Positions 1 through 64,000 are shown, numbered from the stretch's first letter. The stretch is 64,000 nucleotides of DNA from Candidatus Peregrinibacteria bacterium (GCA_018648865.1 JABGQH010000013.1:124001-188000); one strand, 5' to 3'. The notes: generated by a model from the letters alone, not told the origin. Numbers and translations are program-made.

Positions 1-492
1 GAAGAAATGCAACCATGGATAACTGGTGGTGGCTCAGTTTTAGAAGTTCACCGTGATAAATTTATTCCAAGTGAAACTCCATCTATGTTCGAAGCCGGTA
101 CACCACCAATTGCAGAAGCTATTGGACTTGCCGAGTCGATTAAATGGATAAATATGTATGAATGGAAAGATATTCAGGAGTACGAAAGCTCTCTTATCTC
201 TTATGCAACAGAGGAGATGAATAAGATTTCAAGCCTTAAGATTCTTGGTAGCAATAACAAGCATGGATGTATTAGTTTTATATTAGATGGTATTCACCCA
301 CATGACGTCGCAGATATCGCAGGGGAGATGGATGTTTCTATTAGAGCCGGAAACCACTGTGCGATGCCTCTGCATACTGCACTTGGGATACCTGCAAGTA
401 ATCGTATGTCTATAGCTTTGTATAATAAAAAGGAAGACATTGATTTACTTATTAAAGCTATAAACAAAGCAATAACCATATTCTCCAAATAG
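1..492 (+). CDS. sufS: Cysteine desulfurase SufS-like, C-terminal part (5' truncated by window edge)
   Basis: Frame open to the window start; GGGSVLEV...FEAGTPPIAEAIGL...RAGNHCAMPLH motif with active-site Cys; followed by SufU. Confidence 0.9.
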   Translation, partial: EEMQPWITGGGSVLEVHRDKFIPSETPSMFEAGTPPIAEAIGLAESIKWINMYEWKDIQEYESSLISYATEEMNKISSLKILGSNNKHGCISFILDGIHPHDVADIAGEMDVSIRAGNHCAMPLHTALGIPASNRMSIALYNKKEDIDLLIKAINKAITIFSK

Positions 493-495
493 AAA

Positions 496-915
496 ATGGA
501 TATTTATGCAGACAACATCCTAGACCATTACAAAAGACCCAGAGGTAAGGATGAATCATTGTGTGTTAATGAGCAGAGGTCCTGCCATTCTGAAAAGAAT
601 CCATCATGTGGAGACTCATTAATTATGGAATTAGAAATTGATAATGGAATAGTAAAAATTAAATGGAATGGATCAGGCTGCGCAATAAGCCAAGCTGCAA
701 TATCTCTTCTATCTGAAGAAATTGAAGGTAAAACAGAAGAGGAAATACTTAAACTTAATAAAAAAGACATAATAAAGATGCTCGGCGTGCCAATTAGTAC
801 TAGCCGAATTAAGTGTGCGCTACTTTGTTTGCACACAATTAAAAACACAATTAAAAAATCAAAAGGAGAAGTTCTAAATAAATGGGAAGATACATTAGAA
901 ATCGACCATGAATAA
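496..915 (+). CDS. sufU: SufU/NifU-like Fe-S scaffold
   Basis: ILDHYKRPRG...NPSCGDS...GSGCAISQAAISLL...RIKCALL motifs; adjacent to SufS. Confidence 0.9.
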   Translation: MDIYADNILDHYKRPRGKDESLCVNEQRSCHSEKNPSCGDSLIMELEIDNGIVKIKWNGSGCAISQAAISLLSEEIEGKTEEEILKLNKKDIIKMLGVPISTSRIKCALLCLHTIKNTIKKSKGEVLNKWEDTLEIDHE

Positions 916-955
916 CTTTATATATTAAAGACCTTTGCATTATAGTTTCAACAAC

Positions 956-995
956 GCCGCCCTAGCCCTGCCTGCCGGCAGGCAGGTCAGTGGTT
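956..995 (+). repeat. Duplicated tRNA-Thr 5' fragment interrupted by a perfect 20-bp palindrome (967-986)
   Basis: GCCGCCCTAGC + CCTGCCTGCCGGCAGGCAGG + TCAGTGGT; outer parts match the first 19 nt of the tRNA-Thr starting at 1009. Confidence 0.85.
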
Positions 996-1008
996 ACACT
1001 ACACCATC

Positions 1009-1080
<72 letters not shown>

Positions 1081-1083
<3 letters not shown>

Positions 1084-1117
1084 CGAAGTACTGCTCGCAA
1101 ACTCGCAGACTACGTGG
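1081..1117 (+). other. Hairpin starting at the tRNA-Thr CCA end
   Basis: CCACGAAGT-A-CTGC-tcgcaaactc-GCAG-ACTACGTGG. Confidence 0.7.
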
Positions 1118-1338
1118 CACCGCCATCATCGCACGAATATTTCTAAAGCAGTATCGAAACAGACCATCTAATTACTTATCTTATTCGACTTTGTCCAAAT
1201 ATATGAAGTAACAGCAAAATAAGACAAAAATACCCGTCTGTTTCCTTGACGAGTCTGCTTCACATCCATAAAGTCACACAGCTGATTCCTCAGCATCCTA
1301 TTTTTTACAAGGAGCTGGGCTTACCCAAGAATCAAATT

Positions 1339-1911
1339 ATGACAATACTTTCACCATCTTCAGAAGATACACGTATATACGAGGTAACAATCTTGTATCC
1401 ATATAAACTTAATCAGAAAGAGGAAAAGCAGATACTAGATGAGGTATCTACTGTTTTTGAAGAAGCAGGAGCAAAACTAATTGAATCTGACATGTGGGGA
1501 AGACGTGGTTTGGCTTACACAATTGAAGGACACGACGAAGGCAACTTCGCAATTTTCTACTACGAAATGGATCCTCTAAAAGTAAGAGAAGCAGATGAAG
1601 CAATGCTTATCATCCCTGGTGTACTAAGACATATGATTGTAAAGCCACCAAAAGGATATGAGCTTGTTAAATACTCTGATCAACACAAGAAATGGATGAA
1701 AGAAAGAGAAACAGAATCTGAGCGCAAAGGTAGAGAAAGAGAAGAAGAAATTAAGAGAAGAGTCGCAGAGAAAGCAAAAAGACAGGTAAAGAGGAATGAT
1801 GAACAAAAAAAGGCAACCAAAGAAAATATCTCTGAAAAGAGTCCTGTAAAAAAGGAAAAGCTTTCCGAAGAACTAGATAAGATTATTTCCGATGATGAAC
1901 TAAACCTATAA
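1339..1911 (+). CDS. rpsF: 30S ribosomal protein S6 with charged C-terminal extension (ORF open from 1246; ATG 1339 preferred)
   Basis: IYEVTILYPYKLNQ...WGRRGLAYTIEGHDEGNFAIFYYEMDP; followed by S18. Confidence 0.85.
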   Translation: MTILSPSSEDTRIYEVTILYPYKLNQKEEKQILDEVSTVFEEAGAKLIESDMWGRRGLAYTIEGHDEGNFAIFYYEMDPLKVREADEAMLIIPGVLRHMIVKPPKGYELVKYSDQHKKWMKERETESERKGREREEEIKRRVAEKAKRQVKRNDEQKKATKENISEKSPVKKEKLSEELDKIISDDELNL

Positions 1912-1937
1912 ACCCGTATTTATACTCCCCAAGTGCA

Positions 1938-2165
1938 ATGAAGAAAGAACGTCGAACCGATCCACGATCAAAAAAATGCCCCTTCTGTGACAAGGGAGTA
2001 AAATATATCGACTGGAAAGATTATCCAACTCTAAAAACATATACTGATTATTTTGGGAATATAATGAAGCGTTACTACTCTGGAGTTTGCTTAAAGCACC
2101 AGAAAATGCTTAAAAACTCTATTGAGCGTTCCAGATTTATGGGAATGTTAGCATATAGAAAATAA
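1938..2165 (+). CDS. rpsR: 30S ribosomal protein S18
   Basis: CPFC...IDWKDYPTLKTYTDYFGNI..R..SGVCLKHQKMLKNSIERSRFMGMLAY. Confidence 0.92.
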   Translation: MKKERRTDPRSKKCPFCDKGVKYIDWKDYPTLKTYTDYFGNIMKRYYSGVCLKHQKMLKNSIERSRFMGMLAYRK

Positions 2166-2169
2166 GAAA

Positions 2170-2263
2170 AGCTTTAAGCGGTTAGCTATAAGCTGTTAGC
2201 AAATATTTGTATGTTGATGTTTTTTGTAAAATTGCTTAAAGCTAAAAGCTCATAGCTCAATAT
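2170..2263. repeat. Heptamer arrays (AGCNNWW type) in both orientations
   Basis: AGCTTTA-AGCGGTT-AGCTATA-AGCTGTT-AGCAAAT (2170-2204) and CTTAAAG-CTAAAAG-CTCATAG-CTCAATA (2236-2263). Confidence 0.75.
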
Positions 2264-2295
2264 ACCCCCCACCCTATATTTAAGATGTAAAAGCT

Positions 2296-2330
2296 ACTGT
2301 TTTACTGCTTCACTGTTTTACTGCTACACT
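2296..2330. repeat. Octamer array ACTGNTTY, overlapping the yebC -10 box
   Basis: ACTGTTTT-ACTGCTTC-ACTGTTTT-ACTGCTAC-ACT; TACACT at 2325-2330 lies 6 nt before ATG 2337. Confidence 0.75.
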
Positions 2331-2336
2331 CATTTC

Positions 2337-3077
2337 ATGTCCGGTCACAGTAAATGGAGCAGCATCAAGCATAAAAAGGGAGCAGCAGACGCAAAAAGAG
2401 GAAAAATCTTTACGCGTCATGCTCGTCTTGTAGAAATGGCAGCAAGAGAAGGTGGTGGAGATCCTAGTATGAATCCAAACCTAGCATCTGCTATAGAGAA
2501 TGCGAAAGCAGACAATGTACCAAATGCAAATATTGATAGAGCTGTGAAAAAGGGTTCAGGAGAACTAAAAGGAGATGCAATAGAAGCAGTAACCTACGAA
2601 GCATACGCACCAGGTGGTGCAGCATTTGTAATTGAGTGTCTTACAGATAACAAGAATCGAACATTAAGCAATGTTAGATCAACAATAGAGAAGAGAGGTG
2701 GTAAATGGGCAGAGAGTGGATCTGTATTATTTATGTTTGATAGAAAAGGAGTAGTAATCACTACTGCCAAGCTAGATGAAGACACTGAATTAGCAATAAT
2801 AGATGCAGGAGCTGAAGATATGGAACAGTCAGGAGAAATCATGTCTATAACAACAAGTGCAAATGACTGTGCGAAGGTACGAAATGCACTAAAGGAAAGA
2901 GGAATAAATGTTAAAGAAGCAGGGCTAAAATATATTGCGAAACAAGATGTTCCAATTTCTGATGAGACTACAGCAGCAAAGCTGTTAGCTTTTATGGAAG
3001 CGATAGAAGAAGATGATGATGTTTCCGAAATTCATACAAACGCAAACATAGACGATGCAATTGTAGAAAACATGTAG
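2337..3077 (+). CDS. yebC: YebC/PmpR-family protein
   Basis: MSGHSKWSSIKHKKGAADAKRGKIFT signature. Confidence 0.97.
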   Translation: MSGHSKWSSIKHKKGAADAKRGKIFTRHARLVEMAAREGGGDPSMNPNLASAIENAKADNVPNANIDRAVKKGSGELKGDAIEAVTYEAYAPGGAAFVIECLTDNKNRTLSNVRSTIEKRGGKWAESGSVLFMFDRKGVVITTAKLDEDTELAIIDAGAEDMEQSGEIMSITTSANDCAKVRNALKERGINVKEAGLKYIAKQDVPISDETTAAKLLAFMEAIEEDDDVSEIHTNANIDDAIVENM

Positions 3078-3079
3078 AT

Positions 3080-6000
3080 CTATCTAACGATTATCTCTAC
3101 CTCTTCACTTGTTGTATTTTTTGCCATATCTTCTGCAACTACGCGAATTGTATGAGCACCAGTACTTATATCTTCTAATTTATATTCAAGTTCAAATGGA
3201 TCGCTTGGCTTAGTAGTTAGTAGCACATCATCTAAATAAAATTGAACATATTTGATCGCGCCATTTTGATCACGAGCCTCTGCCTTTATTCTTATGCTTG
3301 ATCCCTCTGAAACTATTTCTCCTTTTTTAGGAGAAACAATTTGAACTGCAGGAGGGATATTATCCTCTTCAAAGCGGAATTTAACTGTATCTATAACTGT
3401 ATTAAAATATTCATCTACCAGAGTAATTTGTAGTGTATGTAGCCCTGATTCCCTTATAGATCGTGGGACACGAAGAGGTACCTCCATAGAATCACCAGTT
3501 GAGCTCTCTACTGTCTTACCATCGATTGCGTAAATTACCTCTCTTACACTTGATCCAACTTCGTATCTAATACGTGGCTTGAAAACAGGATAAGTAGCAG
3601 TGCCACCATCAGGTGGGAAAATGATGGATACTTCTGGCTGCTCAGTACGCCCAGGAGTCATAGAAAGAGAACACTCCTCTGTTGGAGCCCTAGGCAAAGG
3701 AATAATCGCACCAGAGTGATCCAGCGCCGCATACCAAAGATCCATTTGTTCATCGGCCCATTCCTGAACTCCTTCTTCCCACAATGGCCATCTGTCTGGC
3801 AACAGACTAGTAACAACCAAGAAGCTACCAGATTCCCTAGTATTTGAAGGACACTCCTCTGATGCAAGTAATCTCGTAACCTTGTCTACAATTAACTGCT
3901 GACATGCAGTGTCTGATTCAGTAGGTGCATTCTCTTGTAAGAATACATCTGATCTACGGAACTCAACTGGGGTACAGGAAGTTGGAAATTGGCCAGATAA
4001 TAGAGAGACCTGAGGACGTACAACTCCTTCTGGGACAGGGAAAGTGTCAGTTTTTCCAGATAATTTTCTATGAGCTCTAATCATATAGTCTCTCCAGATA
4101 GGACTTGCAGTATTTAATCCTCCTGCTTTGTCGAACAAGGCAGAGCTATTTGCATTACCTGCCCATACACCTGTAACTAGGTTTGGAGTGTATCCAATTA
4201 GCCATGCATTATCTGGTTTTAATAAAGTACAAAAACCAGTTTTTTCATCACGCTCTAAACATTTGTTGCTAGTCCCAGTTTTCGCAGCGGTTTGATAGCC
4301 CGGAATAGTAAGCTGAGAGCGCCAATAGTCCTCTGGTCTAGCATCCTCATCACTTAGGATTGAAGTAATTTGATATGCAACACGTGGATCAATTACTTCC
4401 TCTTCTGTTTGATCGCTTTCATACAATATATTTCCATGATTATCTGTGATTCTCTTTATTCCAATGATTGGGCGATAAACTCCTTGGCGAGCAAATGTGT
4501 TATATCCTTGAACCATTTCATACAAAGGAGTCTCTGCCGCACCTAGGGCCAAAGGCCAACCATATTCAAACCCATCTGCTCTTTGTGCAGAAAGCTCATC
4601 TCGCAAATCATGTGGAGATGAAATACCAAGAGAGCTAGCTAGGGCTAAGATTGTATTTTCTCCACCACCAAGAAAAAATGCCTTTGCAGCAGGCACATTT
4701 CTAGATGCGCCAAGTGCATTACGCATTGTCATTAATCCATTAAACTTTCCATCAAAATTTTGTGGCTCGTCTTCTCCTATTTTTGTTGGAACATCATAAA
4801 TAGGAGTTGCGGGGTTATACCCCTTTAGAAATGCTGCAGCATAAACAATAGGCTTAAAACTAGATCCTGGCTGCCTTGGTGCCTGCATCATATCTATCTT
4901 TCCTCCATTTTCTGTGTCGTTGTAATCTGTATTACCTACGTACGAAAGTATCTCTCCAGTTTTCTGATCCACAGAAAGTAGTGCAATGTTGTTTGCACCA
5001 TGCCTATCTAAAATATCTTCACGATGGAAAGCTACTACATCTTCTGCAATTTGCTGCAACTCCCAATCCAGAGTCGTCTCTATTTGTAATCCTCCATGCT
5101 CAAAGAAATCTGAGCTTGCAGAATTAGCAAGTAGCTCCTCTGCTTGTTCACGGATCCACAAAACAAAATGTGGTGCTCTTATGTTTTCCCTAGATGGTTG
5201 AAATTCTATTAATCTCAACTCTTCTAGCGCAGATAATTTTTGTGCCTCTGTAATATATTCTTGGTTTTGCATGTTCTGTAAAACCTGATCTGTTCTACCG
5301 CCTATATACAAAGTTGTAGATCCTGTGCCTACCATTCCTCCTAACAAACCTATACGAATATCCTGCCCGTCTATTTGTGAAACTTCTGTAATACTACCGT
5401 CTATTATTGATTGTGATACAGCATCCGAAACAGAGGTCCTAACATGTTTTCCATATGGGCTAAAATATGTAGGACGTTGAGGCAAAGAAGCAAGCACTGA
5501 TGACTCAGCTAATGTAAGGCCAGAAGCAGAGTGACTAAAGTATCTTTGACTAGCTTGCTCTATTCCATATGCATTCTGCCCAAAAGAAATCCAATTTAAA
5601 TATAGTTCTAGGAGCATATCTTTTTCATATTTATTCTCTAGCTGGCACCCCAAAACTATTTCTTTAATTTTTCTGTGGTAGCGATTGTCATTTAATAAAT
5701 TTAGTGAGTTTCTGGCTAACTGACGAGTAATAGTGGAACCACCTCCAGCTTTACCAAGCAAGAAGATTGCACGCCCTATAGCGCGAATATCCAAACAACC
5801 ACGATCATAATATCTTTCATCTTCTATCGCTATGATCGCATTTTTAACAGAATCTGGAATATGCTTATCTTCTATATATGTACGATCTTCCTCTCCAAAA
5901 AGTCGATATAACTCCGTTCCATTGCGATCAACGATTACTGAGCTCTGTGAAATAAGTAAATTCTTCGGATCATCTATGCGTGGCAATGTTATCCAAAGAA

Positions 6001-6256
6001 ATAGAAAATATATAACTAATAAAGAACCTATTATTGCAGAACTCTTTAATAAAATGATCTTCCAATTACGACTAGAAAATAACCATCGTAAAAAAGAAAT
6101 CAAGAAAGACCACACTATAATCAATGGTTCAGCTAAGAGTCTTAAAAGCCCACCCTTATAAAAGGAGCGTCCTTTGCGGAAAGTTAAATTCTTCATACGA
6201 CAATGAATGCTTTTCCCTCTGCCATAGAGTCGCCGTTTTTGAAAATTTGGAGTCAT
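3080..6256 (-). CDS. Class A penicillin-binding protein (transglycosylase/transpeptidase) with C-terminal Ig-like domains
   Basis: GGSTITRQLARN GT51 motif, PGSSFKP (SxxK), KTGTSN (KTG); long Ig-like tail. Confidence 0.93.
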   Translation of the reverse strand: MTPNFQKRRLYGRGKSIHCRMKNLTFRKGRSFYKGGLLRLLAEPLIIVWSFLISFLRWLFSSRNWKIILLKSSAIIGSLLVIYFLFLWITLPRIDDPKNLLISQSSVIVDRNGTELYRLFGEEDRTYIEDKHIPDSVKNAIIAIEDERYYDRGCLDIRAIGRAIFLLGKAGGGSTITRQLARNSLNLLNDNRYHRKIKEIVLGCQLENKYEKDMLLELYLNWISFGQNAYGIEQASQRYFSHSASGLTLAESSVLASLPQRPTYFSPYGKHVRTSVSDAVSQSIIDGSITEVSQIDGQDIRIGLLGGMVGTGSTTLYIGGRTDQVLQNMQNQEYITEAQKLSALEELRLIEFQPSRENIRAPHFVLWIREQAEELLANSASSDFFEHGGLQIETTLDWELQQIAEDVVAFHREDILDRHGANNIALLSVDQKTGEILSYVGNTDYNDTENGGKIDMMQAPRQPGSSFKPIVYAAAFLKGYNPATPIYDVPTKIGEDEPQNFDGKFNGLMTMRNALGASRNVPAAKAFFLGGGENTILALASSLGISSPHDLRDELSAQRADGFEYGWPLALGAAETPLYEMVQGYNTFARQGVYRPIIGIKRITDNHGNILYESDQTEEEVIDPRVAYQITSILSDEDARPEDYWRSQLTIPGYQTAAKTGTSNKCLERDEKTGFCTLLKPDNAWLIGYTPNLVTGVWAGNANSSALFDKAGGLNTASPIWRDYMIRAHRKLSGKTDTFPVPEGVVRPQVSLLSGQFPTSCTPVEFRRSDVFLQENAPTESDTACQQLIVDKVTRLLASEECPSNTRESGSFLVVTSLLPDRWPLWEEGVQEWADEQMDLWYAALDHSGAIIPLPRAPTEECSLSMTPGRTEQPEVSIIFPPDGGTATYPVFKPRIRYEVGSSVREVIYAIDGKTVESSTGDSMEVPLRVPRSIRESGLHTLQITLVDEYFNTVIDTVKFRFEEDNIPPAVQIVSPKKGEIVSEGSSIRIKAEARDQNGAIKYVQFYLDDVLLTTKPSDPFELEYKLEDISTGAHTIRVVAEDMAKNTTSEEVEIIVR

Positions 6257-6341
6257 TACGAAAGAGGCTTAAGTGTAAGACTAGAGAGCAATTTTCGCAA
6301 TCGAAGTATGAGAAACAGAGATTTCGTGCTATAATTAACTG

Positions 6342-6680
6342 ATGATTCAGACATTTTTATCAAAAATAACTACCTATTTAGTACCGCGCGCAAGCGCTGG
6401 GACATTAAGTACAGGGGGGTTCGGTATAGAAGCAGAGGCAGGAGTACTTACTTCCGAAGATATATTGTTAAATATAATTAACGTTGGAGTGGGTACTGTA
6501 TCAGTTGTATGCTCTGCGATATTTATCGCAGGAGCGTTCTTTTTTGCATCCTCTGCAGGGAATGACCAAAGAAAATCATTAGGAAAAGACCTAATGGTTG
6601 GTGCAATTATGGGGATCGCGATTATTGCCGCAGCAAAAGGAATCATAAATCTAACGTACTCTTTCTTGTATGCTGCTTAA
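6342..6680 (+). CDS. Small two-TM protein, pilin-like (TrbC/VirB2-like shape)
   Basis: Two hydrophobic segments after a short N-terminal region; TATAAT 6 nt upstream of ATG. Confidence 0.6.
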   Translation: MIQTFLSKITTYLVPRASAGTLSTGGFGIEAEAGVLTSEDILLNIINVGVGTVSVVCSAIFIAGAFFFASSAGNDQRKSLGKDLMVGAIMGIAIIAAAKGIINLTYSFLYAA

Positions 6681-6701
6681 GCATGAGTAGAATATAGGGT
6701 G

Positions 6702-7298
6702 ATGCCTCACCCACAATCCTCAACAAGAATTATCGAGCGACTAGAAAAAGCTGAACAGCTAAAGATGGAAGGCAAATTTGAAGCAGCTTTAAAAATGCTA
6801 GAGGATTTATTAATAGAAGACCCAGAGAACGTATCTGCGCTAGAAGAGATAGCAGACAACGAACTTAGCCTAGAGAACTACAACCGTGCAGAGGCAGCAG
6901 CAGCACAAGCCGTAGAAATAGATGAAAAAAGCTACACAGGGCACTACATACTTGGCTTCTTGTTCTCTCAAAAGAATCAATGGCAAGTAGCTGTGGATCA
7001 CTTTCAAAATTCAAATAAGTTAAAAAGTAACAACGCAGAAATATTAAGATGTCTAGGATGGTCGCTATTTAATATGGGCAGAAGAGCTCAAGGAGTAGTT
7101 ACCCTAGAAAGAGCTCTTAATCTAGACGATACAAACGTACTTACCTTCTGTGATTTAGGAGTCGCCTACCTACAAACAAACAATCCAAAAAAAGCTAAAG
7201 ATCTATTCCAAAAGGCTTTAGAAATCTCGCCTGACAATCAGCGTGTACGCGAATGTGTACAAGCAATTGAGCAATACGAACATGCTACTAAAAATTAA
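6702..7298 (+). CDS. TPR protein
   Basis: Tandem TPR motifs (LGWSLFNMGRRAQGVVTLERAL..., DLGVAYLQTNNPKKAKDLFQKAL). Confidence 0.85.
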   Translation: MPHPQSSTRIIERLEKAEQLKMEGKFEAALKMLEDLLIEDPENVSALEEIADNELSLENYNRAEAAAAQAVEIDEKSYTGHYILGFLFSQKNQWQVAVDHFQNSNKLKSNNAEILRCLGWSLFNMGRRAQGVVTLERALNLDDTNVLTFCDLGVAYLQTNNPKKAKDLFQKALEISPDNQRVRECVQAIEQYEHATKN

Positions 7299-7322
7299 AT
7301 ATCAATCACTAAATAAATATTC

Positions 7323-7835
7323 CTATTGAATCAATATACTAGAAGGCTTGTATGCACGTGCTGCTAGTTCTTTGTCTAAAGCAAGTACACCAGGACCATT
7401 GTCTCCAAGAATAGTCATTTTATCTATTAACTCTTGTGCGCCTTCTTCTTCTTCTACTTGCTCATCGATGTACCAAGTTAGAAAACTCTGAAAAGCAAAA
7501 TCTTTTTCTTTCTGTGCTAGGTCAAAAAGATCATTTATACATCCTGAGATATGTTTTTCATGCTCTAGTCCTGCTTTTACCATATCTAGTGGTGATCCGA
7601 ATTCTTTGGCAGGTTTTTCTATAGCATCCAGTTCTACTTCTCCGCCTCTTCTAAGTAAATGGATCTGAAAGCCCATAGCATGATCTATTTCTTCTTGTGC
7701 CTGAACCGTCATCCAATTTTGAAGTCCTGGGAAGCCCTTGCTACCTGCGTAGCTCGCAATTGCTAAATATAAGTAAGCAGAAAATAGCTCCTCGTTAATC
7801 TGTTTGTTAATTGCGGATTGGATTGTAGGATTCAT
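7323..7835 (-). CDS. Non-heme ferritin
   Basis: INKQINEELFSAYLYLAIASYAGSKGFPGLQNWMTVQAQEEIDHAMGF; ORF extends to 7871. Confidence 0.94.
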   Translation of the reverse strand: MNPTIQSAINKQINEELFSAYLYLAIASYAGSKGFPGLQNWMTVQAQEEIDHAMGFQIHLLRRGGEVELDAIEKPAKEFGSPLDMVKAGLEHEKHISGCINDLFDLAQKEKDFAFQSFLTWYIDEQVEEEEGAQELIDKMTILGDNGPGVLALDKELAARAYKPSSILIQ

Positions 7836-7980
7836 AGTGGATTGGAGAATAAAGCAAGCACAGTGTATCACAATATGAAGTGTCTATTCCTAATAGAAGA
7901 GGATAAATACTTAAAATAATTATTAGCTAAAATTAATCTACCAGATTCCACTTAATTTTAGTTCCTGTATACTAGATTCC

Positions 7981-8952
7981 ATGCGTCTAGATAGTGAAAG
8001 CAATATAGTATGGAAAAGAGGAATTATTCGTGGAATCCTTACTTTAAAAAGAGAAAAAGAATGGGGAACATCTCTGGGTGTTTTGGCTGGGGTACTGCTT
8101 TTGGTTCAAATCCTTTTTGTAATTCTAATAGGAATGCAAGGGGCAGAATCTTTGCTTAAATCACGAACAGATATTCGTTTAGAAATATTAGAAAATGCTG
8201 CGCCGCAAGAAACAGGCCAGTTCTTTTCCATTTTACAAGAACAGGAATATATAAAAGATGCCGCTTTTATTACAAAAGAACAGGCATTTGAACGTGCTAA
8301 AACATATGATCCAGAACTAACCGAATTTATAGAAAAGTTTGGAATGAGTAATCCATTCCCAGATACCGTTGGTATAACTTTAAGATCATTAGATGACTAT
8401 AAAGTATTAAAAGGGTTTCTAGAACAATCGCAGTGGAAAGGGGTTATTGATCCTACATTTTTGTCTGACGTTACTGATCAAGAAAAACAAATATACGAAT
8501 TGCTTCGAGTAACTAACGCAGGCAGGTCTCTTACAACTATAATATTAATACTAGTTGGAATAATTCTAATTTTTATAATTATGGAGCTTGTAAAAAGAAG
8601 AGTTCTCTCTAGATCAAACGAAATCACAGTAGAAAAATTAGTTGGATCGTCTCCGTTAAGCATGTTTATTCCATTCGCAACAGAAACATGTGTATTGCTT
8701 TTGGTATCAATATTAATAAGTGGTGCAATCTGTATTGTAACAATGCTTTTATTGCCATTTATTATTCCTGCATTCCAAAATAGTGGGACTCTGTCTGTAC
8801 TGGGAGCAGAAATACAACCTAAGATGTTTTCTTTGCTACCATCATTTATTGTTGCAGAAATAATTCTTGCTCCATTATTTTCTGCAGGCGGAACATGGCT
8901 TGCAATGCGAAAAGAGCTTTCTGCAAAAACACTTTCAGCTAATTCTGCATAA
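7981..8952 (+). CDS. ftsX: FtsX-like permease
   Basis: TM segment, extracellular domain, C-terminal TMs; EKLVGSS...F..E. FtsX pattern; no FtsE adjacent. Confidence 0.8.
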   Translation: MRLDSESNIVWKRGIIRGILTLKREKEWGTSLGVLAGVLLLVQILFVILIGMQGAESLLKSRTDIRLEILENAAPQETGQFFSILQEQEYIKDAAFITKEQAFERAKTYDPELTEFIEKFGMSNPFPDTVGITLRSLDDYKVLKGFLEQSQWKGVIDPTFLSDVTDQEKQIYELLRVTNAGRSLTTIILILVGIILIFIIMELVKRRVLSRSNEITVEKLVGSSPLSMFIPFATETCVLLLVSILISGAICIVTMLLLPFIIPAFQNSGTLSVLGAEIQPKMFSLLPSFIVAEIILAPLFSAGGTWLAMRKELSAKTLSANSA

Positions 8953-8958
8953 AAACTC

Positions 8959-9612
8959 ATGGGTAAAACTATCCAGCTTCACGGTATAGTTCTATGCACA
9001 CATAATGTTGGTGAAGCAGATCGTTTTGCAATTATATTAACAAAGGAGCAGGGCAAATTACCTATTAGAGCATATGGAGTTAGAAAATTAAGCAGCAGGA
9101 AAGGCGGAAGCTTTTTACCGCTTCAAGAGGTAAATATCCTTGCAAGAGAAAGCTCATCTGGATTGCAGGTGGTTTCTAGTTCTCTTGCACAAAGTTCTAT
9201 GGAAACACTTGGTCTTAATTCATTTTTATTGGGAACGCAGTGCGCAAATATACTGCTTTCGATGCTAGAGGATAATCACCCTGTACCAGAGATTTTTTCG
9301 TTAACTAAGAAATATTTAAATAGCTGCAGAGAAGGAGAAGTATCATCTTTGCTCCCCTTCTCTATCCAATTACTAAATATTTTGGGGTTATTACCAACAC
9401 AAACAGATCATGCAATTTATGCGCATTTATCTTCAGAGGAAATTCTCTATACACAAAACATTTTAGTTAGAGGAGAAATGTGTTCGTCTATACCAAAACA
9501 AGAGGCAATGGGGATAAGTTATCTTTGTGATAAAATTATTTCAGAAAACGGATCAAGAAACATCGCTTCTGCTAATTTAACGAAAGAGATATGTTCTAAA
9601 TTATGTAATTAG
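8959..9612 (+). CDS. recO: DNA repair protein RecO
   Basis: Initial OB-fold IQLHGIVLCTHNVGEADRFAIILTKEQGKLPIRAYGVRKLSSRKGG. Confidence 0.85.
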   Translation: MGKTIQLHGIVLCTHNVGEADRFAIILTKEQGKLPIRAYGVRKLSSRKGGSFLPLQEVNILARESSSGLQVVSSSLAQSSMETLGLNSFLLGTQCANILLSMLEDNHPVPEIFSLTKKYLNSCREGEVSSLLPFSIQLLNILGLLPTQTDHAIYAHLSSEEILYTQNILVRGEMCSSIPKQEAMGISYLCDKIISENGSRNIASANLTKEICSKLCN

Positions 9613-10977
9613 TTATCTATCTCTTCTAAAACGATTAACCCATTTACGAACAGGCGAAGAGGATTTTGCTTCTTCGGTAGTGTCAATTTCTTTAGCTTCT
9701 ACATCCGTTACAGCTTCTTGCTCTGCTTCTATACCAATCTGAGTATATCTAGGGCGTGCTTCGTAAGAAGAATAGTATGGTTCGATTACCTGATCCTCTG
9801 ATTGTTTTTTTATAATTCTAAACCAAGCTGCTTGTACGCCTGGAACACGCTCTCCTACTTTCCTAGTAGTACCAGCTGGGATATCTGTTGTGTATTCAAC
9901 TCTATCAGATGGAGCAGAGGTTTTACCCCAAAGAAACGGACCGAATATGTTTGTGTTTCTATCATCTTTTGTCCCATATAAAACAAAATATGCTCGTCCG
10001 TCTTCAGAGTACGTCTGTAAAAGAACTGCGCTGTCGCTATCATTTAAAAAACTAACATCTTTATATGGAGGGAAAACGGTTGCATCCGTTCCTTCTGGAG
10101 AATAATAACGAACACTATAACTATGATTTGTTCTACTTGTTATAGGAAACCCATACTCCCAAGCACCACGATATGCAGTAGTACTAACTTGGCAAAGCCC
10201 TCCGCCATAATCTGGAACAGTTTTATCTCCTTTTATTACTAATTCTTTTCTATATCCAGTTTGTGCATTTACAGGCCCAAGTACGTCGTTAAAAGAAAAC
10301 TCCTGCCCACTCGGAATCAAATAACCATTAAATCTATCAAGCCCAACACTAATATTGTGCTGCCTATTGTTTGGGGAACCTCTGTAGTCAGATTCTCCTA
10401 CGGCTAGTAAATCTGTAATACCCATTTCTATTAGATCTTTATCTAAAACTAATATGGTTGGAGCTGTCTCTTCTACTGGTAAAACGATATCTGTTATTCC
10501 TTCTCTTAATGCCTGAATAGTTAAATTAACGGCTTCATCTAGTAGCACAGTCCTACCGGGCAATCCCACTGAATCAAATTCAATTGAATCATCTATTGAT
10601 CGTTTGATTGATACTGTGCGCGGATCTCTATCTAAATATTGCGCTATTTCCTCTAAAATTGTTGCTCTAATTGCATTCGGAATTAATTTAATCTCTTCCT
10701 TTTTTATTAACCCAATTGGAATAGGAGGATCGCCATCACCATCTACTCGAACATATGCTGGGGGTAAAACTTTTTTGCCATTAAACATCCATACCTCTGC
10801 AGCGGATTTCCAAGAAGGAAACAGATCTGGATCAATGGTAAAAATATGATGCTTATACCTATATGTAATAGGTGCATAATTTGCTTTTACTAAAATTGGG
10901 CACAAGAATACAAAAAAGCTGAGTAAAAGAATTTGAATTCTTTTATTTAACATTTCTGCTTGGGGCAGCATGAGCAT
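9613..10977 (-). CDS. VanW-family protein
   Basis: GYLIPSGQEFSFNDVLGPVNAQTGYRKELVIKG...YGGGLCQVSTTAYRGAWEYGFPITSRTNHSYSVRYY. Confidence 0.9.
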   Translation of the reverse strand: MLMLPQAEMLNKRIQILLLSFFVFLCPILVKANYAPITYRYKHHIFTIDPDLFPSWKSAAEVWMFNGKKVLPPAYVRVDGDGDPPIPIGLIKKEEIKLIPNAIRATILEEIAQYLDRDPRTVSIKRSIDDSIEFDSVGLPGRTVLLDEAVNLTIQALREGITDIVLPVEETAPTILVLDKDLIEMGITDLLAVGESDYRGSPNNRQHNISVGLDRFNGYLIPSGQEFSFNDVLGPVNAQTGYRKELVIKGDKTVPDYGGGLCQVSTTAYRGAWEYGFPITSRTNHSYSVRYYSPEGTDATVFPPYKDVSFLNDSDSAVLLQTYSEDGRAYFVLYGTKDDRNTNIFGPFLWGKTSAPSDRVEYTTDIPAGTTRKVGERVPGVQAAWFRIIKKQSEDQVIEPYYSSYEARPRYTQIGIEAEQEAVTDVEAKEIDTTEEAKSSSPVRKWVNRFRRDR

Positions 10978-11512
10978 CTAATGCCTTGTTCACTAGTGCA
11001 TCGGCCTTAAAATTATCACCTCTTGGGATATGAATAAATTCAATCGAGGGAAAGCTAAGCCTTAATTCTTGTATCTCTTCAAAGTATTTTTTTAAAGCTG
11101 GCATTTTTACACGATATTGACCATTTAATTGCCTTTCAATTAATTGGCTATCCATATAACTAATAAGCCTATTTGGATGATACCTCTTGGCAATCTTGAG
11201 ACCCTCTATCACAGCTCTATATTCTGCAACATTGTTTGTTTCTTCCCCAATATATTCATAATGCTCACGAATGATCTCACCTTTTTGAGGATCCTCTAAT
11301 ACGCATCCTATGGCAGCATGACCAGGGTTTCCTCTAGAGCCTCCATCTGTAAAAAGATGAAGAGTACCACCAATTGATTCTGGCTGATCTACATCTATAG
11401 ATACATCAGATAATGCACTCTCTATCGCATCTATTATAAATTTATCTCTTTCCCTAACTCTTGGGAAAAGTTTTTGTAATTTACGCTCTAAGGATGCAGT
11501 GATACGAACCAT
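10943..11512 (-). CDS. RNase HI-like protein with short N-terminal RHH-like segment (start MVRITASLE preferred)
   Basis: LFTDGGSRGNPGHAAIG...NNVAEYRAVIEGL...ISYMDSQLI...GDNFKADALVNKALD. Confidence 0.85.
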   Translation of the reverse strand: MVRITASLERKLQKLFPRVRERDKFIIDAIESALSDVSIDVDQPESIGGTLHLFTDGGSRGNPGHAAIGCVLEDPQKGEIIREHYEYIGEETNNVAEYRAVIEGLKIAKRYHPNRLISYMDSQLIERQLNGQYRVKMPALKKYFEEIQELRLSFPSIEFIHIPRGDNFKADALVNKALDAHAAPSRNVK

Positions 11513-11534
11513 AATATGAATATTGTGATGCTGT

Positions 11535-12143
11535 TTATGTTTTCTTGCAAGAACCGTTAATATCTCCACTTGAACATCCACATGATTCATCTGTATTAGA
11601 ACAACATTCAATATCCTCTGATAAATCTAATTTGAATAGACCATCACGATAATCAATTACTGCTCCTCCAATACTTTTTAAAATAATAGAGGAAGCACAA
11701 ACAAAAGTATTCGGATGTTCTGCACAAGAAAAACATTCTTCACCAGTTGGTTTACTATCTCTAAATTCTAAACAAAAAGATCCAGCTTCATCTATCACAA
11801 CACTCAAGGCCGCCTGATTTATATCTTCTTTCTTCGCAATATCCTGTATTCCTTTTGCAGCACATGGCGTGAGCGAAAGTGTTTTTTCTCTTTTTGGCAT
11901 AGATTCAAATGCATTATTTAGATCATCTATTAATTCAAGTTGCATATCACCTGAAAATCCATGAACCATACATGCCTCTGATAATGTTTCTGTTGCTCCT
12001 ATAGAACAACCAACACAATTCATACCATACGCAAAAAGAATATGCTGCGCCTGCGGGCAGAGCGTAAGAATTTCTTGTATACGCATAGATGCATCTATTT
12101 TAGATCCTGTGCCTTTTTCTAGCTTGGAATCAGAAAGTGACAT
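11535..12143 (-). CDS. DUF1858 + HesB/IscA-like fusion
   Basis: N-term ILTLCPQAQHILFAYGMNCVGCSIGATETL (DUF1858); C-term IscA-like ending SCGCSSGD. Confidence 0.75.
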   Translation of the reverse strand: MSLSDSKLEKGTGSKIDASMRIQEILTLCPQAQHILFAYGMNCVGCSIGATETLSEACMVHGFSGDMQLELIDDLNNAFESMPKREKTLSLTPCAAKGIQDIAKKEDINQAALSVVIDEAGSFCLEFRDSKPTGEECFSCAEHPNTFVCASSIILKSIGGAVIDYRDGLFKLDLSEDIECCSNTDESCGCSSGDINGSCKKT

Positions 12144-12210
12144 ATTCTCATAGTACGTTGTTCTTTATTAAATTCCTAAAGAGACCAACAGTAATTATCC
12201 CTAAATCTCT

Positions 12211-13455
12211 ATGTCTAAAATATTTAGAAACATCTCTCTAATATTACTTCCAGTAATAATGCTGGCTTTGGGATGGGAACTTGGAAATACAACATCAAGA
12301 AGACAACTCCATGATGTAGAGAAGCAGCTAGAGTTTTTATACACAGGAAGCGTTGGAAGTGGACAAGTAATTCAAGATCCAGAAAAAGAAGTAGATTTTG
12401 CATTACTCTATGGTGTTTGGAGGTTATTACTCCGTTATTACATACAGCCAGAAGATCTAAAGGTACAACCAATGATTTATGGTGCAACAATGGGGCTTGT
12501 AAATGCTATTGGCGATCCATACACAACATTTATGACACCAAAACAAAATGATAATTTCCAGCAATCAATGCAGGGCAAATTAGAAGGGATTGGTGCACAA
12601 CTAACAATGAAAAATGGAAATGTCGTAGTTGTCGCTCCATTAAAAGGATCCCCTGCTCAAAGTGCAGGAATGAAATCAGAGGACATAATTGTAACAGTAG
12701 ACAGAGAACAAATAACAGAAGAGACATTGAATCAAGTAGTTCAACGTATTAGAGGAGAAAAAGGAACAAAAGTAGTAATTGGAGTTGCTAGAGAAGGCGA
12801 AGATCAAATTATAGAATTAACAATAACTCGTGATGAAATAAAAGTACCAAGTACAGAGATGGAAATAAAAGAAACTGATTCAGGTTCAATTGGAATTTTA
12901 TCTATAAATAAATTTGGAGAAGAAACCGCAAGAGATACAGAAGAAGCAATAGAGGAGATGTTAGAAAAGAATGTGATAGGTATAATCTTAGATGTGCGAT
13001 TTAATGGTGGTGGATATCTGGAAAGAGCAGTAGAAATGACATCTTTGTTTATTCAAAAAGGAAAAGTAGTAAGTGTAGCCAGAAGAGACACTGAACCAGA
13101 ACATCACTATGTAAATGGAAGGCCTATGACAACAGATATACCTCTTGTAATACTCGTAAACGAGGGCTCCGCATCTGCTTCTGAAATTATGGCTGGAGCA
13201 TTACAAGATCACAAAAGGGCAACAATCATTGGAGTAACAACATTTGGCAAAGGAACAGTACAAGAGATATTTGAATTACCAGGAGGAAGCAGTATGAGAA
13301 TAACAACTGCCCATTGGCTTATGCCAAATGGAAAGAATCTAAGTAAAGAAGGGATAGATCCAGATATAGTTGTAGAAAGAACTGTAGATCAAATGAAAGA
13401 AAATATTGATCCACAATTAGATGCAGCAATAGACCTTCTACAGAACAAAGAGTAA
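12211..13455 (+). CDS. S41 C-terminal processing peptidase
   Basis: PDZ domain; LDVRFNGGGYLERAVE; GSASASEIMAGALQDHKRATIIGVTTFGKGTVQ Ser/Lys dyad. Confidence 0.95.
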   Translation: MSKIFRNISLILLPVIMLALGWELGNTTSRRQLHDVEKQLEFLYTGSVGSGQVIQDPEKEVDFALLYGVWRLLLRYYIQPEDLKVQPMIYGATMGLVNAIGDPYTTFMTPKQNDNFQQSMQGKLEGIGAQLTMKNGNVVVVAPLKGSPAQSAGMKSEDIIVTVDREQITEETLNQVVQRIRGEKGTKVVIGVAREGEDQIIELTITRDEIKVPSTEMEIKETDSGSIGILSINKFGEETARDTEEAIEEMLEKNVIGIILDVRFNGGGYLERAVEMTSLFIQKGKVVSVARRDTEPEHHYVNGRPMTTDIPLVILVNEGSASASEIMAGALQDHKRATIIGVTTFGKGTVQEIFELPGGSSMRITTAHWLMPNGKNLSKEGIDPDIVVERTVDQMKENIDPQLDAAIDLLQNKE

Positions 13456-13466
13456 ATAGACACTGT

Positions 13467-13500
13467 TTTACCAGTCTTCGTTTAACTTCGCCTTGGTAAA
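13467..13500. terminator. Candidate hairpin between convergent genes
   Basis: TTTACCA...TGGTAAA 7-bp stem with internal CTTCG in both arms. Confidence 0.45.
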
Positions 13501-13531
13501 CTGTTACATTGTTTTACTGCTTCACTGCTTA
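13500..13531. repeat. Octamer array supplying the ndk stop codon
   Basis: ACTGTTAC-ATTGTTTT-ACTGCTTC-ACTGCTTA; ndk stop TAA at 13529-13531. Confidence 0.7.
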
Positions 13532-13957
13532 AAGTACTTCATCTGCAGAGAAGAATCTAAGAATTTCAACTTCTGCATTTTCTACACTATCTGAAGCATG
13601 ACAAATATTTTTCATCTTACTGTTATTGTCATCTTTGCTTCCCCAATCTGATCTAATTGTGCCTTCTGCAGCCTCTTTACAATCAGTTACACCAAGCATC
13701 TCACGCATTCGTTCTATAATATTATCGCCCTCTAGAACAATGGCTATAACAGCTGTTTCTTGCATAAATTTTTCTACTTCAGGATAAAAAGGCATATCTG
13801 CAATGTGTGCATAATGCTCACGTAATATTTCTGAAGAAAGATTCATCATCTTACAAGCGCGCAAAGAAAATCCTGCCTCTTCGAAACGTGCTATTACTTT
13901 TCCGCACAAGGTTTTTTGTACACAGTCTGGTTTTAGTAAAATAAGTGTTTTTTCCAT
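13529..13957 (-). CDS. ndk: Nucleoside diphosphate kinase
   Basis: MEKTLILLKPDCVQ...; CHASDS active-site His. Confidence 0.95.
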   Translation of the reverse strand: MEKTLILLKPDCVQKTLCGKVIARFEEAGFSLRACKMMNLSSEILREHYAHIADMPFYPEVEKFMQETAVIAIVLEGDNIIERMREMLGVTDCKEAAEGTIRSDWGSKDDNNSKMKNICHASDSVENAEVEILRFFSADEVL

Positions 13958-14037
13958 ATATTTAGGTAAGGGGTAAATCTGCTCCAGTTTAATTAAATAC
14001 GAAACTAAGAGAAAACAAATTGAACTTAAATTTATTT

Positions 14038-15333
14038 TTAAGCCAAAAGCTTATGCAAAGCATCTTCGTCTTTCTCTGGTCCGATAATTGCAAGTCTAAG
14101 TTGATCAGGAGTCAAAATTCTGCTTGCTAGTGCATCAACCTGTTCTTTTTCTACTGCATCAAATTTGGATAAATACTCCTCTATCCCCAGTGTTTCTGGA
14201 TACAATAAATGCTGCTTGCCATAAAAATGTGTCTGCTCTTCACTATCTTCCATAGATAGTGTTAATTTTCCTTTAATGTAGTCTTTAGCCCTTTTTAGCT
14301 CATCTTCATCAACTCCCTTATCGGCACAAATAAGGTATTGCTCTTTTATAAGTAAAATTGCTTCATGTAATCGAGACTGATCTACTCCTGCCCTAGTGCT
14401 TAGGCTTCCTGCATCCATATAACTATCTGTCTCTGTAGAAATATAATAGCAAAGCCCCTTTGCCTCTCTAATATTCAAAAACATCCTAGAGCTCATATTC
14501 CCACCGAGGATTATAGATAAAAGCTTATGAGCATAATGATCTTCACTTTGTGAAGAGACTGAAGGAACACCAAGAACTAGGTGTGATTGTTCTGTCTTTT
14601 TTGATCGAAGAAGAACTTTCTTTGAACCATATGAAGAGAATGGTTCATACCCACGAGATTTATTTCCTGCTAGTTCCCCAAAGTAGTCCGATGAAAGCCT
14701 AACTGCCTGATCGTCATCAATGTTCCCAGCGAACGTAATAACTGTATTGTCTGGCGTATACAATTTATCTTTATGAGACTGAAAATCAGCCTGATTAAGA
14801 CTAAGAATAACTTCTTCTTTTCCAATTGTATCCCATCCAAGTGGATGATCACCTAAAATCAGTTCTTCAAAATCCCATCCTGCACGATAAATAGGTGTAT
14901 CTTGATACATTCTCTCTTCTTCTAAAATAACACCTCTTTCTTTCTCTATCTCTTCCTGAGGGAAAGAAGCATGTAAAAGCATGTCACTTAGTACATCACA
15001 AGCAAGTTCTACATGTTGCTTTGCAACTTTTACATAATATCCAGCATATTCCTTGCCAGTAAATGCATTAAAATCACCTCCAACACCATCAATAGCCATA
15101 CTTACCTCTTTTGTGTTGGTATATTTTTTACCCCCTTTAAAGAACATATGCTCTAGAAAATGGCTTATACCTCGCTCTTTCTCTGTTTCATAACGAGATC
15201 CAGCACCAGCAAACACCATTACTGTTACAGCTGCTGTGCCATCTAGGTGAGCAGAAAGAACCGGAAGGCCGCTAGAAAGAGGAGATACTTTGAACACGAC
15301 AGCAAGTGTAATGATTCCATTAGATAATGCCAA
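14038..15333 (-). CDS. M16-family zinc protease
   Basis: HFLEHMFFKG (HxxEH); GGNMSSRMFLNIREAKGLCYYI. Confidence 0.94.
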   Translation of the reverse strand: MALSNGIITLAVVFKVSPLSSGLPVLSAHLDGTAAVTVMVFAGAGSRYETEKERGISHFLEHMFFKGGKKYTNTKEVSMAIDGVGGDFNAFTGKEYAGYYVKVAKQHVELACDVLSDMLLHASFPQEEIEKERGVILEEERMYQDTPIYRAGWDFEELILGDHPLGWDTIGKEEVILSLNQADFQSHKDKLYTPDNTVITFAGNIDDDQAVRLSSDYFGELAGNKSRGYEPFSSYGSKKVLLRSKKTEQSHLVLGVPSVSSQSEDHYAHKLLSIILGGNMSSRMFLNIREAKGLCYYISTETDSYMDAGSLSTRAGVDQSRLHEAILLIKEQYLICADKGVDEDELKRAKDYIKGKLTLSMEDSEEQTHFYGKQHLLYPETLGIEEYLSKFDAVEKEQVDALASRILTPDQLRLAIIGPEKDEDALHKLLA

Positions 15334-15422
15334 TATATAACGTATTTCTTAAGCAAGTTTCTTGACCCACATATGAACAAGCATGTAGCCTTTTTCGGCA
15401 AATTTGGTACCAATTCTTTAAT

Positions 15423-15566
15423 ATGCTAGGAAAACTTAAATGGCGTCGGCGTCTCCGTAAGCACGGTTACTTAAAGCGCAGCAAATCTGTAGGCGGAAGA
15501 AGAGTGCTTGCACGTCGTCGTGCAAAAGGAAGGAAAAGGATTGCTGTTCAAAAGAGACTTAAATAG
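15423..15566 (+). CDS. rpmH: 50S ribosomal protein L34 (not in ORF track)
   Basis: Translation MLGKLKWRRRLRKHGYLKRSKSVGGRRVLARRRAKGRKRIAVQKRLK; L34 core RRVLxRRRAKGRKR. Confidence 0.9.
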   Translation: MLGKLKWRRRLRKHGYLKRSKSVGGRRVLARRRAKGRKRIAVQKRLK

Positions 15567-15589
15567 AAGCCTTTTTAATTACAAAATCT

Positions 15590-15892
15590 TTAAGAACTTG
15601 GCTGAAATAATGGCCAGAAGTTTAATATTACAAAAAACAAGAAAATCAGGATTAGTGGTATCATTATAACTAATCCAACTAAACGAGAAGATTTTTTAGG
15701 ATGCGTTACGCTCAAATATAAACTTAATCCCCCATAAATCATTCCCATTAAAAGCAGTGGTAAATCTGCAATGCGCAACCAAAGCTCAGGCAAGTAACCA
15801 AATAAATCATTTACCGTAAACATATAGGCAACAAAAAAACTCACACCAAATGTATAAAACATCCAACCCGAAAATTTGTAGAATAAAGACAC
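15590..15892 (-). CDS. Hypothetical membrane protein
   Basis: 100 aa, about three hydrophobic segments. Confidence 0.55.
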   Translation of the reverse strand: MSLFYKFSGWMFYTFGVSFFVAYMFTVNDLFGYLPELWLRIADLPLLLMGMIYGGLSLYLSVTHPKKSSRLVGLVIMIPLILIFLFFVILNFWPLFQPSS

Positions 15893-15926
15893 TTACATTC
15901 AAGATACATCAACATAATTAGAATGG

Positions 15927-16472
15927 CTAATTGCCAATAATTTCTTCTGCTGTTCCCCCCTTCAGATTTACATATCTTGCAGCCAAAAATAGATAATCAC
16001 TTAATCTATTTATATAAACAATTAAATATTTATTTATTGTCTCTTTATTAGAAATAGAAACCAAGCTTCTTTCTGCGCGTCTACATACCGCTCTTGATTG
16101 ATGAAGAAGAGCTGCAAAGCAAAGCCCCCCTGGTAATATAAAGTTCTTTAACTCGGGCAGTTGACCCTCTAAATAAACCATTTTCTTTTCCAAAGAATCA
16201 ATTACATCCTTTGTTATACGATTAATTCCAGATACTTCTAATGGTGCAGCTATATCTGCACCAACATTAAACAATATTTTTTGAATTATATTTAAGTCTT
16301 CTACAATATTTTTTGGTAAATCATTTTTAGAAAGAGCTAAACCAATAATCGAGTTAAGCTCATCAATGTCACCAACTGCGATTAAACGGATATCGGATTT
16401 TAAAACTTTTCTACCACCGATTATGGAAGAATCTCCTGTGTCGCCAGCTTTGGTAGAAATTGAAAGGCTCAA
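15927..16472 (-). CDS. PduO-type cob(I)alamin adenosyltransferase-like
   Basis: STKAGDTGDSSIIGGRKVLKSD...VGDIDELNSIIG...FILPGG...CRRAERSLV. Confidence 0.9.
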   Translation of the reverse strand: MSLSISTKAGDTGDSSIIGGRKVLKSDIRLIAVGDIDELNSIIGLALSKNDLPKNIVEDLNIIQKILFNVGADIAAPLEVSGINRITKDVIDSLEKKMVYLEGQLPELKNFILPGGLCFAALLHQSRAVCRRAERSLVSISNKETINKYLIVYINRLSDYLFLAARYVNLKGGTAEEIIGN

Positions 16473-16492
16473 ATTAATATAGACATTTTTTA

Positions 16493-18847
16493 CTAAACAA
16501 CCGCCATAACTTTGGAATGCTCTTTTTTGGCATCAGAGTCTGTTAGAGTCCTATCCGCAGCCCTATACTCAAAATGAAGAGTAGCCTTATACTCAGAACT
16601 ATCTGGTTCTGAATAAAGATCAACTAGATAGAGTGATTCTAAGAAATCAGACTTTTGTTGCATTTTTTTAAGCAAATCTTCCATAACATCAGCAGATGAT
16701 GCAGTGATTGTCTCGTCATACAAAACTGCAGGAAATTGAGGCAATGGGCTTTCTACGGTTACAACTGGATCAATACCAAATAAATCATCTATGTTGATTA
16801 TTGCAACGGATACACGATTCGCAATATCAAAGTTATCTCTAATGTTAGGTTTAACTTCAAACAGAGATCCAACTAGATTGTCTCCAACATATACGTCTGC
16901 AGTACGACCCTCATGGGCTGCAAGTGTTACTTCTTTTGATGGGCGAATAGTACAAACATATCCAGTGTCCTTTAGTGATGTAAACAAATCTCTTTTAATA
17001 CACAGGAATGGATCGTCCTTGATAGAAGTGCCCTTGCGTGATGTATATAACATCCCCAGTTCCGTACATTTATCTGAGTCTTTTCCAAAGACTGTACCAA
17101 TGTGAAATGTTTTAAATACATCCTCCACTTTATTTATATTCTCAGATACATGCTCCAAAAGTCTTGGCAAAACACTTGGCTGCATAAGGCTTAGTTCCTC
17201 TCCTATTGGGTTTTCTAGTCGCGCTGAATTTGCTGGATCCAAATTACATTTTTTTAATAATTCAGGACCAACTAAAGAAAGTGGTACACACTCAATAAAT
17301 TTTAAATCTTGTAATCCAAGACGCAAAGATTGCATTCTAAAATCTCTATCTGGAATAACAATAGAAGCAGATGGCATTACCTCTTCTATTGAGTCAAACC
17401 CATATATACGACCTACCTCTTCTATTAAATCATGTGGTTCAGCCAAGTCGCCCAACCTATGCAATGGGACAGTAACTGTTAGATCATCTTTCTTTTCGGC
17501 TACGCTACATCCTAAATCTTTTAAAATACTTACAATTCTTTTTGTAGGTATATCTACCCCCAACAATGAACGTGTTTTTTCTGCAGACAGATTAATTGAA
17601 ACCTCTTTACCATTATCTCCCCAAGAATCTAATACAGATACAATTTTTGCACCTGGTGCATGAGCTAAAAATAGCTCAATAGCACGATGGAATCCCTGCT
17701 GCGCAGTGATGTGAGGAATTCCTTTTTCGTAAATTGTTGCAGCCTCTGTCCTATGGCCTGTAGCAATAATACTCTTTCTGATATTAACTGGATCAACAAT
17801 CGCACTATGTAAAAGTATCTTTCGAGTTTTGCTGGTTGTAGAACTTCGTAATCCCCCCATTATTCCAAGTAAATCAAATATTCCTTTATCGTCACTCAAA
17901 ACTAATGCTCCATTTGGAAGCTCTCTTTCAATCTCGTCTAATGTAACTATTTTTTCTCCTTTCTTTGCAGCTCTCATATGGATGTCTCCTTTTATATCAT
18001 CTGCATCAAAACTATGTAGAGGCATACCAACCTCTGTAGATACAAAGTTAGTAATATCAACAGGTAGATTAATAGATCGCCAGTCAGCAGAAGCTAAACG
18101 AGCCTTCATGAATTCAGGAGTCACACCTATATCATCAATTTCTATAAGACATGCCATGTACCTTGGGACTAGTTTTTTATCCTCATTTTTAATTTTGAAA
18201 GGCAAAGGGTCTTTAGCAAATTTAGGAGAAGAATATTTAGGTTCTTTCTTCCAACTTGCGATCCCCATCGCAACACATTCGCGTGCGAATCCAACATGAG
18301 AAAACAGATCAGAACGATGAGCGATGCTGTGATTATCTATATGTAATACTGTGTCTTTTAAACCTAAGTAATCTTTAAGAGGATCACCGATACCTTTTTT
18401 GGAATCTCCTAAATCAATTACTTTGTCTCCTACTGCATCTGGGAAAAGCTTTGCAAGACCTAGCTCTTCTGCAGCACAAATCATTCCCTCACTTTGTTCA
18501 CCCCTAATCTTAACTGGTTCCAAAGTCATCATATCTTCTCCGTGCCATAAAACTCTGGCACCAATGTGAGCCAATGCAACATTCATTCCTTCTCGTAAAT
18601 TACTGCCTCCACATACAATCCTCTTTTCACCTTGATCAGTTTTAACATTACAAAGAGTAAGGCGATCTGCGTTAGGATGTTTCTGCATAGAAATTATTTT
18701 TCCCACGCAACATTTATCTAGCATTGCTCCTTGCTCTTCCACCTCTTCTACCTCTGCAGTATGCGCAGTTATTTCGGTAGCAATCTTTTGTGGATCGTTA
18801 TCTTTAAATGTTACAAAGTCTTGTAGCCATAGGTGCGATATTCTCAT
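16493..18847 (-). CDS. pheT: Phenylalanyl-tRNA synthetase beta subunit
   Basis: MRISHLWLQDFV...; tRNA-binding HPNADRLTLCNVKTDQGEKRIVCGGSN; LPVDITNFV; terminal anticodon-binding domain. Confidence 0.95.
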   Translation of the reverse strand: MRISHLWLQDFVTFKDNDPQKIATEITAHTAEVEEVEEQGAMLDKCCVGKIISMQKHPNADRLTLCNVKTDQGEKRIVCGGSNLREGMNVALAHIGARVLWHGEDMMTLEPVKIRGEQSEGMICAAEELGLAKLFPDAVGDKVIDLGDSKKGIGDPLKDYLGLKDTVLHIDNHSIAHRSDLFSHVGFARECVAMGIASWKKEPKYSSPKFAKDPLPFKIKNEDKKLVPRYMACLIEIDDIGVTPEFMKARLASADWRSINLPVDITNFVSTEVGMPLHSFDADDIKGDIHMRAAKKGEKIVTLDEIERELPNGALVLSDDKGIFDLLGIMGGLRSSTTSKTRKILLHSAIVDPVNIRKSIIATGHRTEAATIYEKGIPHITAQQGFHRAIELFLAHAPGAKIVSVLDSWGDNGKEVSINLSAEKTRSLLGVDIPTKRIVSILKDLGCSVAEKKDDLTVTVPLHRLGDLAEPHDLIEEVGRIYGFDSIEEVMPSASIVIPDRDFRMQSLRLGLQDLKFIECVPLSLVGPELLKKCNLDPANSARLENPIGEELSLMQPSVLPRLLEHVSENINKVEDVFKTFHIGTVFGKDSDKCTELGMLYTSRKGTSIKDDPFLCIKRDLFTSLKDTGYVCTIRPSKEVTLAAHEGRTADVYVGDNLVGSLFEVKPNIRDNFDIANRVSVAIINIDDLFGIDPVVTVESPLPQFPAVLYDETITASSADVMEDLLKKMQQKSDFLESLYLVDLYSEPDSSEYKATLHFEYRAADRTLTDSDAKKEHSKVMAVV

Positions 18848-18963
18848 ATCGGATAGGATACAGAAACAAAGCAGAAAATCCTTCTGTTTTTTCAAAAAAT
18901 AATAAAAAGACTCTCTTTGTGATACAATTTGAGAAAGTATTTTTAAACATTCCCCAATAACAC

Positions 18964-19206
18964 ATGTCTAAAAAGCAAAAAGGAACAATGGTAATAGATA
19001 TTGTAGCCTGGACCATTTGTACAATCTTATTCCTTTCAACGCTTGTAGCCTTAAAGGGAGCATATACTGCTCATTTTGGAATAAGAGGTATGGTTTTTGG
19101 TAGCTCTAGCTCATCCTTGTCATTAATAGCCTTAGCTCTAAATATAGCATTATGGGCAAAAAGCCTATGCTGGGCTACAGGACACTGTGGAAGCTGCAAA
19201 AAATAA
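18964..19206 (+). CDS. Small two-TM hypothetical protein with Cys-rich C-terminus
   Basis: 80 aa; ends CWATGHCGSCKK. Confidence 0.55.
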   Translation: MSKKQKGTMVIDIVAWTICTILFLSTLVALKGAYTAHFGIRGMVFGSSSSSLSLIALALNIALWAKSLCWATGHCGSCKK

Positions 19207-19261
19207 TTGCAAAATCTTAAGCAAAATAACAAAAAGTTGTGATACGCTCTGTTCCCATCAA

Positions 19262-19386
<125 letters not shown>

Positions 19387-19423
19387 CACCGCCACACAAC
19401 TACACTAATAACAAAAAGAGCTC

Positions 19424-19523
19424 TTACTACATGGCTCCGCATATAAATAATTAGTAGAGCTCACGCTGTTCGCTCACTTGCCACAAAGCGTGCTTTGCAC
19501 TGCTTTGTGGTTACATGGCTCCG
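19424..19523. repeat. Further copies of the post-tRNA repeat (ACTACATGGCWCCGC / TAGTAGAGCTCACGCTGTTCGCTCACT), one with nested hairpin
   Basis: Copies at 19424-19440 and 19452-19523; nested CCACAAAGC...GCTTTGTGG. Confidence 0.7.
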
Positions 19524-19738
19524 CTACAGTTGAATTCGAGATTAACTCAAGTGCGAAGCACGTAGAGTGAATCCGAAAATACTGTGTGCTCCGAAGTCCC
19601 GCGAATGCGGGACGTAGGGGTACTTACTTTTATAAAAAGTTGTTAAATTCTAATTTATATCTACAAAACAAACTCAACCACCACTTAATAAGCCAATCTA
19701 ACCCTTTACACACATAAATAAAATAGTATGGTGCGCAT

Positions 19739-20104
19739 ATGCCAAATCCTGAAGAAAATAGAACACCAGACGATAAAATAAACGGCAATAGAAACCCTAG
19801 ACTCATCATAGAAGCAACTCGCGGGTCAGAAAGATTTATAATAAATAGAACTAACGCAATTAGAAAAGCTGTTTTAGACAAATTAGCTGAAAGTACACCA
19901 ACCCCATATCACATAGAAGGAATAGCAGAGATTAGAATAGAAGGAGAAGAACCTCTAACTGTTAATCAGTTACTATTGCAACGCAGGGGTAAAACCTATG
20001 AGATACTGGCCGCATCTAGTTTTGGGGAGCCAGTTCCAGTAGAAAAAAGAAAAGATCCTGAAAAGAAAAAGAAGGAACCATGGCGACCATGGAAAAGAAA
20101 ATAG
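19739..20104 (+). CDS. Hypothetical protein, basic C-terminus
   Basis: 121-aa ORF, no recognised domain. Confidence 0.5.
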   Translation: MPNPEENRTPDDKINGNRNPRLIIEATRGSERFIINRTNAIRKAVLDKLAESTPTPYHIEGIAEIRIEGEEPLTVNQLLLQRRGKTYEILAASSFGEPVPVEKRKDPEKKKKEPWRPWKRK

Positions 20105-20236
20105 CCTAAAAAAAGGCCTATAAAATAACCTATAAACACCACGTATTTTTAATACAGAATAATCTGCTAGTTTTTTAAGATTTGGCCGCCTCCACTACAT
20201 AAAGTAGGGAGGCGACCGAATTAGGAAGGCTGTGAA

Positions 20237-20347
20237 TCAGCGGTCCTTGTTGTGAGAATTTGAGGCTTTTCCTTTTTGAACATTACCTCGATTTCTTTTC
20301 CCACGCTTTCCATGACCGTGTCCACGATTCTTCTGCTCATTGGCCAT
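20237..20347 (-). CDS. 36-aa basic peptide (not in ORF track)
   Basis: MANEQKNRGHGHGKRGKRNRGNVQKGKASNSHNKDR; AGGAGGG 6 nt before ATG; candidate promoter TTGACT-16-TAGTAT about 150 nt upstream. Confidence 0.6.
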   Translation of the reverse strand: MANEQKNRGHGHGKRGKRNRGNVQKGKASNSHNKDR

Positions 20348-20496
20348 AATAGGCCCTCCTAAAAAAATTTCGAAACCCAAATTGAGTTCCAATTAACCTA
20401 GCGGCCTGCAGACCGCTACCCACTTAAAAGCAGGTTACTCTGTACATAATCTATGTTTTTAAGGAGCAAAACGTATGTACTGATTTATCGATACAA

Positions 20497-20524
20497 ATAC
20501 TATCACTGCGCTAAGCAGAGTCAA
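20497..20524 (-). promoter_or_regulatory. Candidate promoter of the 36-aa peptide
   Basis: Minus strand TTGACT, 16-bp spacer, TAGTAT. Confidence 0.45.
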
Positions 20525-20619
20525 TTATTACAATAGAACAAACTTATTAAAGTAAATAGTATAACTTATTTAAGTTAAGTCAAGTAGCAATATTCTTCAT
20601 AAAATTTACTCACTGGATT

Positions 20620-20643
20620 CATCAATTAATCAATTAATTGATG
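20620..20643. other. Perfect 11-bp inverted repeat
   Basis: CATCAATTAAT-CA-ATTAATTGATG. Confidence 0.6.
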
Positions 20644-20782
20644 AGTTGGTGTGGTACCTCAAAACTATACGGTAACTGCTAAATTATTATTCTATATAAC
20701 CCCCTCTCCCCAACCCTCTCCCCACGGGAGAGGGAGACGAAATCCAAATAACTTTTTGAAATACGCTTAATCTTATTCTTAT

Positions 20783-20870
20783 AGCTCAAAGCTTAAGTCT
20801 TAAAGCTATTTAAACTGCTTCACCAAACTTCGTCCTTTGGACTTCGCTTGGCACGCTGTTTTACTGGTAA
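20783..20870. repeat. Heptamer plus octamer arrays with hairpin
   Basis: AGCTCAAAGCTTAAGTCTTAAAGCT followed by ACTGCTTC/CTGTTTTACTG units and CCAAACTTCGTCC-TTT-GGACTTCGCTTGG. Confidence 0.65.
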
Positions 20871-20871
20871 A

Positions 20872-22125
20872 TCAGGTTCCCTCTTCCCAGCTTGCTAGAT
20901 ACTCTTTTTGCTCATCTGTAAGCTCATCTATATCTAGACCCATAGCTTCTAATTGAAGAGTTGCAATAGCATCGTCTATCTCTGGTGGTAGAGTAATAAC
21001 ATCGTTTTCTAACTTACCTCTATTCTTTGCCAAGAACTCACAAGCCAAAGCTTGTCCACAAAAACTCAAACTCATTACTTCACTTGGGTGTCCTTCTGCA
21101 GAAGCCAAGTTAACTAAACGTCCTTCGCCCGCGACATATATAACTCTTCCATTCTTTAGGGAATACTCATCTAGGTAATGGCGAACACGACGCTTGCTGG
21201 TGCTTACTTCATCTAGCTCAGCTATCGCTATCTCGTTATCAAAGTGACCAGAGTTAGCTAGAACTGTTCCATCTTTCATTTGCTCTATGTGCTCTGTTCT
21301 AATCACATGCTTGTTTCCAGTTACTGTTACAAAAATATTTCCTAGTTTAGCTGCATCTTCCATCTTCATTACACGGTTACCATCCATTGCAGCTTGCAAT
21401 GCACAGAATGAATCAACCTCTGTAACAATTACATTTGCTCCAAGTCCTTTAGCTCTCATTGCAACACCTTTACCACAACTACCATAGCCAACTACTACAA
21501 CTGTAGTACCTGCAACTAATATATTTGTAGAACGCAGTATTCCATCAAATGTAGATTGCCCCGTTCCATAATAGTTATCCATTAGATGCTTTGTCTTATT
21601 ATCGTTTACAGCAATCATAGGAATTTTTAGTGCTCCATCTTTTTTCATTGCATGTAGGCGGATAATTCCTGTTGTTGTTTCTTCGCATCCTCCAATTATT
21701 CCCTCTAATTGTTCAGGATATTTTTGGTGTATCAAAGTAACCAGATCACAACCATCATCAATAGTAATTTGAGGTTTGGTAGCAGCTACTTCGTTTAAGT
21801 ATGTGTAGTAATCCTCTGTTGTTTCCCCTTTGTATGCCCAAACACTTACACCCTCTTCTTCTGCAAGGGCTGCAGCTATGTCGTCTTGTGTACTAAGTGG
21901 ATTACAACCTGTAATTGCAACCTTTGCGCCACCTGCAACAAGCGTACGAACTAAGATTCCTGTTTCTTTAGTTACATGCAAAGCCATACCAATGGTTAGG
22001 CCTTCTAGTGGTTTTTCTTCTGCAAAATAATCACGAACTTTGCATAATGCTCCCATTCGCTTTTCTGCAATTTCTAAATTAAGTCTGCCTTGCTCGGCAA
22101 GAGATGGATCTTTGATTGATGACAT
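20872..22125 (-). CDS. ahcY: S-adenosylhomocysteine hydrolase
   Basis: GMALHVTKETGILVRTL, AGTTVVVVGYGSCGKGVAMRAKGLGA, VTVTGNKHVI, NSGHFDNEI. Confidence 0.95.
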   Translation of the reverse strand: MSSIKDPSLAEQGRLNLEIAEKRMGALCKVRDYFAEEKPLEGLTIGMALHVTKETGILVRTLVAGGAKVAITGCNPLSTQDDIAAALAEEEGVSVWAYKGETTEDYYTYLNEVAATKPQITIDDGCDLVTLIHQKYPEQLEGIIGGCEETTTGIIRLHAMKKDGALKIPMIAVNDNKTKHLMDNYYGTGQSTFDGILRSTNILVAGTTVVVVGYGSCGKGVAMRAKGLGANVIVTEVDSFCALQAAMDGNRVMKMEDAAKLGNIFVTVTGNKHVIRTEHIEQMKDGTVLANSGHFDNEIAIAELDEVSTSKRRVRHYLDEYSLKNGRVIYVAGEGRLVNLASAEGHPSEVMSLSFCGQALACEFLAKNRGKLENDVITLPPEIDDAIATLQLEAMGLDIDELTDEQKEYLASWEEGT

Positions 22126-22203
22126 AAAATTATAAGGAAATTTCGAAATGAAGTGTACCGACTGTTTTGCCTATATGCGACAAAGAAGTAAGGAAATCAA
22201 ATA

Positions 22204-23157
22204 CTACCATTTAGGCAACTCTTCTCCGTATGCTGATTTAGCTCTGCTTTTTAGGGCATCAATATCTAAATTTTTAAGGAGAGTTCCACGTTGTTCAACA
22301 GCAAAAGACCCCATTGCTGCGCCTAGCCTGCCTATATCTTTAAATGACCATCCAGAATCTAGTCCAAACAGCAATCCTGAGCGAAGGGCATCCCCTGCAC
22401 CAGTTGGATTAATTACTGAGCCTGCTTTGCAGGCTGGTATTTTAATTTCTTCTTCTTTGGTAATTATTCTCAAGCCATCTTCTCCCATTGTAATAACCAA
22501 AAAATCTAACTGATCAATAATATCTTGCTCAGAAGTATTTAACCTATCTGCAATAGAGTTCCACTCATAAGAATTAACTATCAACGCATTGCAATTATCT
22601 ATGCCTCGTTTAAGTTCATCGTCTCCAAATGAAAGTAATTGTTGCCCTGGATCAAATATTACTGGGATTTCGTTTTCGCAACACCAATCTATAGCTTTCA
22701 TCATAAGTGATGCATCCCTAGGGGAAACAATCGCATAAGAAATGTCTTCTTTTTGACTAGAAAGATCTGGCCATTTACCAGCTGCATCTGCACCAGGATG
22801 AAAGAATATTATATGGCGTTCACTTGTATCTGTTGCCAAGATTGCCGTTGCAGTCATTTTGCCTGTAACACGATCAATATATGAAACATCTATTCCTTTA
22901 TTAGATAACAAAGAAAGATATTCATCCCCATCGTCACCAACGCTAGATACAAGAATTGGATCTCCTCCTAATAATTGTAAATTATATGCAATATTTGAAC
23001 CGGTACCTCCGTAATGCCTCTCGAAATGAGGTGTAACAAATGCCAAAGACATAGAATCTAAAGAGGATGGATCTATACCATCTGTAAATGATCCATCGTA
23101 ATTTAGGAGCAAATCGTAAGCGATTGAACCTGTGATAAGGAGTTTTGTTGTAGCCAT
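22204..23157 (-). CDS. PfkB-family carbohydrate/adenosine kinase-like
   Basis: HYGGTGSNIAYNLQLLGG; NPTGAGDALRSGLLFGL. Confidence 0.92.
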   Translation of the reverse strand: MATTKLLITGSIAYDLLLNYDGSFTDGIDPSSLDSMSLAFVTPHFERHYGGTGSNIAYNLQLLGGDPILVSSVGDDGDEYLSLLSNKGIDVSYIDRVTGKMTATAILATDTSERHIIFFHPGADAAGKWPDLSSQKEDISYAIVSPRDASLMMKAIDWCCENEIPVIFDPGQQLLSFGDDELKRGIDNCNALIVNSYEWNSIADRLNTSEQDIIDQLDFLVITMGEDGLRIITKEEEIKIPACKAGSVINPTGAGDALRSGLLFGLDSGWSFKDIGRLGAAMGSFAVEQRGTLLKNLDIDALKSRAKSAYGEELPKW

Positions 23158-23163
23158 ATGTAA

Positions 23164-23222
23164 AGTTATGAGTTATGAGCTGGGAAAAGACATGAGCTTT
23201 AAGCTTTAAGCTTTGAGTAAAA
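23164..23222. repeat. Heptamer array (left flank of IVP-like ORF)
   Basis: AGTTATG-AGTTATG-AGCTGGG ... AGCTTTA-AGCTTTA-AGCTTTG-AGTAAAA; overlaps ORF C-terminal codons. Confidence 0.75.
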
Positions 23223-23558
23223 AGAGTGCAACATACGACCAATTTCTTCAGTTAATTTTACTAATTCATCTCGTTGCTCAGAAGAAATGTATTCAAACTC
23301 ATAGGAAAGTAATATTTGTGTTTCCAGCTCAGCTAAAGATCCACGAGAAATTAATATAAAATTAGAAAATTCCTTATCAGAAGATCTTTGACTTCCTTCG
23401 GCAATATTTGAAGGAATAGAAACGGAACATCTCCTCATTTGAGATATAAGTCCATATTGTTCTTCTGTTGGAAAAAGTTTTGTCACTGAATACGTCTTTT
23501 TAGCCAAATCCATAGATTTAACCCAAATTTGTAACTTCTTATAAGACATTCCAATCAT
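23199..23558 (-). CDS. Four-helix bundle protein (S23/IVP-like)
   Basis: YKKLQIWVKSMDLAKKTYSVTKLFPTEEQYGLISQMRRCSVSIPSNIAEGSQR. Confidence 0.95.
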   Translation of the reverse strand: MIGMSYKKLQIWVKSMDLAKKTYSVTKLFPTEEQYGLISQMRRCSVSIPSNIAEGSQRSSDKEFSNFILISRGSLAELETQILLSYEFEYISSEQRDELVKLTEEIGRMLHSFYSKLKA

Positions 23559-23564
23559 GTAAAC

Positions 23565-23599
23565 AGCTTAAAGCTCAAAGCTTAAAGCTCAAAGCTATT
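23565..23599. repeat. Heptamer array (right flank, inverted relative to left)
   Basis: AGCTTAA-AGCTCAA-AGCTTAA-AGCTCAA-AGCTATT. Confidence 0.8.
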
Positions 23600-23638
23600 T
23601 AGGTGACATCTTTATTTCCAATCTCTAGACTAGTCTTA

Positions 23639-24961
23639 ATGAATCTCTCAGTAATTGGTACCGGGTATGTAGGCCTTGTTTCTGCGGCTTGTTTTGCAGA
23701 GCTGGGGCACACTGTTATTGGTGTAGATATAGACGAAGATAAGGTTAAAAAGCTAAAAAATGGAGAATGTATTATTTATGAACCAGGGCTAGAGGAAGTA
23801 TTAGAAAGAAATTTGAAAAGTGGAAGGTTATCTTTCACTACAGATCTAAAGGAAGCACTCCCAACAAGCACTGTTGTATTTAGTGCTGTTGCCACCCCGC
23901 CTAATGAAGATTTTTCTGCAGACTTAAAAGCAGTATTTATAGTTGCCCAGACGGTAGCAAAATATGCAGATCACGATTTGGTATTTGTAAATAAATCTAC
24001 TGTGCCAGTTGGTACAGGTAAAAAGTGTCAAAAATTAATTTCAGATACCTTAAAAGAGAGAGGTGTAACACACCATATCCCTGTTGTATCTAATCCCGAG
24101 TTCCTACGAGAAGGCTCTGCTGTAATGGACACATTACAGCCAGACAGAATAGTAGTTGGAATTAACGGAGACGACTGGTCAAAAGAAATTATAGATGAGC
24201 TATATCAACCGTTAACCAGAGTTGGTAAGCCAATGGTACACATGGACAGAGAAAGTGCAGAGATTGTGAAGTACGCAAGCAATGCGTTCTTGGCTACTAA
24301 AATTTCTTTTATAAACATGCTCTCTGAGCTTTGTGAACACACTGGAGCAAATGTGCGCAATGTTGCAAAAGGAATGGGTCTAGACGATCGCATAGGACCA
24401 CGTTTCTTGCATGCAGGTATTGGGTATGGAGGTAGTTGTTTCCCTAAAGATGTAAAAGCACTAATTGCACTAAGTAAAGAAACAGGCATACCTCTACCAA
24501 TAGTTCAGTCTACTTATGAGGTAAATCAGCATCAAAGAGATCGTTTCTTTAAAAAAGTACTAGATATACTCCCAGAGAAAGCAACTGTAGGACTTTGGGG
24601 GCTCAGTTTTAAACCAAAAACAGATGATATGCGGGAAGCCCCAGCATCTGATCTAATTATTGCGCTAGAAAAAGCAGGACACACAGTAAAAGCATTTGAT
24701 CCAATAGCTATGGATAATGCAAAAGCACTTCATCCAAATATTCAGTATGTTTCATCCCCTATGGAAGCAGCTAAAGATGCAAATACAGTAGTTCTGCTAA
24801 CTGAATGGGACGTATTTAGAGGTGTAAATATGGAGGAATTAAGCAATACAATGAAGGGGAAACATCTATTTGATGGAAGAAATATTTACGATGCACAGGA
24901 GGCCAAAAATGCAGGTCTTAAATACATTGGTATAGGAGTTAGTACATCAACCAAATCATGA
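23639..24961 (+). CDS. UDP-glucose/GDP-mannose dehydrogenase family
   Basis: MNLSVIGTGYVGLVSAACFAELGH...GIGYGGSCFPKD; stop overlaps next start (ATGA). Confidence 0.93.
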   Translation: MNLSVIGTGYVGLVSAACFAELGHTVIGVDIDEDKVKKLKNGECIIYEPGLEEVLERNLKSGRLSFTTDLKEALPTSTVVFSAVATPPNEDFSADLKAVFIVAQTVAKYADHDLVFVNKSTVPVGTGKKCQKLISDTLKERGVTHHIPVVSNPEFLREGSAVMDTLQPDRIVVGINGDDWSKEIIDELYQPLTRVGKPMVHMDRESAEIVKYASNAFLATKISFINMLSELCEHTGANVRNVAKGMGLDDRIGPRFLHAGIGYGGSCFPKDVKALIALSKETGIPLPIVQSTYEVNQHQRDRFFKKVLDILPEKATVGLWGLSFKPKTDDMREAPASDLIIALEKAGHTVKAFDPIAMDNAKALHPNIQYVSSPMEAAKDANTVVLLTEWDVFRGVNMEELSNTMKGKHLFDGRNIYDAQEAKNAGLKYIGIGVSTSTKS

Positions 24962-25926
24962 ACATCCTACTAACAGGATCGGCAGGATTTATTGGGTTTC
25001 ACACAGCCAAGGCACTACTTGATCGTGGAGATAACGTAATTGGATTAGATAATTTTAATAAGTATTACGATCCAAAGCTAAAAGAGTTACGAACTAAGAT
25101 TCTTAAAAAATATGAAAATTTCACTCTAATTAGAGGAGATATAAAAGACATGAATAAACTAGAGGAAGCTTTCAAATTACTCGCAGTTGGTGATCTAGCT
25201 CAAACTAGAGTTTGCCACTTGGCTGCGCAAGCAGGAGTTCGTCATTCTATTGAACATCCAGATGAGTTTATTAAAGACAATATTGGGGGGACACAAAACG
25301 TACTTGAACTATGTAAGAAATATAAAATTGGAGGAATGATCTACGCTAGTTCTAGCTCTGTTTATGGGGATGCAACAGAGACACTTTTTCAAGAAGATCA
25401 AAATACAGATCATCAAGTCTCTTTATATGGAATGACAAAAAAGGCTAATGAATTACAAGCAAGCGTATATAACAATTTGTTTGGTCTACATGTAACTGGG
25501 CTTAGATTCTTTACGGTTTACGGACCACTCGGCAGACCAGACATGGCTCTGTATCTTTTCACTAATTGGATTGCTAGAGGTCAACCAATGCAGGTATTTG
25601 GACAAGGAAAAATGAGACGTGATTTCACATATGTAGATGATATTGTCTCTGGAATAATCGCATCGATTGATAAGAACTATCCGTGTGAAGTTTTCAATTT
25701 AGGAGGAGGCAAAACAGAAGAATTGATGGATTACATAAGCACTGTAGAAAAAGCATTTGGCAAAGAAGGAAAGAAAGAATTCCTGCCAATGCAGCAAGGT
25801 GATGTAGTTCAAACCTCTGCAGACATTAGCAAAGCACGTGAAATGCTAGGATACGCTCCAAAAACACATATAAATGAAGGAATACCAAAATTCGTTGAGT
25901 GGTATAAGGAATATCACCAGCTTTAA
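24958..25926 (+). CDS. NAD-dependent epimerase (UDP-glucuronate 4-epimerase-like)
   Basis: GSAGFIGFHTAKALL...SSSSVYGD...YGMTKKANE...GRPDMALYLFTNWI. Confidence 0.9.
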   Translation: MNILLTGSAGFIGFHTAKALLDRGDNVIGLDNFNKYYDPKLKELRTKILKKYENFTLIRGDIKDMNKLEEAFKLLAVGDLAQTRVCHLAAQAGVRHSIEHPDEFIKDNIGGTQNVLELCKKYKIGGMIYASSSSVYGDATETLFQEDQNTDHQVSLYGMTKKANELQASVYNNLFGLHVTGLRFFTVYGPLGRPDMALYLFTNWIARGQPMQVFGQGKMRRDFTYVDDIVSGIIASIDKNYPCEVFNLGGGKTEELMDYISTVEKAFGKEGKKEFLPMQQGDVVQTSADISKAREMLGYAPKTHINEGIPKFVEWYKEYHQL

Positions 25927-25953
25927 GCTATAAGCGGTTAGCTTTAAGTAAAA
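25919..25953. repeat. Heptamer array containing the epimerase stop codon
   Basis: AGCTTTA-AGCTATA-AGCGGTT-AGCTTTA-AGTAAAA. Confidence 0.75.
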
Positions 25954-25993
25954 AATATTTAGGAACAAATAAGTAACTATGATTTATTTGATT

Positions 25994-26027
25994 GCTCAAA
26001 GCTTAAGTCTTAAAGCTCAAAGCTTTT
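25994..26027. repeat. Heptamer array containing the stop codon of the minus-strand ORF
   Basis: GCTCAAAGCTTAAGTCTTAAAGCTCAAAGCTTTTCA; 24 nt identical to the array at 20784. Confidence 0.75.
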
Positions 26028-27183
26028 CAAGTACTACAAATGGCTCTTCTATTAAAACAGAAAATCCTTCTATCTCTTCACATTCTTCTAAGCATACGAT
26101 TATAGATGCATCTTCTATAAGTTTTTCTTTATAAGATCGAACTGGCTGCCTTAATTCATACTGCCATTCATGACCATAACTTCCATTAATTAATACCGTT
26201 CCATCAATCCCATTTATATAAGACGAAACAACTCGAGCAGCAGACGGTTCCACACTTGGCCCATATTGCAAATACATTCCAAGTGCTACAAATGCAATTA
26301 AGAAAATCCTAGATTTACAGCTACAAAGCAGCCGAGGAGTAGACAACGCTCCTGCGATGAAAAGTGGAGTAAACAAAATCGCATAATACATTCGAAATGA
26401 CAGCAATACATAAATACAAACAAGGAGCATGCTGAAAAGCAAATCCCACCTCTTTTTTACTATCATCCCAACTGTGCCAAGTGCGCTTAAAACAACACTT
26501 CCCCCCACTGCCCAAAGTAAGAATAAATATTCAAGCTTTTGGCTAGCAGGCAAAGACGTATTCTGCGATCCAGCAGAAAACATGCTTACGACTACAAGCG
26601 GATTTGTAATTGTATAAACAGATAGGAGTAATAATGGAAGACCCACGCAAATATATTTTTTGCTTTTAGAAATATCCGATCTAAAAAATAGAATAAAAAC
26701 AATCGGCACATAAAGCGCTGCTTGATACGCAGTAAATAAACTAATTAACCAGAATAATGAAACAATTGCAGGAAAGCGATTAACAATATTTGGTCTGGTG
26801 AGCAACCAAAGGAATATTAGTCCTTGAATCGCGGTAATTGGAGCCATCATTATAGTTCCTGCTTGCAACAATACTGCTGCAGAAAGTAACCAATAGAGCA
26901 TTATAAATTTCCTTTGTCCACTTAATAAGCCTCTTGCCATGTCCCTCACAATCCAAACTGACTGTATTACGATTGTTGCGATTATAATTCTCCAAAATAC
27001 TTCTTGAAAAGATAAAAATTCAGTTTGGCTCATTATCCATCTTAATAATGGAGGATGAGGATACGGAATATTTAAAAGATACTTCGCTTCGTCTGTTCTA
27101 ACTCCATATGAAAGTTGAACTACAACAAGTAGCAATGCATACAATTGAAACATAAGGCCAGAAATTAAGTGCTTAGCTTTCAT
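26017..27183 (-). CDS. Multi-TM membrane protein, GT-C glycosyltransferase-like
   Basis: Polytopic; YPHPPLLRWIM near N-terminus. Confidence 0.65.
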   Translation of the reverse strand: MKAKHLISGLMFQLYALLLVVVQLSYGVRTDEAKYLLNIPYPHPPLLRWIMSQTEFLSFQEVFWRIIIATIVIQSVWIVRDMARGLLSGQRKFIMLYWLLSAAVLLQAGTIMMAPITAIQGLIFLWLLTRPNIVNRFPAIVSLFWLISLFTAYQAALYVPIVFILFFRSDISKSKKYICVGLPLLLLSVYTITNPLVVVSMFSAGSQNTSLPASQKLEYLFLLWAVGGSVVLSALGTVGMIVKKRWDLLFSMLLVCIYVLLSFRMYYAILFTPLFIAGALSTPRLLCSCKSRIFLIAFVALGMYLQYGPSVEPSAARVVSSYINGIDGTVLINGSYGHEWQYELRQPVRSYKEKLIEDASIIVCLEECEEIEGFSVLIEEPFVVLEKL

Positions 27184-27479
27184 TGATCTTCATTTACGGA
27201 GTAAAACTCATCACAAACCATGTTATCCAAACCTTTCTGGTGAATCCTTCTACAAATACGAAATTCATCTTTTCTTACAAATGCAGCTGAAAAATCAGAG
27301 ATTGGTAAACCATAATAATCTGATCTCTCTATTATTCTAGCTTTTACGTCGTTACGAATCTGAGCAGAGATATAAATGGGATATATAGACCAAATAGTTA
27401 CCAGTAATACAGAAGTTATTACTCCAAAAATCATCCATAGTGCCTGCCATTGATATTTCTGAATCCAGCTCATAAACAT
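27180..27479 (-). CDS. Small single-TM hypothetical protein
   Basis: 4-nt overlap with the next ORF on the strand. Confidence 0.5.
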   Translation of the reverse strand: MFMSWIQKYQWQALWMIFGVITSVLLVTIWSIYPIYISAQIRNDVKARIIERSDYYGLPISDFSAAFVRKDEFRICRRIHQKGLDNMVCDEFYSVNEDQ

Positions 27480-27485
27480 ATGATA

Positions 27486-27565
27486 ACTGTTTCACTGATT
27501 AACGGTCAAAAGTCGAAAGTCGAAAGTCTAAAAATCATTCGACCTTTGACCTTTAGACCTTCGAC
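27486..27565. repeat. Octamer units plus GTCGAAA heptamer array with opposed GACCTTT units
   Basis: GTCAAAA-GTCGAAA-GTCGAAA-GTCTAAA ... GACCTTT-GACCTTT-AGACCTT-CGAC. Confidence 0.75.
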
Positions 27566-27593
27566 ATCCTTGTCTTGGAGTAAGAATAATTAT

Positions 27594-28685
27594 TTATTGT
27601 TTCCAAGTAAACATTCTATTCATAGTATAGTTCCATATAACACCTGTAAACGCACCAACTATTACGCTAGCAAGTTCTGGGAATCCATTTGAGAATAAAA
27701 ATGCACTGACTGCATAATTAGCCAACGCCCCGAATAGGCAAGCGCCGTTAAATTTAAGCAATCCAGTAAATATAGAAATCCCACGCAATCTAGAATTAGA
27801 GAATGTCCAAATATTATTTAACCAAAAATTAAACAGAATTGCTGTTTCTGTTGCGCCAATTACAGAAAAAGAAAATCCACTAAATGTAAGATCCGAACCA
27901 TTTTTAAAGGCCATAGAGATAGCTGTAAACGCAGCAACATGAACTATTACACCCAACGAACCTACAAGACAGTATTTTACAAATACTAATGGAATTATTT
28001 TCCCAATAGTTACATCATATAAATATTCTAAAAACTCAATTTGGACCTTCCAAGAAAGCTTACTTTCACCGTGATGCCTTACAGAGAATGTAAATGGAAT
28101 TTCCTTTGCCTCTGTCTGCTTTGGTACATGGACCAAAATATCTAACAAGATTTTGAATCCCTTTGGGTTAAGTTTTGGAAGTGCTTTTTCGAAAACTGAT
28201 CTATGAACTGCAAAAAATCCACTCATAGGATCTTTAACAGAAACTGCACATAGTTTTTTTGCCAATTTAGTAGCGATACGACTCATCAAAAAACGACGCT
28301 CATCCCATTCTCCAACGCTTCCACCCTCTATATATCTTGATCCTATTGCAACACCCTTATTATCTAAAACAGATGAATATATCTCTGGCAAAATTGTATG
28401 GTCATGTTGACCATCTGCATCCATTACAGAAAGCACATCTCCTTTAGCCACTAAAAATCCATCAATAACTGCAGAAGAGAGACCTCTTCTATCTACACGT
28501 CTTAAAACATGTACGTTATCCATATCTTTAGATAGTTCCTGTGCAACCTTCCAAGTCCCATCAGGAGAATTGTCATCAACTATTATTATTTCATATTCAA
28601 TCTCTGAAAGAGTGTCTCTTAAAATAGGAATCATTTCCAAAATGTTGTCAGCCTCGTTGTAAGTTGGAAGTATTAAAGAAAGCAT
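27594..28685 (-). CDS. DPM1-like GT2 fused to GtrA-like domain
   Basis: LPTYNEADNI...VDDNSPDGTW...MDADGQHDH...; C-terminal TMs with FCLVGSLGVIVH-like GtrA pattern. Confidence 0.9.
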   Translation of the reverse strand: MLSLILPTYNEADNILEMIPILRDTLSEIEYEIIIVDDNSPDGTWKVAQELSKDMDNVHVLRRVDRRGLSSAVIDGFLVAKGDVLSVMDADGQHDHTILPEIYSSVLDNKGVAIGSRYIEGGSVGEWDERRFLMSRIATKLAKKLCAVSVKDPMSGFFAVHRSVFEKALPKLNPKGFKILLDILVHVPKQTEAKEIPFTFSVRHHGESKLSWKVQIEFLEYLYDVTIGKIIPLVFVKYCLVGSLGVIVHVAAFTAISMAFKNGSDLTFSGFSFSVIGATETAILFNFWLNNIWTFSNSRLRGISIFTGLLKFNGACLFGALANYAVSAFLFSNGFPELASVIVGAFTGVIWNYTMNRMFTWKQ

Positions 28686-28772
28686 TAACGTAAGTATGAA
28701 CCAAACATCTCAAACAAAGAAGAAAAATATTACGCAGAATTAAGAATTAATGCATAAAAGTTCTGATACTAT

Positions 28773-29702
28773 ATGGATAATATGAAAATTCTCGTTACAG
28801 GATGCTCTGGCACAATAGGAACAAGGCTCTGTGAAAAACTATTATCACAAGGGCAAGAGGTTGTTGGTGCAGACTGGGAACCATGCAAATGGAATACAGA
28901 AGTAGAACAAATCCGAATAGATTGTGACCTTCGTGATTCGCAAGCTTTAAAAGTTTTACCAACTGATATTGATCTAGTAATTCATTTGGCAGCAAACGCC
29001 AGAGTTTACGAATTGGTAGAAAACCCTGATCGTGCATTTGATAATGCACATTCCACATACAACACACTTGAATACGTTAGGAAAAATGGAATTAAAAAAT
29101 TCATGTTTGCCTCATCCAGAGAGACATACGGGAATATTAAAATAGAAGAAGATAAATATTCCGAAGATAAAGCAAACTTTGCTCATTGCGAAAGCCCATA
29201 CACTGCTAGCAAGATAGCCGGAGAAGCATTTACAGAGAGCTACAAGCGCTGTTATGACATAGAAACTATTATTTACAGATTCAGCAATGTTTATGGCATG
29301 TACGACGATTCTGTTCGTTTAATACCTCTATTTTTCAAACAAGTAAAAAATAATGAATTACTACATGTATTTGGAGAAAAGAAATATCTAGATTTCACGT
29401 ATATTGATGATTGTGTAGAGGGGATATTGCTTGGAATAGAAAAATGGGATCAAGCAAAAAATGATACCTACAATATCGCATACGGAGAAGGATCTAGTAT
29501 TTTGCATGTTGCAGAAAAGATGATAGAACTAACACAAAGCTCTTCTAAGATTTCTATTGAGCAGCCACGTACAGGAGAAGTAATTAAATACATAGCAGAT
29601 ACAACCAAAGCAGAAAAGAAATTAGGATTTAGCCCAAAAACTCCATTAGATGAAGGACTAGAAAAATCAGTAGAGTGGTACAGTAATTATTTCTCTTCGT
29701 GA
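28773..29702 (+). CDS. NAD-dependent epimerase/dehydratase
   Basis: [19 protein letters not shown]...ASSRETYGN...YTASKIAGE. Confidence 0.9.
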
Positions 29703-31333
29703 TATTCGTTCTCTGCATTTACATTCCAAATATTGCTGTGGTCATTTTTGCCAGCACATAAATTATCAACTGCAGTCATTGCAGTAAGCATGCTGTGATC
29801 TTGATTGTTGTATCTATGCATTCCATTACGGCCAATCAAGAAAAGATTTGGAATTTGTAACGTAAAATCGCGTATTTCATCTAGTTTGTCATAAGTTCCA
29901 AAATATGCAGGATACGCCTTTGGCATGCGCAAAACACAAGAATCGATTATATCCTCCTTTTTAATAAACCCAATTCTTTCCATCTCCTCTATTCCTAGAT
30001 CAATCATGTCTTTATCTGCTTTTATCCAAAGATCATCACCCTCGTCTACAAAATATTCTAATCCTATCCAAGTTGTATTTTTGAAATCTTTAACTAGATA
30101 AGGACTCCAATTGTTAAAAATCTGAATTCTCCCAACTATTACATCTCTCTCTTGAACATAAATCCAATTATCAGGAACATCTTGCGATGGCTTTTTACCT
30201 TTTGTTTTTACAGTTAAGTTTTTAAGCAAAAGACCAACAGTAAGGAAATCTCTATAAACTAATCCTTCTGATACTGATTTTATTGTATCTGGAGGTAATG
30301 GATTCATCTGTGAAACTAGATTTTTTATAGGCATTGTCGAAAAGAAATAATCACACTGCATTTCTTCACACTCACCTGTTTTTGTATTTTCTATAATTAC
30401 AGAGGTAATTCTGGGTTTAGAATCTGCATCTGACCAATTAACAGAGGAAACTCTTCTATTCATTTTAACCTCTCCTCCACATTTATTAATTTGATCTGCA
30501 ACAGTCTCCCACATTTGCCCTGGTCCAAACTTAGGATAATAAAATCGAGTAATTAAGCTGGTTTCTCTTTCTTTTTGTTCTTTAGAAAAATCGCTACTAA
30601 ATAGGTCTCTAACAGCATGTGATACTGCTCGCCTTAAAGATAGACCTTTAATGCGCTGCGCGCCCCAGTCCGCCTTTATTTCACTACATGGGACTCCCCA
30701 AACCTTCTCTGTATAGTCTCTAAAAAATGTATTATATAAACGAGTACCAAAACGATTCCTAAAGAACGCGTCTAAATATGTCTCATCTTTTTCTTTAAGA
30801 ATTTGAGATTTAATATAGCTGAGCCCAATAAGGAATGTATTTATCCATCCAAGTCGTGCTGCAACAGAAAGCGTTATCCCAATTGGATATGGGAAAAAAC
30901 TTCTACGATAAAAAATCCTAGATACCCTAGGTCTTTGCAACATTACATCATCCTCTTTCTCTGGATCTGGAGCTGATTTTGTTATTTTTCCATCTTTGGC
31001 ATCACAGCCCAAACATTCTGGGCACAGATATTCCATAACTACTTCAGTTGCATAGTCTATTTCATGTTGTTTTTCTTCTGTATCTGCAGATGGCCCACCT
31101 TGCGGAGGCAATATATTAAACCACCAATTCATCACTCTATCGCTCTTGCTAAAAAATCTATGCCCTCCAATATCTATTCTATTGCCTTTATAATTATAAG
31201 TTTGAGCAATACCTCCAATCATATCGGTTTCTTCAAAAACAATCGGAGTTATATCTGTCCTCTTAAGTAATTCATAGGCAGCAGTAAGTCCTGCTGGCCC
31301 TGCACCGGCTATGATCGCAATTTTTTTACTCAT
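29687..31333 (-). CDS. NAD(P)/FAD-dependent oxidoreductase (UGM/amine-oxidase-like)
   Basis: [19 protein letters not shown]...[17 protein letters not shown]-terminal [15 protein letters not shown]. Confidence 0.88.
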
Positions 31334-31411
31334 ATCTTATAAAAGGATTTAAATAATAGGTGTCCTGAGTATAGTCGAAGTACACCTGTTATGATCATGA
31401 TCTTCGTCATA

Positions 31412-31855
31412 TTAATGAAAAACAAAACGTTTGCGCATTCCAAAGTTCCAAACAAGAACAATCCACAATGTAATAAACATGGAAACAATATGATGCAAAT
31501 GGGCATACTCAACAAAAAGATAAAGCAATAGCTCAGTCCAAAGCAGACCACCTATTGTAATAATAATAACCATAACCACCTCTTTTGTACGACTGTGACG
31601 GCTTTTAAAAACCCACAAAATACTTATAAGATAATTCCAACAAAATCCAAGAGAATACCCAAAAAAAGCTGCAATCAAATAGTGGATACCTAATGCCTCG
31701 GTGAATAAACCATAAGACACCATGTTAACAACTGCTGAGGAACCCCCTACAAATACATAACGTAGGAACTGAATACGATCCGATGTAACAGGTCCGAAAA
31801 ACCAGTGTTTCATTAAATAATGAGGAAAAATAACTCTCAGTAATAGAGTTACCAA
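31412..31855 (-). CDS. GtrA-family protein
   Basis: FLRYVFVGGSSAVVNMVSYGLF...GYSLGFCWNYLISILWVF. Confidence 0.85.
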   Translation of the reverse strand: MVTLLLRVIFPHYLMKHWFFGPVTSDRIQFLRYVFVGGSSAVVNMVSYGLFTEALGIHYLIAAFFGYSLGFCWNYLISILWVFKSRHSRTKEVVMVIIITIGGLLWTELLLYLFVEYAHLHHIVSMFITLWIVLVWNFGMRKRFVFH

Positions 31856-33018
31856 ATTAAGCGCAGTGTATCATAAACAATCCTTCTATTCTTTATACAA
31901 ATAATCAAAAATAGGGAATCAACCAATAACGGAACCATAAAAAAACTTTGTTCTAATGAAAAGATATGACGAAACTCCAAATAAAAATAAAACCATTGAA
32001 AATGTAATGTAGCCAATACCAAAGGTATCCATATTTTCCTTCTCATAAGTTCAGGAATTGATGCAATCAATATGCATAAAATACCAGTAGCCATATAATA
32101 ATGATCCATATGATCAAGCAAGACATTCAATCCAAACCCAATAATCACTCCAAATATCAATGCCCGCTGTATATATCTCCACTCTGTTTTAGGTGTTGAA
32201 AATAGAGATAATAATCCCAAAAAAATAAGCAAAGGAGTTGTATGCATCAAATTACCCGCCCCTGTAAGAGAAGGATCTGGGAAATAGTAATTATGAATAG
32301 AAAAAATAATCTGTGGTATATGTGCAATGTTTAATAGAATCCTACTTGGCCCTTGCCAAACAGATCTATGATCTATATCTAGATGCGCTCCAACAAGAAT
32401 ATGACCAACTTGAAAATATTGAATTGCTACATAAGCAAAACAAATAACACCAATTAATAAAAAAGGGGCAATGCGTGAAGATATTTTTATTTTTTTTGAC
32501 TGAAGAACAAAAATAAGAGGAATTAGAGCTACTGCAAATGGCTTTGTAAGGATTGCGAAAGAAAGGAAGAAAGCAGAAATCCAAGGATATCTGCGAGAAG
32601 CTGCAATGCTTAACAACATCAAATTCCAGTATGCAGGACCAGTCCACCCACGAAGAGAGACAAAAAGAAGAAATGGCATCATGGAAAGAACAATTGTGAA
32701 TATCAGTGCAAGAGAGTCTTTCTTATACAAAGTGCGTCCTGCAAGAAATGCAAAAAATGGCAAAAGAATTGCAGAAAAGATCTGAAACTCAATCTGCGCA
32801 ATCGATGATTTATGTATAAGATACCAGATAGTTGCAAAAAAATCTGAGCCATGAAAACCATGAATACTTAAATCAAGACGACCACTTGCCAAAGTTTCTA
32901 CGAATCTTTGATACAAATAATGATCATCTAAAGGAAATGGTGACGTTTGAGTAAAAGTTAATAAAATAAACAACATTAAAAGAAATACAACCGTCCATGA
33001 TGATTTAAAAATATTCAT
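31849..33018 (-). CDS. Polytopic membrane protein, GT-C mannosyltransferase-like
   Basis: FPLDDHYLYQRFVETLASGRLDL; multiple TMs. Confidence 0.65.
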   Translation of the reverse strand: MNIFKSSWTVVFLLMLFILLTFTQTSPFPLDDHYLYQRFVETLASGRLDLSIHGFHGSDFFATIWYLIHKSSIAQIEFQIFSAILLPFFAFLAGRTLYKKDSLALIFTIVLSMMPFLLFVSLRGWTGPAYWNLMLLSIAASRRYPWISAFFLSFAILTKPFAVALIPLIFVLQSKKIKISSRIAPFLLIGVICFAYVAIQYFQVGHILVGAHLDIDHRSVWQGPSRILLNIAHIPQIIFSIHNYYFPDPSLTGAGNLMHTTPLLIFLGLLSLFSTPKTEWRYIQRALIFGVIIGFGLNVLLDHMDHYYMATGILCILIASIPELMRRKIWIPLVLATLHFQWFYFYLEFRHIFSLEQSFFMVPLLVDSLFLIICIKNRRIVYDTLRLIW

Positions 33019-33130
33019 AATAAAACCATAATCCTTTATAAGAACAGATAGATCAATAAAATTTAAAATATCAGACTATTTTTCGATATGAATATTCACA
33101 TCTACCACACTCTTCTATACCCTTTAAACC

Positions 33131-34396
33131 ATGAAACAACATACTGTTTGTATTATTGGACTTGGATACGTTGGCTTGCCTCTTGCTCACGCGGCATCTG
33201 CCGCAGAGCACACTGTAATTGGATATGATATAAACAGTAAAAGAATTAATGAATTAAAAGATGGAAGTGACAAAACTGGAGAAATATCTAATGAGCAGCT
33301 AAAAGAAGTTAGTATTGATTTCACGCAAGACACAAACAAAATAAAAGAGGCGAATATTGTGATTCTTGCAATCCCTACCCCAGTAGACAGCAATCATAAG
33401 CCAGATCTATCTATGTTAAGGGAGGCTACAAAAACAGTTGGAAATAATCTAAAAGAAGGATCAATTGTTGTATATGAATCAACTGTATACCCTGGGGTTA
33501 CAGAAGATGTTTGTGGAAAAATATTAGAAGAAGAATCAGGACTAATTTGTGGTACAGATTTTTACTTAGGCTATTCCCCAGAAAGAGTTAATCCAGGGGA
33601 CAAAAAACATACTGTTAGTAATATTATAAAAGTTGTAGCTGGTCAGGATAAAAAAACTACAAATACACTTTGTGAATTTTATGAATCATTTGTGGAGGTA
33701 GGAATTCACAGAGCATCTAGTATTAAGGTAGCAGAGATGGCAAAAGCTATAGAAAATGCGCAAAGAGACCTAAATATAGCATTTGTTAACGAGATAGCTA
33801 TGCTATGCAGTGCGATTGGAATAGAAACGAAAGATGTACTTGAGGCTGCTAAAACTAAGTGGAATTTTTTGCCATTTACTCCTGGTCTAGTTGGTGGGCA
33901 TTGCATAGGAGTAGACCCATATTATTTAGTAGAAAAAGCCAATCAACTTGGCAAGGAAACAAAAGTAATAACAGCAGGCAGATCAACAAACGACGGCATG
34001 GGTGCGTTTGTTGCGAATCAAATTGAAGAAAGTTTGGTTAAATCACCTAAAAACATATTAGTTTTGGGAATAACTTTTAAAGAAAATGTTCCAGATACAC
34101 GTAATTCAAAATCTGGAGACGTAATTCGTGAACTAAAAAATATGGGACACACTGTTTCTGTTAATGACCCATATGTAAAAGAAGATGAAATTGAAAAAAT
34201 AGGATTCCATCCTGCAAAAAATATGGATGAAAAATACGATGTAGTAGCACTACTCGTTCCTCATAATGTTTATTTGGAAGACAATGCCAAAAAAATAATA
34301 GGTTATTGCAAAAAGGATGGACTAATTTACGATCTAAAATCTGTATTAGATAAAAAGGCAATCGAAGAAATAGGACTTAAGTACAAAGCCCTATAA
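33131..34396 (+). CDS. Nucleotide-sugar dehydrogenase (UDP-HexNAc type)
   Basis: [27 protein letters not shown]...[10 protein letters not shown]...[15 protein letters not shown]. Confidence 0.94.
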
Positions 34397-35434
34397 AGAA
34401 ACTCCCATTTCTGCAAAATCAGATTCAATCATAAGCTTAGCAAGGTCAGAAACCATGGTTTTAGGTTCCCATCCAAGCTCATTTTTTGCTTTAGAAGCGT
34501 CTCCAAGCAATATATCTACTTCTGCAGCTCTATAGTACCTCTCATCGATAGCAACGATTGTTTTGCCTGTTTTAGTATTAATATATTCTTCGTTTATTCC
34601 ATCCCCCCTTTTTTCAAATGAGATATTTGCATAATTAAGACAGAGCTCTAAAAATTCACGCACAGAGTGTGTTTCTCCTGTTGCTAATACATAATCATCA
34701 GGCTTTTCTTGCTGCAACATTCTCCACATCCCCTCTACGTATTCTTTTGCATATCCCCAGTCTCTTTTGGCATCTAGATTTCCTAGATACAACTTGTCCA
34801 TTTTCCCTGAAAGTATTTGAGCAAGAGACAATGTAATTTTTCTAGTAACAAAGTTTTCGCTCCTTCTAGGAGACTCATGATTAAATAAAATTCCATTTAC
34901 TGCATACATGTTATAGCTCTCTCTGTAATTACGAGTTAGATAAAAAGCATATGCCTTAGCGCATCCATATGGACTCCTAGGATAGAAAGGAGTTTGCTCG
35001 TTTTGAGGAGTTTCTAATATTTTTCCATATAATTCACTTGAACTTGCTTGGTAGAACTTGCTTTCTAGCCCACTTGTTCGCAATGCTTCCAGTAAACGCG
35101 TTGTACCGAGTCCTGTGCTGTCTCCTGTATATTCTGGAATATCAAAACTAACAGCAACATGGCTCTGTGCAGCTAAATTATAAACCTCATCTGGCTTAGA
35201 AAGTTTTAGGACCCTAAGCAAAGAATTGGAATCGCACAGATCACCATAATGCAAACGTATGGGTTTATTTGGTGCATATGGATCAGAAAATAAATGATCA
35301 ATCCTCCCTCTATTAAAAGTAGAAGCCCTTCTAACTAAACCATGAACTTCGTAACCCTTATCTAATAAAAGCTCAGCAAGATACGAACCATCTTGGCCTG
35401 TTATGCCTGTAATTAAAGCTCTCTTAGGGGACAC
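34391..35434 (-). CDS. gmd: GDP-mannose 4,6-dehydratase
   Basis: [33 protein letters not shown]...[16 protein letters not shown]. Confidence 0.96.
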
Positions 35435-35520
35435 TTGTAACAGAGTACTCCATCATATAAATGGAATACAGAACACATATCAAAAAAACTTATAAATATT
35501 ATTAATGTCTCAATATCTTT

Positions 35521-36210
35521 TTAAAACTCCACCTGATGCTTTGCATCAAAAACCTCTGCGTTTTCTACCCCCCTCTCTTTTCTAAGAGTATTTATTAGAT
35601 CAGCTGGACCCTGTTTTCTCTTTGGCTGTACACCATAACTTAGCTCCATTCGATCACCACGAGCATGTGCACTCAACATTCTAAATCCATCGGATGATTT
35701 TTCTAGAACAGATTCAATATTAGAAACAATTTGGGTAGACCCATCTCCTTCTAACAAACACATAAGACGAACTATAGATTCATGCTTAGAAGTAATGCCA
35801 AAATCAAGCCATGTGAGCAAAAGAATTACAAAGCAAACAAAAACAGTAGTGATAACAGCAAGTATGAACATGCTTGCCCCCATAGCTAACCCAACAGAAA
35901 GAACTAATAATATATAAGCCATATCTTTTGGATCCTTTATTGCTGTCCTAAATCTAATCAATGAGAAAGCTCCTAACAGACCAATCGCAGCAAACAAGCT
36001 TTGGGTAGCAATCATCATAATTACTGAACCTAAAATTGTTAGTAGCACCAAAGCGAACTGAAATGATTGAGAATAACTAAGCCCTCTATGAGTAGCCTTG
36101 TATACCCATGCAATAATCATTCCTAGAACAAAACTTCCTCCCAAAGCAATAATTGCAACTATGGGGTCAAAACCAAGAGACAAACCAAGATCAGGAATTA
36201 CAGGCTGCAT
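35521..36210 (-). CDS. DUF4956 membrane protein
   Basis: Four TMs with GAFSLIRFRTAIKDPKDMAYILLVLSVGLAMG. Confidence 0.9.
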   Translation of the reverse strand: MQPVIPDLGLSLGFDPIVAIIALGGSFVLGMIIAWVYKATHRGLSYSQSFQFALVLLTILGSVIMMIATQSLFAAIGLLGAFSLIRFRTAIKDPKDMAYILLVLSVGLAMGASMFILAVITTVFVCFVILLLTWLDFGITSKHESIVRLMCLLEGDGSTQIVSNIESVLEKSSDGFRMLSAHARGDRMELSYGVQPKRKQGPADLINTLRKERGVENAEVFDAKHQVEF

Positions 36211-36265
36211 ACAAAACTTAGTGTAATGGAATAAAGATTTATAGAAAAGAAATCATTATATAATA

Positions 36266-37039
36266 TTAATTCTTCCATTCTAATCTCTCTCTTGAAGAGA
36301 GTGTACCAATAGAATATTTAGAATGGGAAGTGCGTGTAAGTTGAAAATCTTGAATTGTGTCATGAAACCATGAAGGTACAGCATGATTTGATTTAAGCTC
36401 TAATACACTCCACCCGGGATGGCATGAAGTGAGGAATGGTTTGCCATAAAGAGATTGTGGCTTCCAGGAGGATCCAATATTACTATCTATTGTTATTCTA
36501 AAACGGCGATCCTGCATACCAACAAATGGTATTCGATGATAAGAAATTAGTGTTGCTGGCTGCAAATTAAACCATTTATTAAGCATGTTTGCTTCGTGAG
36601 TTACGTCTTCGGATGCTTCTATATTTTTAAGTAAATGATCTAGCAATTCAGACATAGGCAAAGATTCATCTATTTTATCCATACTTAAGGAAAGGCGATC
36701 CTTGGATACTATAAAATCATGTCTACGTTTTATTTCTAGGAACGCAGAAGAGGTTTCAGAGAAACTCTCCTCGTACGTACGCAATCTTACCTTCCTTCTA
36801 GAAAGCAATCCCGACTCTTTCTCGTGTAAGGCATGCAGATCAATAGAATCAAAATAAAGCGATGAAACCGGATATTCTAACCTCCCTCTACCTTCTTCAA
36901 TTAAAAACGGATCAGGCTGTGTGTATGGCTTAATGCGATCAATAAACATTGGAATAATCCGATCAGGGATTAAATATTTAAGTTCAATCCTTCTAAAATG
37001 AAGTGGGGCACGACGGCGAGATGCAGTCTTTTGAAACAT
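36266..37039 (-). CDS. VTC-domain polyphosphate polymerase-like
   Basis: RIELKYLIP, VSSLYFDSID, RRKVRLRTYE, FLEIKRR, ISYHRIPFVGMQDRRFRITID, WSVLELKSN. Confidence 0.92.
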   Translation of the reverse strand: MFQKTASRRRAPLHFRRIELKYLIPDRIIPMFIDRIKPYTQPDPFLIEEGRGRLEYPVSSLYFDSIDLHALHEKESGLLSRRKVRLRTYEESFSETSSAFLEIKRRHDFIVSKDRLSLSMDKIDESLPMSELLDHLLKNIEASEDVTHEANMLNKWFNLQPATLISYHRIPFVGMQDRRFRITIDSNIGSSWKPQSLYGKPFLTSCHPGWSVLELKSNHAVPSWFHDTIQDFQLTRTSHSKYSIGTLSSRERLEWKN

Positions 37040-37094
37040 ATCGTTAAAAATTATAGCAGCACTATCTAAAGGTAATAGTTAATTTACCTATCAT

Positions 37095-39803
37095 TTATTT
37101 CACCGAATCCACTTCTATTATAGCCCCGCTTAAGGCGACAGTGTTTTCTTTATTACGACGGAAAGTACTATCTGTGACAGAAACAGACGGAGGCTTGAAG
37201 AATATCTTCTTAACATATGCGCTTATTGCAATGTCATTCTTTTCAAAAAGAACACGCTCAACCTTAGCGTGAGAATCATCCTTAACTGCTAATCCATACT
37301 TACAATTCTTTAAAGTAGCATCATGAATAAGCGGAGTGCTCTGTTCCCCAACACTTATGCATTTATCTGCGCTACCATCAACTTCTATATTTTTAATAAC
37401 AATTGGTGATCCAGAAATATCTAAACCATCGTTTCCGTTTCCTATAAACAAACTATTTTCCACTTTTCCAGAAAGCGCAAAATCAATATCTAAACCATCT
37501 GCAGAATTTTTTTCGAAACGAACACGATTTACATCAACATAAATATTCTTCAGGTTTAATCCGTCATCTCCGTGAGCATTACGAATAACGGAATCTACAA
37601 TTGTCACAGGACTACTTTGGAATGAAAGCATTCCTGTAACCAAAACACCATTTAGTCTTGCCTCACTACCATCAGAAATATCAACCCATTGTAAGGCACT
37701 TGGATCTTTTGCATTCACAACTACAAAAACTCCCCAAGGCTCAGATTCCCTCTCTGCACTAATTATAATTGGGGCTTCTTTGTATCCGATCATTGTTACA
37801 GGAGCATAAGAGAAAATTGAAACACCTGCCCCCATACGCAATGTGCTACCTGGACGAATAACTAGGTGAACCGTTGATGGAATAATTAGAGTTTCTGAAA
37901 TCTTATGGATGCCATTTAAAATTACTGTGTTTTGCTCGCCTGCCGTAAAGAATGGATATTTATTCAAAAAAGCTTCTTTAGAAATATATGATTCTTCAAG
38001 ACGCTCAAACTTTTGCTCGTCCACAATCATTTCACCAAGTAAGTCTGCCTTATTACCAGTTATAGCGTTTCTAATATCTACTTTTAGAGGATATCTTTCT
38101 TTAGGTACTTGAATATTCGTTGATGAAGTAAGGAAAAAAGTATGCTTAGCATGAGGAACACTAACTACCCGTTCATTTTCATTTAATTCTGGATCTCCTC
38201 TACCTAAAAGAGAGCTAAGTCCTTCTACCATCGCTACGCTTCCACTGCTGCTGTCTAAGTTCTCTCTTAGTCTTAAGAAGAGTGGAATATCTTCATCCCC
38301 CCAAACACCATTCCCTGTGTCTTTCCAAAGACGTAAATCTTCACTCTTTAGGAGAGGCACTAATTCGTCTGGTAAATGGATCTCTTTAAACTCTGCATCT
38401 GCTATCCCCCTTACAGTAAATATCATAGAGAGCAACAAACCGCGATTCTGCTCAGAGGTTTCAGGTATAGCCTCAGAGACCAATACTTCACATGTGTTTA
38501 ACTCCTCTTTTAGCCATTCAATATTGGATTTAACCTGTTTTTTTCGATCTTCTAACTGATGTTTAACCTGCCGGTTGCTATTGATTTTTAATGAATCCCT
38601 ATATGCAGCACGTTCAATCTGATTAAGTAACTCATCTACTTTATCTAGATCATCTGATACTTGGTAATCATCTTGTACATACTTCCAAACTCTTTTATGT
38701 GCCCTAGCTCTTAAAGATGGAACTCTAAAAATTTCATTCAACAATTTATTTCCAGGGGGAGCTAATACAGTTCGTGGGTTATACATATTTATATCCCAAG
38801 GTATCGGTTCAAATAAACCTCTACTGGTGTCATAAAATAATCTCACATTAAAATCTCTAACATGCCGTGATCCAGCAAGCATACTAAGTACATACCAATC
38901 AATTACTTTATCTATATCCATTATTGCCCCTAATCGATTTACATATTCTGGATCCAAATGCGATCCTTCTTCCGAAAGAGACAATAGTTCCATTACCTCC
39001 TCATAGTTTTCTACTCCAGATGGATCCTCTATATATTTATCCCAATACTCAAGATGATCGAATGCAGGATCCCATTGCTGAAAAGCAGAATTACCACCAC
39101 CTGTATTATAAATATTTACATCCCCTGGCCTGTTTTGCTTTTCTAGCATCTCCTTTGTCCAATGCTCAATTTCTGTATAAAGCAATGGTCCACTCCCATT
39201 TACAGAAACTCTTACAAATCTGATTGGTGGATGCAATAGGTTAAACTTTCCAGCTCGGTAAACATTTAAAGGCTCTATGAACCAGCCCCTGTCTTCTGGA
39301 AGAATAAAATTAATTTCTCTCATCCCATTAAATAATTTTTCTTTAGAGAATTTAACTCTCCATGATTTCTTGTTATATGCCCAATGATTAAATATATCTC
39401 CTCTTACACGAACCTTCACTTCATATTCCTCTCCATCTGAATCTGAGAAAATGGCCTTTGCCCAATACTTATCTTCATCCTGTAAGAAAAGGTTCCCGTA
39501 CCATTTAGATGGCAACTCTGTAGGCAAAGCCTGTTTTAACTCCTTCAAATCATCTTTATCTATCTTTAGTGAATACTTTGGAAGGGGGGTTTCAGGCTTT
39601 TCTCCTCTATAAAAAATATTCAACGCACGATCTGCAGCCCTAACCATAACAAGAGCTCCAGGTATACGACCAATAAATGTTTCACGCGCAAGTACACTAT
39701 TTGGAGTTGATTGATAAATAAGCAACCCAAGCCCAGCTATCGCAGAAGCTTGTACAGTAATAATGATTGCAATTATGGCAAGTACTAGGTGAAGGCGTCG
39801 CAT
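37095..39803 (-). CDS. CotH-family kinase with C-terminal right-handed beta-helix
   Basis: VKVRVRGDIFNHWAYNKKSWRVKF...DFNVRLFYDTSRGLFEPIPWDINMYNP; C-terminal parallel beta-helix repeats. Confidence 0.88.
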   Translation of the reverse strand: MRRLHLVLAIIAIIITVQASAIAGLGLLIYQSTPNSVLARETFIGRIPGALVMVRAADRALNIFYRGEKPETPLPKYSLKIDKDDLKELKQALPTELPSKWYGNLFLQDEDKYWAKAIFSDSDGEEYEVKVRVRGDIFNHWAYNKKSWRVKFSKEKLFNGMREINFILPEDRGWFIEPLNVYRAGKFNLLHPPIRFVRVSVNGSGPLLYTEIEHWTKEMLEKQNRPGDVNIYNTGGGNSAFQQWDPAFDHLEYWDKYIEDPSGVENYEEVMELLSLSEEGSHLDPEYVNRLGAIMDIDKVIDWYVLSMLAGSRHVRDFNVRLFYDTSRGLFEPIPWDINMYNPRTVLAPPGNKLLNEIFRVPSLRARAHKRVWKYVQDDYQVSDDLDKVDELLNQIERAAYRDSLKINSNRQVKHQLEDRKKQVKSNIEWLKEELNTCEVLVSEAIPETSEQNRGLLLSMIFTVRGIADAEFKEIHLPDELVPLLKSEDLRLWKDTGNGVWGDEDIPLFLRLRENLDSSSGSVAMVEGLSSLLGRGDPELNENERVVSVPHAKHTFFLTSSTNIQVPKERYPLKVDIRNAITGNKADLLGEMIVDEQKFERLEESYISKEAFLNKYPFFTAGEQNTVILNGIHKISETLIIPSTVHLVIRPGSTLRMGAGVSIFSYAPVTMIGYKEAPIIISAERESEPWGVFVVVNAKDPSALQWVDISDGSEARLNGVLVTGMLSFQSSPVTIVDSVIRNAHGDDGLNLKNIYVDVNRVRFEKNSADGLDIDFALSGKVENSLFIGNGNDGLDISGSPIVIKNIEVDGSADKCISVGEQSTPLIHDATLKNCKYGLAVKDDSHAKVERVLFEKNDIAISAYVKKIFFKPPSVSVTDSTFRRNKENTVALSGAIIEVDSVK

Positions 39804-39873
39804 GTAAAGAAGTGTACTGATATAAGATCATTGGGACAATACAGAGACCATTATCGTGCTATTCTCTAATTAC

Positions 39874-41007
39874 ATGAAAGTTCTACTAATTTGTGAAGAC
39901 ATAGAAGGCAAATCTGGATGGAGTACATATAGCCGCGATTTATACGATGAGCTATCTAATAAAAACAAAGTGATTCTAGTAACAAGTAAGAATGGGAAGT
40001 CCAATCATTCAATATTACCAAGTCCGATCAGTGCAGCAGTATTTCCACCAAGGCTGTTTGTATTAAAAAGAAAACTACGAAAAATAATACGAGAGGAAAA
40101 CCCAGACATTATTCACTGCACAGTAGAGCCTTACGCGCCTCTTTTATTATTACTTCCTAAAAAATATAAAGCTAAGTGCCTAATCACTGCTCATGGAAGC
40201 TATGGGGTTAGACCACTTGAAAAAAACATATCTAGGTTCTTTGCAAAAAAATATTACAAAAGATGCACAAGAATTATTTGTGTTAGTAATTACACAAAAA
40301 ACGCAGTATCAAAAGCAATAGAAAAATATGAAAATAAGTCTGTGGCTAAGGCTTTTTTAAATAAGGCTGTTGTGATACACAATGGTATTTCAATAAATAA
40401 TATTGATTCCTTAATAGGAGAAAACCTAAAGCTTAAAGCTAATAGCTTAAAGCTTATTTTGTTGGTTGGAGGTATGAAACCACGTAAAGGTATTCTAGAA
40501 GCCATTAATGCTTGCTCCAGATATAAAGCAAAATATAATAATAACTTCATATTTCATATAGTTGGAACACCATACGAAGACTCTAAATTTACAAAAAATA
40601 TTAAAGATAAAGTGTCCGAATTAGGGCTAGAAAATAATATTAAAATACGAGGGCAGATATCTGGTACTGAGCTTTCTGATCTATACAAAAATGCAGACCT
40701 ATATTTAATGCCTGCCAAAACTACACCAAATACATTTGAAGGATTTGGACTAGTTTATCTAGAAGCAAATTCATATGGAGTTCCATGCATAGGACCAAAT
40801 GACAGTGGAGCTACAGAGGCGATATTAGAAGGCAAAACCGGATACAGCGTTGACCCAAGTAATGCGGAACTTATTTCTGAGCGAATGAATTGGATTCTAA
40901 ACGAGAATAAAATTAATCCAAATGAGTGCAAACAGTGGGCAAAAAGCCACAGCAAAGAAAAGATGGCAAATGATGTTTTAGATGTTTACTTAGAAATTTC
41001 TAAGTAA
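39874..41007 (+). CDS. GT4-family glycosyltransferase (ORF open from 39856)
   Basis: HGSYGVRP...VVIHNGISINN...LVGGMKPRKGI...EGFGLVYLEANSYGVPCIGPNDSGATEAI. Confidence 0.92.
   Translation: MKVLLICEDIEGKSGWSTYSRDLYDELSNKNKVILVTSKNGKSNHSILPSPISAAVFPPRLFVLKRKLRKIIREENPDIIHCTVEPYAPLLLLLPKKYKAKCLITAHGSYGVRPLEKNISRFFAKKYYKRCTRIICVSNYTKNAVSKAIEKYENKSVAKAFLNKAVVIHNGISINNIDSLIGENLKLKANSLKLILLVGGMKPRKGILEAINACSRYKAKYNNNFIFHIVGTPYEDSKFTKNIKDKVSELGLENNIKIRGQISGTELSDLYKNADLYLMPAKTTPNTFEGFGLVYLEANSYGVPCIGPNDSGATEAILEGKTGYSVDPSNAELISERMNWILNENKINPNECKQWAKSHSKEKMANDVLDVYLEISK
40426..40459. repeat. Heptamer array inside the GT4 coding sequence
   Basis: CTAAAG-CTTAAAG-CTAATAG-CTTAAAG-CTTATTT; encodes NLKLKANSLKLI. 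Confidence 0.75.
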
Positions 41008-41010
41008 CAA

Positions 41011-41082
41011 TTTGTAATACAATGTATTACATTTGTATTACAACGTATTACGTTGTATTGCTTTTGTATTACATTGTCACAC
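41011..41082. repeat. 10-11 bp GTATTACNNN array
   Basis: GTAATACAAT-GTATTACATTT-GTATTACAAC-GTATTACGTT-GTATTGCTTTT-GTATTACATT. Confidence 0.8.
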
Positions 41083-41145
41083 AAAAAAGCAATCTACAGC
41101 ACTTATAGATAGAAATGATTGAATATAACCTGATACAATAATCCT

Positions 41146-42471
41146 ATGATTTCATCTATATCGAAATTATTGCGCATTCGCTTTGTTCAAGACGCTGCCA
41201 CATTACAAATTGGCAAGTTCGTTGGCATATCCTGTGGAATGGTTACGTCTATTGCGTATATCAATTTACTGGGCATAGGAGGATATGGAAAATATGCAAT
41301 TGTTATGGCTTTTGCTGGGATATTTGGAATCGTAACCAACCTTGGTCAGCAAGCAACACTTACAACATTCTTTTCAAGAAGCTATGGCCAACAAAATAAA
41401 AGGGAGATGACTCAAATAGCTCAATATTATTTATATACAAGCATTGCAGTAGCTATATTTTTACTAATATTAGCCCTATTCATGCCAACGATCTCTGGAA
41501 TTATTTATAAAGATAATAATATTGGTAAGCTCGCTCGGCTTGTATTTTTCTCATCCATATTTGAATTTGGATTTAGTTATGTAAGCATTTTGCTACAAAT
41601 AACTCGTGAAATTAAGATTCTAGCATTTTTAGAAAACACAAAAATAGTATTACAGGTGTCTTTAGCAATCTTGTTGCTATGGCTTGGCTTTGGAATCGCA
41701 GGAATCCTATATAGCTCTTTATCTATATCAATTTTATTTTTTATTGTTTCGATTGGGCTAAACAAATGGATCAATTCAAAATATCCATTGCCTAGATTAA
41801 AAGAAATACTCGCCAAACCAAACTGGAAACAAATACTTAAATACAACAGAGCTGGAATATGGATTGCAGTTGATAAAAATGTTGGAAATTTATATCCAAC
41901 AGCATTTCTTTTTGTCTTATCTTTAAGCGCTCCTGAATCTATTGTTGGACTATTCAGACTCGCATTTAAATTAGCAGGGTTGCCTACTTCTTTTGCCCTA
42001 AGCAGCATTAGTAGAATGGCTGGATCGGTAATACCTAGTATCGCTGGGAAAGATATTAAATCACTAAAATCAACCTTAATAAAACTAGCAATGCATAGTG
42101 TATTTATACATACAGCAATCACAATTGCTGGGATGATTCTTGTCCCTATTTTCTTGCCTTACGTTTATGGTGAAAATATGGGTATAGCTGTATATCCATT
42201 CTTAGCTATAACTGCAATGCAGCTATCCTTGGCCGTTCACGTGATAATGACTCCTATCTTTAGGCTAAAAAATAAATCAATGATTCCAGCAATCATTAAC
42301 TCAATTGGAATGGCAATTAGCATTTCAGTGTTTTTCATATTGGCAGGAGCCCTTACAGAAACTAGAGCATTATATGTAAGCATATTTTTGTACCACCTAA
42401 TTAGTCTATCTGCAGTATTTTTTATAATATATTTCGTTAAAGAGATATCTAAAAAAAGTGTACTTAGCTAA
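41146..42471 (+). CDS. Polysaccharide flippase, Wzx/MATE-like
   Basis: Polytopic protein of about 440 aa with flippase N-terminus (FVGISCGMVTSIAYINLLGIGGYGKYAIV). Confidence 0.8.
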   Translation: MISSISKLLRIRFVQDAATLQIGKFVGISCGMVTSIAYINLLGIGGYGKYAIVMAFAGIFGIVTNLGQQATLTTFFSRSYGQQNKREMTQIAQYYLYTSIAVAIFLLILALFMPTISGIIYKDNNIGKLARLVFFSSIFEFGFSYVSILLQITREIKILAFLENTKIVLQVSLAILLLWLGFGIAGILYSSLSISILFFIVSIGLNKWINSKYPLPRLKEILAKPNWKQILKYNRAGIWIAVDKNVGNLYPTAFLFVLSLSAPESIVGLFRLAFKLAGLPTSFALSSISRMAGSVIPSIAGKDIKSLKSTLIKLAMHSVFIHTAITIAGMILVPIFLPYVYGENMGIAVYPFLAITAMQLSLAVHVIMTPIFRLKNKSMIPAIINSIGMAISISVFFILAGALTETRALYVSIFLYHLISLSAVFFIIYFVKEISKKSVLS

Positions 42472-42486
42472 CAAATAAAATTTGTT

Positions 42487-44109
42487 CTATCTAAACCAGT
42501 GAAGAATCAAGGAAACAAAAGAAGATGCGGCAGGAGCAGAAACTTCTGGCATTGGAATAATATCTACATGCTGATTTATAAGTTTAGACAGTAATTCTTC
42601 GTATCCAATTGCATGAGTTACTGCGTAATTATTTAGAGCAAAAATTAAACTATCTTTGTTATGTAGACTGTATAAAGTTGTAGGAGCAAAAATAATTGAT
42701 CTTGTATCAGTTAAATAGAAATATTCTTTGATAGAAGATGGATACGCAACAATTGAATCCGCTGGAAGTGAATCAATTGCTTTTGTTGCAGCATATATAT
42801 TTAAAGTATTTGATTTGTTATAAAAACGAGCAATCTGTGAACGATTGGCCTGCATGCACTGGATAGAAACCATAAAAGTTATCAAAGCAATTATAAGAAT
42901 TGAATTCTTTTTATTAGAAGTTAGCCTCTGTGTGATTGATACAATCCCGACGCCAGCAAAGATAACAAGCACCCAAGCATAATCCATTAGATGAGATCTT
43001 TGAGCCAAAAATAAATATCTAATTACAACTTCTAAAGAAATAGGAAGCCAAACAAGAAGTAAAAATATGCGTCTCCTTTTTTTAAAAAATAAAAACATCC
43101 CGGGCAATATAAATAGCCACAAGAAAACTCCTCCTATGTAATCTTGCAAAAAGAGTGATGGAATCGAGCCGATTATTAACCATGAGCCAATCAATATCCT
43201 AGGTATCAAAGTGGAACTAGTAGCACCAAATATTTGCATATAGTTTTGTGCTCCTAACTGGTCCAATTTTGACCAAGTACTAACCTCTGCAACAAAATCT
43301 TTTATATATTCATCTTTCTCAAACTCATAGGTATATAAATCTGGATAAAAATGCCCAATGCTAGGAGTGCTACGCTCTGCACCTATTAATAGAAGTCCTT
43401 TTTCTATAATTGAAACATCCTGAGACGCAACATGAGAAGCAATAGGAAGTGAATATACAAAAAGAGAAACCCCTAGAAATATAACAAGCCCCGAAACCAA
43501 ATGCCTCCAGTACCTGTATCCAAAGAATATCGCTGCTATAACTATCCCCGGTAAAAACAATATAAACGCGTCTCTAAATGCCAATGCTAATCCAAATGAC
43601 AATCCAGAAAGCAAGATAAGGATTGCAAATCGTTTACTAGATACGCTCTTGTTCTTTACAAAAGTATTTGTCTCTAAGAAAAACGCAATTGAAAAGAAAA
43701 GAAACACATAAGCAAAAACATATCCATCTACTCTAAGTGCTTGGATAAAGTGCAATGGGAGCAGAGGGAATAGCACAGCAGAGATCCAAGCGACTCTGTT
43801 CCCTGCTAATTTATTAACACACCACCACAAAGGGAATAATGAAATACACAAAGCAACAATATTAATACTTATCCAAGGCAAAGGATCGCCCCAAGAAAAG
43901 AATGACGAGAAGAGTAATAAAAACCATGGAAGCATACGACTCCCCAAGAAAAAATTAGGATCCCCATCTGTTATAACTCTATGCATACCAGCCAAATTAG
44001 GAAGTTCATATGGATATCCCATAACCCAAATTGGGAGCATGAGAATACAAAAAACAACCAACGAAAATATTCCTAATAAAATTAAATGATGCTGTAGGCG
44101 AAATTTCAC
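42487..44109 (-). CDS. GT-C/PMT-like membrane glycosyltransferase
   Basis: Polytopic; GMHRVITDGDPNFFLGSRMLPW, ALAFRDAFILFLPG. Confidence 0.6.
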   Translation of the reverse strand: MKFRLQHHLILLGIFSLVVFCILMLPIWVMGYPYELPNLAGMHRVITDGDPNFFLGSRMLPWFLLLFSSFFSWGDPLPWISINIVALCISLFPLWWCVNKLAGNRVAWISAVLFPLLPLHFIQALRVDGYVFAYVFLFFSIAFFLETNTFVKNKSVSSKRFAILILLSGLSFGLALAFRDAFILFLPGIVIAAIFFGYRYWRHLVSGLVIFLGVSLFVYSLPIASHVASQDVSIIEKGLLLIGAERSTPSIGHFYPDLYTYEFEKDEYIKDFVAEVSTWSKLDQLGAQNYMQIFGATSSTLIPRILIGSWLIIGSIPSLFLQDYIGGVFLWLFILPGMFLFFKKRRRIFLLLVWLPISLEVVIRYLFLAQRSHLMDYAWVLVIFAGVGIVSITQRLTSNKKNSILIIALITFMVSIQCMQANRSQIARFYNKSNTLNIYAATKAIDSLPADSIVAYPSSIKEYFYLTDTRSIIFAPTTLYSLHNKDSLIFALNNYAVTHAIGYEELLSKLINQHVDIIPMPEVSAPAASSFVSLILHWFR

Positions 44110-44177
44110 AATAATAAGTCTACAATATTTATATATAATGCACCTATTTAATATAGGAATACGGAAAGATTATAAAT

Positions 44178-45074
44178 ATGAAGTCTCATCTATTAAAAAG
44201 TATAGGCATACTCGTATTCGCTTGGATACTGTGGAAAATAGATAGGAATGCACTAATTGCCAATCTTAAAGGTGCTAATTTCTTAATGATTATTGGAGCT
44301 TTCCTAATTCATTACATAGTTTTCTATTTTAAATCAGTTAGATGGCACATTTTTGTTAGTAGCACCGGATTGAAAACATCAATGTATCAATCATGGAAAC
44401 TTTGTAATATAGGACTTTTTCTATCTTGTATTACGCCTGCAAAAATAGGTGAATTTGGCAAATCTGCATATTTGATTTCTGCAGGGATTTCTAAAGCACA
44501 GGCCATTGGAATAGTAATTTTAGACAGAATTATGGATGTAATAACCATTGGAATAATCGCAATCGCTGGAATAGGAATTTTATTTGGACTGCAAGTCATG
44601 CTAACTGCATTAATAATAGGAGGAATGATTTTATTAATTTCCGTAGTGCTTATTCAGAAATTCTCATTTATGAAATCATTGCTTATTTTTTTGGGATTCA
44701 ATAAGTTTCTTCCATCTATAGATACATTAATAAAAACTTTAGCTGTAACTATGCTTGCATGGTCGTTTTATTTCGTCTTGGCAGTATTAGTTGCCAGAAG
44801 CCTTGGTATTGATACTCCGATTTATATATTAGTCGCTGCATTTACTGTTACAGGGATAGTCTCACTTATCCCTATCGCTCCCGCAGGACTTGGCACTAGG
44901 GATGCAGCTCTTATGTGGCTACTATCAGGTTACGGAGTAGAGGCGCATCAAGCGATAGCTTTATCTTTTATAATGTTTGTATGTTTGATACTTAGCAACA
45001 TGCTTGGAATGACATACTTCCTAAGCAACAAGCGTGCCAATCTTTTTAATGAGGGATACACTAAAATTACATGA
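44178..45074 (+). CDS. UPF0104/AglD-like (LPG synthase TM) flippase family
   Basis: KSVRWHIFVSSTGLKTS...CNIGLFLSCITPAKIGEFGKSAYLI...LDRIMDV...IPIAPAGLGTRDAALMWLL. Confidence 0.88.
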   Translation: MKSHLLKSIGILVFAWILWKIDRNALIANLKGANFLMIIGAFLIHYIVFYFKSVRWHIFVSSTGLKTSMYQSWKLCNIGLFLSCITPAKIGEFGKSAYLISAGISKAQAIGIVILDRIMDVITIGIIAIAGIGILFGLQVMLTALIIGGMILLISVVLIQKFSFMKSLLIFLGFNKFLPSIDTLIKTLAVTMLAWSFYFVLAVLVARSLGIDTPIYILVAAFTVTGIVSLIPIAPAGLGTRDAALMWLLSGYGVEAHQAIALSFIMFVCLILSNMLGMTYFLSNKRANLFNEGYTKIT

Positions 45075-45790
45075 AAAAAGCATGGACACTAAAAGATGTG
45101 GCAGCTCACTGGGATAGCGTCCCTGATTATGATGGCGCAAATGGAAAACTTGACTCATATATGCGTAGATTCACAGACAGCGCACCTCTTTTTTCTATAC
45201 CAGATAATGCTCTTGTTTTAGATATGGATTGCAGAACAGGGAATGGGACATCTTTTCATGCAAAGACTTATCCTTCTGCAAAATGGCACTGCGTTGCCAG
45301 TGCATCATCTTTTGAAAAAATAACCAGAAAGCACCTAGCGGAAGAAGGAATTAGTGCAGATATTCAACAACTAACTGAGTTCCCACTACCTTTTGAAGAT
45401 GAGTATTTTGACGTAGTGCTCTGCTACGAAACACTAGAGCATATGCCAGACCCTGAATTATTAATTATAGAACTTTCTAGAGTCCTTAAACCAGGAGGAA
45501 CATTCGTATTAACAACACCAAATGTTCTATGGGAACCAGTTCATTTGGCTTCTGCTGCTCTTCATTTTGAACATGGCGAGGGGCCACATCGCATGATCCC
45601 TAGAAAAGAAATATTCGCAGGCTACAAAAAAGCAAATCTGAATGTGATTACAGAAATAACTACAGTACTAATCCCCGCTGGTCCTAAGTGGCTACTCAAA
45701 TTTGGAAGATGGTGCGAAAAAGTTCTAACAGAAAGAGGAATGAGACTATTGGGGTTAAGAAGAATTTTTATCTGCCAAAAATATGAATGA
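45071..45790 (+). CDS. SAM-dependent methyltransferase
   Basis: LVLDMDCRTGNGT...FDVVLCYETLEHMPDPELLIIELSRVLKPGGTFVLTTPN. Confidence 0.9.
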   Translation: MKKAWTLKDVAAHWDSVPDYDGANGKLDSYMRRFTDSAPLFSIPDNALVLDMDCRTGNGTSFHAKTYPSAKWHCVASASSFEKITRKHLAEEGISADIQQLTEFPLPFEDEYFDVVLCYETLEHMPDPELLIIELSRVLKPGGTFVLTTPNVLWEPVHLASAALHFEHGEGPHRMIPRKEIFAGYKKANLNVITEITTVLIPAGPKWLLKFGRWCEKVLTERGMRLLGLRRIFICQKYE

Positions 45791-47126
45791 GACTAAAGAT
45801 ATTGATTGGTGGCAAAAATATAAAAAAGACATTTTAGATGTTGGACTAGATACCGAATGCGGAACAGTTGTAGGGCTATCTGAAGGGCTTTTGGAATATA
45901 AAAATATAAAAGGAAAACATATCCCAGTTCGTACAAAAAAAGATGGAGCCTTGCCACAGGCTGCCTATGATGGATGTGCCGCAAGATTATGTAATTATCC
46001 TGAGTTAAATGAATATGTTTTCAAAAAACAACCAAAGAGCTGGCTATGCGGAGTTGTAGAAGAAGCTTTTATTGGGCACGCAGCAAATGAAAATATACGA
46101 CGCACAGGAGCTTCTGGAGGAATCCTATCTGCAATCTTAATTCACCTTTTAGAATCAAAAGAAATAACGGGGGCAGTATGTATGAAAACTGGGAATCAGA
46201 ATCCATGGGAATCAGAACCATTTATAGCTCACTCAAAAGAAGAAATACTCGAATGTGCAGGCAGTGTTTACAGCGCCACACCAATGAATACTATTTTGTC
46301 TGAATTAGAGAATGAGGATGGGCCATTGGCATACATTGGGCTACCAGATCAAATTGCCGCCATTAGAAAATTGCAAAGAATGGATCACCCATCTGTGCGA
46401 AATATTAAATATGTATTTGGTCCATATACAGGTACACAAATGTCTTTTGAGGCGATCAAAAGCTTTCTGCGATCCAATGGAGTTAGGTCTGAAGATAAAA
46501 TAAAAACTTTAAAATATAGGGCTGGGGAATGGCCAGGACATTTACAGATTGAATTAAAGGATGGCAGGATCTTGCAAGCAGAAAAATTCCATTACAATTA
46601 CCTAATACCCTTCTTTATTACTTCATCTAGTTTGCAAATACCAGATTTTACAAATGAACTAACCGATATTTCTGTAGGTGATGCATGGTCACCAAAATAC
46701 GAAGAAAAGAGAGGCGGATATAGTGTAGTTTTAGCACGAAGTGAAAAAGGAGTTAAAATATTAAAAGATATGCAACTTGATAAAGCTATAACGATTGAAA
46801 ATATTCCAATTTCTGAAGCACTAGATATGCACGGGCATATGCTAGATTTTAAAAAAAGAGGAAGCTTTATCCGAAATAATTGGAAAAAAGTTAAGCCAGA
46901 ATATGGATACAAACCAGCTAAAATAACAGATGGAAGAAAGTTTGTAGAATGGTGTATGCGAATCTTTTTTGGAATAGGGAAACTGGCTGTATCTAGATGG
47001 ATAGTAGAACATATACCACTCAAGATTGTTGGACCATGTTTTAATGTTTTAAGAAAATCTTGGAAATCAGTTTCCAGACCAACTAAACGAAAAAATCTAC
47101 GAACTATGGAATTTATTGTTTCATAG
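45783..47126 (+). CDS. FrhB/FdhB-like protein with Fe-S cysteines replaced
   Basis: RRTGASGGILSAILIHLLE...YIGLPDQIAAIRKLQ...ELTDISVGDAW. Confidence 0.85.
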   Translation: MNETKDIDWWQKYKKDILDVGLDTECGTVVGLSEGLLEYKNIKGKHIPVRTKKDGALPQAAYDGCAARLCNYPELNEYVFKKQPKSWLCGVVEEAFIGHAANENIRRTGASGGILSAILIHLLESKEITGAVCMKTGNQNPWESEPFIAHSKEEILECAGSVYSATPMNTILSELENEDGPLAYIGLPDQIAAIRKLQRMDHPSVRNIKYVFGPYTGTQMSFEAIKSFLRSNGVRSEDKIKTLKYRAGEWPGHLQIELKDGRILQAEKFHYNYLIPFFITSSSLQIPDFTNELTDISVGDAWSPKYEEKRGGYSVVLARSEKGVKILKDMQLDKAITIENIPISEALDMHGHMLDFKKRGSFIRNNWKKVKPEYGYKPAKITDGRKFVEWCMRIFFGIGKLAVSRWIVEHIPLKIVGPCFNVLRKSWKSVSRPTKRKNLRTMEFIVS

Positions 47127-47152
47127 AATCTAACAAGTTCTATACTCCATAC

Positions 47153-48070
47153 ATGATCTCTCTTGTTATCCCTGTTTACAACGAAGCAAACCAAGTTGAA
47201 GAAACTATCAACCTAGCTACCAAAACTCTTAATAATATAGGAGAAGACTTTGAAATTATTGCAGTAAATGATGGCAGCTCAGATACTTCTGCAGCCATTT
47301 TGGCTGGAATCAACAATCCTAAACTTACTGTGTTGCATCATAAAATCAATACTGGATACAGTAGTTCATTAAAAACAGGGATTAGACATTCAAAAGGAGA
47401 AATAATTGCAATAACTGATGCCGATGGAACATATCCTGTTAATGAATTAGCAGGACTATTTGAACATATGAAAAAAACTGATGCCGATATGGTTATAGGA
47501 GCTAGAACAAAACAAGGAGCCAAAATTCCTCTGGTTAGGAAGCCAGCAAAAGCAATAATCGCACTGCTTGCAAACAGCTTAACAGGTGTAAAGATTCCAG
47601 ATAATAATTCTGGACTACGAATATTTAGAAAAGATCTTTGCGAACAATTCTGGCATCTATATCCAGAGAGATTCTCTTTTACAATAACGATTACATTAGC
47701 AGCGCTAACCAATGGATATCTAGTTGAGTTTGTACCAATAGATTATTACAAACGCTCTGGTAAAAGCTCTATGTCATCTGGCTTTAATGGAATAAAGAAC
47801 TTTATGAATTTTATAGGTTTAATAATTAGAATCGTAACTTATTTTAGACCCCTTCGTTTCTTTATTTGGCCAAGTCTACTCTTGTTAATTGGAGGTATTG
47901 CAATTGCAATAAGCACTATAGTAACCGATAGGAATATTTCTGATGCAGGACTTCTGCTTATCGTAACAGGAGTACAGGTTGGACTATTCGGGTTGCTAGC
48001 AGATGTAATTGTTCGCCAGTCTAAGGTACATATACCTCATACAAAATCCACTCATCAGAACGATCAATAA
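47153..48070 (+). CDS. GT2 family glycosyltransferase, DPM-like
   Basis: ISLVIPVYNEANQVEETI...VNDGSSDTSAAIL...TDADGTYPV; C-terminal TMs. Confidence 0.92.
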   Translation: MISLVIPVYNEANQVEETINLATKTLNNIGEDFEIIAVNDGSSDTSAAILAGINNPKLTVLHHKINTGYSSSLKTGIRHSKGEIIAITDADGTYPVNELAGLFEHMKKTDADMVIGARTKQGAKIPLVRKPAKAIIALLANSLTGVKIPDNNSGLRIFRKDLCEQFWHLYPERFSFTITITLAALTNGYLVEFVPIDYYKRSGKSSMSSGFNGIKNFMNFIGLIIRIVTYFRPLRFFIWPSLLLLIGGIAIAISTIVTDRNISDAGLLLIVTGVQVGLFGLLADVIVRQSKVHIPHTKSTHQNDQ

Positions 48071-49640
48071 TATTTAGATTTAGATCTGTTGAGAGAATAT
48101 CCCACTCTGGATACCTTTTTTTATCATGCAAAACATATTGAACATCATAAGAATCAATAAATTCAAAAAGGCTTTCATCCATTTCTTCACATACAGAATC
48201 AACGAGTGCAATCTCTTGTGCTCTCACTCTTTCCTCTTCAGAAGAAGAGGAGATTCCATCATAAGCAGCACCATAAACTAATGGCTTTCTATCTTTGTAT
48301 GTTCTGTTCTCAATAGGTATTGCAAATTGAGTCATACAAAATCGTTCAGCAATTTCTATATGAGATCTAAGTTCATGCTGAAGGTATGGCGTATATAAAA
48401 CATCGTGCTTTGTATTAGATGCTAAAAATGCAGAGGTAGATGGATCAGAAAGAATAACTGATTGATCTATCTGGTCTAAAATTTTTAACACTCCAGAAAG
48501 ATGCTGTTGTGAGAAATCCTCTTCATCTAATCTCCACTGTGAAATTATTGATCGACCATCTATCGCAATGCCACACAAAAAAACTAAAGAAGATAGGAAT
48601 GCAATTCGATTAAATATGCCCTTCTCTTTCCAGAAAAGGACAAGAGCTAAGACTGCAGAAAACACCAAGGTAAATAGATAATGTGATGCAAACAAAAAGC
48701 GAGTTCCATGTATTAAATGCTGATTCAAAAGTACAAACGAACAGATAATTGTAAGATTTATAAATATATATTTTTTATATGTTCCAAAAAGATTAGCGAG
48801 TGCACCCATAGACATACCTAAAAATAAGATGCTCCATGCCCAAGATTCTGGAGTTCTGCTTTTACCAATCCCACTACGAAAATAGGCTTCTGGATATAAT
48901 GAGTTTTGTGAAAGAGTATAAATATCCCACAAGTGTGGAGCTGCAAAAACAAGACCAACGCCAGCAGCTATAGATAGTGAAAATAATTTCCTCCAGTCTT
49001 TTTTATAAAGGAACCAAGCAGTAGCTATAGCGAGAAAGCACCACGCCGCAGTGAAACTCCAAAAATAGACTCCTATTAATGTTCCTAAAATAATACCTGC
49101 AACAATGGACCAAGCTACAGATTTGTTTAGGCTAACTACAATGCTTATCATTGAAAGTATTACGAGCAAGAAACTAACTCGTTGATGTATTGGTCTACCT
49201 AAATTATATAGTTCCAAAAAAGAAAAAAGAGCCGCAGCAATAAATGATTGCTTGCGAGAAAAGCCACTTGCGCGGCAAAACCAAACAATAGAAAGAAATA
49301 AGAGCATTGGGATAACAAAATCCATCAATGTAAAAATAGAAGATGCCCTATAAAAGAATGGCCGAAAGAATGTTCCATATGCTTTTTCTATTATCCCAGC
49401 CTGAAGAGGTTGGATTGTATTTCCTCCAGCTATTGCATTCCCAACTTGATCAGATCCGCAACAAAGCACTGCTTGAACACGAGCAAGATATAAATCTTCA
49501 TCTGAATTCAGATGAACTGGAATACCTTGATATCTATCATCAACAATATGTAATAAATGTGGAACACTCACAAGAAATCCGAGTGATATAGAAAATATCA
49601 CCACAGAAAGCACCCATTTGTTTATCTTTAGATAATTCAT
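48021..49640 (-). CDS. Polytopic membrane protein, oligosaccharyltransferase/GT-C-like (ORF open to 49691; MNYLKINKW start preferred)
   Basis: N-terminal DDRYQGIPVHLNSDEDLYLARVQ; multiple TMs. Confidence 0.6.
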   Translation of the reverse strand: MNYLKINKWVLSVVIFSISLGFLVSVPHLLHIVDDRYQGIPVHLNSDEDLYLARVQAVLCCGSDQVGNAIAGGNTIQPLQAGIIEKAYGTFFRPFFYRASSIFTLMDFVIPMLLFLSIVWFCRASGFSRKQSFIAAALFSFLELYNLGRPIHQRVSFLLVILSMISIVVSLNKSVAWSIVAGIILGTLIGVYFWSFTAAWCFLAIATAWFLYKKDWRKLFSLSIAAGVGLVFAAPHLWDIYTLSQNSLYPEAYFRSGIGKSRTPESWAWSILFLGMSMGALANLFGTYKKYIFINLTIICSFVLLNQHLIHGTRFLFASHYLFTLVFSAVLALVLFWKEKGIFNRIAFLSSLVFLCGIAIDGRSIISQWRLDEEDFSQQHLSGVLKILDQIDQSVILSDPSTSAFLASNTKHDVLYTPYLQHELRSHIEIAERFCMTQFAIPIENRTYKDRKPLVYGAAYDGISSSSEEERVRAQEIALVDSVCEEMDESLFEFIDSYDVQYVLHDKKRYPEWDILSTDLNLNIIDRSDEWILYEVYVP

Positions 49641-49740
49641 AATCCTATATTGAATGATATAGAAACATTGAAAAATAAGAAAATTGACCACACAAAAAAA
49701 GGTAAAAACAGTTTTTTATGAGAAAATGCACCCAAACTCC

Positions 49741-49768
49741 TTGACGTCGCAGACTTCTAACCTAGAAT
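49741..49768 (+). promoter_or_regulatory. Candidate rRNA promoter
   Basis: TTGACG, 16-bp spacer, TAGAAT. Confidence 0.6.
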
Positions 49769-49844
49769 AGCTCAGCTATCACGGTTTCTGTGATGTTTGG
49801 AAGCATCGTGGAGACTGGGATTTTTGGGCTCTGCCCGTTGATCG

Positions 49845-49868
49845 TTCACAGTATCGTAGAGTAGAGAG
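49845..49868 (+). other. 16S processing-stem, 5' arm
   Basis: TTCACAGTATCGTAGAGTAGAGAG complementary (one G-U) to 51654-51677. Confidence 0.85.
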
Positions 49869-50013
49869 CCCCGAATCGAGTTTTCCAACTCCTTCTCGGG
49901 GAGTATCCCCTTACCTGCGCTTTGCGCTTGGTATAGGGATATGCTTGAAGTTCCCTTGTGCTTTGCACGAGGGACAAATTAACTAGAATTCCTTTGATCA
50001 TCATGATCAAAAT

Positions 50014-51487
50014 CTTTTTTAAGAGTTTGATCCTGGCTCAGAGTGAACGCTAGCGGTGCGCCTAATACATGCAAGTCGAGCGTCCATCTTCGGATGGAAG
50101 CGGCGAACGGCTGAGGAACACGTTGGAACCTGCCCCGAACTCAGGGATAACTCCGCGAAAGCGGAGCTAATACCGGATAGTCTCGTAAGAGTAAAGCTTT
50201 TGCGGTTCGGGAGGGGCCTGCGACGTATCAGTTAGTTGGTGGGGTAAAAGCCTACCAAGACTATGACGCGTAACTGGTCTGAGAGGACGACCAGTCAGAA
50301 TGGGACTGAGACACGGCCCATACTCCTACGGGAGGCAGCAGTAAGGAATCTTCCGCAATGGGCGAAAGCCTGACGGAGCGACACCGCGTGAAGGATGAAG
50401 CCCTAACCGGGCGTAAACTTCTGTTCTGAGGGACGAAATTTTTGACGGTACCTCAGGAGAAAGCACCGGCTAATTCCGTGCCAGCAGCCGCGGTAAGACG
50501 GAAGGTGCAAGCGTTACTCGGAATTACTGGGCGTAAAGCGTCCGCAGGCGTCCCATCCAGTCTGGCATTAAAGTTCGGAGCTCAACTCCGTGATGTGTTA
50601 GAAACTAGTGGGATAGAGTCATACAGAGGTAACTGGAATACCATGTGTAGGGGTTAAATCCGTTGATCCATGGTAGAACGCCAAAAGCGAAGGCAGGTTA
50701 CTGGGTATGTACTGACGCTCAGGGACGAAAGCGTGGGGAGCGAAGGGGATTAGATACCCCCGTAGTCCACGCCCTAAACGATGTGTGCTCGGTGTTGGGA
50801 ATTTCAATTGTTCTCAGTGCCTTAAGCTAACGCGGTAAGCACACCGCCTGAGTAGTACGGCCGCAAGGCTAAAACTTAAAGGAATAGACGGGGACCCACA
50901 CAAGCGGTGGAGCGTGGGGTTTAATTCGATGATAAGCGGAGCACCTCACCCAGACTTGACATCCCGAGAATCCAGCAGAAATGCAGGAGTGCCGTAAGGA
51001 ATTCGGTGACAGGTGATGCACGGTCGTCGTCAGCTCGTGTCTTGAGATGTACTGTTAAGTCAGCAAACGAGCGCAACCCTCATCCTATGTTGTTTTTTCA
51101 TAGGAGACTGCCGCCTCCAAGGCGGAGGAAGGTGAGGATGACGTCAGATCTGCGTGTCCCTTATGTCTGGGGCGACACCCGCGCTACAATGGGCAGCACA
51201 AAGGGTAGCCAACCCGCGAGGGGGAGCCAATCCCATCAAAACTGTCCTCAGTTCGGATTGAAGTCTGAAACTCGACTTCATGAAGCTGGAATCGCTAGTA
51301 ACCGTGAATCAGCCACGTCACGGTGAATATGTTCCTGGGTCTTGTACTCACCGCCCGTCAACTCATGGAAGGCAGGAGCGCCCGAAGCACCCTTACTCTT
51401 CGGAGGGGGTACCACGGTGAGACTGCTGACTGGGAGTAAGTCGTAACAAGGTATCCGTAGGAGAACCTGCGGATGGAACACTTCCTT
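50014..51487 (+). rRNA. rrs: 16S ribosomal RNA
   Basis: AGAGTTTGATCCTGGCTCAG, GTGCCAGCAGCCGCGGTAA, ATTAGATACCCCCGTAGTCC, AAGTCGTAACAAGGTA; ends inferred. Confidence 0.98.
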
Positions 51488-51653
51488 ACCAGGGAAATAA
51501 CCTGAAGAGCATGCTCTGATCGATGTTCAACATCACCATGCTAACGGAATTGACCAGGAGAACATCCACGTCTTATGCACTGTTCACTATGTGAATATCC
51601 TTAAGACGAGGTCCTGTCCAATCTGTATCGTCTCAAGCAGCGATATGGATTAA

Positions 51654-51677
51654 CTCTCTACTCTACGATGCTGTGAA
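51654..51677 (+). other. 16S processing-stem, 3' arm
   Basis: CTCTCTACTCTACGATGCTGTGAA. Confidence 0.85.
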
Positions 51678-51684
51678 GATTGTA

Positions 51685-52482
51685 TTAAATACAAATATTC
51701 ATTCGCACCTGATCCAAAAGTAACTCTTTTGTGTTTTTTGGCATGTCACAAATCCCCTGACACAAGAATCCTTCTGCATACATTCTTTTGGCTTCTTTTT
51801 CCTCTATTCCTCTAGATGCAAAAGTAAAATAATCATCCTCTGGTATCTTAGTTACTGATGCACTATGGCTAGATGTTACTGAATTTGAATATATATGAAG
51901 CATAGGAACTGCTTTTGCTCTACATTCTTTATCTAGTAATAGAATTTCTTCTAATAAATTCGCACATGTACCATCTCCATTGGAAGAGATATGAACATCA
52001 CCATCACATTTTATTTTTGCTTTATTTTGAGCAATAGATCGAACATTAATATCTCCTTTTCCATTGTTTGAATTAAAAATGTTCTTTATAGAAATATGCT
52101 GATCACTCTCTGCATTAGCATAAGAAATAACATCAATATTGCTAGTCGAATTAGATCCTTTAATGTTTGAAACTAGCTCATATGTTGTATTCCCATTAAA
52201 TAATAAACTCATGCAATTAATTTCCGATGAGTCAGAGACTATGCACTCATGAGTTATATGAACATGAGCACCCTCATTTATATTTGGTTGTAAGACTAAA
52301 AATAAAAGAGAGGCTTTTTCATCAATCTGAATTGAAATCTTTGCCTTTCTAACCTTTTCCTCAAACCTGATAAGCAAAGTGCTTTTTACCCCTGAATGAA
52401 TATGAATATCAATTTGAGCATTCTCATCTTGGATGAGATGCTCCTCTACATTGCCTATACTTTTAGTAACATCAATATTCAT
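51685..52482 (-). CDS. sufD: SufD-like Fe-S assembly protein (short)
   Basis: HSASVTKIPEDDYFTFASRGIEEKEAKRMYAEGFL; next to SufB. Confidence 0.85.
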   Translation of the reverse strand: MNIDVTKSIGNVEEHLIQDENAQIDIHIHSGVKSTLLIRFEEKVRKAKISIQIDEKASLLFLVLQPNINEGAHVHITHECIVSDSSEINCMSLLFNGNTTYELVSNIKGSNSTSNIDVISYANAESDQHISIKNIFNSNNGKGDINVRSIAQNKAKIKCDGDVHISSNGDGTCANLLEEILLLDKECRAKAVPMLHIYSNSVTSSHSASVTKIPEDDYFTFASRGIEEKEAKRMYAEGFLCQGICDMPKNTKELLLDQVRMNICI

Positions 52483-52497
52483 AAATATTTAAATAAG

Positions 52498-53875
52498 TTA
52501 ACCTACAGAATCTTCCATTTCCATATCTATAAGCCTGTTTAATTCAACTGCATATTCCATTGGGAGTGCATTTATTATTGGATCTACAAATCCATGAACA
52601 ATCATCGCTTTAGCCTGATTTTCTTCTACTCCTCTACTTGCAAGGTAATACATATCTTCTTCTGAAAGCTTACCAACTGTAGCCTCATGAGAGGTTACTG
52701 AATCATTTGTACTAACCTTAATGTCTGGAATTGTTTCTGTACGACTTCCTTCATCTAAAAGAAGTGAATCACAATTAACACTAGACATACTCCCATGTGC
52801 ATTTTTATCAATATGAATAGCCCCCCTATAAACTACTGAACCAGAATCTTTGCTTACGGATTTTGATACGACTGTAGAAGATGTGTTTGGAGCCATATGA
52901 AATATCTTTGCACCAACATCTTGCCATTGACCCTCACCAGCAAAAGCAAGTGATGTATGGCTGCACTTGGCCCTATCCCCTGCCAAAACTGAACATGGAT
53001 ATAACATCGTAACTCCAGAACCCATATTGCCACCAATCCATTCTATATATGCATCCTTCTGCACAATTGCACGCTTTGTGTTTAAGTTATATACATCCTT
53101 ACTCCAATTTTCTACAGAGGAATATTTTAATGTTGCCCCTTCTTTTATAAATATCTCTACAAGCCCCGCATGTAGTGATTGGCTCCCATATCTTGGTGCA
53201 CTACATCCCTCTATGTAATGAGCTAATGCTCCGTCTTCTACTACAATTAAAGTGTGCTCAAATTGACCCATGTTTTGTGCATTCATGTGAAAATACGCCT
53301 GCAATGGATCTGACACCTGAACACCCTTTGGAATATATAAGAATGTTCCCCCACTCCATACGGCTCCATGCAAGGCAGCAAAAATATGATCGCTACTCGG
53401 AACACATTTCATAAAATATTCACGAACTAGATCTGGATGCTCTTTAATCGCATCATCTAGGTTTAGAAAAATTACTCCTTTGCTAGCCCATTCTTCTTTT
53501 AGATTGTGATACACAATCTCACTTTCATATTGAGCACCAACACCAGCTAACATCCTGCGCTCTGCTTGTGGAATACCAAGACGATCATATACACGACGAA
53601 TGTCCTCTGGGACATCGTCCCAAGTTTTATTCAAGCCAGCTCCAGCATCTGCATAAAAAATAATTGAATCCAGATCCAGATCAGACAAATCAGGACCCCA
53701 ATCCGGCATATTAAACGAATTAAATATCTCTAAACTTTTTAATCTATGATCTAACATCCACTCTGGCTCATTTTTTGATGCACTAATGCGCCTAACAACA
53801 TCTTCGCTAAGCCCCTTAGTAGCCCCCTCTACATATGGAGCTGGGTTTGCCGCAAGATTATCCTCCTGTGTCATA
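52498..53875 (-). CDS. sufB: Fe-S cluster assembly protein SufB (start MTQEDN preferred; ORF open to 53967)
   Basis: CSAPRYGSQSLHAGLVEIFIKEGATLKYSSVENWSKDVYNLNTKRAIV...YRGAIHIDKNAHGSMSSVNCDSLLLD. Confidence 0.95.
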
Positions 53876-54126
53876 TAGGAGCAATTGTACGGACAAAACA
53901 GTACATAAAGAAGGAGAGCGGCAACTTTTCTATGTATTTGAATCTCGACATTAACCTCGAGGTTCAATAAGGTTCGACAAAATACAAGCTCTAAAAAATA
54001 CTAAATAAATGTTATGAATAAATAACATCATCACTAATACAAGCAAGGAGAGATTTCTCAGTAGGTTTGACTATTTGGATACAAATACGGTACTAGATAG
54101 GTTAACACCCATTCCCAAACCACTAT

Positions 54127-54549
54127 ATGTCATCATCAAATGTACAAACAGAGCCCATGCGAAAAGAAAAAGATTCTTTTCATTTTCCAAAAGATCAAAT
54201 ATTACCCACTCCCGACATTGCAGTCGTAGCTCATAATTACAATATCAAACAGAGACTAATTACAGTCACAGAAGATAAGACATTCCTATGCTTAAATAAG
54301 AATTTGAGATTTATTGGTAAGCGAAAATGGATACATCCCCTTTCACTTTTGGTAACAATGCTTCTAGCTCTTGCAACATCTGATTTCGATAGACTCCCAT
54401 GGATGAATGCAGAGCTTTTAAAGGCTACATTTATTGTATGTAGCGGAATTGCAACCGCTTGGCTTATTTGGGAGATAATTCACGATGGTCGCCTAAAGGA
54501 AATCCCACAGGCAATAGACGATATTTTTAGAGAGTTACGAGCCGAGTAG
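54127..54549 (+). CDS. Hypothetical membrane protein
   Basis: 140 aa with two TM segments. Confidence 0.5.
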   Translation: MSSSNVQTEPMRKEKDSFHFPKDQILPTPDIAVVAHNYNIKQRLITVTEDKTFLCLNKNLRFIGKRKWIHPLSLLVTMLLALATSDFDRLPWMNAELLKATFIVCSGIATAWLIWEIIHDGRLKEIPQAIDDIFRELRAE

Positions 54550-54590
54550 TAATAGTTTTCAAAAATATTTGATTTTGATATAGTGTTTTT

Positions 54591-55580
54591 GTGCAAAAGA
54601 TAAACAAAAAAGACGGGTTTACTTTGTTGGAACTTTTATTGGTTATTGGAATTATTGGAATACTTTCTGGGATTGTAGTAGTTGCACTCAATCCATCAAA
54701 TCAAATGCTTAAGGCAAAAGATTCACGAAGAAGACATGATGTAAATGAATTGCAAAAAGCATTAACTCAGTATCTTATTGATAATGGAGAATACCCAACA
54801 GAAATACCTGAGGGTGAAGAAAACTCTGTAAAAATATGCAGAGAAGGAGAAAGTGATTCATCTTGTATAAATTTAACTGCACTGGCAGGAGAATATATTG
54901 CAGAAATGCCATTAGACACAATAGAGACAAATACTCTTCATTCAGGGTATGAAGCTTATATAGATGGTGAAACTCCTATTGTAAAAGCAATTTACTTAGG
55001 TAGATCTAGCATGCCAACACTTGGCTATACAGAAGCCACTCCTGGAGAATCCTGTTTGAATATTTTGGATACAAATAACTCAATTGGAGATGAAATCTAT
55101 TGGATCGACCCAGATGGAAGTGGAGGCGAAGCAGCCTTTCAAGTTTCATGTGATATGACAACAGATGGTGGAGGATGGACAATTATTAGTCATGATTCGG
55201 AAGACCGATATGAAGTTAATGGATGTGATGTCCCACGATGTTTTGAAAAGAATATAAATTATGATATTGCAATGACTAATATCCTTAATATTATTTCTGT
55301 TTCAACAGATGTTGAACAATATCTATATTGTCAATGTTATGGGTCAGTTATAAAACACGGAGGACTAGACTATTCAGCTTGGTATTCAAGGGATAGTACA
55401 ATGATGACAATGTGGCCAAATGGAAGTGCAAATTGTCTAATAAACGATAGTGTATGGCGAGCGGATGGAGGTGTGATTTCCGATAGTATAAATTTACCAA
55501 TTACAGAAGTTAAAAGTGGTGATACAGGTGACTCAAATGAAATAGGGTTTATGACAATTGGGCAATTAAGGATGCACTAA
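54591..55580 (+). CDS. Type IV pilin-like (T2SS/T4P) protein with fibrinogen/COLFI-like C-terminal domain
   Basis: DGFTLLELLLVIGIIGILSGIVVVALNP prepilin signal; C-term SCLNIL...DEIYWIDPDGSGGEAAFQVSCDMTTDGGGWTII. Confidence 0.88.
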   Translation: MQKINKKDGFTLLELLLVIGIIGILSGIVVVALNPSNQMLKAKDSRRRHDVNELQKALTQYLIDNGEYPTEIPEGEENSVKICREGESDSSCINLTALAGEYIAEMPLDTIETNTLHSGYEAYIDGETPIVKAIYLGRSSMPTLGYTEATPGESCLNILDTNNSIGDEIYWIDPDGSGGEAAFQVSCDMTTDGGGWTIISHDSEDRYEVNGCDVPRCFEKNINYDIAMTNILNIISVSTDVEQYLYCQCYGSVIKHGGLDYSAWYSRDSTMMTMWPNGSANCLINDSVWRADGGVISDSINLPITEVKSGDTGDSNEIGFMTIGQLRMH

Positions 55581-55610
55581 AAATGCGAAGGTATTCCAAC
55601 CTCCGCATTT
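55581..55610. terminator. Bidirectional terminator-like hairpin
   Basis: AAATGCGAAGG-tattccaa-CCTCCGCATTT between convergent genes. Confidence 0.6.
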
Positions 55611-55623
55611 AAAGATATTAAAA

Positions 55624-56370
55624 TTATTTAACCTCGTATGTAAGAGAAACACTTACGTTAATTTCTTGCTCTCCAGCTGGGATACTAGGCGCAGCCATAT
55701 CTGATCCTCCACCAGCACGGCTCATCATTACTCTTTCATCCATCATCATTGGCATTGGGTATGAACCATTCCCACCTTCCCCATATCCTATAAAATCACC
55801 CAATTTTTGCCCCAAGCTATCTGCTAATTTTTGTGCCCTATCTTTTGCGTCAGCGATTGCCTCTTCTCTTGCCTCGATTCTTAAGTCATCTATGTCATCA
55901 ATAGTAAAACTTACTCCGCCAACCTGATTAGATCCTTGCCTAATCGCAACATCTAATATATTTGATATTTGTTCTAGATCTCGTACTTTTACGATCAGGT
56001 TCTGATTAGCTTCAAATCCTGCCTCTTTTCTTTTTCCATCTGTGTAGTCATAAGCTGGATTTAAACGAAGATTTTGAGTGGTAATATCTTTTTCTTCTAC
56101 CCCAGAAGATTTAATTTCTGAAATAATATTATTCATTTTTGTAGTAAGCACTTCCATTGCAACTTGTGCTGTATTTTGTCTGCCTGTCTGTACTCCAAAC
56201 TGCAACATAGCTATATCTGGCACTGCCATAATTTTACCCTCTCCTTGAACTGTAATTGATGGTTGCATATTAGGTTCTGCTTCAATCACTTTTCCTGCAA
56301 TAAAAGAACCGCCTAATATAATAGCCGCAATAATAGAAACGATAACTGGTTTATTCTGAGTATTTTCCAT
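55624..56370 (-). CDS. SIMPL/DUF541 domain protein
   Basis: ITVQGEGKIMAVPDIAMLQFGVQT...DAKDRAQKLADSLGQKLGDFIGYGEG. Confidence 0.92.
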   Translation of the reverse strand: MENTQNKPVIVSIIAAIILGGSFIAGKVIEAEPNMQPSITVQGEGKIMAVPDIAMLQFGVQTGRQNTAQVAMEVLTTKMNNIISEIKSSGVEEKDITTQNLRLNPAYDYTDGKRKEAGFEANQNLIVKVRDLEQISNILDVAIRQGSNQVGGVSFTIDDIDDLRIEAREEAIADAKDRAQKLADSLGQKLGDFIGYGEGGNGSYPMPMMMDERVMMSRAGGGSDMAAPSIPAGEQEINVSVSLTYEVK

Positions 56371-56418
56371 ATATAAATAAGGGTAAAAAGCTGAAATATT
56401 ATACTCTCTGATCTGATA

Positions 56419-57162
56419 TTACGAATCAGAGAATCTTGCATATCCTTCTTTTTCTAGTGAATTAGCCAAATCTGCTCCACCAGTCTCTACCAAAGACCCA
56501 TTATGCATTACATGCACGATATCTGGCTTAATATAATTAAGTATCCGAGCATAATGCGTTACTAAGATTGCAGAAAAATTATCATTCTTCATAGAAGAAA
56601 TCCCATCAGATACGACGCGAAGAGCATCTACATCTAAGCCACTGTCTGTCTCATCTAGGAATGCAATCAGTGGACAAAGAACTTTCATTTGTAAAATTTC
56701 TAGCTTTTTCTTTTCCCCACCACTAAACCCAACATTTAAAAATCTATCTGCAAAGACAGGATCCATATGCAGTTCCTTCATATGATTTATTAATAAATCA
56801 TGAAATTTAATAGGAGAAATCATCTTTTTGTCTGGATTACACGCATTATATGCAGCATGTAAAAATCTTTGTACTGTTACTCCTGCAATTTCTCTTGGAT
56901 TTTGAAATCCAAGGAAAATACCCATTTGTGCGCGCTCGTGTGGTTTTTTTATAAGTAGATCATTGCCATTAAATTTAATAGATCCTTTCGTTACCAAATA
57001 AGAAGGATGCCCCATAAGAGCATGTATAAGAGAAGATTTTCCTGATCCATTTGGCCCCATAATTGCATGGATTTCTCCCTTCTGAACTTTTAAATTCACT
57101 CCATGAACAACTTCTTTACCGCCAACTGAAATATGTAGATCATTAATATCTAAAACGCTCAT
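56419..57162 (-). CDS. sufC: SufC ATPase
   Basis: HAIMGPNGSGKSSLIHALMGHP; FSGGEKKKLEILQM; LDETDSGLDVDAL. Confidence 0.96.
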   Translation of the reverse strand: MSVLDINDLHISVGGKEVVHGVNLKVQKGEIHAIMGPNGSGKSSLIHALMGHPSYLVTKGSIKFNGNDLLIKKPHERAQMGIFLGFQNPREIAGVTVQRFLHAAYNACNPDKKMISPIKFHDLLINHMKELHMDPVFADRFLNVGFSGGEKKKLEILQMKVLCPLIAFLDETDSGLDVDALRVVSDGISSMKNDNFSAILVTHYARILNYIKPDIVHVMHNGSLVETGGADLANSLEKEGYARFSDS

Positions 57163-57276
57163 AAATACAGAATACAAGACTCATACACTCTTGTGTTAAA
57201 AATATAGAAGAAAGAAGGTACCGATTTTTAATAAAGTTGCGTATTATTAATATACATTCGTACCAAGATAATTATT

Positions 57277-57561
57277 ATGTCTACTGTTACTTTCATCATC
57301 GGTGATCAAATAAAAGAAGTGAAGGCAGAAAATGGAAAAACCATCCTACAAATAGGGCTAGATGCTGGTGTTCCTATAGAAAATGCATGTGGAGGCAATG
57401 GCTTTTGTACGACATGTCTATGCTCAGTTAAAGAGGGTTCCAATAATCTAAGTGAACGCAACGATAGAGAGGAAAATATGGGAATATTAGAAGACCCAGA
57501 ACGCCTTGGTTGTCAGGCCAAAGTTAAAGGAGACGTTACGGTAGAATTATTAGATCAATAA
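57277..57561 (+). CDS. 2Fe-2S ferredoxin
   Basis: ENACGGNGFCTTCLCSV...RLGCQAKV. Confidence 0.95.
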   Translation: MSTVTFIIGDQIKEVKAENGKTILQIGLDAGVPIENACGGNGFCTTCLCSVKEGSNNLSERNDREENMGILEDPERLGCQAKVKGDVTVELLDQ

Positions 57562-57565
57562 TCTA

Positions 57566-58342
57566 TTAGCTTTCTTTTATCCGTAATTCCTTTAATTTTT
57601 GTTTAACGGATTCATTATATGGTTCTAGTTTATTTATTTGGCTGTAAATAATTCTAGCGTTAGCACTATCACCACAATGCAAATAACAAGAAGCAAGATC
57701 AGATAGTAATTCCGTATCCCTAGGCATTCTTTCTACTGCCTTTTTTAATAATGGAATAGCTTTTTCTATTTTATCAGCAGCTATATATGCTCGACCTAAT
57801 GCAGAACAACGATCAGGAGAACTTGGATCTTTTAAAAGGGCTCTGTTATAGAAATCACAAGCCTCTGTGAATTGCCCCAGCCTAAAATGAGCTAGGCCTA
57901 AATTTGAGTAGTAAGAAACATTATCGTGTTCCTGAATTAGCTGCTGATAAATAGCAACAGCCTTAGACTCTCGATTTGTTTGCAAATACAGTCTAGCAAG
58001 CTGTGCCTGTGCCTCAAAAGCATCTGGAAATATAGTAAGAGCTTGAATGTATAGCTTCTCTGCTTCGTCATATTTCTTTTGTGCTTCTGCTTTATCTGCC
58101 CTACGCAATAATGACCTCATCTTTTGCAAATGCACCGCTCTTTTTATTGGAAGAGACGTATTTCGTTCTACGGTTGTTTCTGGAATACAAACTGCACCCC
58201 TTTGTTCTGCATTATTTACTCGCTGTTTTACAGAACGAACAAATTTACGAACAGACCTGTTGCGGTGTAGTACTTGCATGGCAAGTAGGAAACAAATACC
58301 TGCAAAGGAGCCGAGAAGAACGAATACATAGACCAACGGCAA
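57566..58342 (-). CDS. TPR protein with N-terminal TM
   Basis: Multiple TPR motifs after a hydrophobic N-terminus. Confidence 0.85.
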   Translation of the reverse strand: MPLVYVFVLLGSFAGICFLLAMQVLHRNRSVRKFVRSVKQRVNNAEQRGAVCIPETTVERNTSLPIKRAVHLQKMRSLLRRADKAEAQKKYDEAEKLYIQALTIFPDAFEAQAQLARLYLQTNRESKAVAIYQQLIQEHDNVSYYSNLGLAHFRLGQFTEACDFYNRALLKDPSSPDRCSALGRAYIAADKIEKAIPLLKKAVERMPRDTELLSDLASCYLHCGDSANARIIYSQINKLEPYNESVKQKLKELRIKES

Positions 58343-58410
58343 ACGAGGCTAGCAGCCAAAAGCTAAACCAGCAAGAATCCCGACGATGATTTATAAAATA
58401 ATAATAATAT

Positions 58411-59385
58411 TTAAGACCCTAAAGCCAATACAAAATTCTGTGAAAGAAGCTGTGCTTGAGCATTTGTTTTTTTATTACGAAGTAATTCAAAAAATGAATC
58501 AGCATATTTACTTCGGACTGATATTGGCTGCTCACGCAAAGCAAGAGCTAAATGAAAAAGTAATGCGTCTGATTCTTTGTCCTTATTTTTTAAAGCCTGC
58601 AGAATATATAATCTTTTTTGCAAAGAAGTTGTATCCCAAAATTGACGAGCCGTGCTCTGTAGCTGTTTTTCTGCGACTAGTTCCTCTGGATGATTACGGA
58701 AACGGTCAATAACACCAGGTGCGCCCTGTGCTAAATGTAAGATGAATGAAGAATCTGCACTATCTAATCCTTCTACAAGAGGATAAAGATCTTTTTGAGG
58801 AACTGAATGGCATCGTAAAATTCTAGTCCTAGAAACTACTGTAGGCAGCAAAGAAGATAAAGACTGTGTCGTTAGAACAAAAACAAGTTTTGGAGGTGGT
58901 TCTTCTAATATTTTCAAAAATGAATTTGCTGCTTCTGCCTTCATTCTTTCTACAGAACGAATAATACAGCAACGCCACTTGCCCAAGCATGTATCGTGCA
59001 ATCTATCCTGCAAAGAACGGATGTCATCAATACTAATAGTATCTGTTTTGGCTGTCTTTCCCTTCTTTTTTCTATGTGCCTGAGAAACATTAGACGACTT
59101 AGAAATCACATCTAAATCTTCACACTTGCCCTCTGCCCACAATTTATCAATAACCAATAAATCAGGATGAGTTAGTTTTTCTATATTTTTGCTTGTAGCT
59201 TTTTTTTCATCTGAAGTTAAACCATCTAAAAGCAGTTTAGATGCAAACCAATGAGCAATAGTCATTTTGCCAATATGCCTTGGCCCTGCAAGTAAATATG
59301 CATGGCTTACATTCTGTGTGGCTATGTCCTTCTCTAGTTCTTCTAGTTGTAATTGATGCCCAACAATATCCTTTATTTTTGGCAT
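58411..59385 (-). CDS. holB: DNA polymerase III delta' subunit-like
   Basis: VGHQLQLEELEKDIATQNVSHAYLLAGPRHIGKMTIA; NSFLKILEEPPPKLVFVLTT. Confidence 0.88.
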   Translation of the reverse strand: MPKIKDIVGHQLQLEELEKDIATQNVSHAYLLAGPRHIGKMTIAHWFASKLLLDGLTSDEKKATSKNIEKLTHPDLLVIDKLWAEGKCEDLDVISKSSNVSQAHRKKKGKTAKTDTISIDDIRSLQDRLHDTCLGKWRCCIIRSVERMKAEAANSFLKILEEPPPKLVFVLTTQSLSSLLPTVVSRTRILRCHSVPQKDLYPLVEGLDSADSSFILHLAQGAPGVIDRFRNHPEELVAEKQLQSTARQFWDTTSLQKRLYILQALKNKDKESDALLFHLALALREQPISVRSKYADSFFELLRNKKTNAQAQLLSQNFVLALGS

Positions 59386-59403
59386 ATGATTAAATTGGAT
59401 TTC

Positions 59404-62097
59404 TTATTTCCCATGGCACTTCTTATATTTCTTTCCACTGCCACATGGGCAAGGATCATTACGACCAACCTTGTTAGATACAACTTGTTTCTGTGACACA
59501 GATCCTGTGGATGTGCCAGACATAAACACAGGATTGGCTGCCTCTCTTTGAACTCCAGTATCTTCTAGCTCTGCTTCTATATCGTCCTCATTGGTTTGTA
59601 GATTTTCTATATCGTTTCCTCTTTGCATTGCCATTGGGGCAAATTGTTCAAAGTTAGCTCCTATTAAAGAACGGACAATCACAGAATCAATAGTAACAAG
59701 TAGCTGTGCAAAGCGCCTAAAGCCTTGATCTTTATATTCAATTAATGGATCTCTTTGAGCAAACCCAGAGAAAGCAACCTGCTCTCTTAAATGAGACATA
59801 TCATCAATGTGATTCATCCAATGTGTATCTATAGATTGTAATGTAACAATTTGTTCTGCCTGAGATACAACACTCGGATCACTTTCTGAACATTTATTTT
59901 CGTAATAAGAAATAAATGAATCTGATATTATTTTCTCTAATTTATCTGGAGATGAAAGTGCTTTCATATCGTCTTCTGATAAAAGATCGGAAAACTCTGG
60001 AGAAAGCGCAGAAAGATTTTCTATGATTTCTTTGTGACCCCATTCATGCGAATCTTTTGATCTAGCATGCGCTTGAACAATAGACTTAGCTTCGTGACGC
60101 AAAGCCAGTAAAATATCCTGATGAAGTGGATGTACTTGTTCATTATCATTTTCACCAAGATCCGAATCTTCTTCTCCTGCAAGTTTTTCCAGAATCTTCT
60201 GCCTCCTCTTATAAATTATTTCTCGATGTTTATTCATTACATCGTCATAACGAACAACATGACGTCTTATATCAAAGTTTCTTCCTTCAACTCGCTTCTG
60301 TGCGCTTTCTATAGACCTAGATACAATACCTGTTTCAAGTGGAACACTGTCTGGAACATTTAAGCGATCCATTAGATTTTTTAATCTATCTCCTCCAAAC
60401 AATCGCATAAGATCATCTTCCATGGAAACGAAGAACTGGCTCTCTCCACTGTCACCTTGGCGTCCTGATCTACCACGTAGTTGGTTATCTACACGCCTTG
60501 ATTCATGTCGTTCTGTTCCAAGTATTGTTAGTCCACCATTCTCTGCGACTCCTTCTCCTAATTTGATATCTGTTCCTCTTCCAGCCATATTTGTAGCAAT
60601 AGTTATTGATCCTTTTTGGCCAGCTTTAGCCACAATCTCTGCTTCTTTTTCATGATGCTTGGCATTTAAAACCTCATGAGGAACATTTGACCTTTCGAGT
60701 AAAGCAGCTAAGGCTTCCGATTTTTCTATTGAAGTAGTACCGATCAACACTGGTTGGCCCATTTCATATTTTTGCTTAGCTAGTTCTGCAACTGCTGTGA
60801 ACTTTGCCTTGACTGTCTTATATATAGCATCAGATTTATCGTCACGAAGAATTGGCTTATTGGTTGGAATAACAATCACAGGAAGTTCATAAATAGATCT
60901 AAACTCTTCCTCTTCTGTTTTTGCTGTACCAGTCATTCCAGAAAGCTTATTAAACAATCTAAAGTAATTTTGGAATGTGATAGTTGCCAATGTTTTGCTT
61001 TCTCTTTGAACGGTAACTTCTTCTTTTGCTTCTAATGCCTGATGCAAGCCGTGACTAAATCTTCTGCCTGGCATTAGTCGTCCTGTGTATTCATCTACAA
61101 TAATTATTTCTCCGTCCTTGCATACATAATCCACATCTTTTTGATAAATAGCATGTGAACGAAGTGCCTGTTCAATATGATGAACAGTATCAAATCCTCT
61201 CTCTGTATAGATATTTTCTACCTGCAATATTCTTTCCATTTCTTTTATACCTTCTTCTGTCAAAGTTGCCACTTTCTGTTTTTCATCTTTTATAAAATGT
61301 ACGTTCTCTTTTAGGATTTTTACAACTTGAGCATACTCACCATATTTATCTGTACTCTCATCTCCTGGTTGAGAAATAATTAATGGTGTTCTAGCTTCAT
61401 CAATCAAAATACTATCCACCTCATCTACAATGGCATAATTTAGCTTTCTTTGGACCATTCTATCCAAAGAGGTTGCCATATTGTCTCTAAGATAATCGAA
61501 TCCAAATTCGTTATTAGTTCCATATGTCACATCACATAAATATGCCTCCTTTCTTTCTTCGTTATTTTTTTCATGAACTATTAGCCCTACACTCAGACCT
61601 AATGCTTCATAAAGCATTCCCATCCAAACGGAATCACGTTTGGCCAAATAATCATTAACAGTTACAACATGTACTCCTTTTCCTGTTAGCGCATTTAAAT
61701 AAACAGGCATCGTACATACCAAAGTTTTTCCTTCTCCTGTCTTCATCTCTGCTATGCAAGACCTATGAAGTGCCACACCTCCAATAATTTGTACGTCATA
61801 TGGAACCATATTCCACACGAATTCTTGTATTCCCATTTTTACTGATTCTCCTTGAAGTAACTCACATGCTCTACACACAAGAGCAAATGCTTCCACCATC
61901 AAATCATCAACAGATTCTCCTTCGCTTATTCTCTTTTTGTATTCCTCTGTCTTTTCAGGCAAATCAGCCAGAGTAAGGCTCTGCATTTCTTTTGACTCCT
62001 GCACAGCACGAACCTTAGGAATAGAGGGTCGAATTTTCTTCAGCTCTTTCTCGTTTGGATCGCCAAGTAATTTGTTTATTGAATCAAATAGAGACAT
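59404..62097 (-). CDS. secA: Preprotein translocase SecA
   Basis: MKTGEGKTLVCTMPVYLNAL; TNMAGRGTDIKLG; C-terminal DPCPCGSGKKYKKCHGK. Confidence 0.98.
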   Translation of the reverse strand: MSLFDSINKLLGDPNEKELKKIRPSIPKVRAVQESKEMQSLTLADLPEKTEEYKKRISEGESVDDLMVEAFALVCRACELLQGESVKMGIQEFVWNMVPYDVQIIGGVALHRSCIAEMKTGEGKTLVCTMPVYLNALTGKGVHVVTVNDYLAKRDSVWMGMLYEALGLSVGLIVHEKNNEERKEAYLCDVTYGTNNEFGFDYLRDNMATSLDRMVQRKLNYAIVDEVDSILIDEARTPLIISQPGDESTDKYGEYAQVVKILKENVHFIKDEKQKVATLTEEGIKEMERILQVENIYTERGFDTVHHIEQALRSHAIYQKDVDYVCKDGEIIIVDEYTGRLMPGRRFSHGLHQALEAKEEVTVQRESKTLATITFQNYFRLFNKLSGMTGTAKTEEEEFRSIYELPVIVIPTNKPILRDDKSDAIYKTVKAKFTAVAELAKQKYEMGQPVLIGTTSIEKSEALAALLERSNVPHEVLNAKHHEKEAEIVAKAGQKGSITIATNMAGRGTDIKLGEGVAENGGLTILGTERHESRRVDNQLRGRSGRQGDSGESQFFVSMEDDLMRLFGGDRLKNLMDRLNVPDSVPLETGIVSRSIESAQKRVEGRNFDIRRHVVRYDDVMNKHREIIYKRRQKILEKLAGEEDSDLGENDNEQVHPLHQDILLALRHEAKSIVQAHARSKDSHEWGHKEIIENLSALSPEFSDLLSEDDMKALSSPDKLEKIISDSFISYYENKCSESDPSVVSQAEQIVTLQSIDTHWMNHIDDMSHLREQVAFSGFAQRDPLIEYKDQGFRRFAQLLVTIDSVIVRSLIGANFEQFAPMAMQRGNDIENLQTNEDDIEAELEDTGVQREAANPVFMSGTSTGSVSQKQVVSNKVGRNDPCPCGSGKKYKKCHGK

Positions 62098-62159
62098 CAG
62101 AGAAATGTTAGCGTAAAAAGGTGGTTATAGCAGGAGAAATTAAAGAAATAACGGTTGGC

Positions 62160-62759
62160 TTATCCTTTTCTACCGTACCAAGGTATCAATATATCATTAG
62201 TAAATTTCTGAGAAGAGATAAATGAACCTAAATTATCCTTAATATCATTAAGCTCTGCCTCTTTTAGTTTTAAATCATTCAAAATCTCCCTGTGCTCTGG
62301 AATTACTTCCCCAACCCAAAAAGTATTAGATAGAGAAGCTGCTGAGGCTATAAAATCTGAGACAGAAATACATGTGAGCTCTTTCCATTTTCCCCCCTGA
62401 ACAAATAACAGATCCTTCTTTGTGGAATGTATCCACAAAGGATTATTCTCTTTGCTTAAGAAGCGCATTAGATTACAAAGATTTATACCTACTGATGGTA
62501 TATTGAGCTGATCTGATAAAGCATTAGCATATGAAACAGATATACGTAGGCTAGTAAACCCACCTGGACCTACAACGCAGACAATTTGAGATAGATCCTG
62601 AAAAGAAATTGATTCTTTCTGTAATAAAGATTTTATATTTTCATCTAACTGATCATCTCCAACAGCATCACTTGTTTCTATGTACTGATGTACTGACCCA
62701 CTTTTTAAGAGGGCAAAAACCTTCCTATGACTGGCACAATCAAAAAAAAGACAATACAT
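62160..62759 (-). CDS. tsaB: TsaB-like t6A biosynthesis protein
   Basis: VGPGGFTSLRISVSYANALSDQLNIPSVGI. Confidence 0.85.
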   Translation of the reverse strand: MYCLFFDCASHRKVFALLKSGSVHQYIETSDAVGDDQLDENIKSLLQKESISFQDLSQIVCVVGPGGFTSLRISVSYANALSDQLNIPSVGINLCNLMRFLSKENNPLWIHSTKKDLLFVQGGKWKELTCISVSDFIASAASLSNTFWVGEVIPEHREILNDLKLKEAELNDIKDNLGSFISSQKFTNDILIPWYGRKG

Positions 62760-62802
62760 TGGTAATAGACTGTATGCTTTCTATGTACTACGCAACGCTT
62801 TA

Positions 62803-63654
62803 ATGCTGAAACTCTCTGTAATCATCCCTACATACCAAAGAGCTGAAACGCTACAGACTTGTATTGAACATTTATCTAAACAAACAATTTCAGAACATAT
62901 TGAGGTAATTGTTGTGAGTGATGGCCACGATGAAAAAACCGTAAACGCAATAAAAGAGATGGAAGATAAAATACAAGTACCAATATTTTTTTACGAAATA
63001 CCAAAATCCCAACAGGGGGTAGCTAGAAATTTTGGCGTCGCAAAAGCTAAATCACCCATCTGCCTGTTTATAGGAGATGATATATTTTTAGACCACAAAG
63101 CTTGTGAAAAACACATGGAGGCGCATAAGGATGCAGGGGATATTGCTGTACTTGGATTTACAACATGGGACACAGAAATGGAAATCACTCCTGTAATGAA
63201 ATGGCTAGAAATATCAGGATGGCAGTTTGCTTACCCTAAAATTAAAAAATATAAGAAATCATTTTTACCATCAAAAACCCAACATCAGTTTTCATATACC
63301 AGCCATATTAGTGTTCCAACTCATATCGCCCTTAAATATCCATTTAAGATAGATACAACTCTTTATGGATGGGAAGACATAGAATGGGGTGAGAAACTAA
63401 AACAAAATGGGATACCTTTATTTTACGAGCCAGATGCAAAAGCACTGCATCATCATCATATTTCTCTACAGGAATCAATTAGCCGAATGCAGGTTTTAGG
63501 AGAATCAATTGTCCAATTCAAAAATACAGATCGTTTCCCAAGATTGTGGAAAAGAACACTTATAAAAATTTCTACCCTAATTAGGCCTTCTTCCTTTGCC
63601 TCAATGCATAGAAAGGCATTCTTGAATGGAATAAAAATCGCACAAAAAAAGTAA
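62803..63654 (+). CDS. GT2 family glycosyltransferase
   Basis: LSVIIPTYQRAETLQTCIEHL...GVARNFGVAKAKSPICLFIGDDIF...YGWEDIEWGEKL. Confidence 0.92.
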   Translation: MLKLSVIIPTYQRAETLQTCIEHLSKQTISEHIEVIVVSDGHDEKTVNAIKEMEDKIQVPIFFYEIPKSQQGVARNFGVAKAKSPICLFIGDDIFLDHKACEKHMEAHKDAGDIAVLGFTTWDTEMEITPVMKWLEISGWQFAYPKIKKYKKSFLPSKTQHQFSYTSHISVPTHIALKYPFKIDTTLYGWEDIEWGEKLKQNGIPLFYEPDAKALHHHHISLQESISRMQVLGESIVQFKNTDRFPRLWKRTLIKISTLIRPSSFASMHRKAFLNGIKIAQKK

Positions 63655-63695
63655 TACGCTAAACACCTTCCTTATATGAACTGGTTTCTTCTACA

Positions 63696-64000
63696 ATGTC
63701 TTTTGTGTTTAGACGTGTCGACTGGTTATTAACCGGCATAATTATTGCCCTTATTTTATTTGGCATTGCGATGATCGCAAGTGTAAGCGTTTTTGAAAGT
63801 TATCAAATAACACAAAGACTTGTAGATGCGGGGTTGCGTGAAGAGTCTGCAAATTCATTCTACTTAATGAGAAGCTTTCGGCACCTACTCTTAGGTCTAA
63901 TAGCAATGACATGCACCATAATTATTCCATACCGCACATGGGAAACTCTAGCCCTACCAATATTTGGAATAATATTAGCGCTCCTTGTTTTAGTTTTTAT
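63696..64000 (+). CDS. FtsW/RodA-family protein, N-terminal part (truncated by window end)
   Basis: MSFVFRRVDWLLTGIIIALILFGIAMIASVSVFES...NSFYLMRSFRHLLLGLIAM; not in ORF track because no stop. Confidence 0.75.
   Translation, partial: MSFVFRRVDWLLTGIIIALILFGIAMIASVSVFESYQITQRLVDAGLREESANSFYLMRSFRHLLLGLIAMTCTIIIPYRTWETLALPIFGIILALLVLVF

Follow-up and report, generated by a model that had tools for sequence, protein, structure and literature searches.

A CotH, VTC and DUF4956 gene trio in a surface-glycan island of a Candidatus Peregrinibacteria genome, with a putative role in polyphosphate export and surface modification

Genes for a CotH kinase-fold protein, a VTC polyphosphate polymerase-type enzyme and a DUF4956 membrane protein have been described together beside the Pel genes of Gram-positive loci (PMC7112168), where their co-occurrence is already published. 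In S. intermedius (SIR_1594/1593/1592) deletion of the VTC gene gave no aggregation phenotype, and deletion of the DUF4956 or CotH gene altered both the Pel level and aggregation; the same 2025 study did not find the synteny of the trio outside Pel (PMC12345266). Another VTC-DUF4956-CotH core, likewise next to a glycosyltransferase gene, is present in the C. perfringens NELoc-2 and Planococcus plasmid loci (PMC2879425). These loci also encode a HEAT-repeat protein and accessory genes other than those found here, their CotH gene lies downstream, and no beta-helix is noted for its product. The gene called tubulin/FtsZ in that 2010 paper was identified here as DUF4956.

The single components have relatives of their own. 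The yeast VTC complex (Vtc1/3/4) resembles the present set in its VTC tunnel domain, in the aligned catalytic residues and in the proposed coupling to a membrane partner. In yeast this partner is DUF202; here it is apparently DUF4956. The present set lacks an SPX domain and the yeast complex lacks a kinase. The spore-coat kinase CotH of B. subtilis and B. cereus (5jd9/5jda) shares with our protein the fold, the beta3 Lys and the metal-binding Asp of the PWD motif; it differs in that the present CotH is membrane-anchored and predicted to be extracytoplasmic, ends in a beta-helix, and carries HVRDFN instead of D-x4-N.

The locus lies in a window of 64,000 nucleotides (the whole stretch of DNA that was analysed; all positions are counted from its first letter) from a 1.13 Mb Peribacteria-type genome (23 contigs, 99.97% complete). 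The closest named relatives of this genome are Candidatus Peribacteria/Peregrinibacteria. As originally predicted, three consecutive genes are found on the minus strand, coinciding exactly with three complete ORFs separated by two gaps of 55 bp each: CotH (37095..39803, 902 aa), VTC (36266..37039, 257 aa, without a transmembrane segment) and DUF4956 (35521..36210, 229 aa). Their identities hold as well, all four domains (CotH, Beta_helix, VTC and DUF4956) scoring above the curated Pfam cut-offs: PF09359 matches the full length of VTC with 123 bits against a cut-off of 23 (E 2e-35), and PF16316 matches DUF4956 with 48.5 against 30.6 bits (E 1e-12). The predicted setting between gmd and a glycosyltransferase gene was recovered too. 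On one side lies gmd, encoding a GDP-mannose 4,6-dehydratase (34391..35434, minus strand; equivalog TIGR01472, 543.8 bits against a cut-off of 415), followed by a TviB-like nucleotide-sugar dehydrogenase gene (33131..34396, plus strand; TIGR03026 above cut-off) whose family recurs in 11 of the relatives' loci compared; on the other side is a family 4 glycosyltransferase gene (39856..41007, plus strand). The island around the trio holds nucleotide-sugar dehydrogenase, epimerase, GtrA and glycosyltransferase genes. No PelG was found in the genome, which rules out a Gram-positive Pel locus (pelDEADAFG) as the identity of the island; the neighbouring family 4 glycosyltransferase scored 33.6 with the PelF model, below its cut-off of 100, and the neighbours scanned gave no match to DUF4832. 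With the Gram-positive Pel set our locus shares the three contiguous families, a secreted CotH, a four-TM plus ACT DUF4956 and a link to surface polysaccharide; besides lacking PelG it differs in that CotH comes first in the operon, bears a beta-helix in place of an FN3 tail, and has a shortened catalytic loop.

The trio is conserved among relatives. Of 57 genomes in the bacterial family, 13 carry VTC, and exactly these 13 also carry DUF4956. CotH adjoins the pair in 12 of them; in the remaining one (G043) the contig ends within CotH. A survey of VTC in named genomes (80 loci) found DUF4956 adjacent in 76 and CotH in 62, with the trio occurring in Patescibacteria, Bacillota, Actinomycetota, Gammaproteobacteria, Lokiarchaeota and others, and in the combined set all 115 of 115 neighbouring VTC-DUF4956 pairs are co-directional, with a median gap of 15 bp. 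Loci with VTC and neither partner also exist (L044-L047). Co-occurrence of VTC and DUF4956 is thus far above chance, and from the survey counts, the same-strand pairing and a genome without PelG it follows that the trio is not confined to Pel: it is real, widespread and extends outside Pel loci, the absence of PelG being established for the present genome. This contradicts the 2025 statement of a Pel-only synteny (PMC12345266). The original prediction had these families co-occurring without an assigned function; the co-occurrence stands, and the lack of a function is partly outdated, as the trio is on record beside Pel genes (PMC7112168) and knockouts of it in S. intermedius have been published (PMC12345266).

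The VTC family profile matches the Vtc4 structures in the PDB (E 4e-12) and, more weakly, Vtc2 and Vtc3; it matched no CYTH-type hydrolase structure there, and a single-sequence phmmer search of the PDB gave no match. In the profile alignment R17, K21, R85, R87 and K104 correspond to Vtc4 R196, K200, R264, R266 and K281, and K113, R169, E214, K216 and K241 to K294, R361, E426, K428 and K458 (Vtc4 numbers as counted from the printed alignment). Among 136 homologues K21, R85, R87, E102, K104, K113, R169, D185, E214, K216 and K241 are invariant or nearly so. The prediction that the tunnel motifs are retained is thereby upheld for every residue tested. The triple change R264A/R266A/E426N inactivates Vtc4 (PMC9911596). 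One position departs from the yeast enzyme: the Glu of the R-x-E-x-K motif (E19), conserved in 127 of the 136 homologues, aligns with a Thr of Vtc4, so that the same chemistry is likely, not certain. Searches of the genome by family found no PPK1, PPK2, Ppx-GppA or DUF202, which leaves VTC as the sole polyphosphate enzyme found and DUF4956 as its only linked membrane partner. The papers found contain no demonstration that a bacterial VTC of this family makes polyphosphate.

For DUF4956 the AlphaFold model (pLDDT 74) places helices at residues 16-40, 46-67, 72-84, 94-111 and 115-134, giving a predicted topology of about four membrane helices followed by a cytosolic ACT/MgtC-like (ferredoxin-like) C-terminal domain. 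Foldseek matched this domain to the C-terminal domains of MgtC (2lqj and 7qa5, E about 4e-3) and to ACT domains; the MgtC Pfam model scored 21.4 bits, below its cut-off of 31.4, and the two are distant relatives only. The motif R86-F-R88 (35947..35955, minus strand), whose two arginines are shared by all 127 homologues, lies in the loop joining the short third helix to the following one. The DUF4956 profile found nothing useful in the PDB, and neither sequence nor fold matched a channel. It is from its operon position and its linkage to VTC and to HlyD/TolC partners that we infer a possible role as polyphosphate conduit.

The kinase domain of CotH (residues 131-435; 38499..39413, minus strand; PF08757, E 6e-21) is recognised in sequence and fold, the AF2 model (pLDDT 84.5) matching the Mg- and AMP-bound structure of B. 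cereus CotH (5jda) at E 4.5e-14 and a target-normalised TM-score of 0.76. The beta-helix of the protein had been called secretable. This calls for a correction: the AF2 helix at residues 2-32 (39708..39800, minus strand), with R2 and R3 before the hydrophobic stretch, looks like an uncleaved membrane anchor, and a membrane-anchored protein with its remaining 870 or so residues facing outside fits better. The right-handed beta-helix begins near residue 620 in the AF2 model (Pfam part, residues 749-893; 37125..37559, minus strand; Beta_helix, E 4e-11) and resembles AlgG, NosD, PL6 and pectate lyases in Foldseek. The fusion of kinase and beta-helix is thus present as described; it is not special to this genome, being common to the members of this CotH subfamily in Peribacteria, Parcubacteria and some Gammaproteobacteria. 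Many relatives carry tandem CotH genes (a short one and a long one with the beta-helix), of which the present genome has the long one only.

The active-site residues expected by the original prediction are all present in the VTC tunnel and only in part in CotH. Its beta3 Lys pair (Lys145/146) is kept, as is the metal-binding Asp of the PWD motif, D337 (38793..38795, minus strand), which corresponds to B. subtilis D251 and is conserved as Asp in 95 of the 96 CotH proteins aligned. The catalytic loop H314-V-R-D317-F-N319 (38847..38864, minus strand; pLDDT about 68), on the other hand, is shortened in the alignments; His314 occupies the place of B. subtilis D228, and Asp317 precedes Asn319 by two residues. 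Either change, D228Q or D251A, inactivates B. subtilis CotH (PMC7821199). His at this position occurs in 46 aligned sequences, all from the clade of beta-helix CotH proteins and the short Peribacteria paralogues, whereas Firmicutes, Actinobacteria and Lokiarchaeota mostly have Asp. Reading His314 simply as a lost catalytic Asp seems less apt, as Asp317, three residues on, never varies among the long proteins of Peribacteria. Since no long Peribacteria CotH aligned lacks His314 or Asp317, the loop looks remodelled rather than decayed, and kinase activity remains putative.

The novel element here is a different company for the VTC-DUF4956 pair: Verrucomicrobiota, Acidobacteriota and some Proteobacteria have a HlyD-type periplasmic adaptor alongside it in place of CotH, to which some Proteobacteria add a TolC-like protein. 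Three such loci (L107, L119 and L126) are arranged as DUF4956, HlyD, a 400-residue protein and VTC. A homologue of the 400-residue protein in L136 is TolC-like, matching the outer-membrane efflux family (OEP, PF02321) above cut-off; the L107 copy was tied to the other 400-residue proteins by a purpose-built HMM that had this copy as a seed. With even sampling, CotH-type and HlyD-type loci number 4 and 3 in the gammaproteobacterial class and 8 and 13 in Verrucomicrobiota, and one locus has both. For this division Fisher's exact test returns P = 3e-14 over the combined set, a value that overstates independence because the split is one event: in the VTC tree (a quick FastTree with long branches) the two types lie on opposite sides of a single branch with support 97, requiring one change. 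The tree speaks against many independent swaps and points to one ancient divergence. Judged by sequence, the HlyD and TolC-like proteins would be the components of an exporter minus its inner-membrane pump, which suggests that the VTC-DUF4956 core can work either with an exporter's outer parts or with an external kinase. In the first place these operons would indicate that the VTC product is exported; CotH would act on it once outside.

From the linkage, the conserved residues and the HlyD-type sister operons we infer that VTC and DUF4956 may form a two-part polyphosphate synthase-exporter with CotH as its outside partner in surface modification, an account whose chances, taken whole, we consider about even. 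Soluble VTC, on the cytosolic side of the membrane, would turn ATP into polyphosphate; DUF4956 would dock it and conduct the chain through the membrane, much as the transmembrane domains of Vtc1/3/4 do in yeast, its invariant R-x-R being the likely phosphate contact. Outside, the anchored CotH-beta-helix protein would take up the product and most likely use it as phosphoryl donor, or attach it, the target being a surface glycan or protein made by the island and the beta-helix gripping the glycan. This CotH step, considered alone, is put forward tentatively. The putative role in surface (poly)phosphorylation first proposed for the trio fits such a scheme. A bolder generalisation, which we rate as somewhat unlikely, would make VTC-DUF4956 a widespread polyphosphate secretion machine with DUF4956 as the bacterial and archaeal translocase, its outlet being either a HlyD/TolC conduit, as in some diderms, or a CotH outside the cytoplasm for which polyphosphate would replace ATP in phosphorylating or polyphosphorylating the surface. 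If true, this would account for the activity of a surface kinase in a place devoid of ATP, give bacteria a VTC-type route of polyphosphate secretion, assign a function to DUF4956 (named in only three papers of the searched literature), and render a module thought to be Pel-bound far more general. The searched literature, which largely excluded subscription journals and preprints, held no report of the spread beyond Pel, of the remodelled CotH loop or of the HlyD/TolC-type sister operons.

For export speak the match of VTC to Vtc4, the invariably co-directional pairs, the HlyD/TolC partners and the well-supported split in the tree; against it stand the likeness of DUF4956 to a regulator (MgtC) and not to a channel, and the non-canonical CotH loop. 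The strongest contrary fact is the S. intermedius VTC deletion, which can mean redundancy, untried conditions, or a role of CotH and DUF4956 in Pel that does not involve polyphosphate. The trio could instead be a regulatory module in which CotH phosphorylates the glycan machinery, the MgtC-like DUF4956 with its ligand-sensing ACT domain controls VTC, and polyphosphate is an internal store or signal. Whitfield et al. indeed propose that CotH regulates Pel by phosphorylation (PMC7112168), loss of DUF4956 raises Pel and loss of CotH lowers it (PMC12345266), and the MgtC and ACT matches would suit such control. Yet the HlyD/TolC-type operons imply traffic across the envelope, the genome has no Ppx-GppA to use an internal store, and CotH is predicted to face outward, away from cytosolic ATP; we judge regulation unlikely. 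Less probable still is another VTC product: the enzyme would load phosphate from nucleotide triphosphates onto a primer, either lipid or sugar, and the resulting phosphate-rich polymer or head group would be flipped by DUF4956 and modified by CotH. The Glu at position 19 makes the active site not identical to that of Vtc4, and the module does sit among nucleotide-sugar and glycosyltransferase genes, but the remaining tunnel residues match Vtc4, and the E-x-K pair E214/K216 is Vtc4-like and not the Glu-rich patch of hydrolases (PMC4641920).

With polyphosphate export retained as the preferred reading, the CotH step could still be otherwise, the kinase fold and beta-helix acting as a pseudokinase scaffold that binds glycan and, structurally, polyphosphate, without phosphotransfer. 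The absence of Asp at the D228 position, the shortened loop, and the loss of the loop Asp from the short tandem paralogue of some relatives would agree with this idea, which concerns CotH alone and is compatible with a VTC-DUF4956 exporter. We give it a low probability: the constancy of His314, Asp317 and the PWD Asp argues for an active site under selection, perhaps one whose chemistry has changed. CotH without VTC-DUF4956 occurs in two genomes, G032 and G051, which belong to one genus. In the orphan of G051 (L048) N replaces the PWD Asp, V the loop His and E the loop Asn, a single case that is consistent with a dependence of CotH on the VTC-DUF4956 pair.

Closest in type to the Patescibacteria is a gammaproteobacterial CotH, VTC and DUF4956 trio (loci L072 and L073). 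Its VTC is 35% identical to the Patescibacteria type, and its CotH has a beta-helix and is of the His type, with His at the position of the catalytic Asp D228 of B. subtilis, as in the CotH of the window; this likeness suggests that the module was transferred whole between phyla.

At four proteobacterial loci (L107, L119, L126, and L136) DUF4956 and VTC stand in operons with HlyD and a TolC-like protein, which constitute a putative envelope-spanning polyphosphate exporter. Among those neighbours of these operons that were scanned (part of the total), no ABC, RND or MFS pump was recognised.

The small genome G088 holds two separate VTC-DUF4956 pairs (L027 and L043) that differ in subtype. At L076 a VTC-DUF4956 pair lacking CotH adjoins an APH phosphotransferase fused to a CDP-alcohol phosphatidyltransferase in a single protein (10503-12179). 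VTC genes accompanied by neither DUF4956 nor CotH occur at L044 to L047, in a recoded lineage of the same class as the window's bacterium; they contain in-frame TGA codons, and L045 to L047 have in common a conserved neighbourhood of another kind. Genome G051 is devoid of both VTC and DUF4956 and carries an orphan CotH-beta-helix gene with a degenerate active site (L048, 3064-5691).

Four proteins of the window's glycan island (48021-49691, 42487-44109, 31849-33018, and 26017-27183) gave no Pfam match at E 1e-4. The island also includes an FrhB/FdhB-type (coenzyme F420 hydrogenase beta) protein (45783-47126), and a penicillin-binding protein encoded in the window (transglycosylase-transpeptidase; 3080-6256) carries a C-terminal bacterial Ig domain (Big_7).
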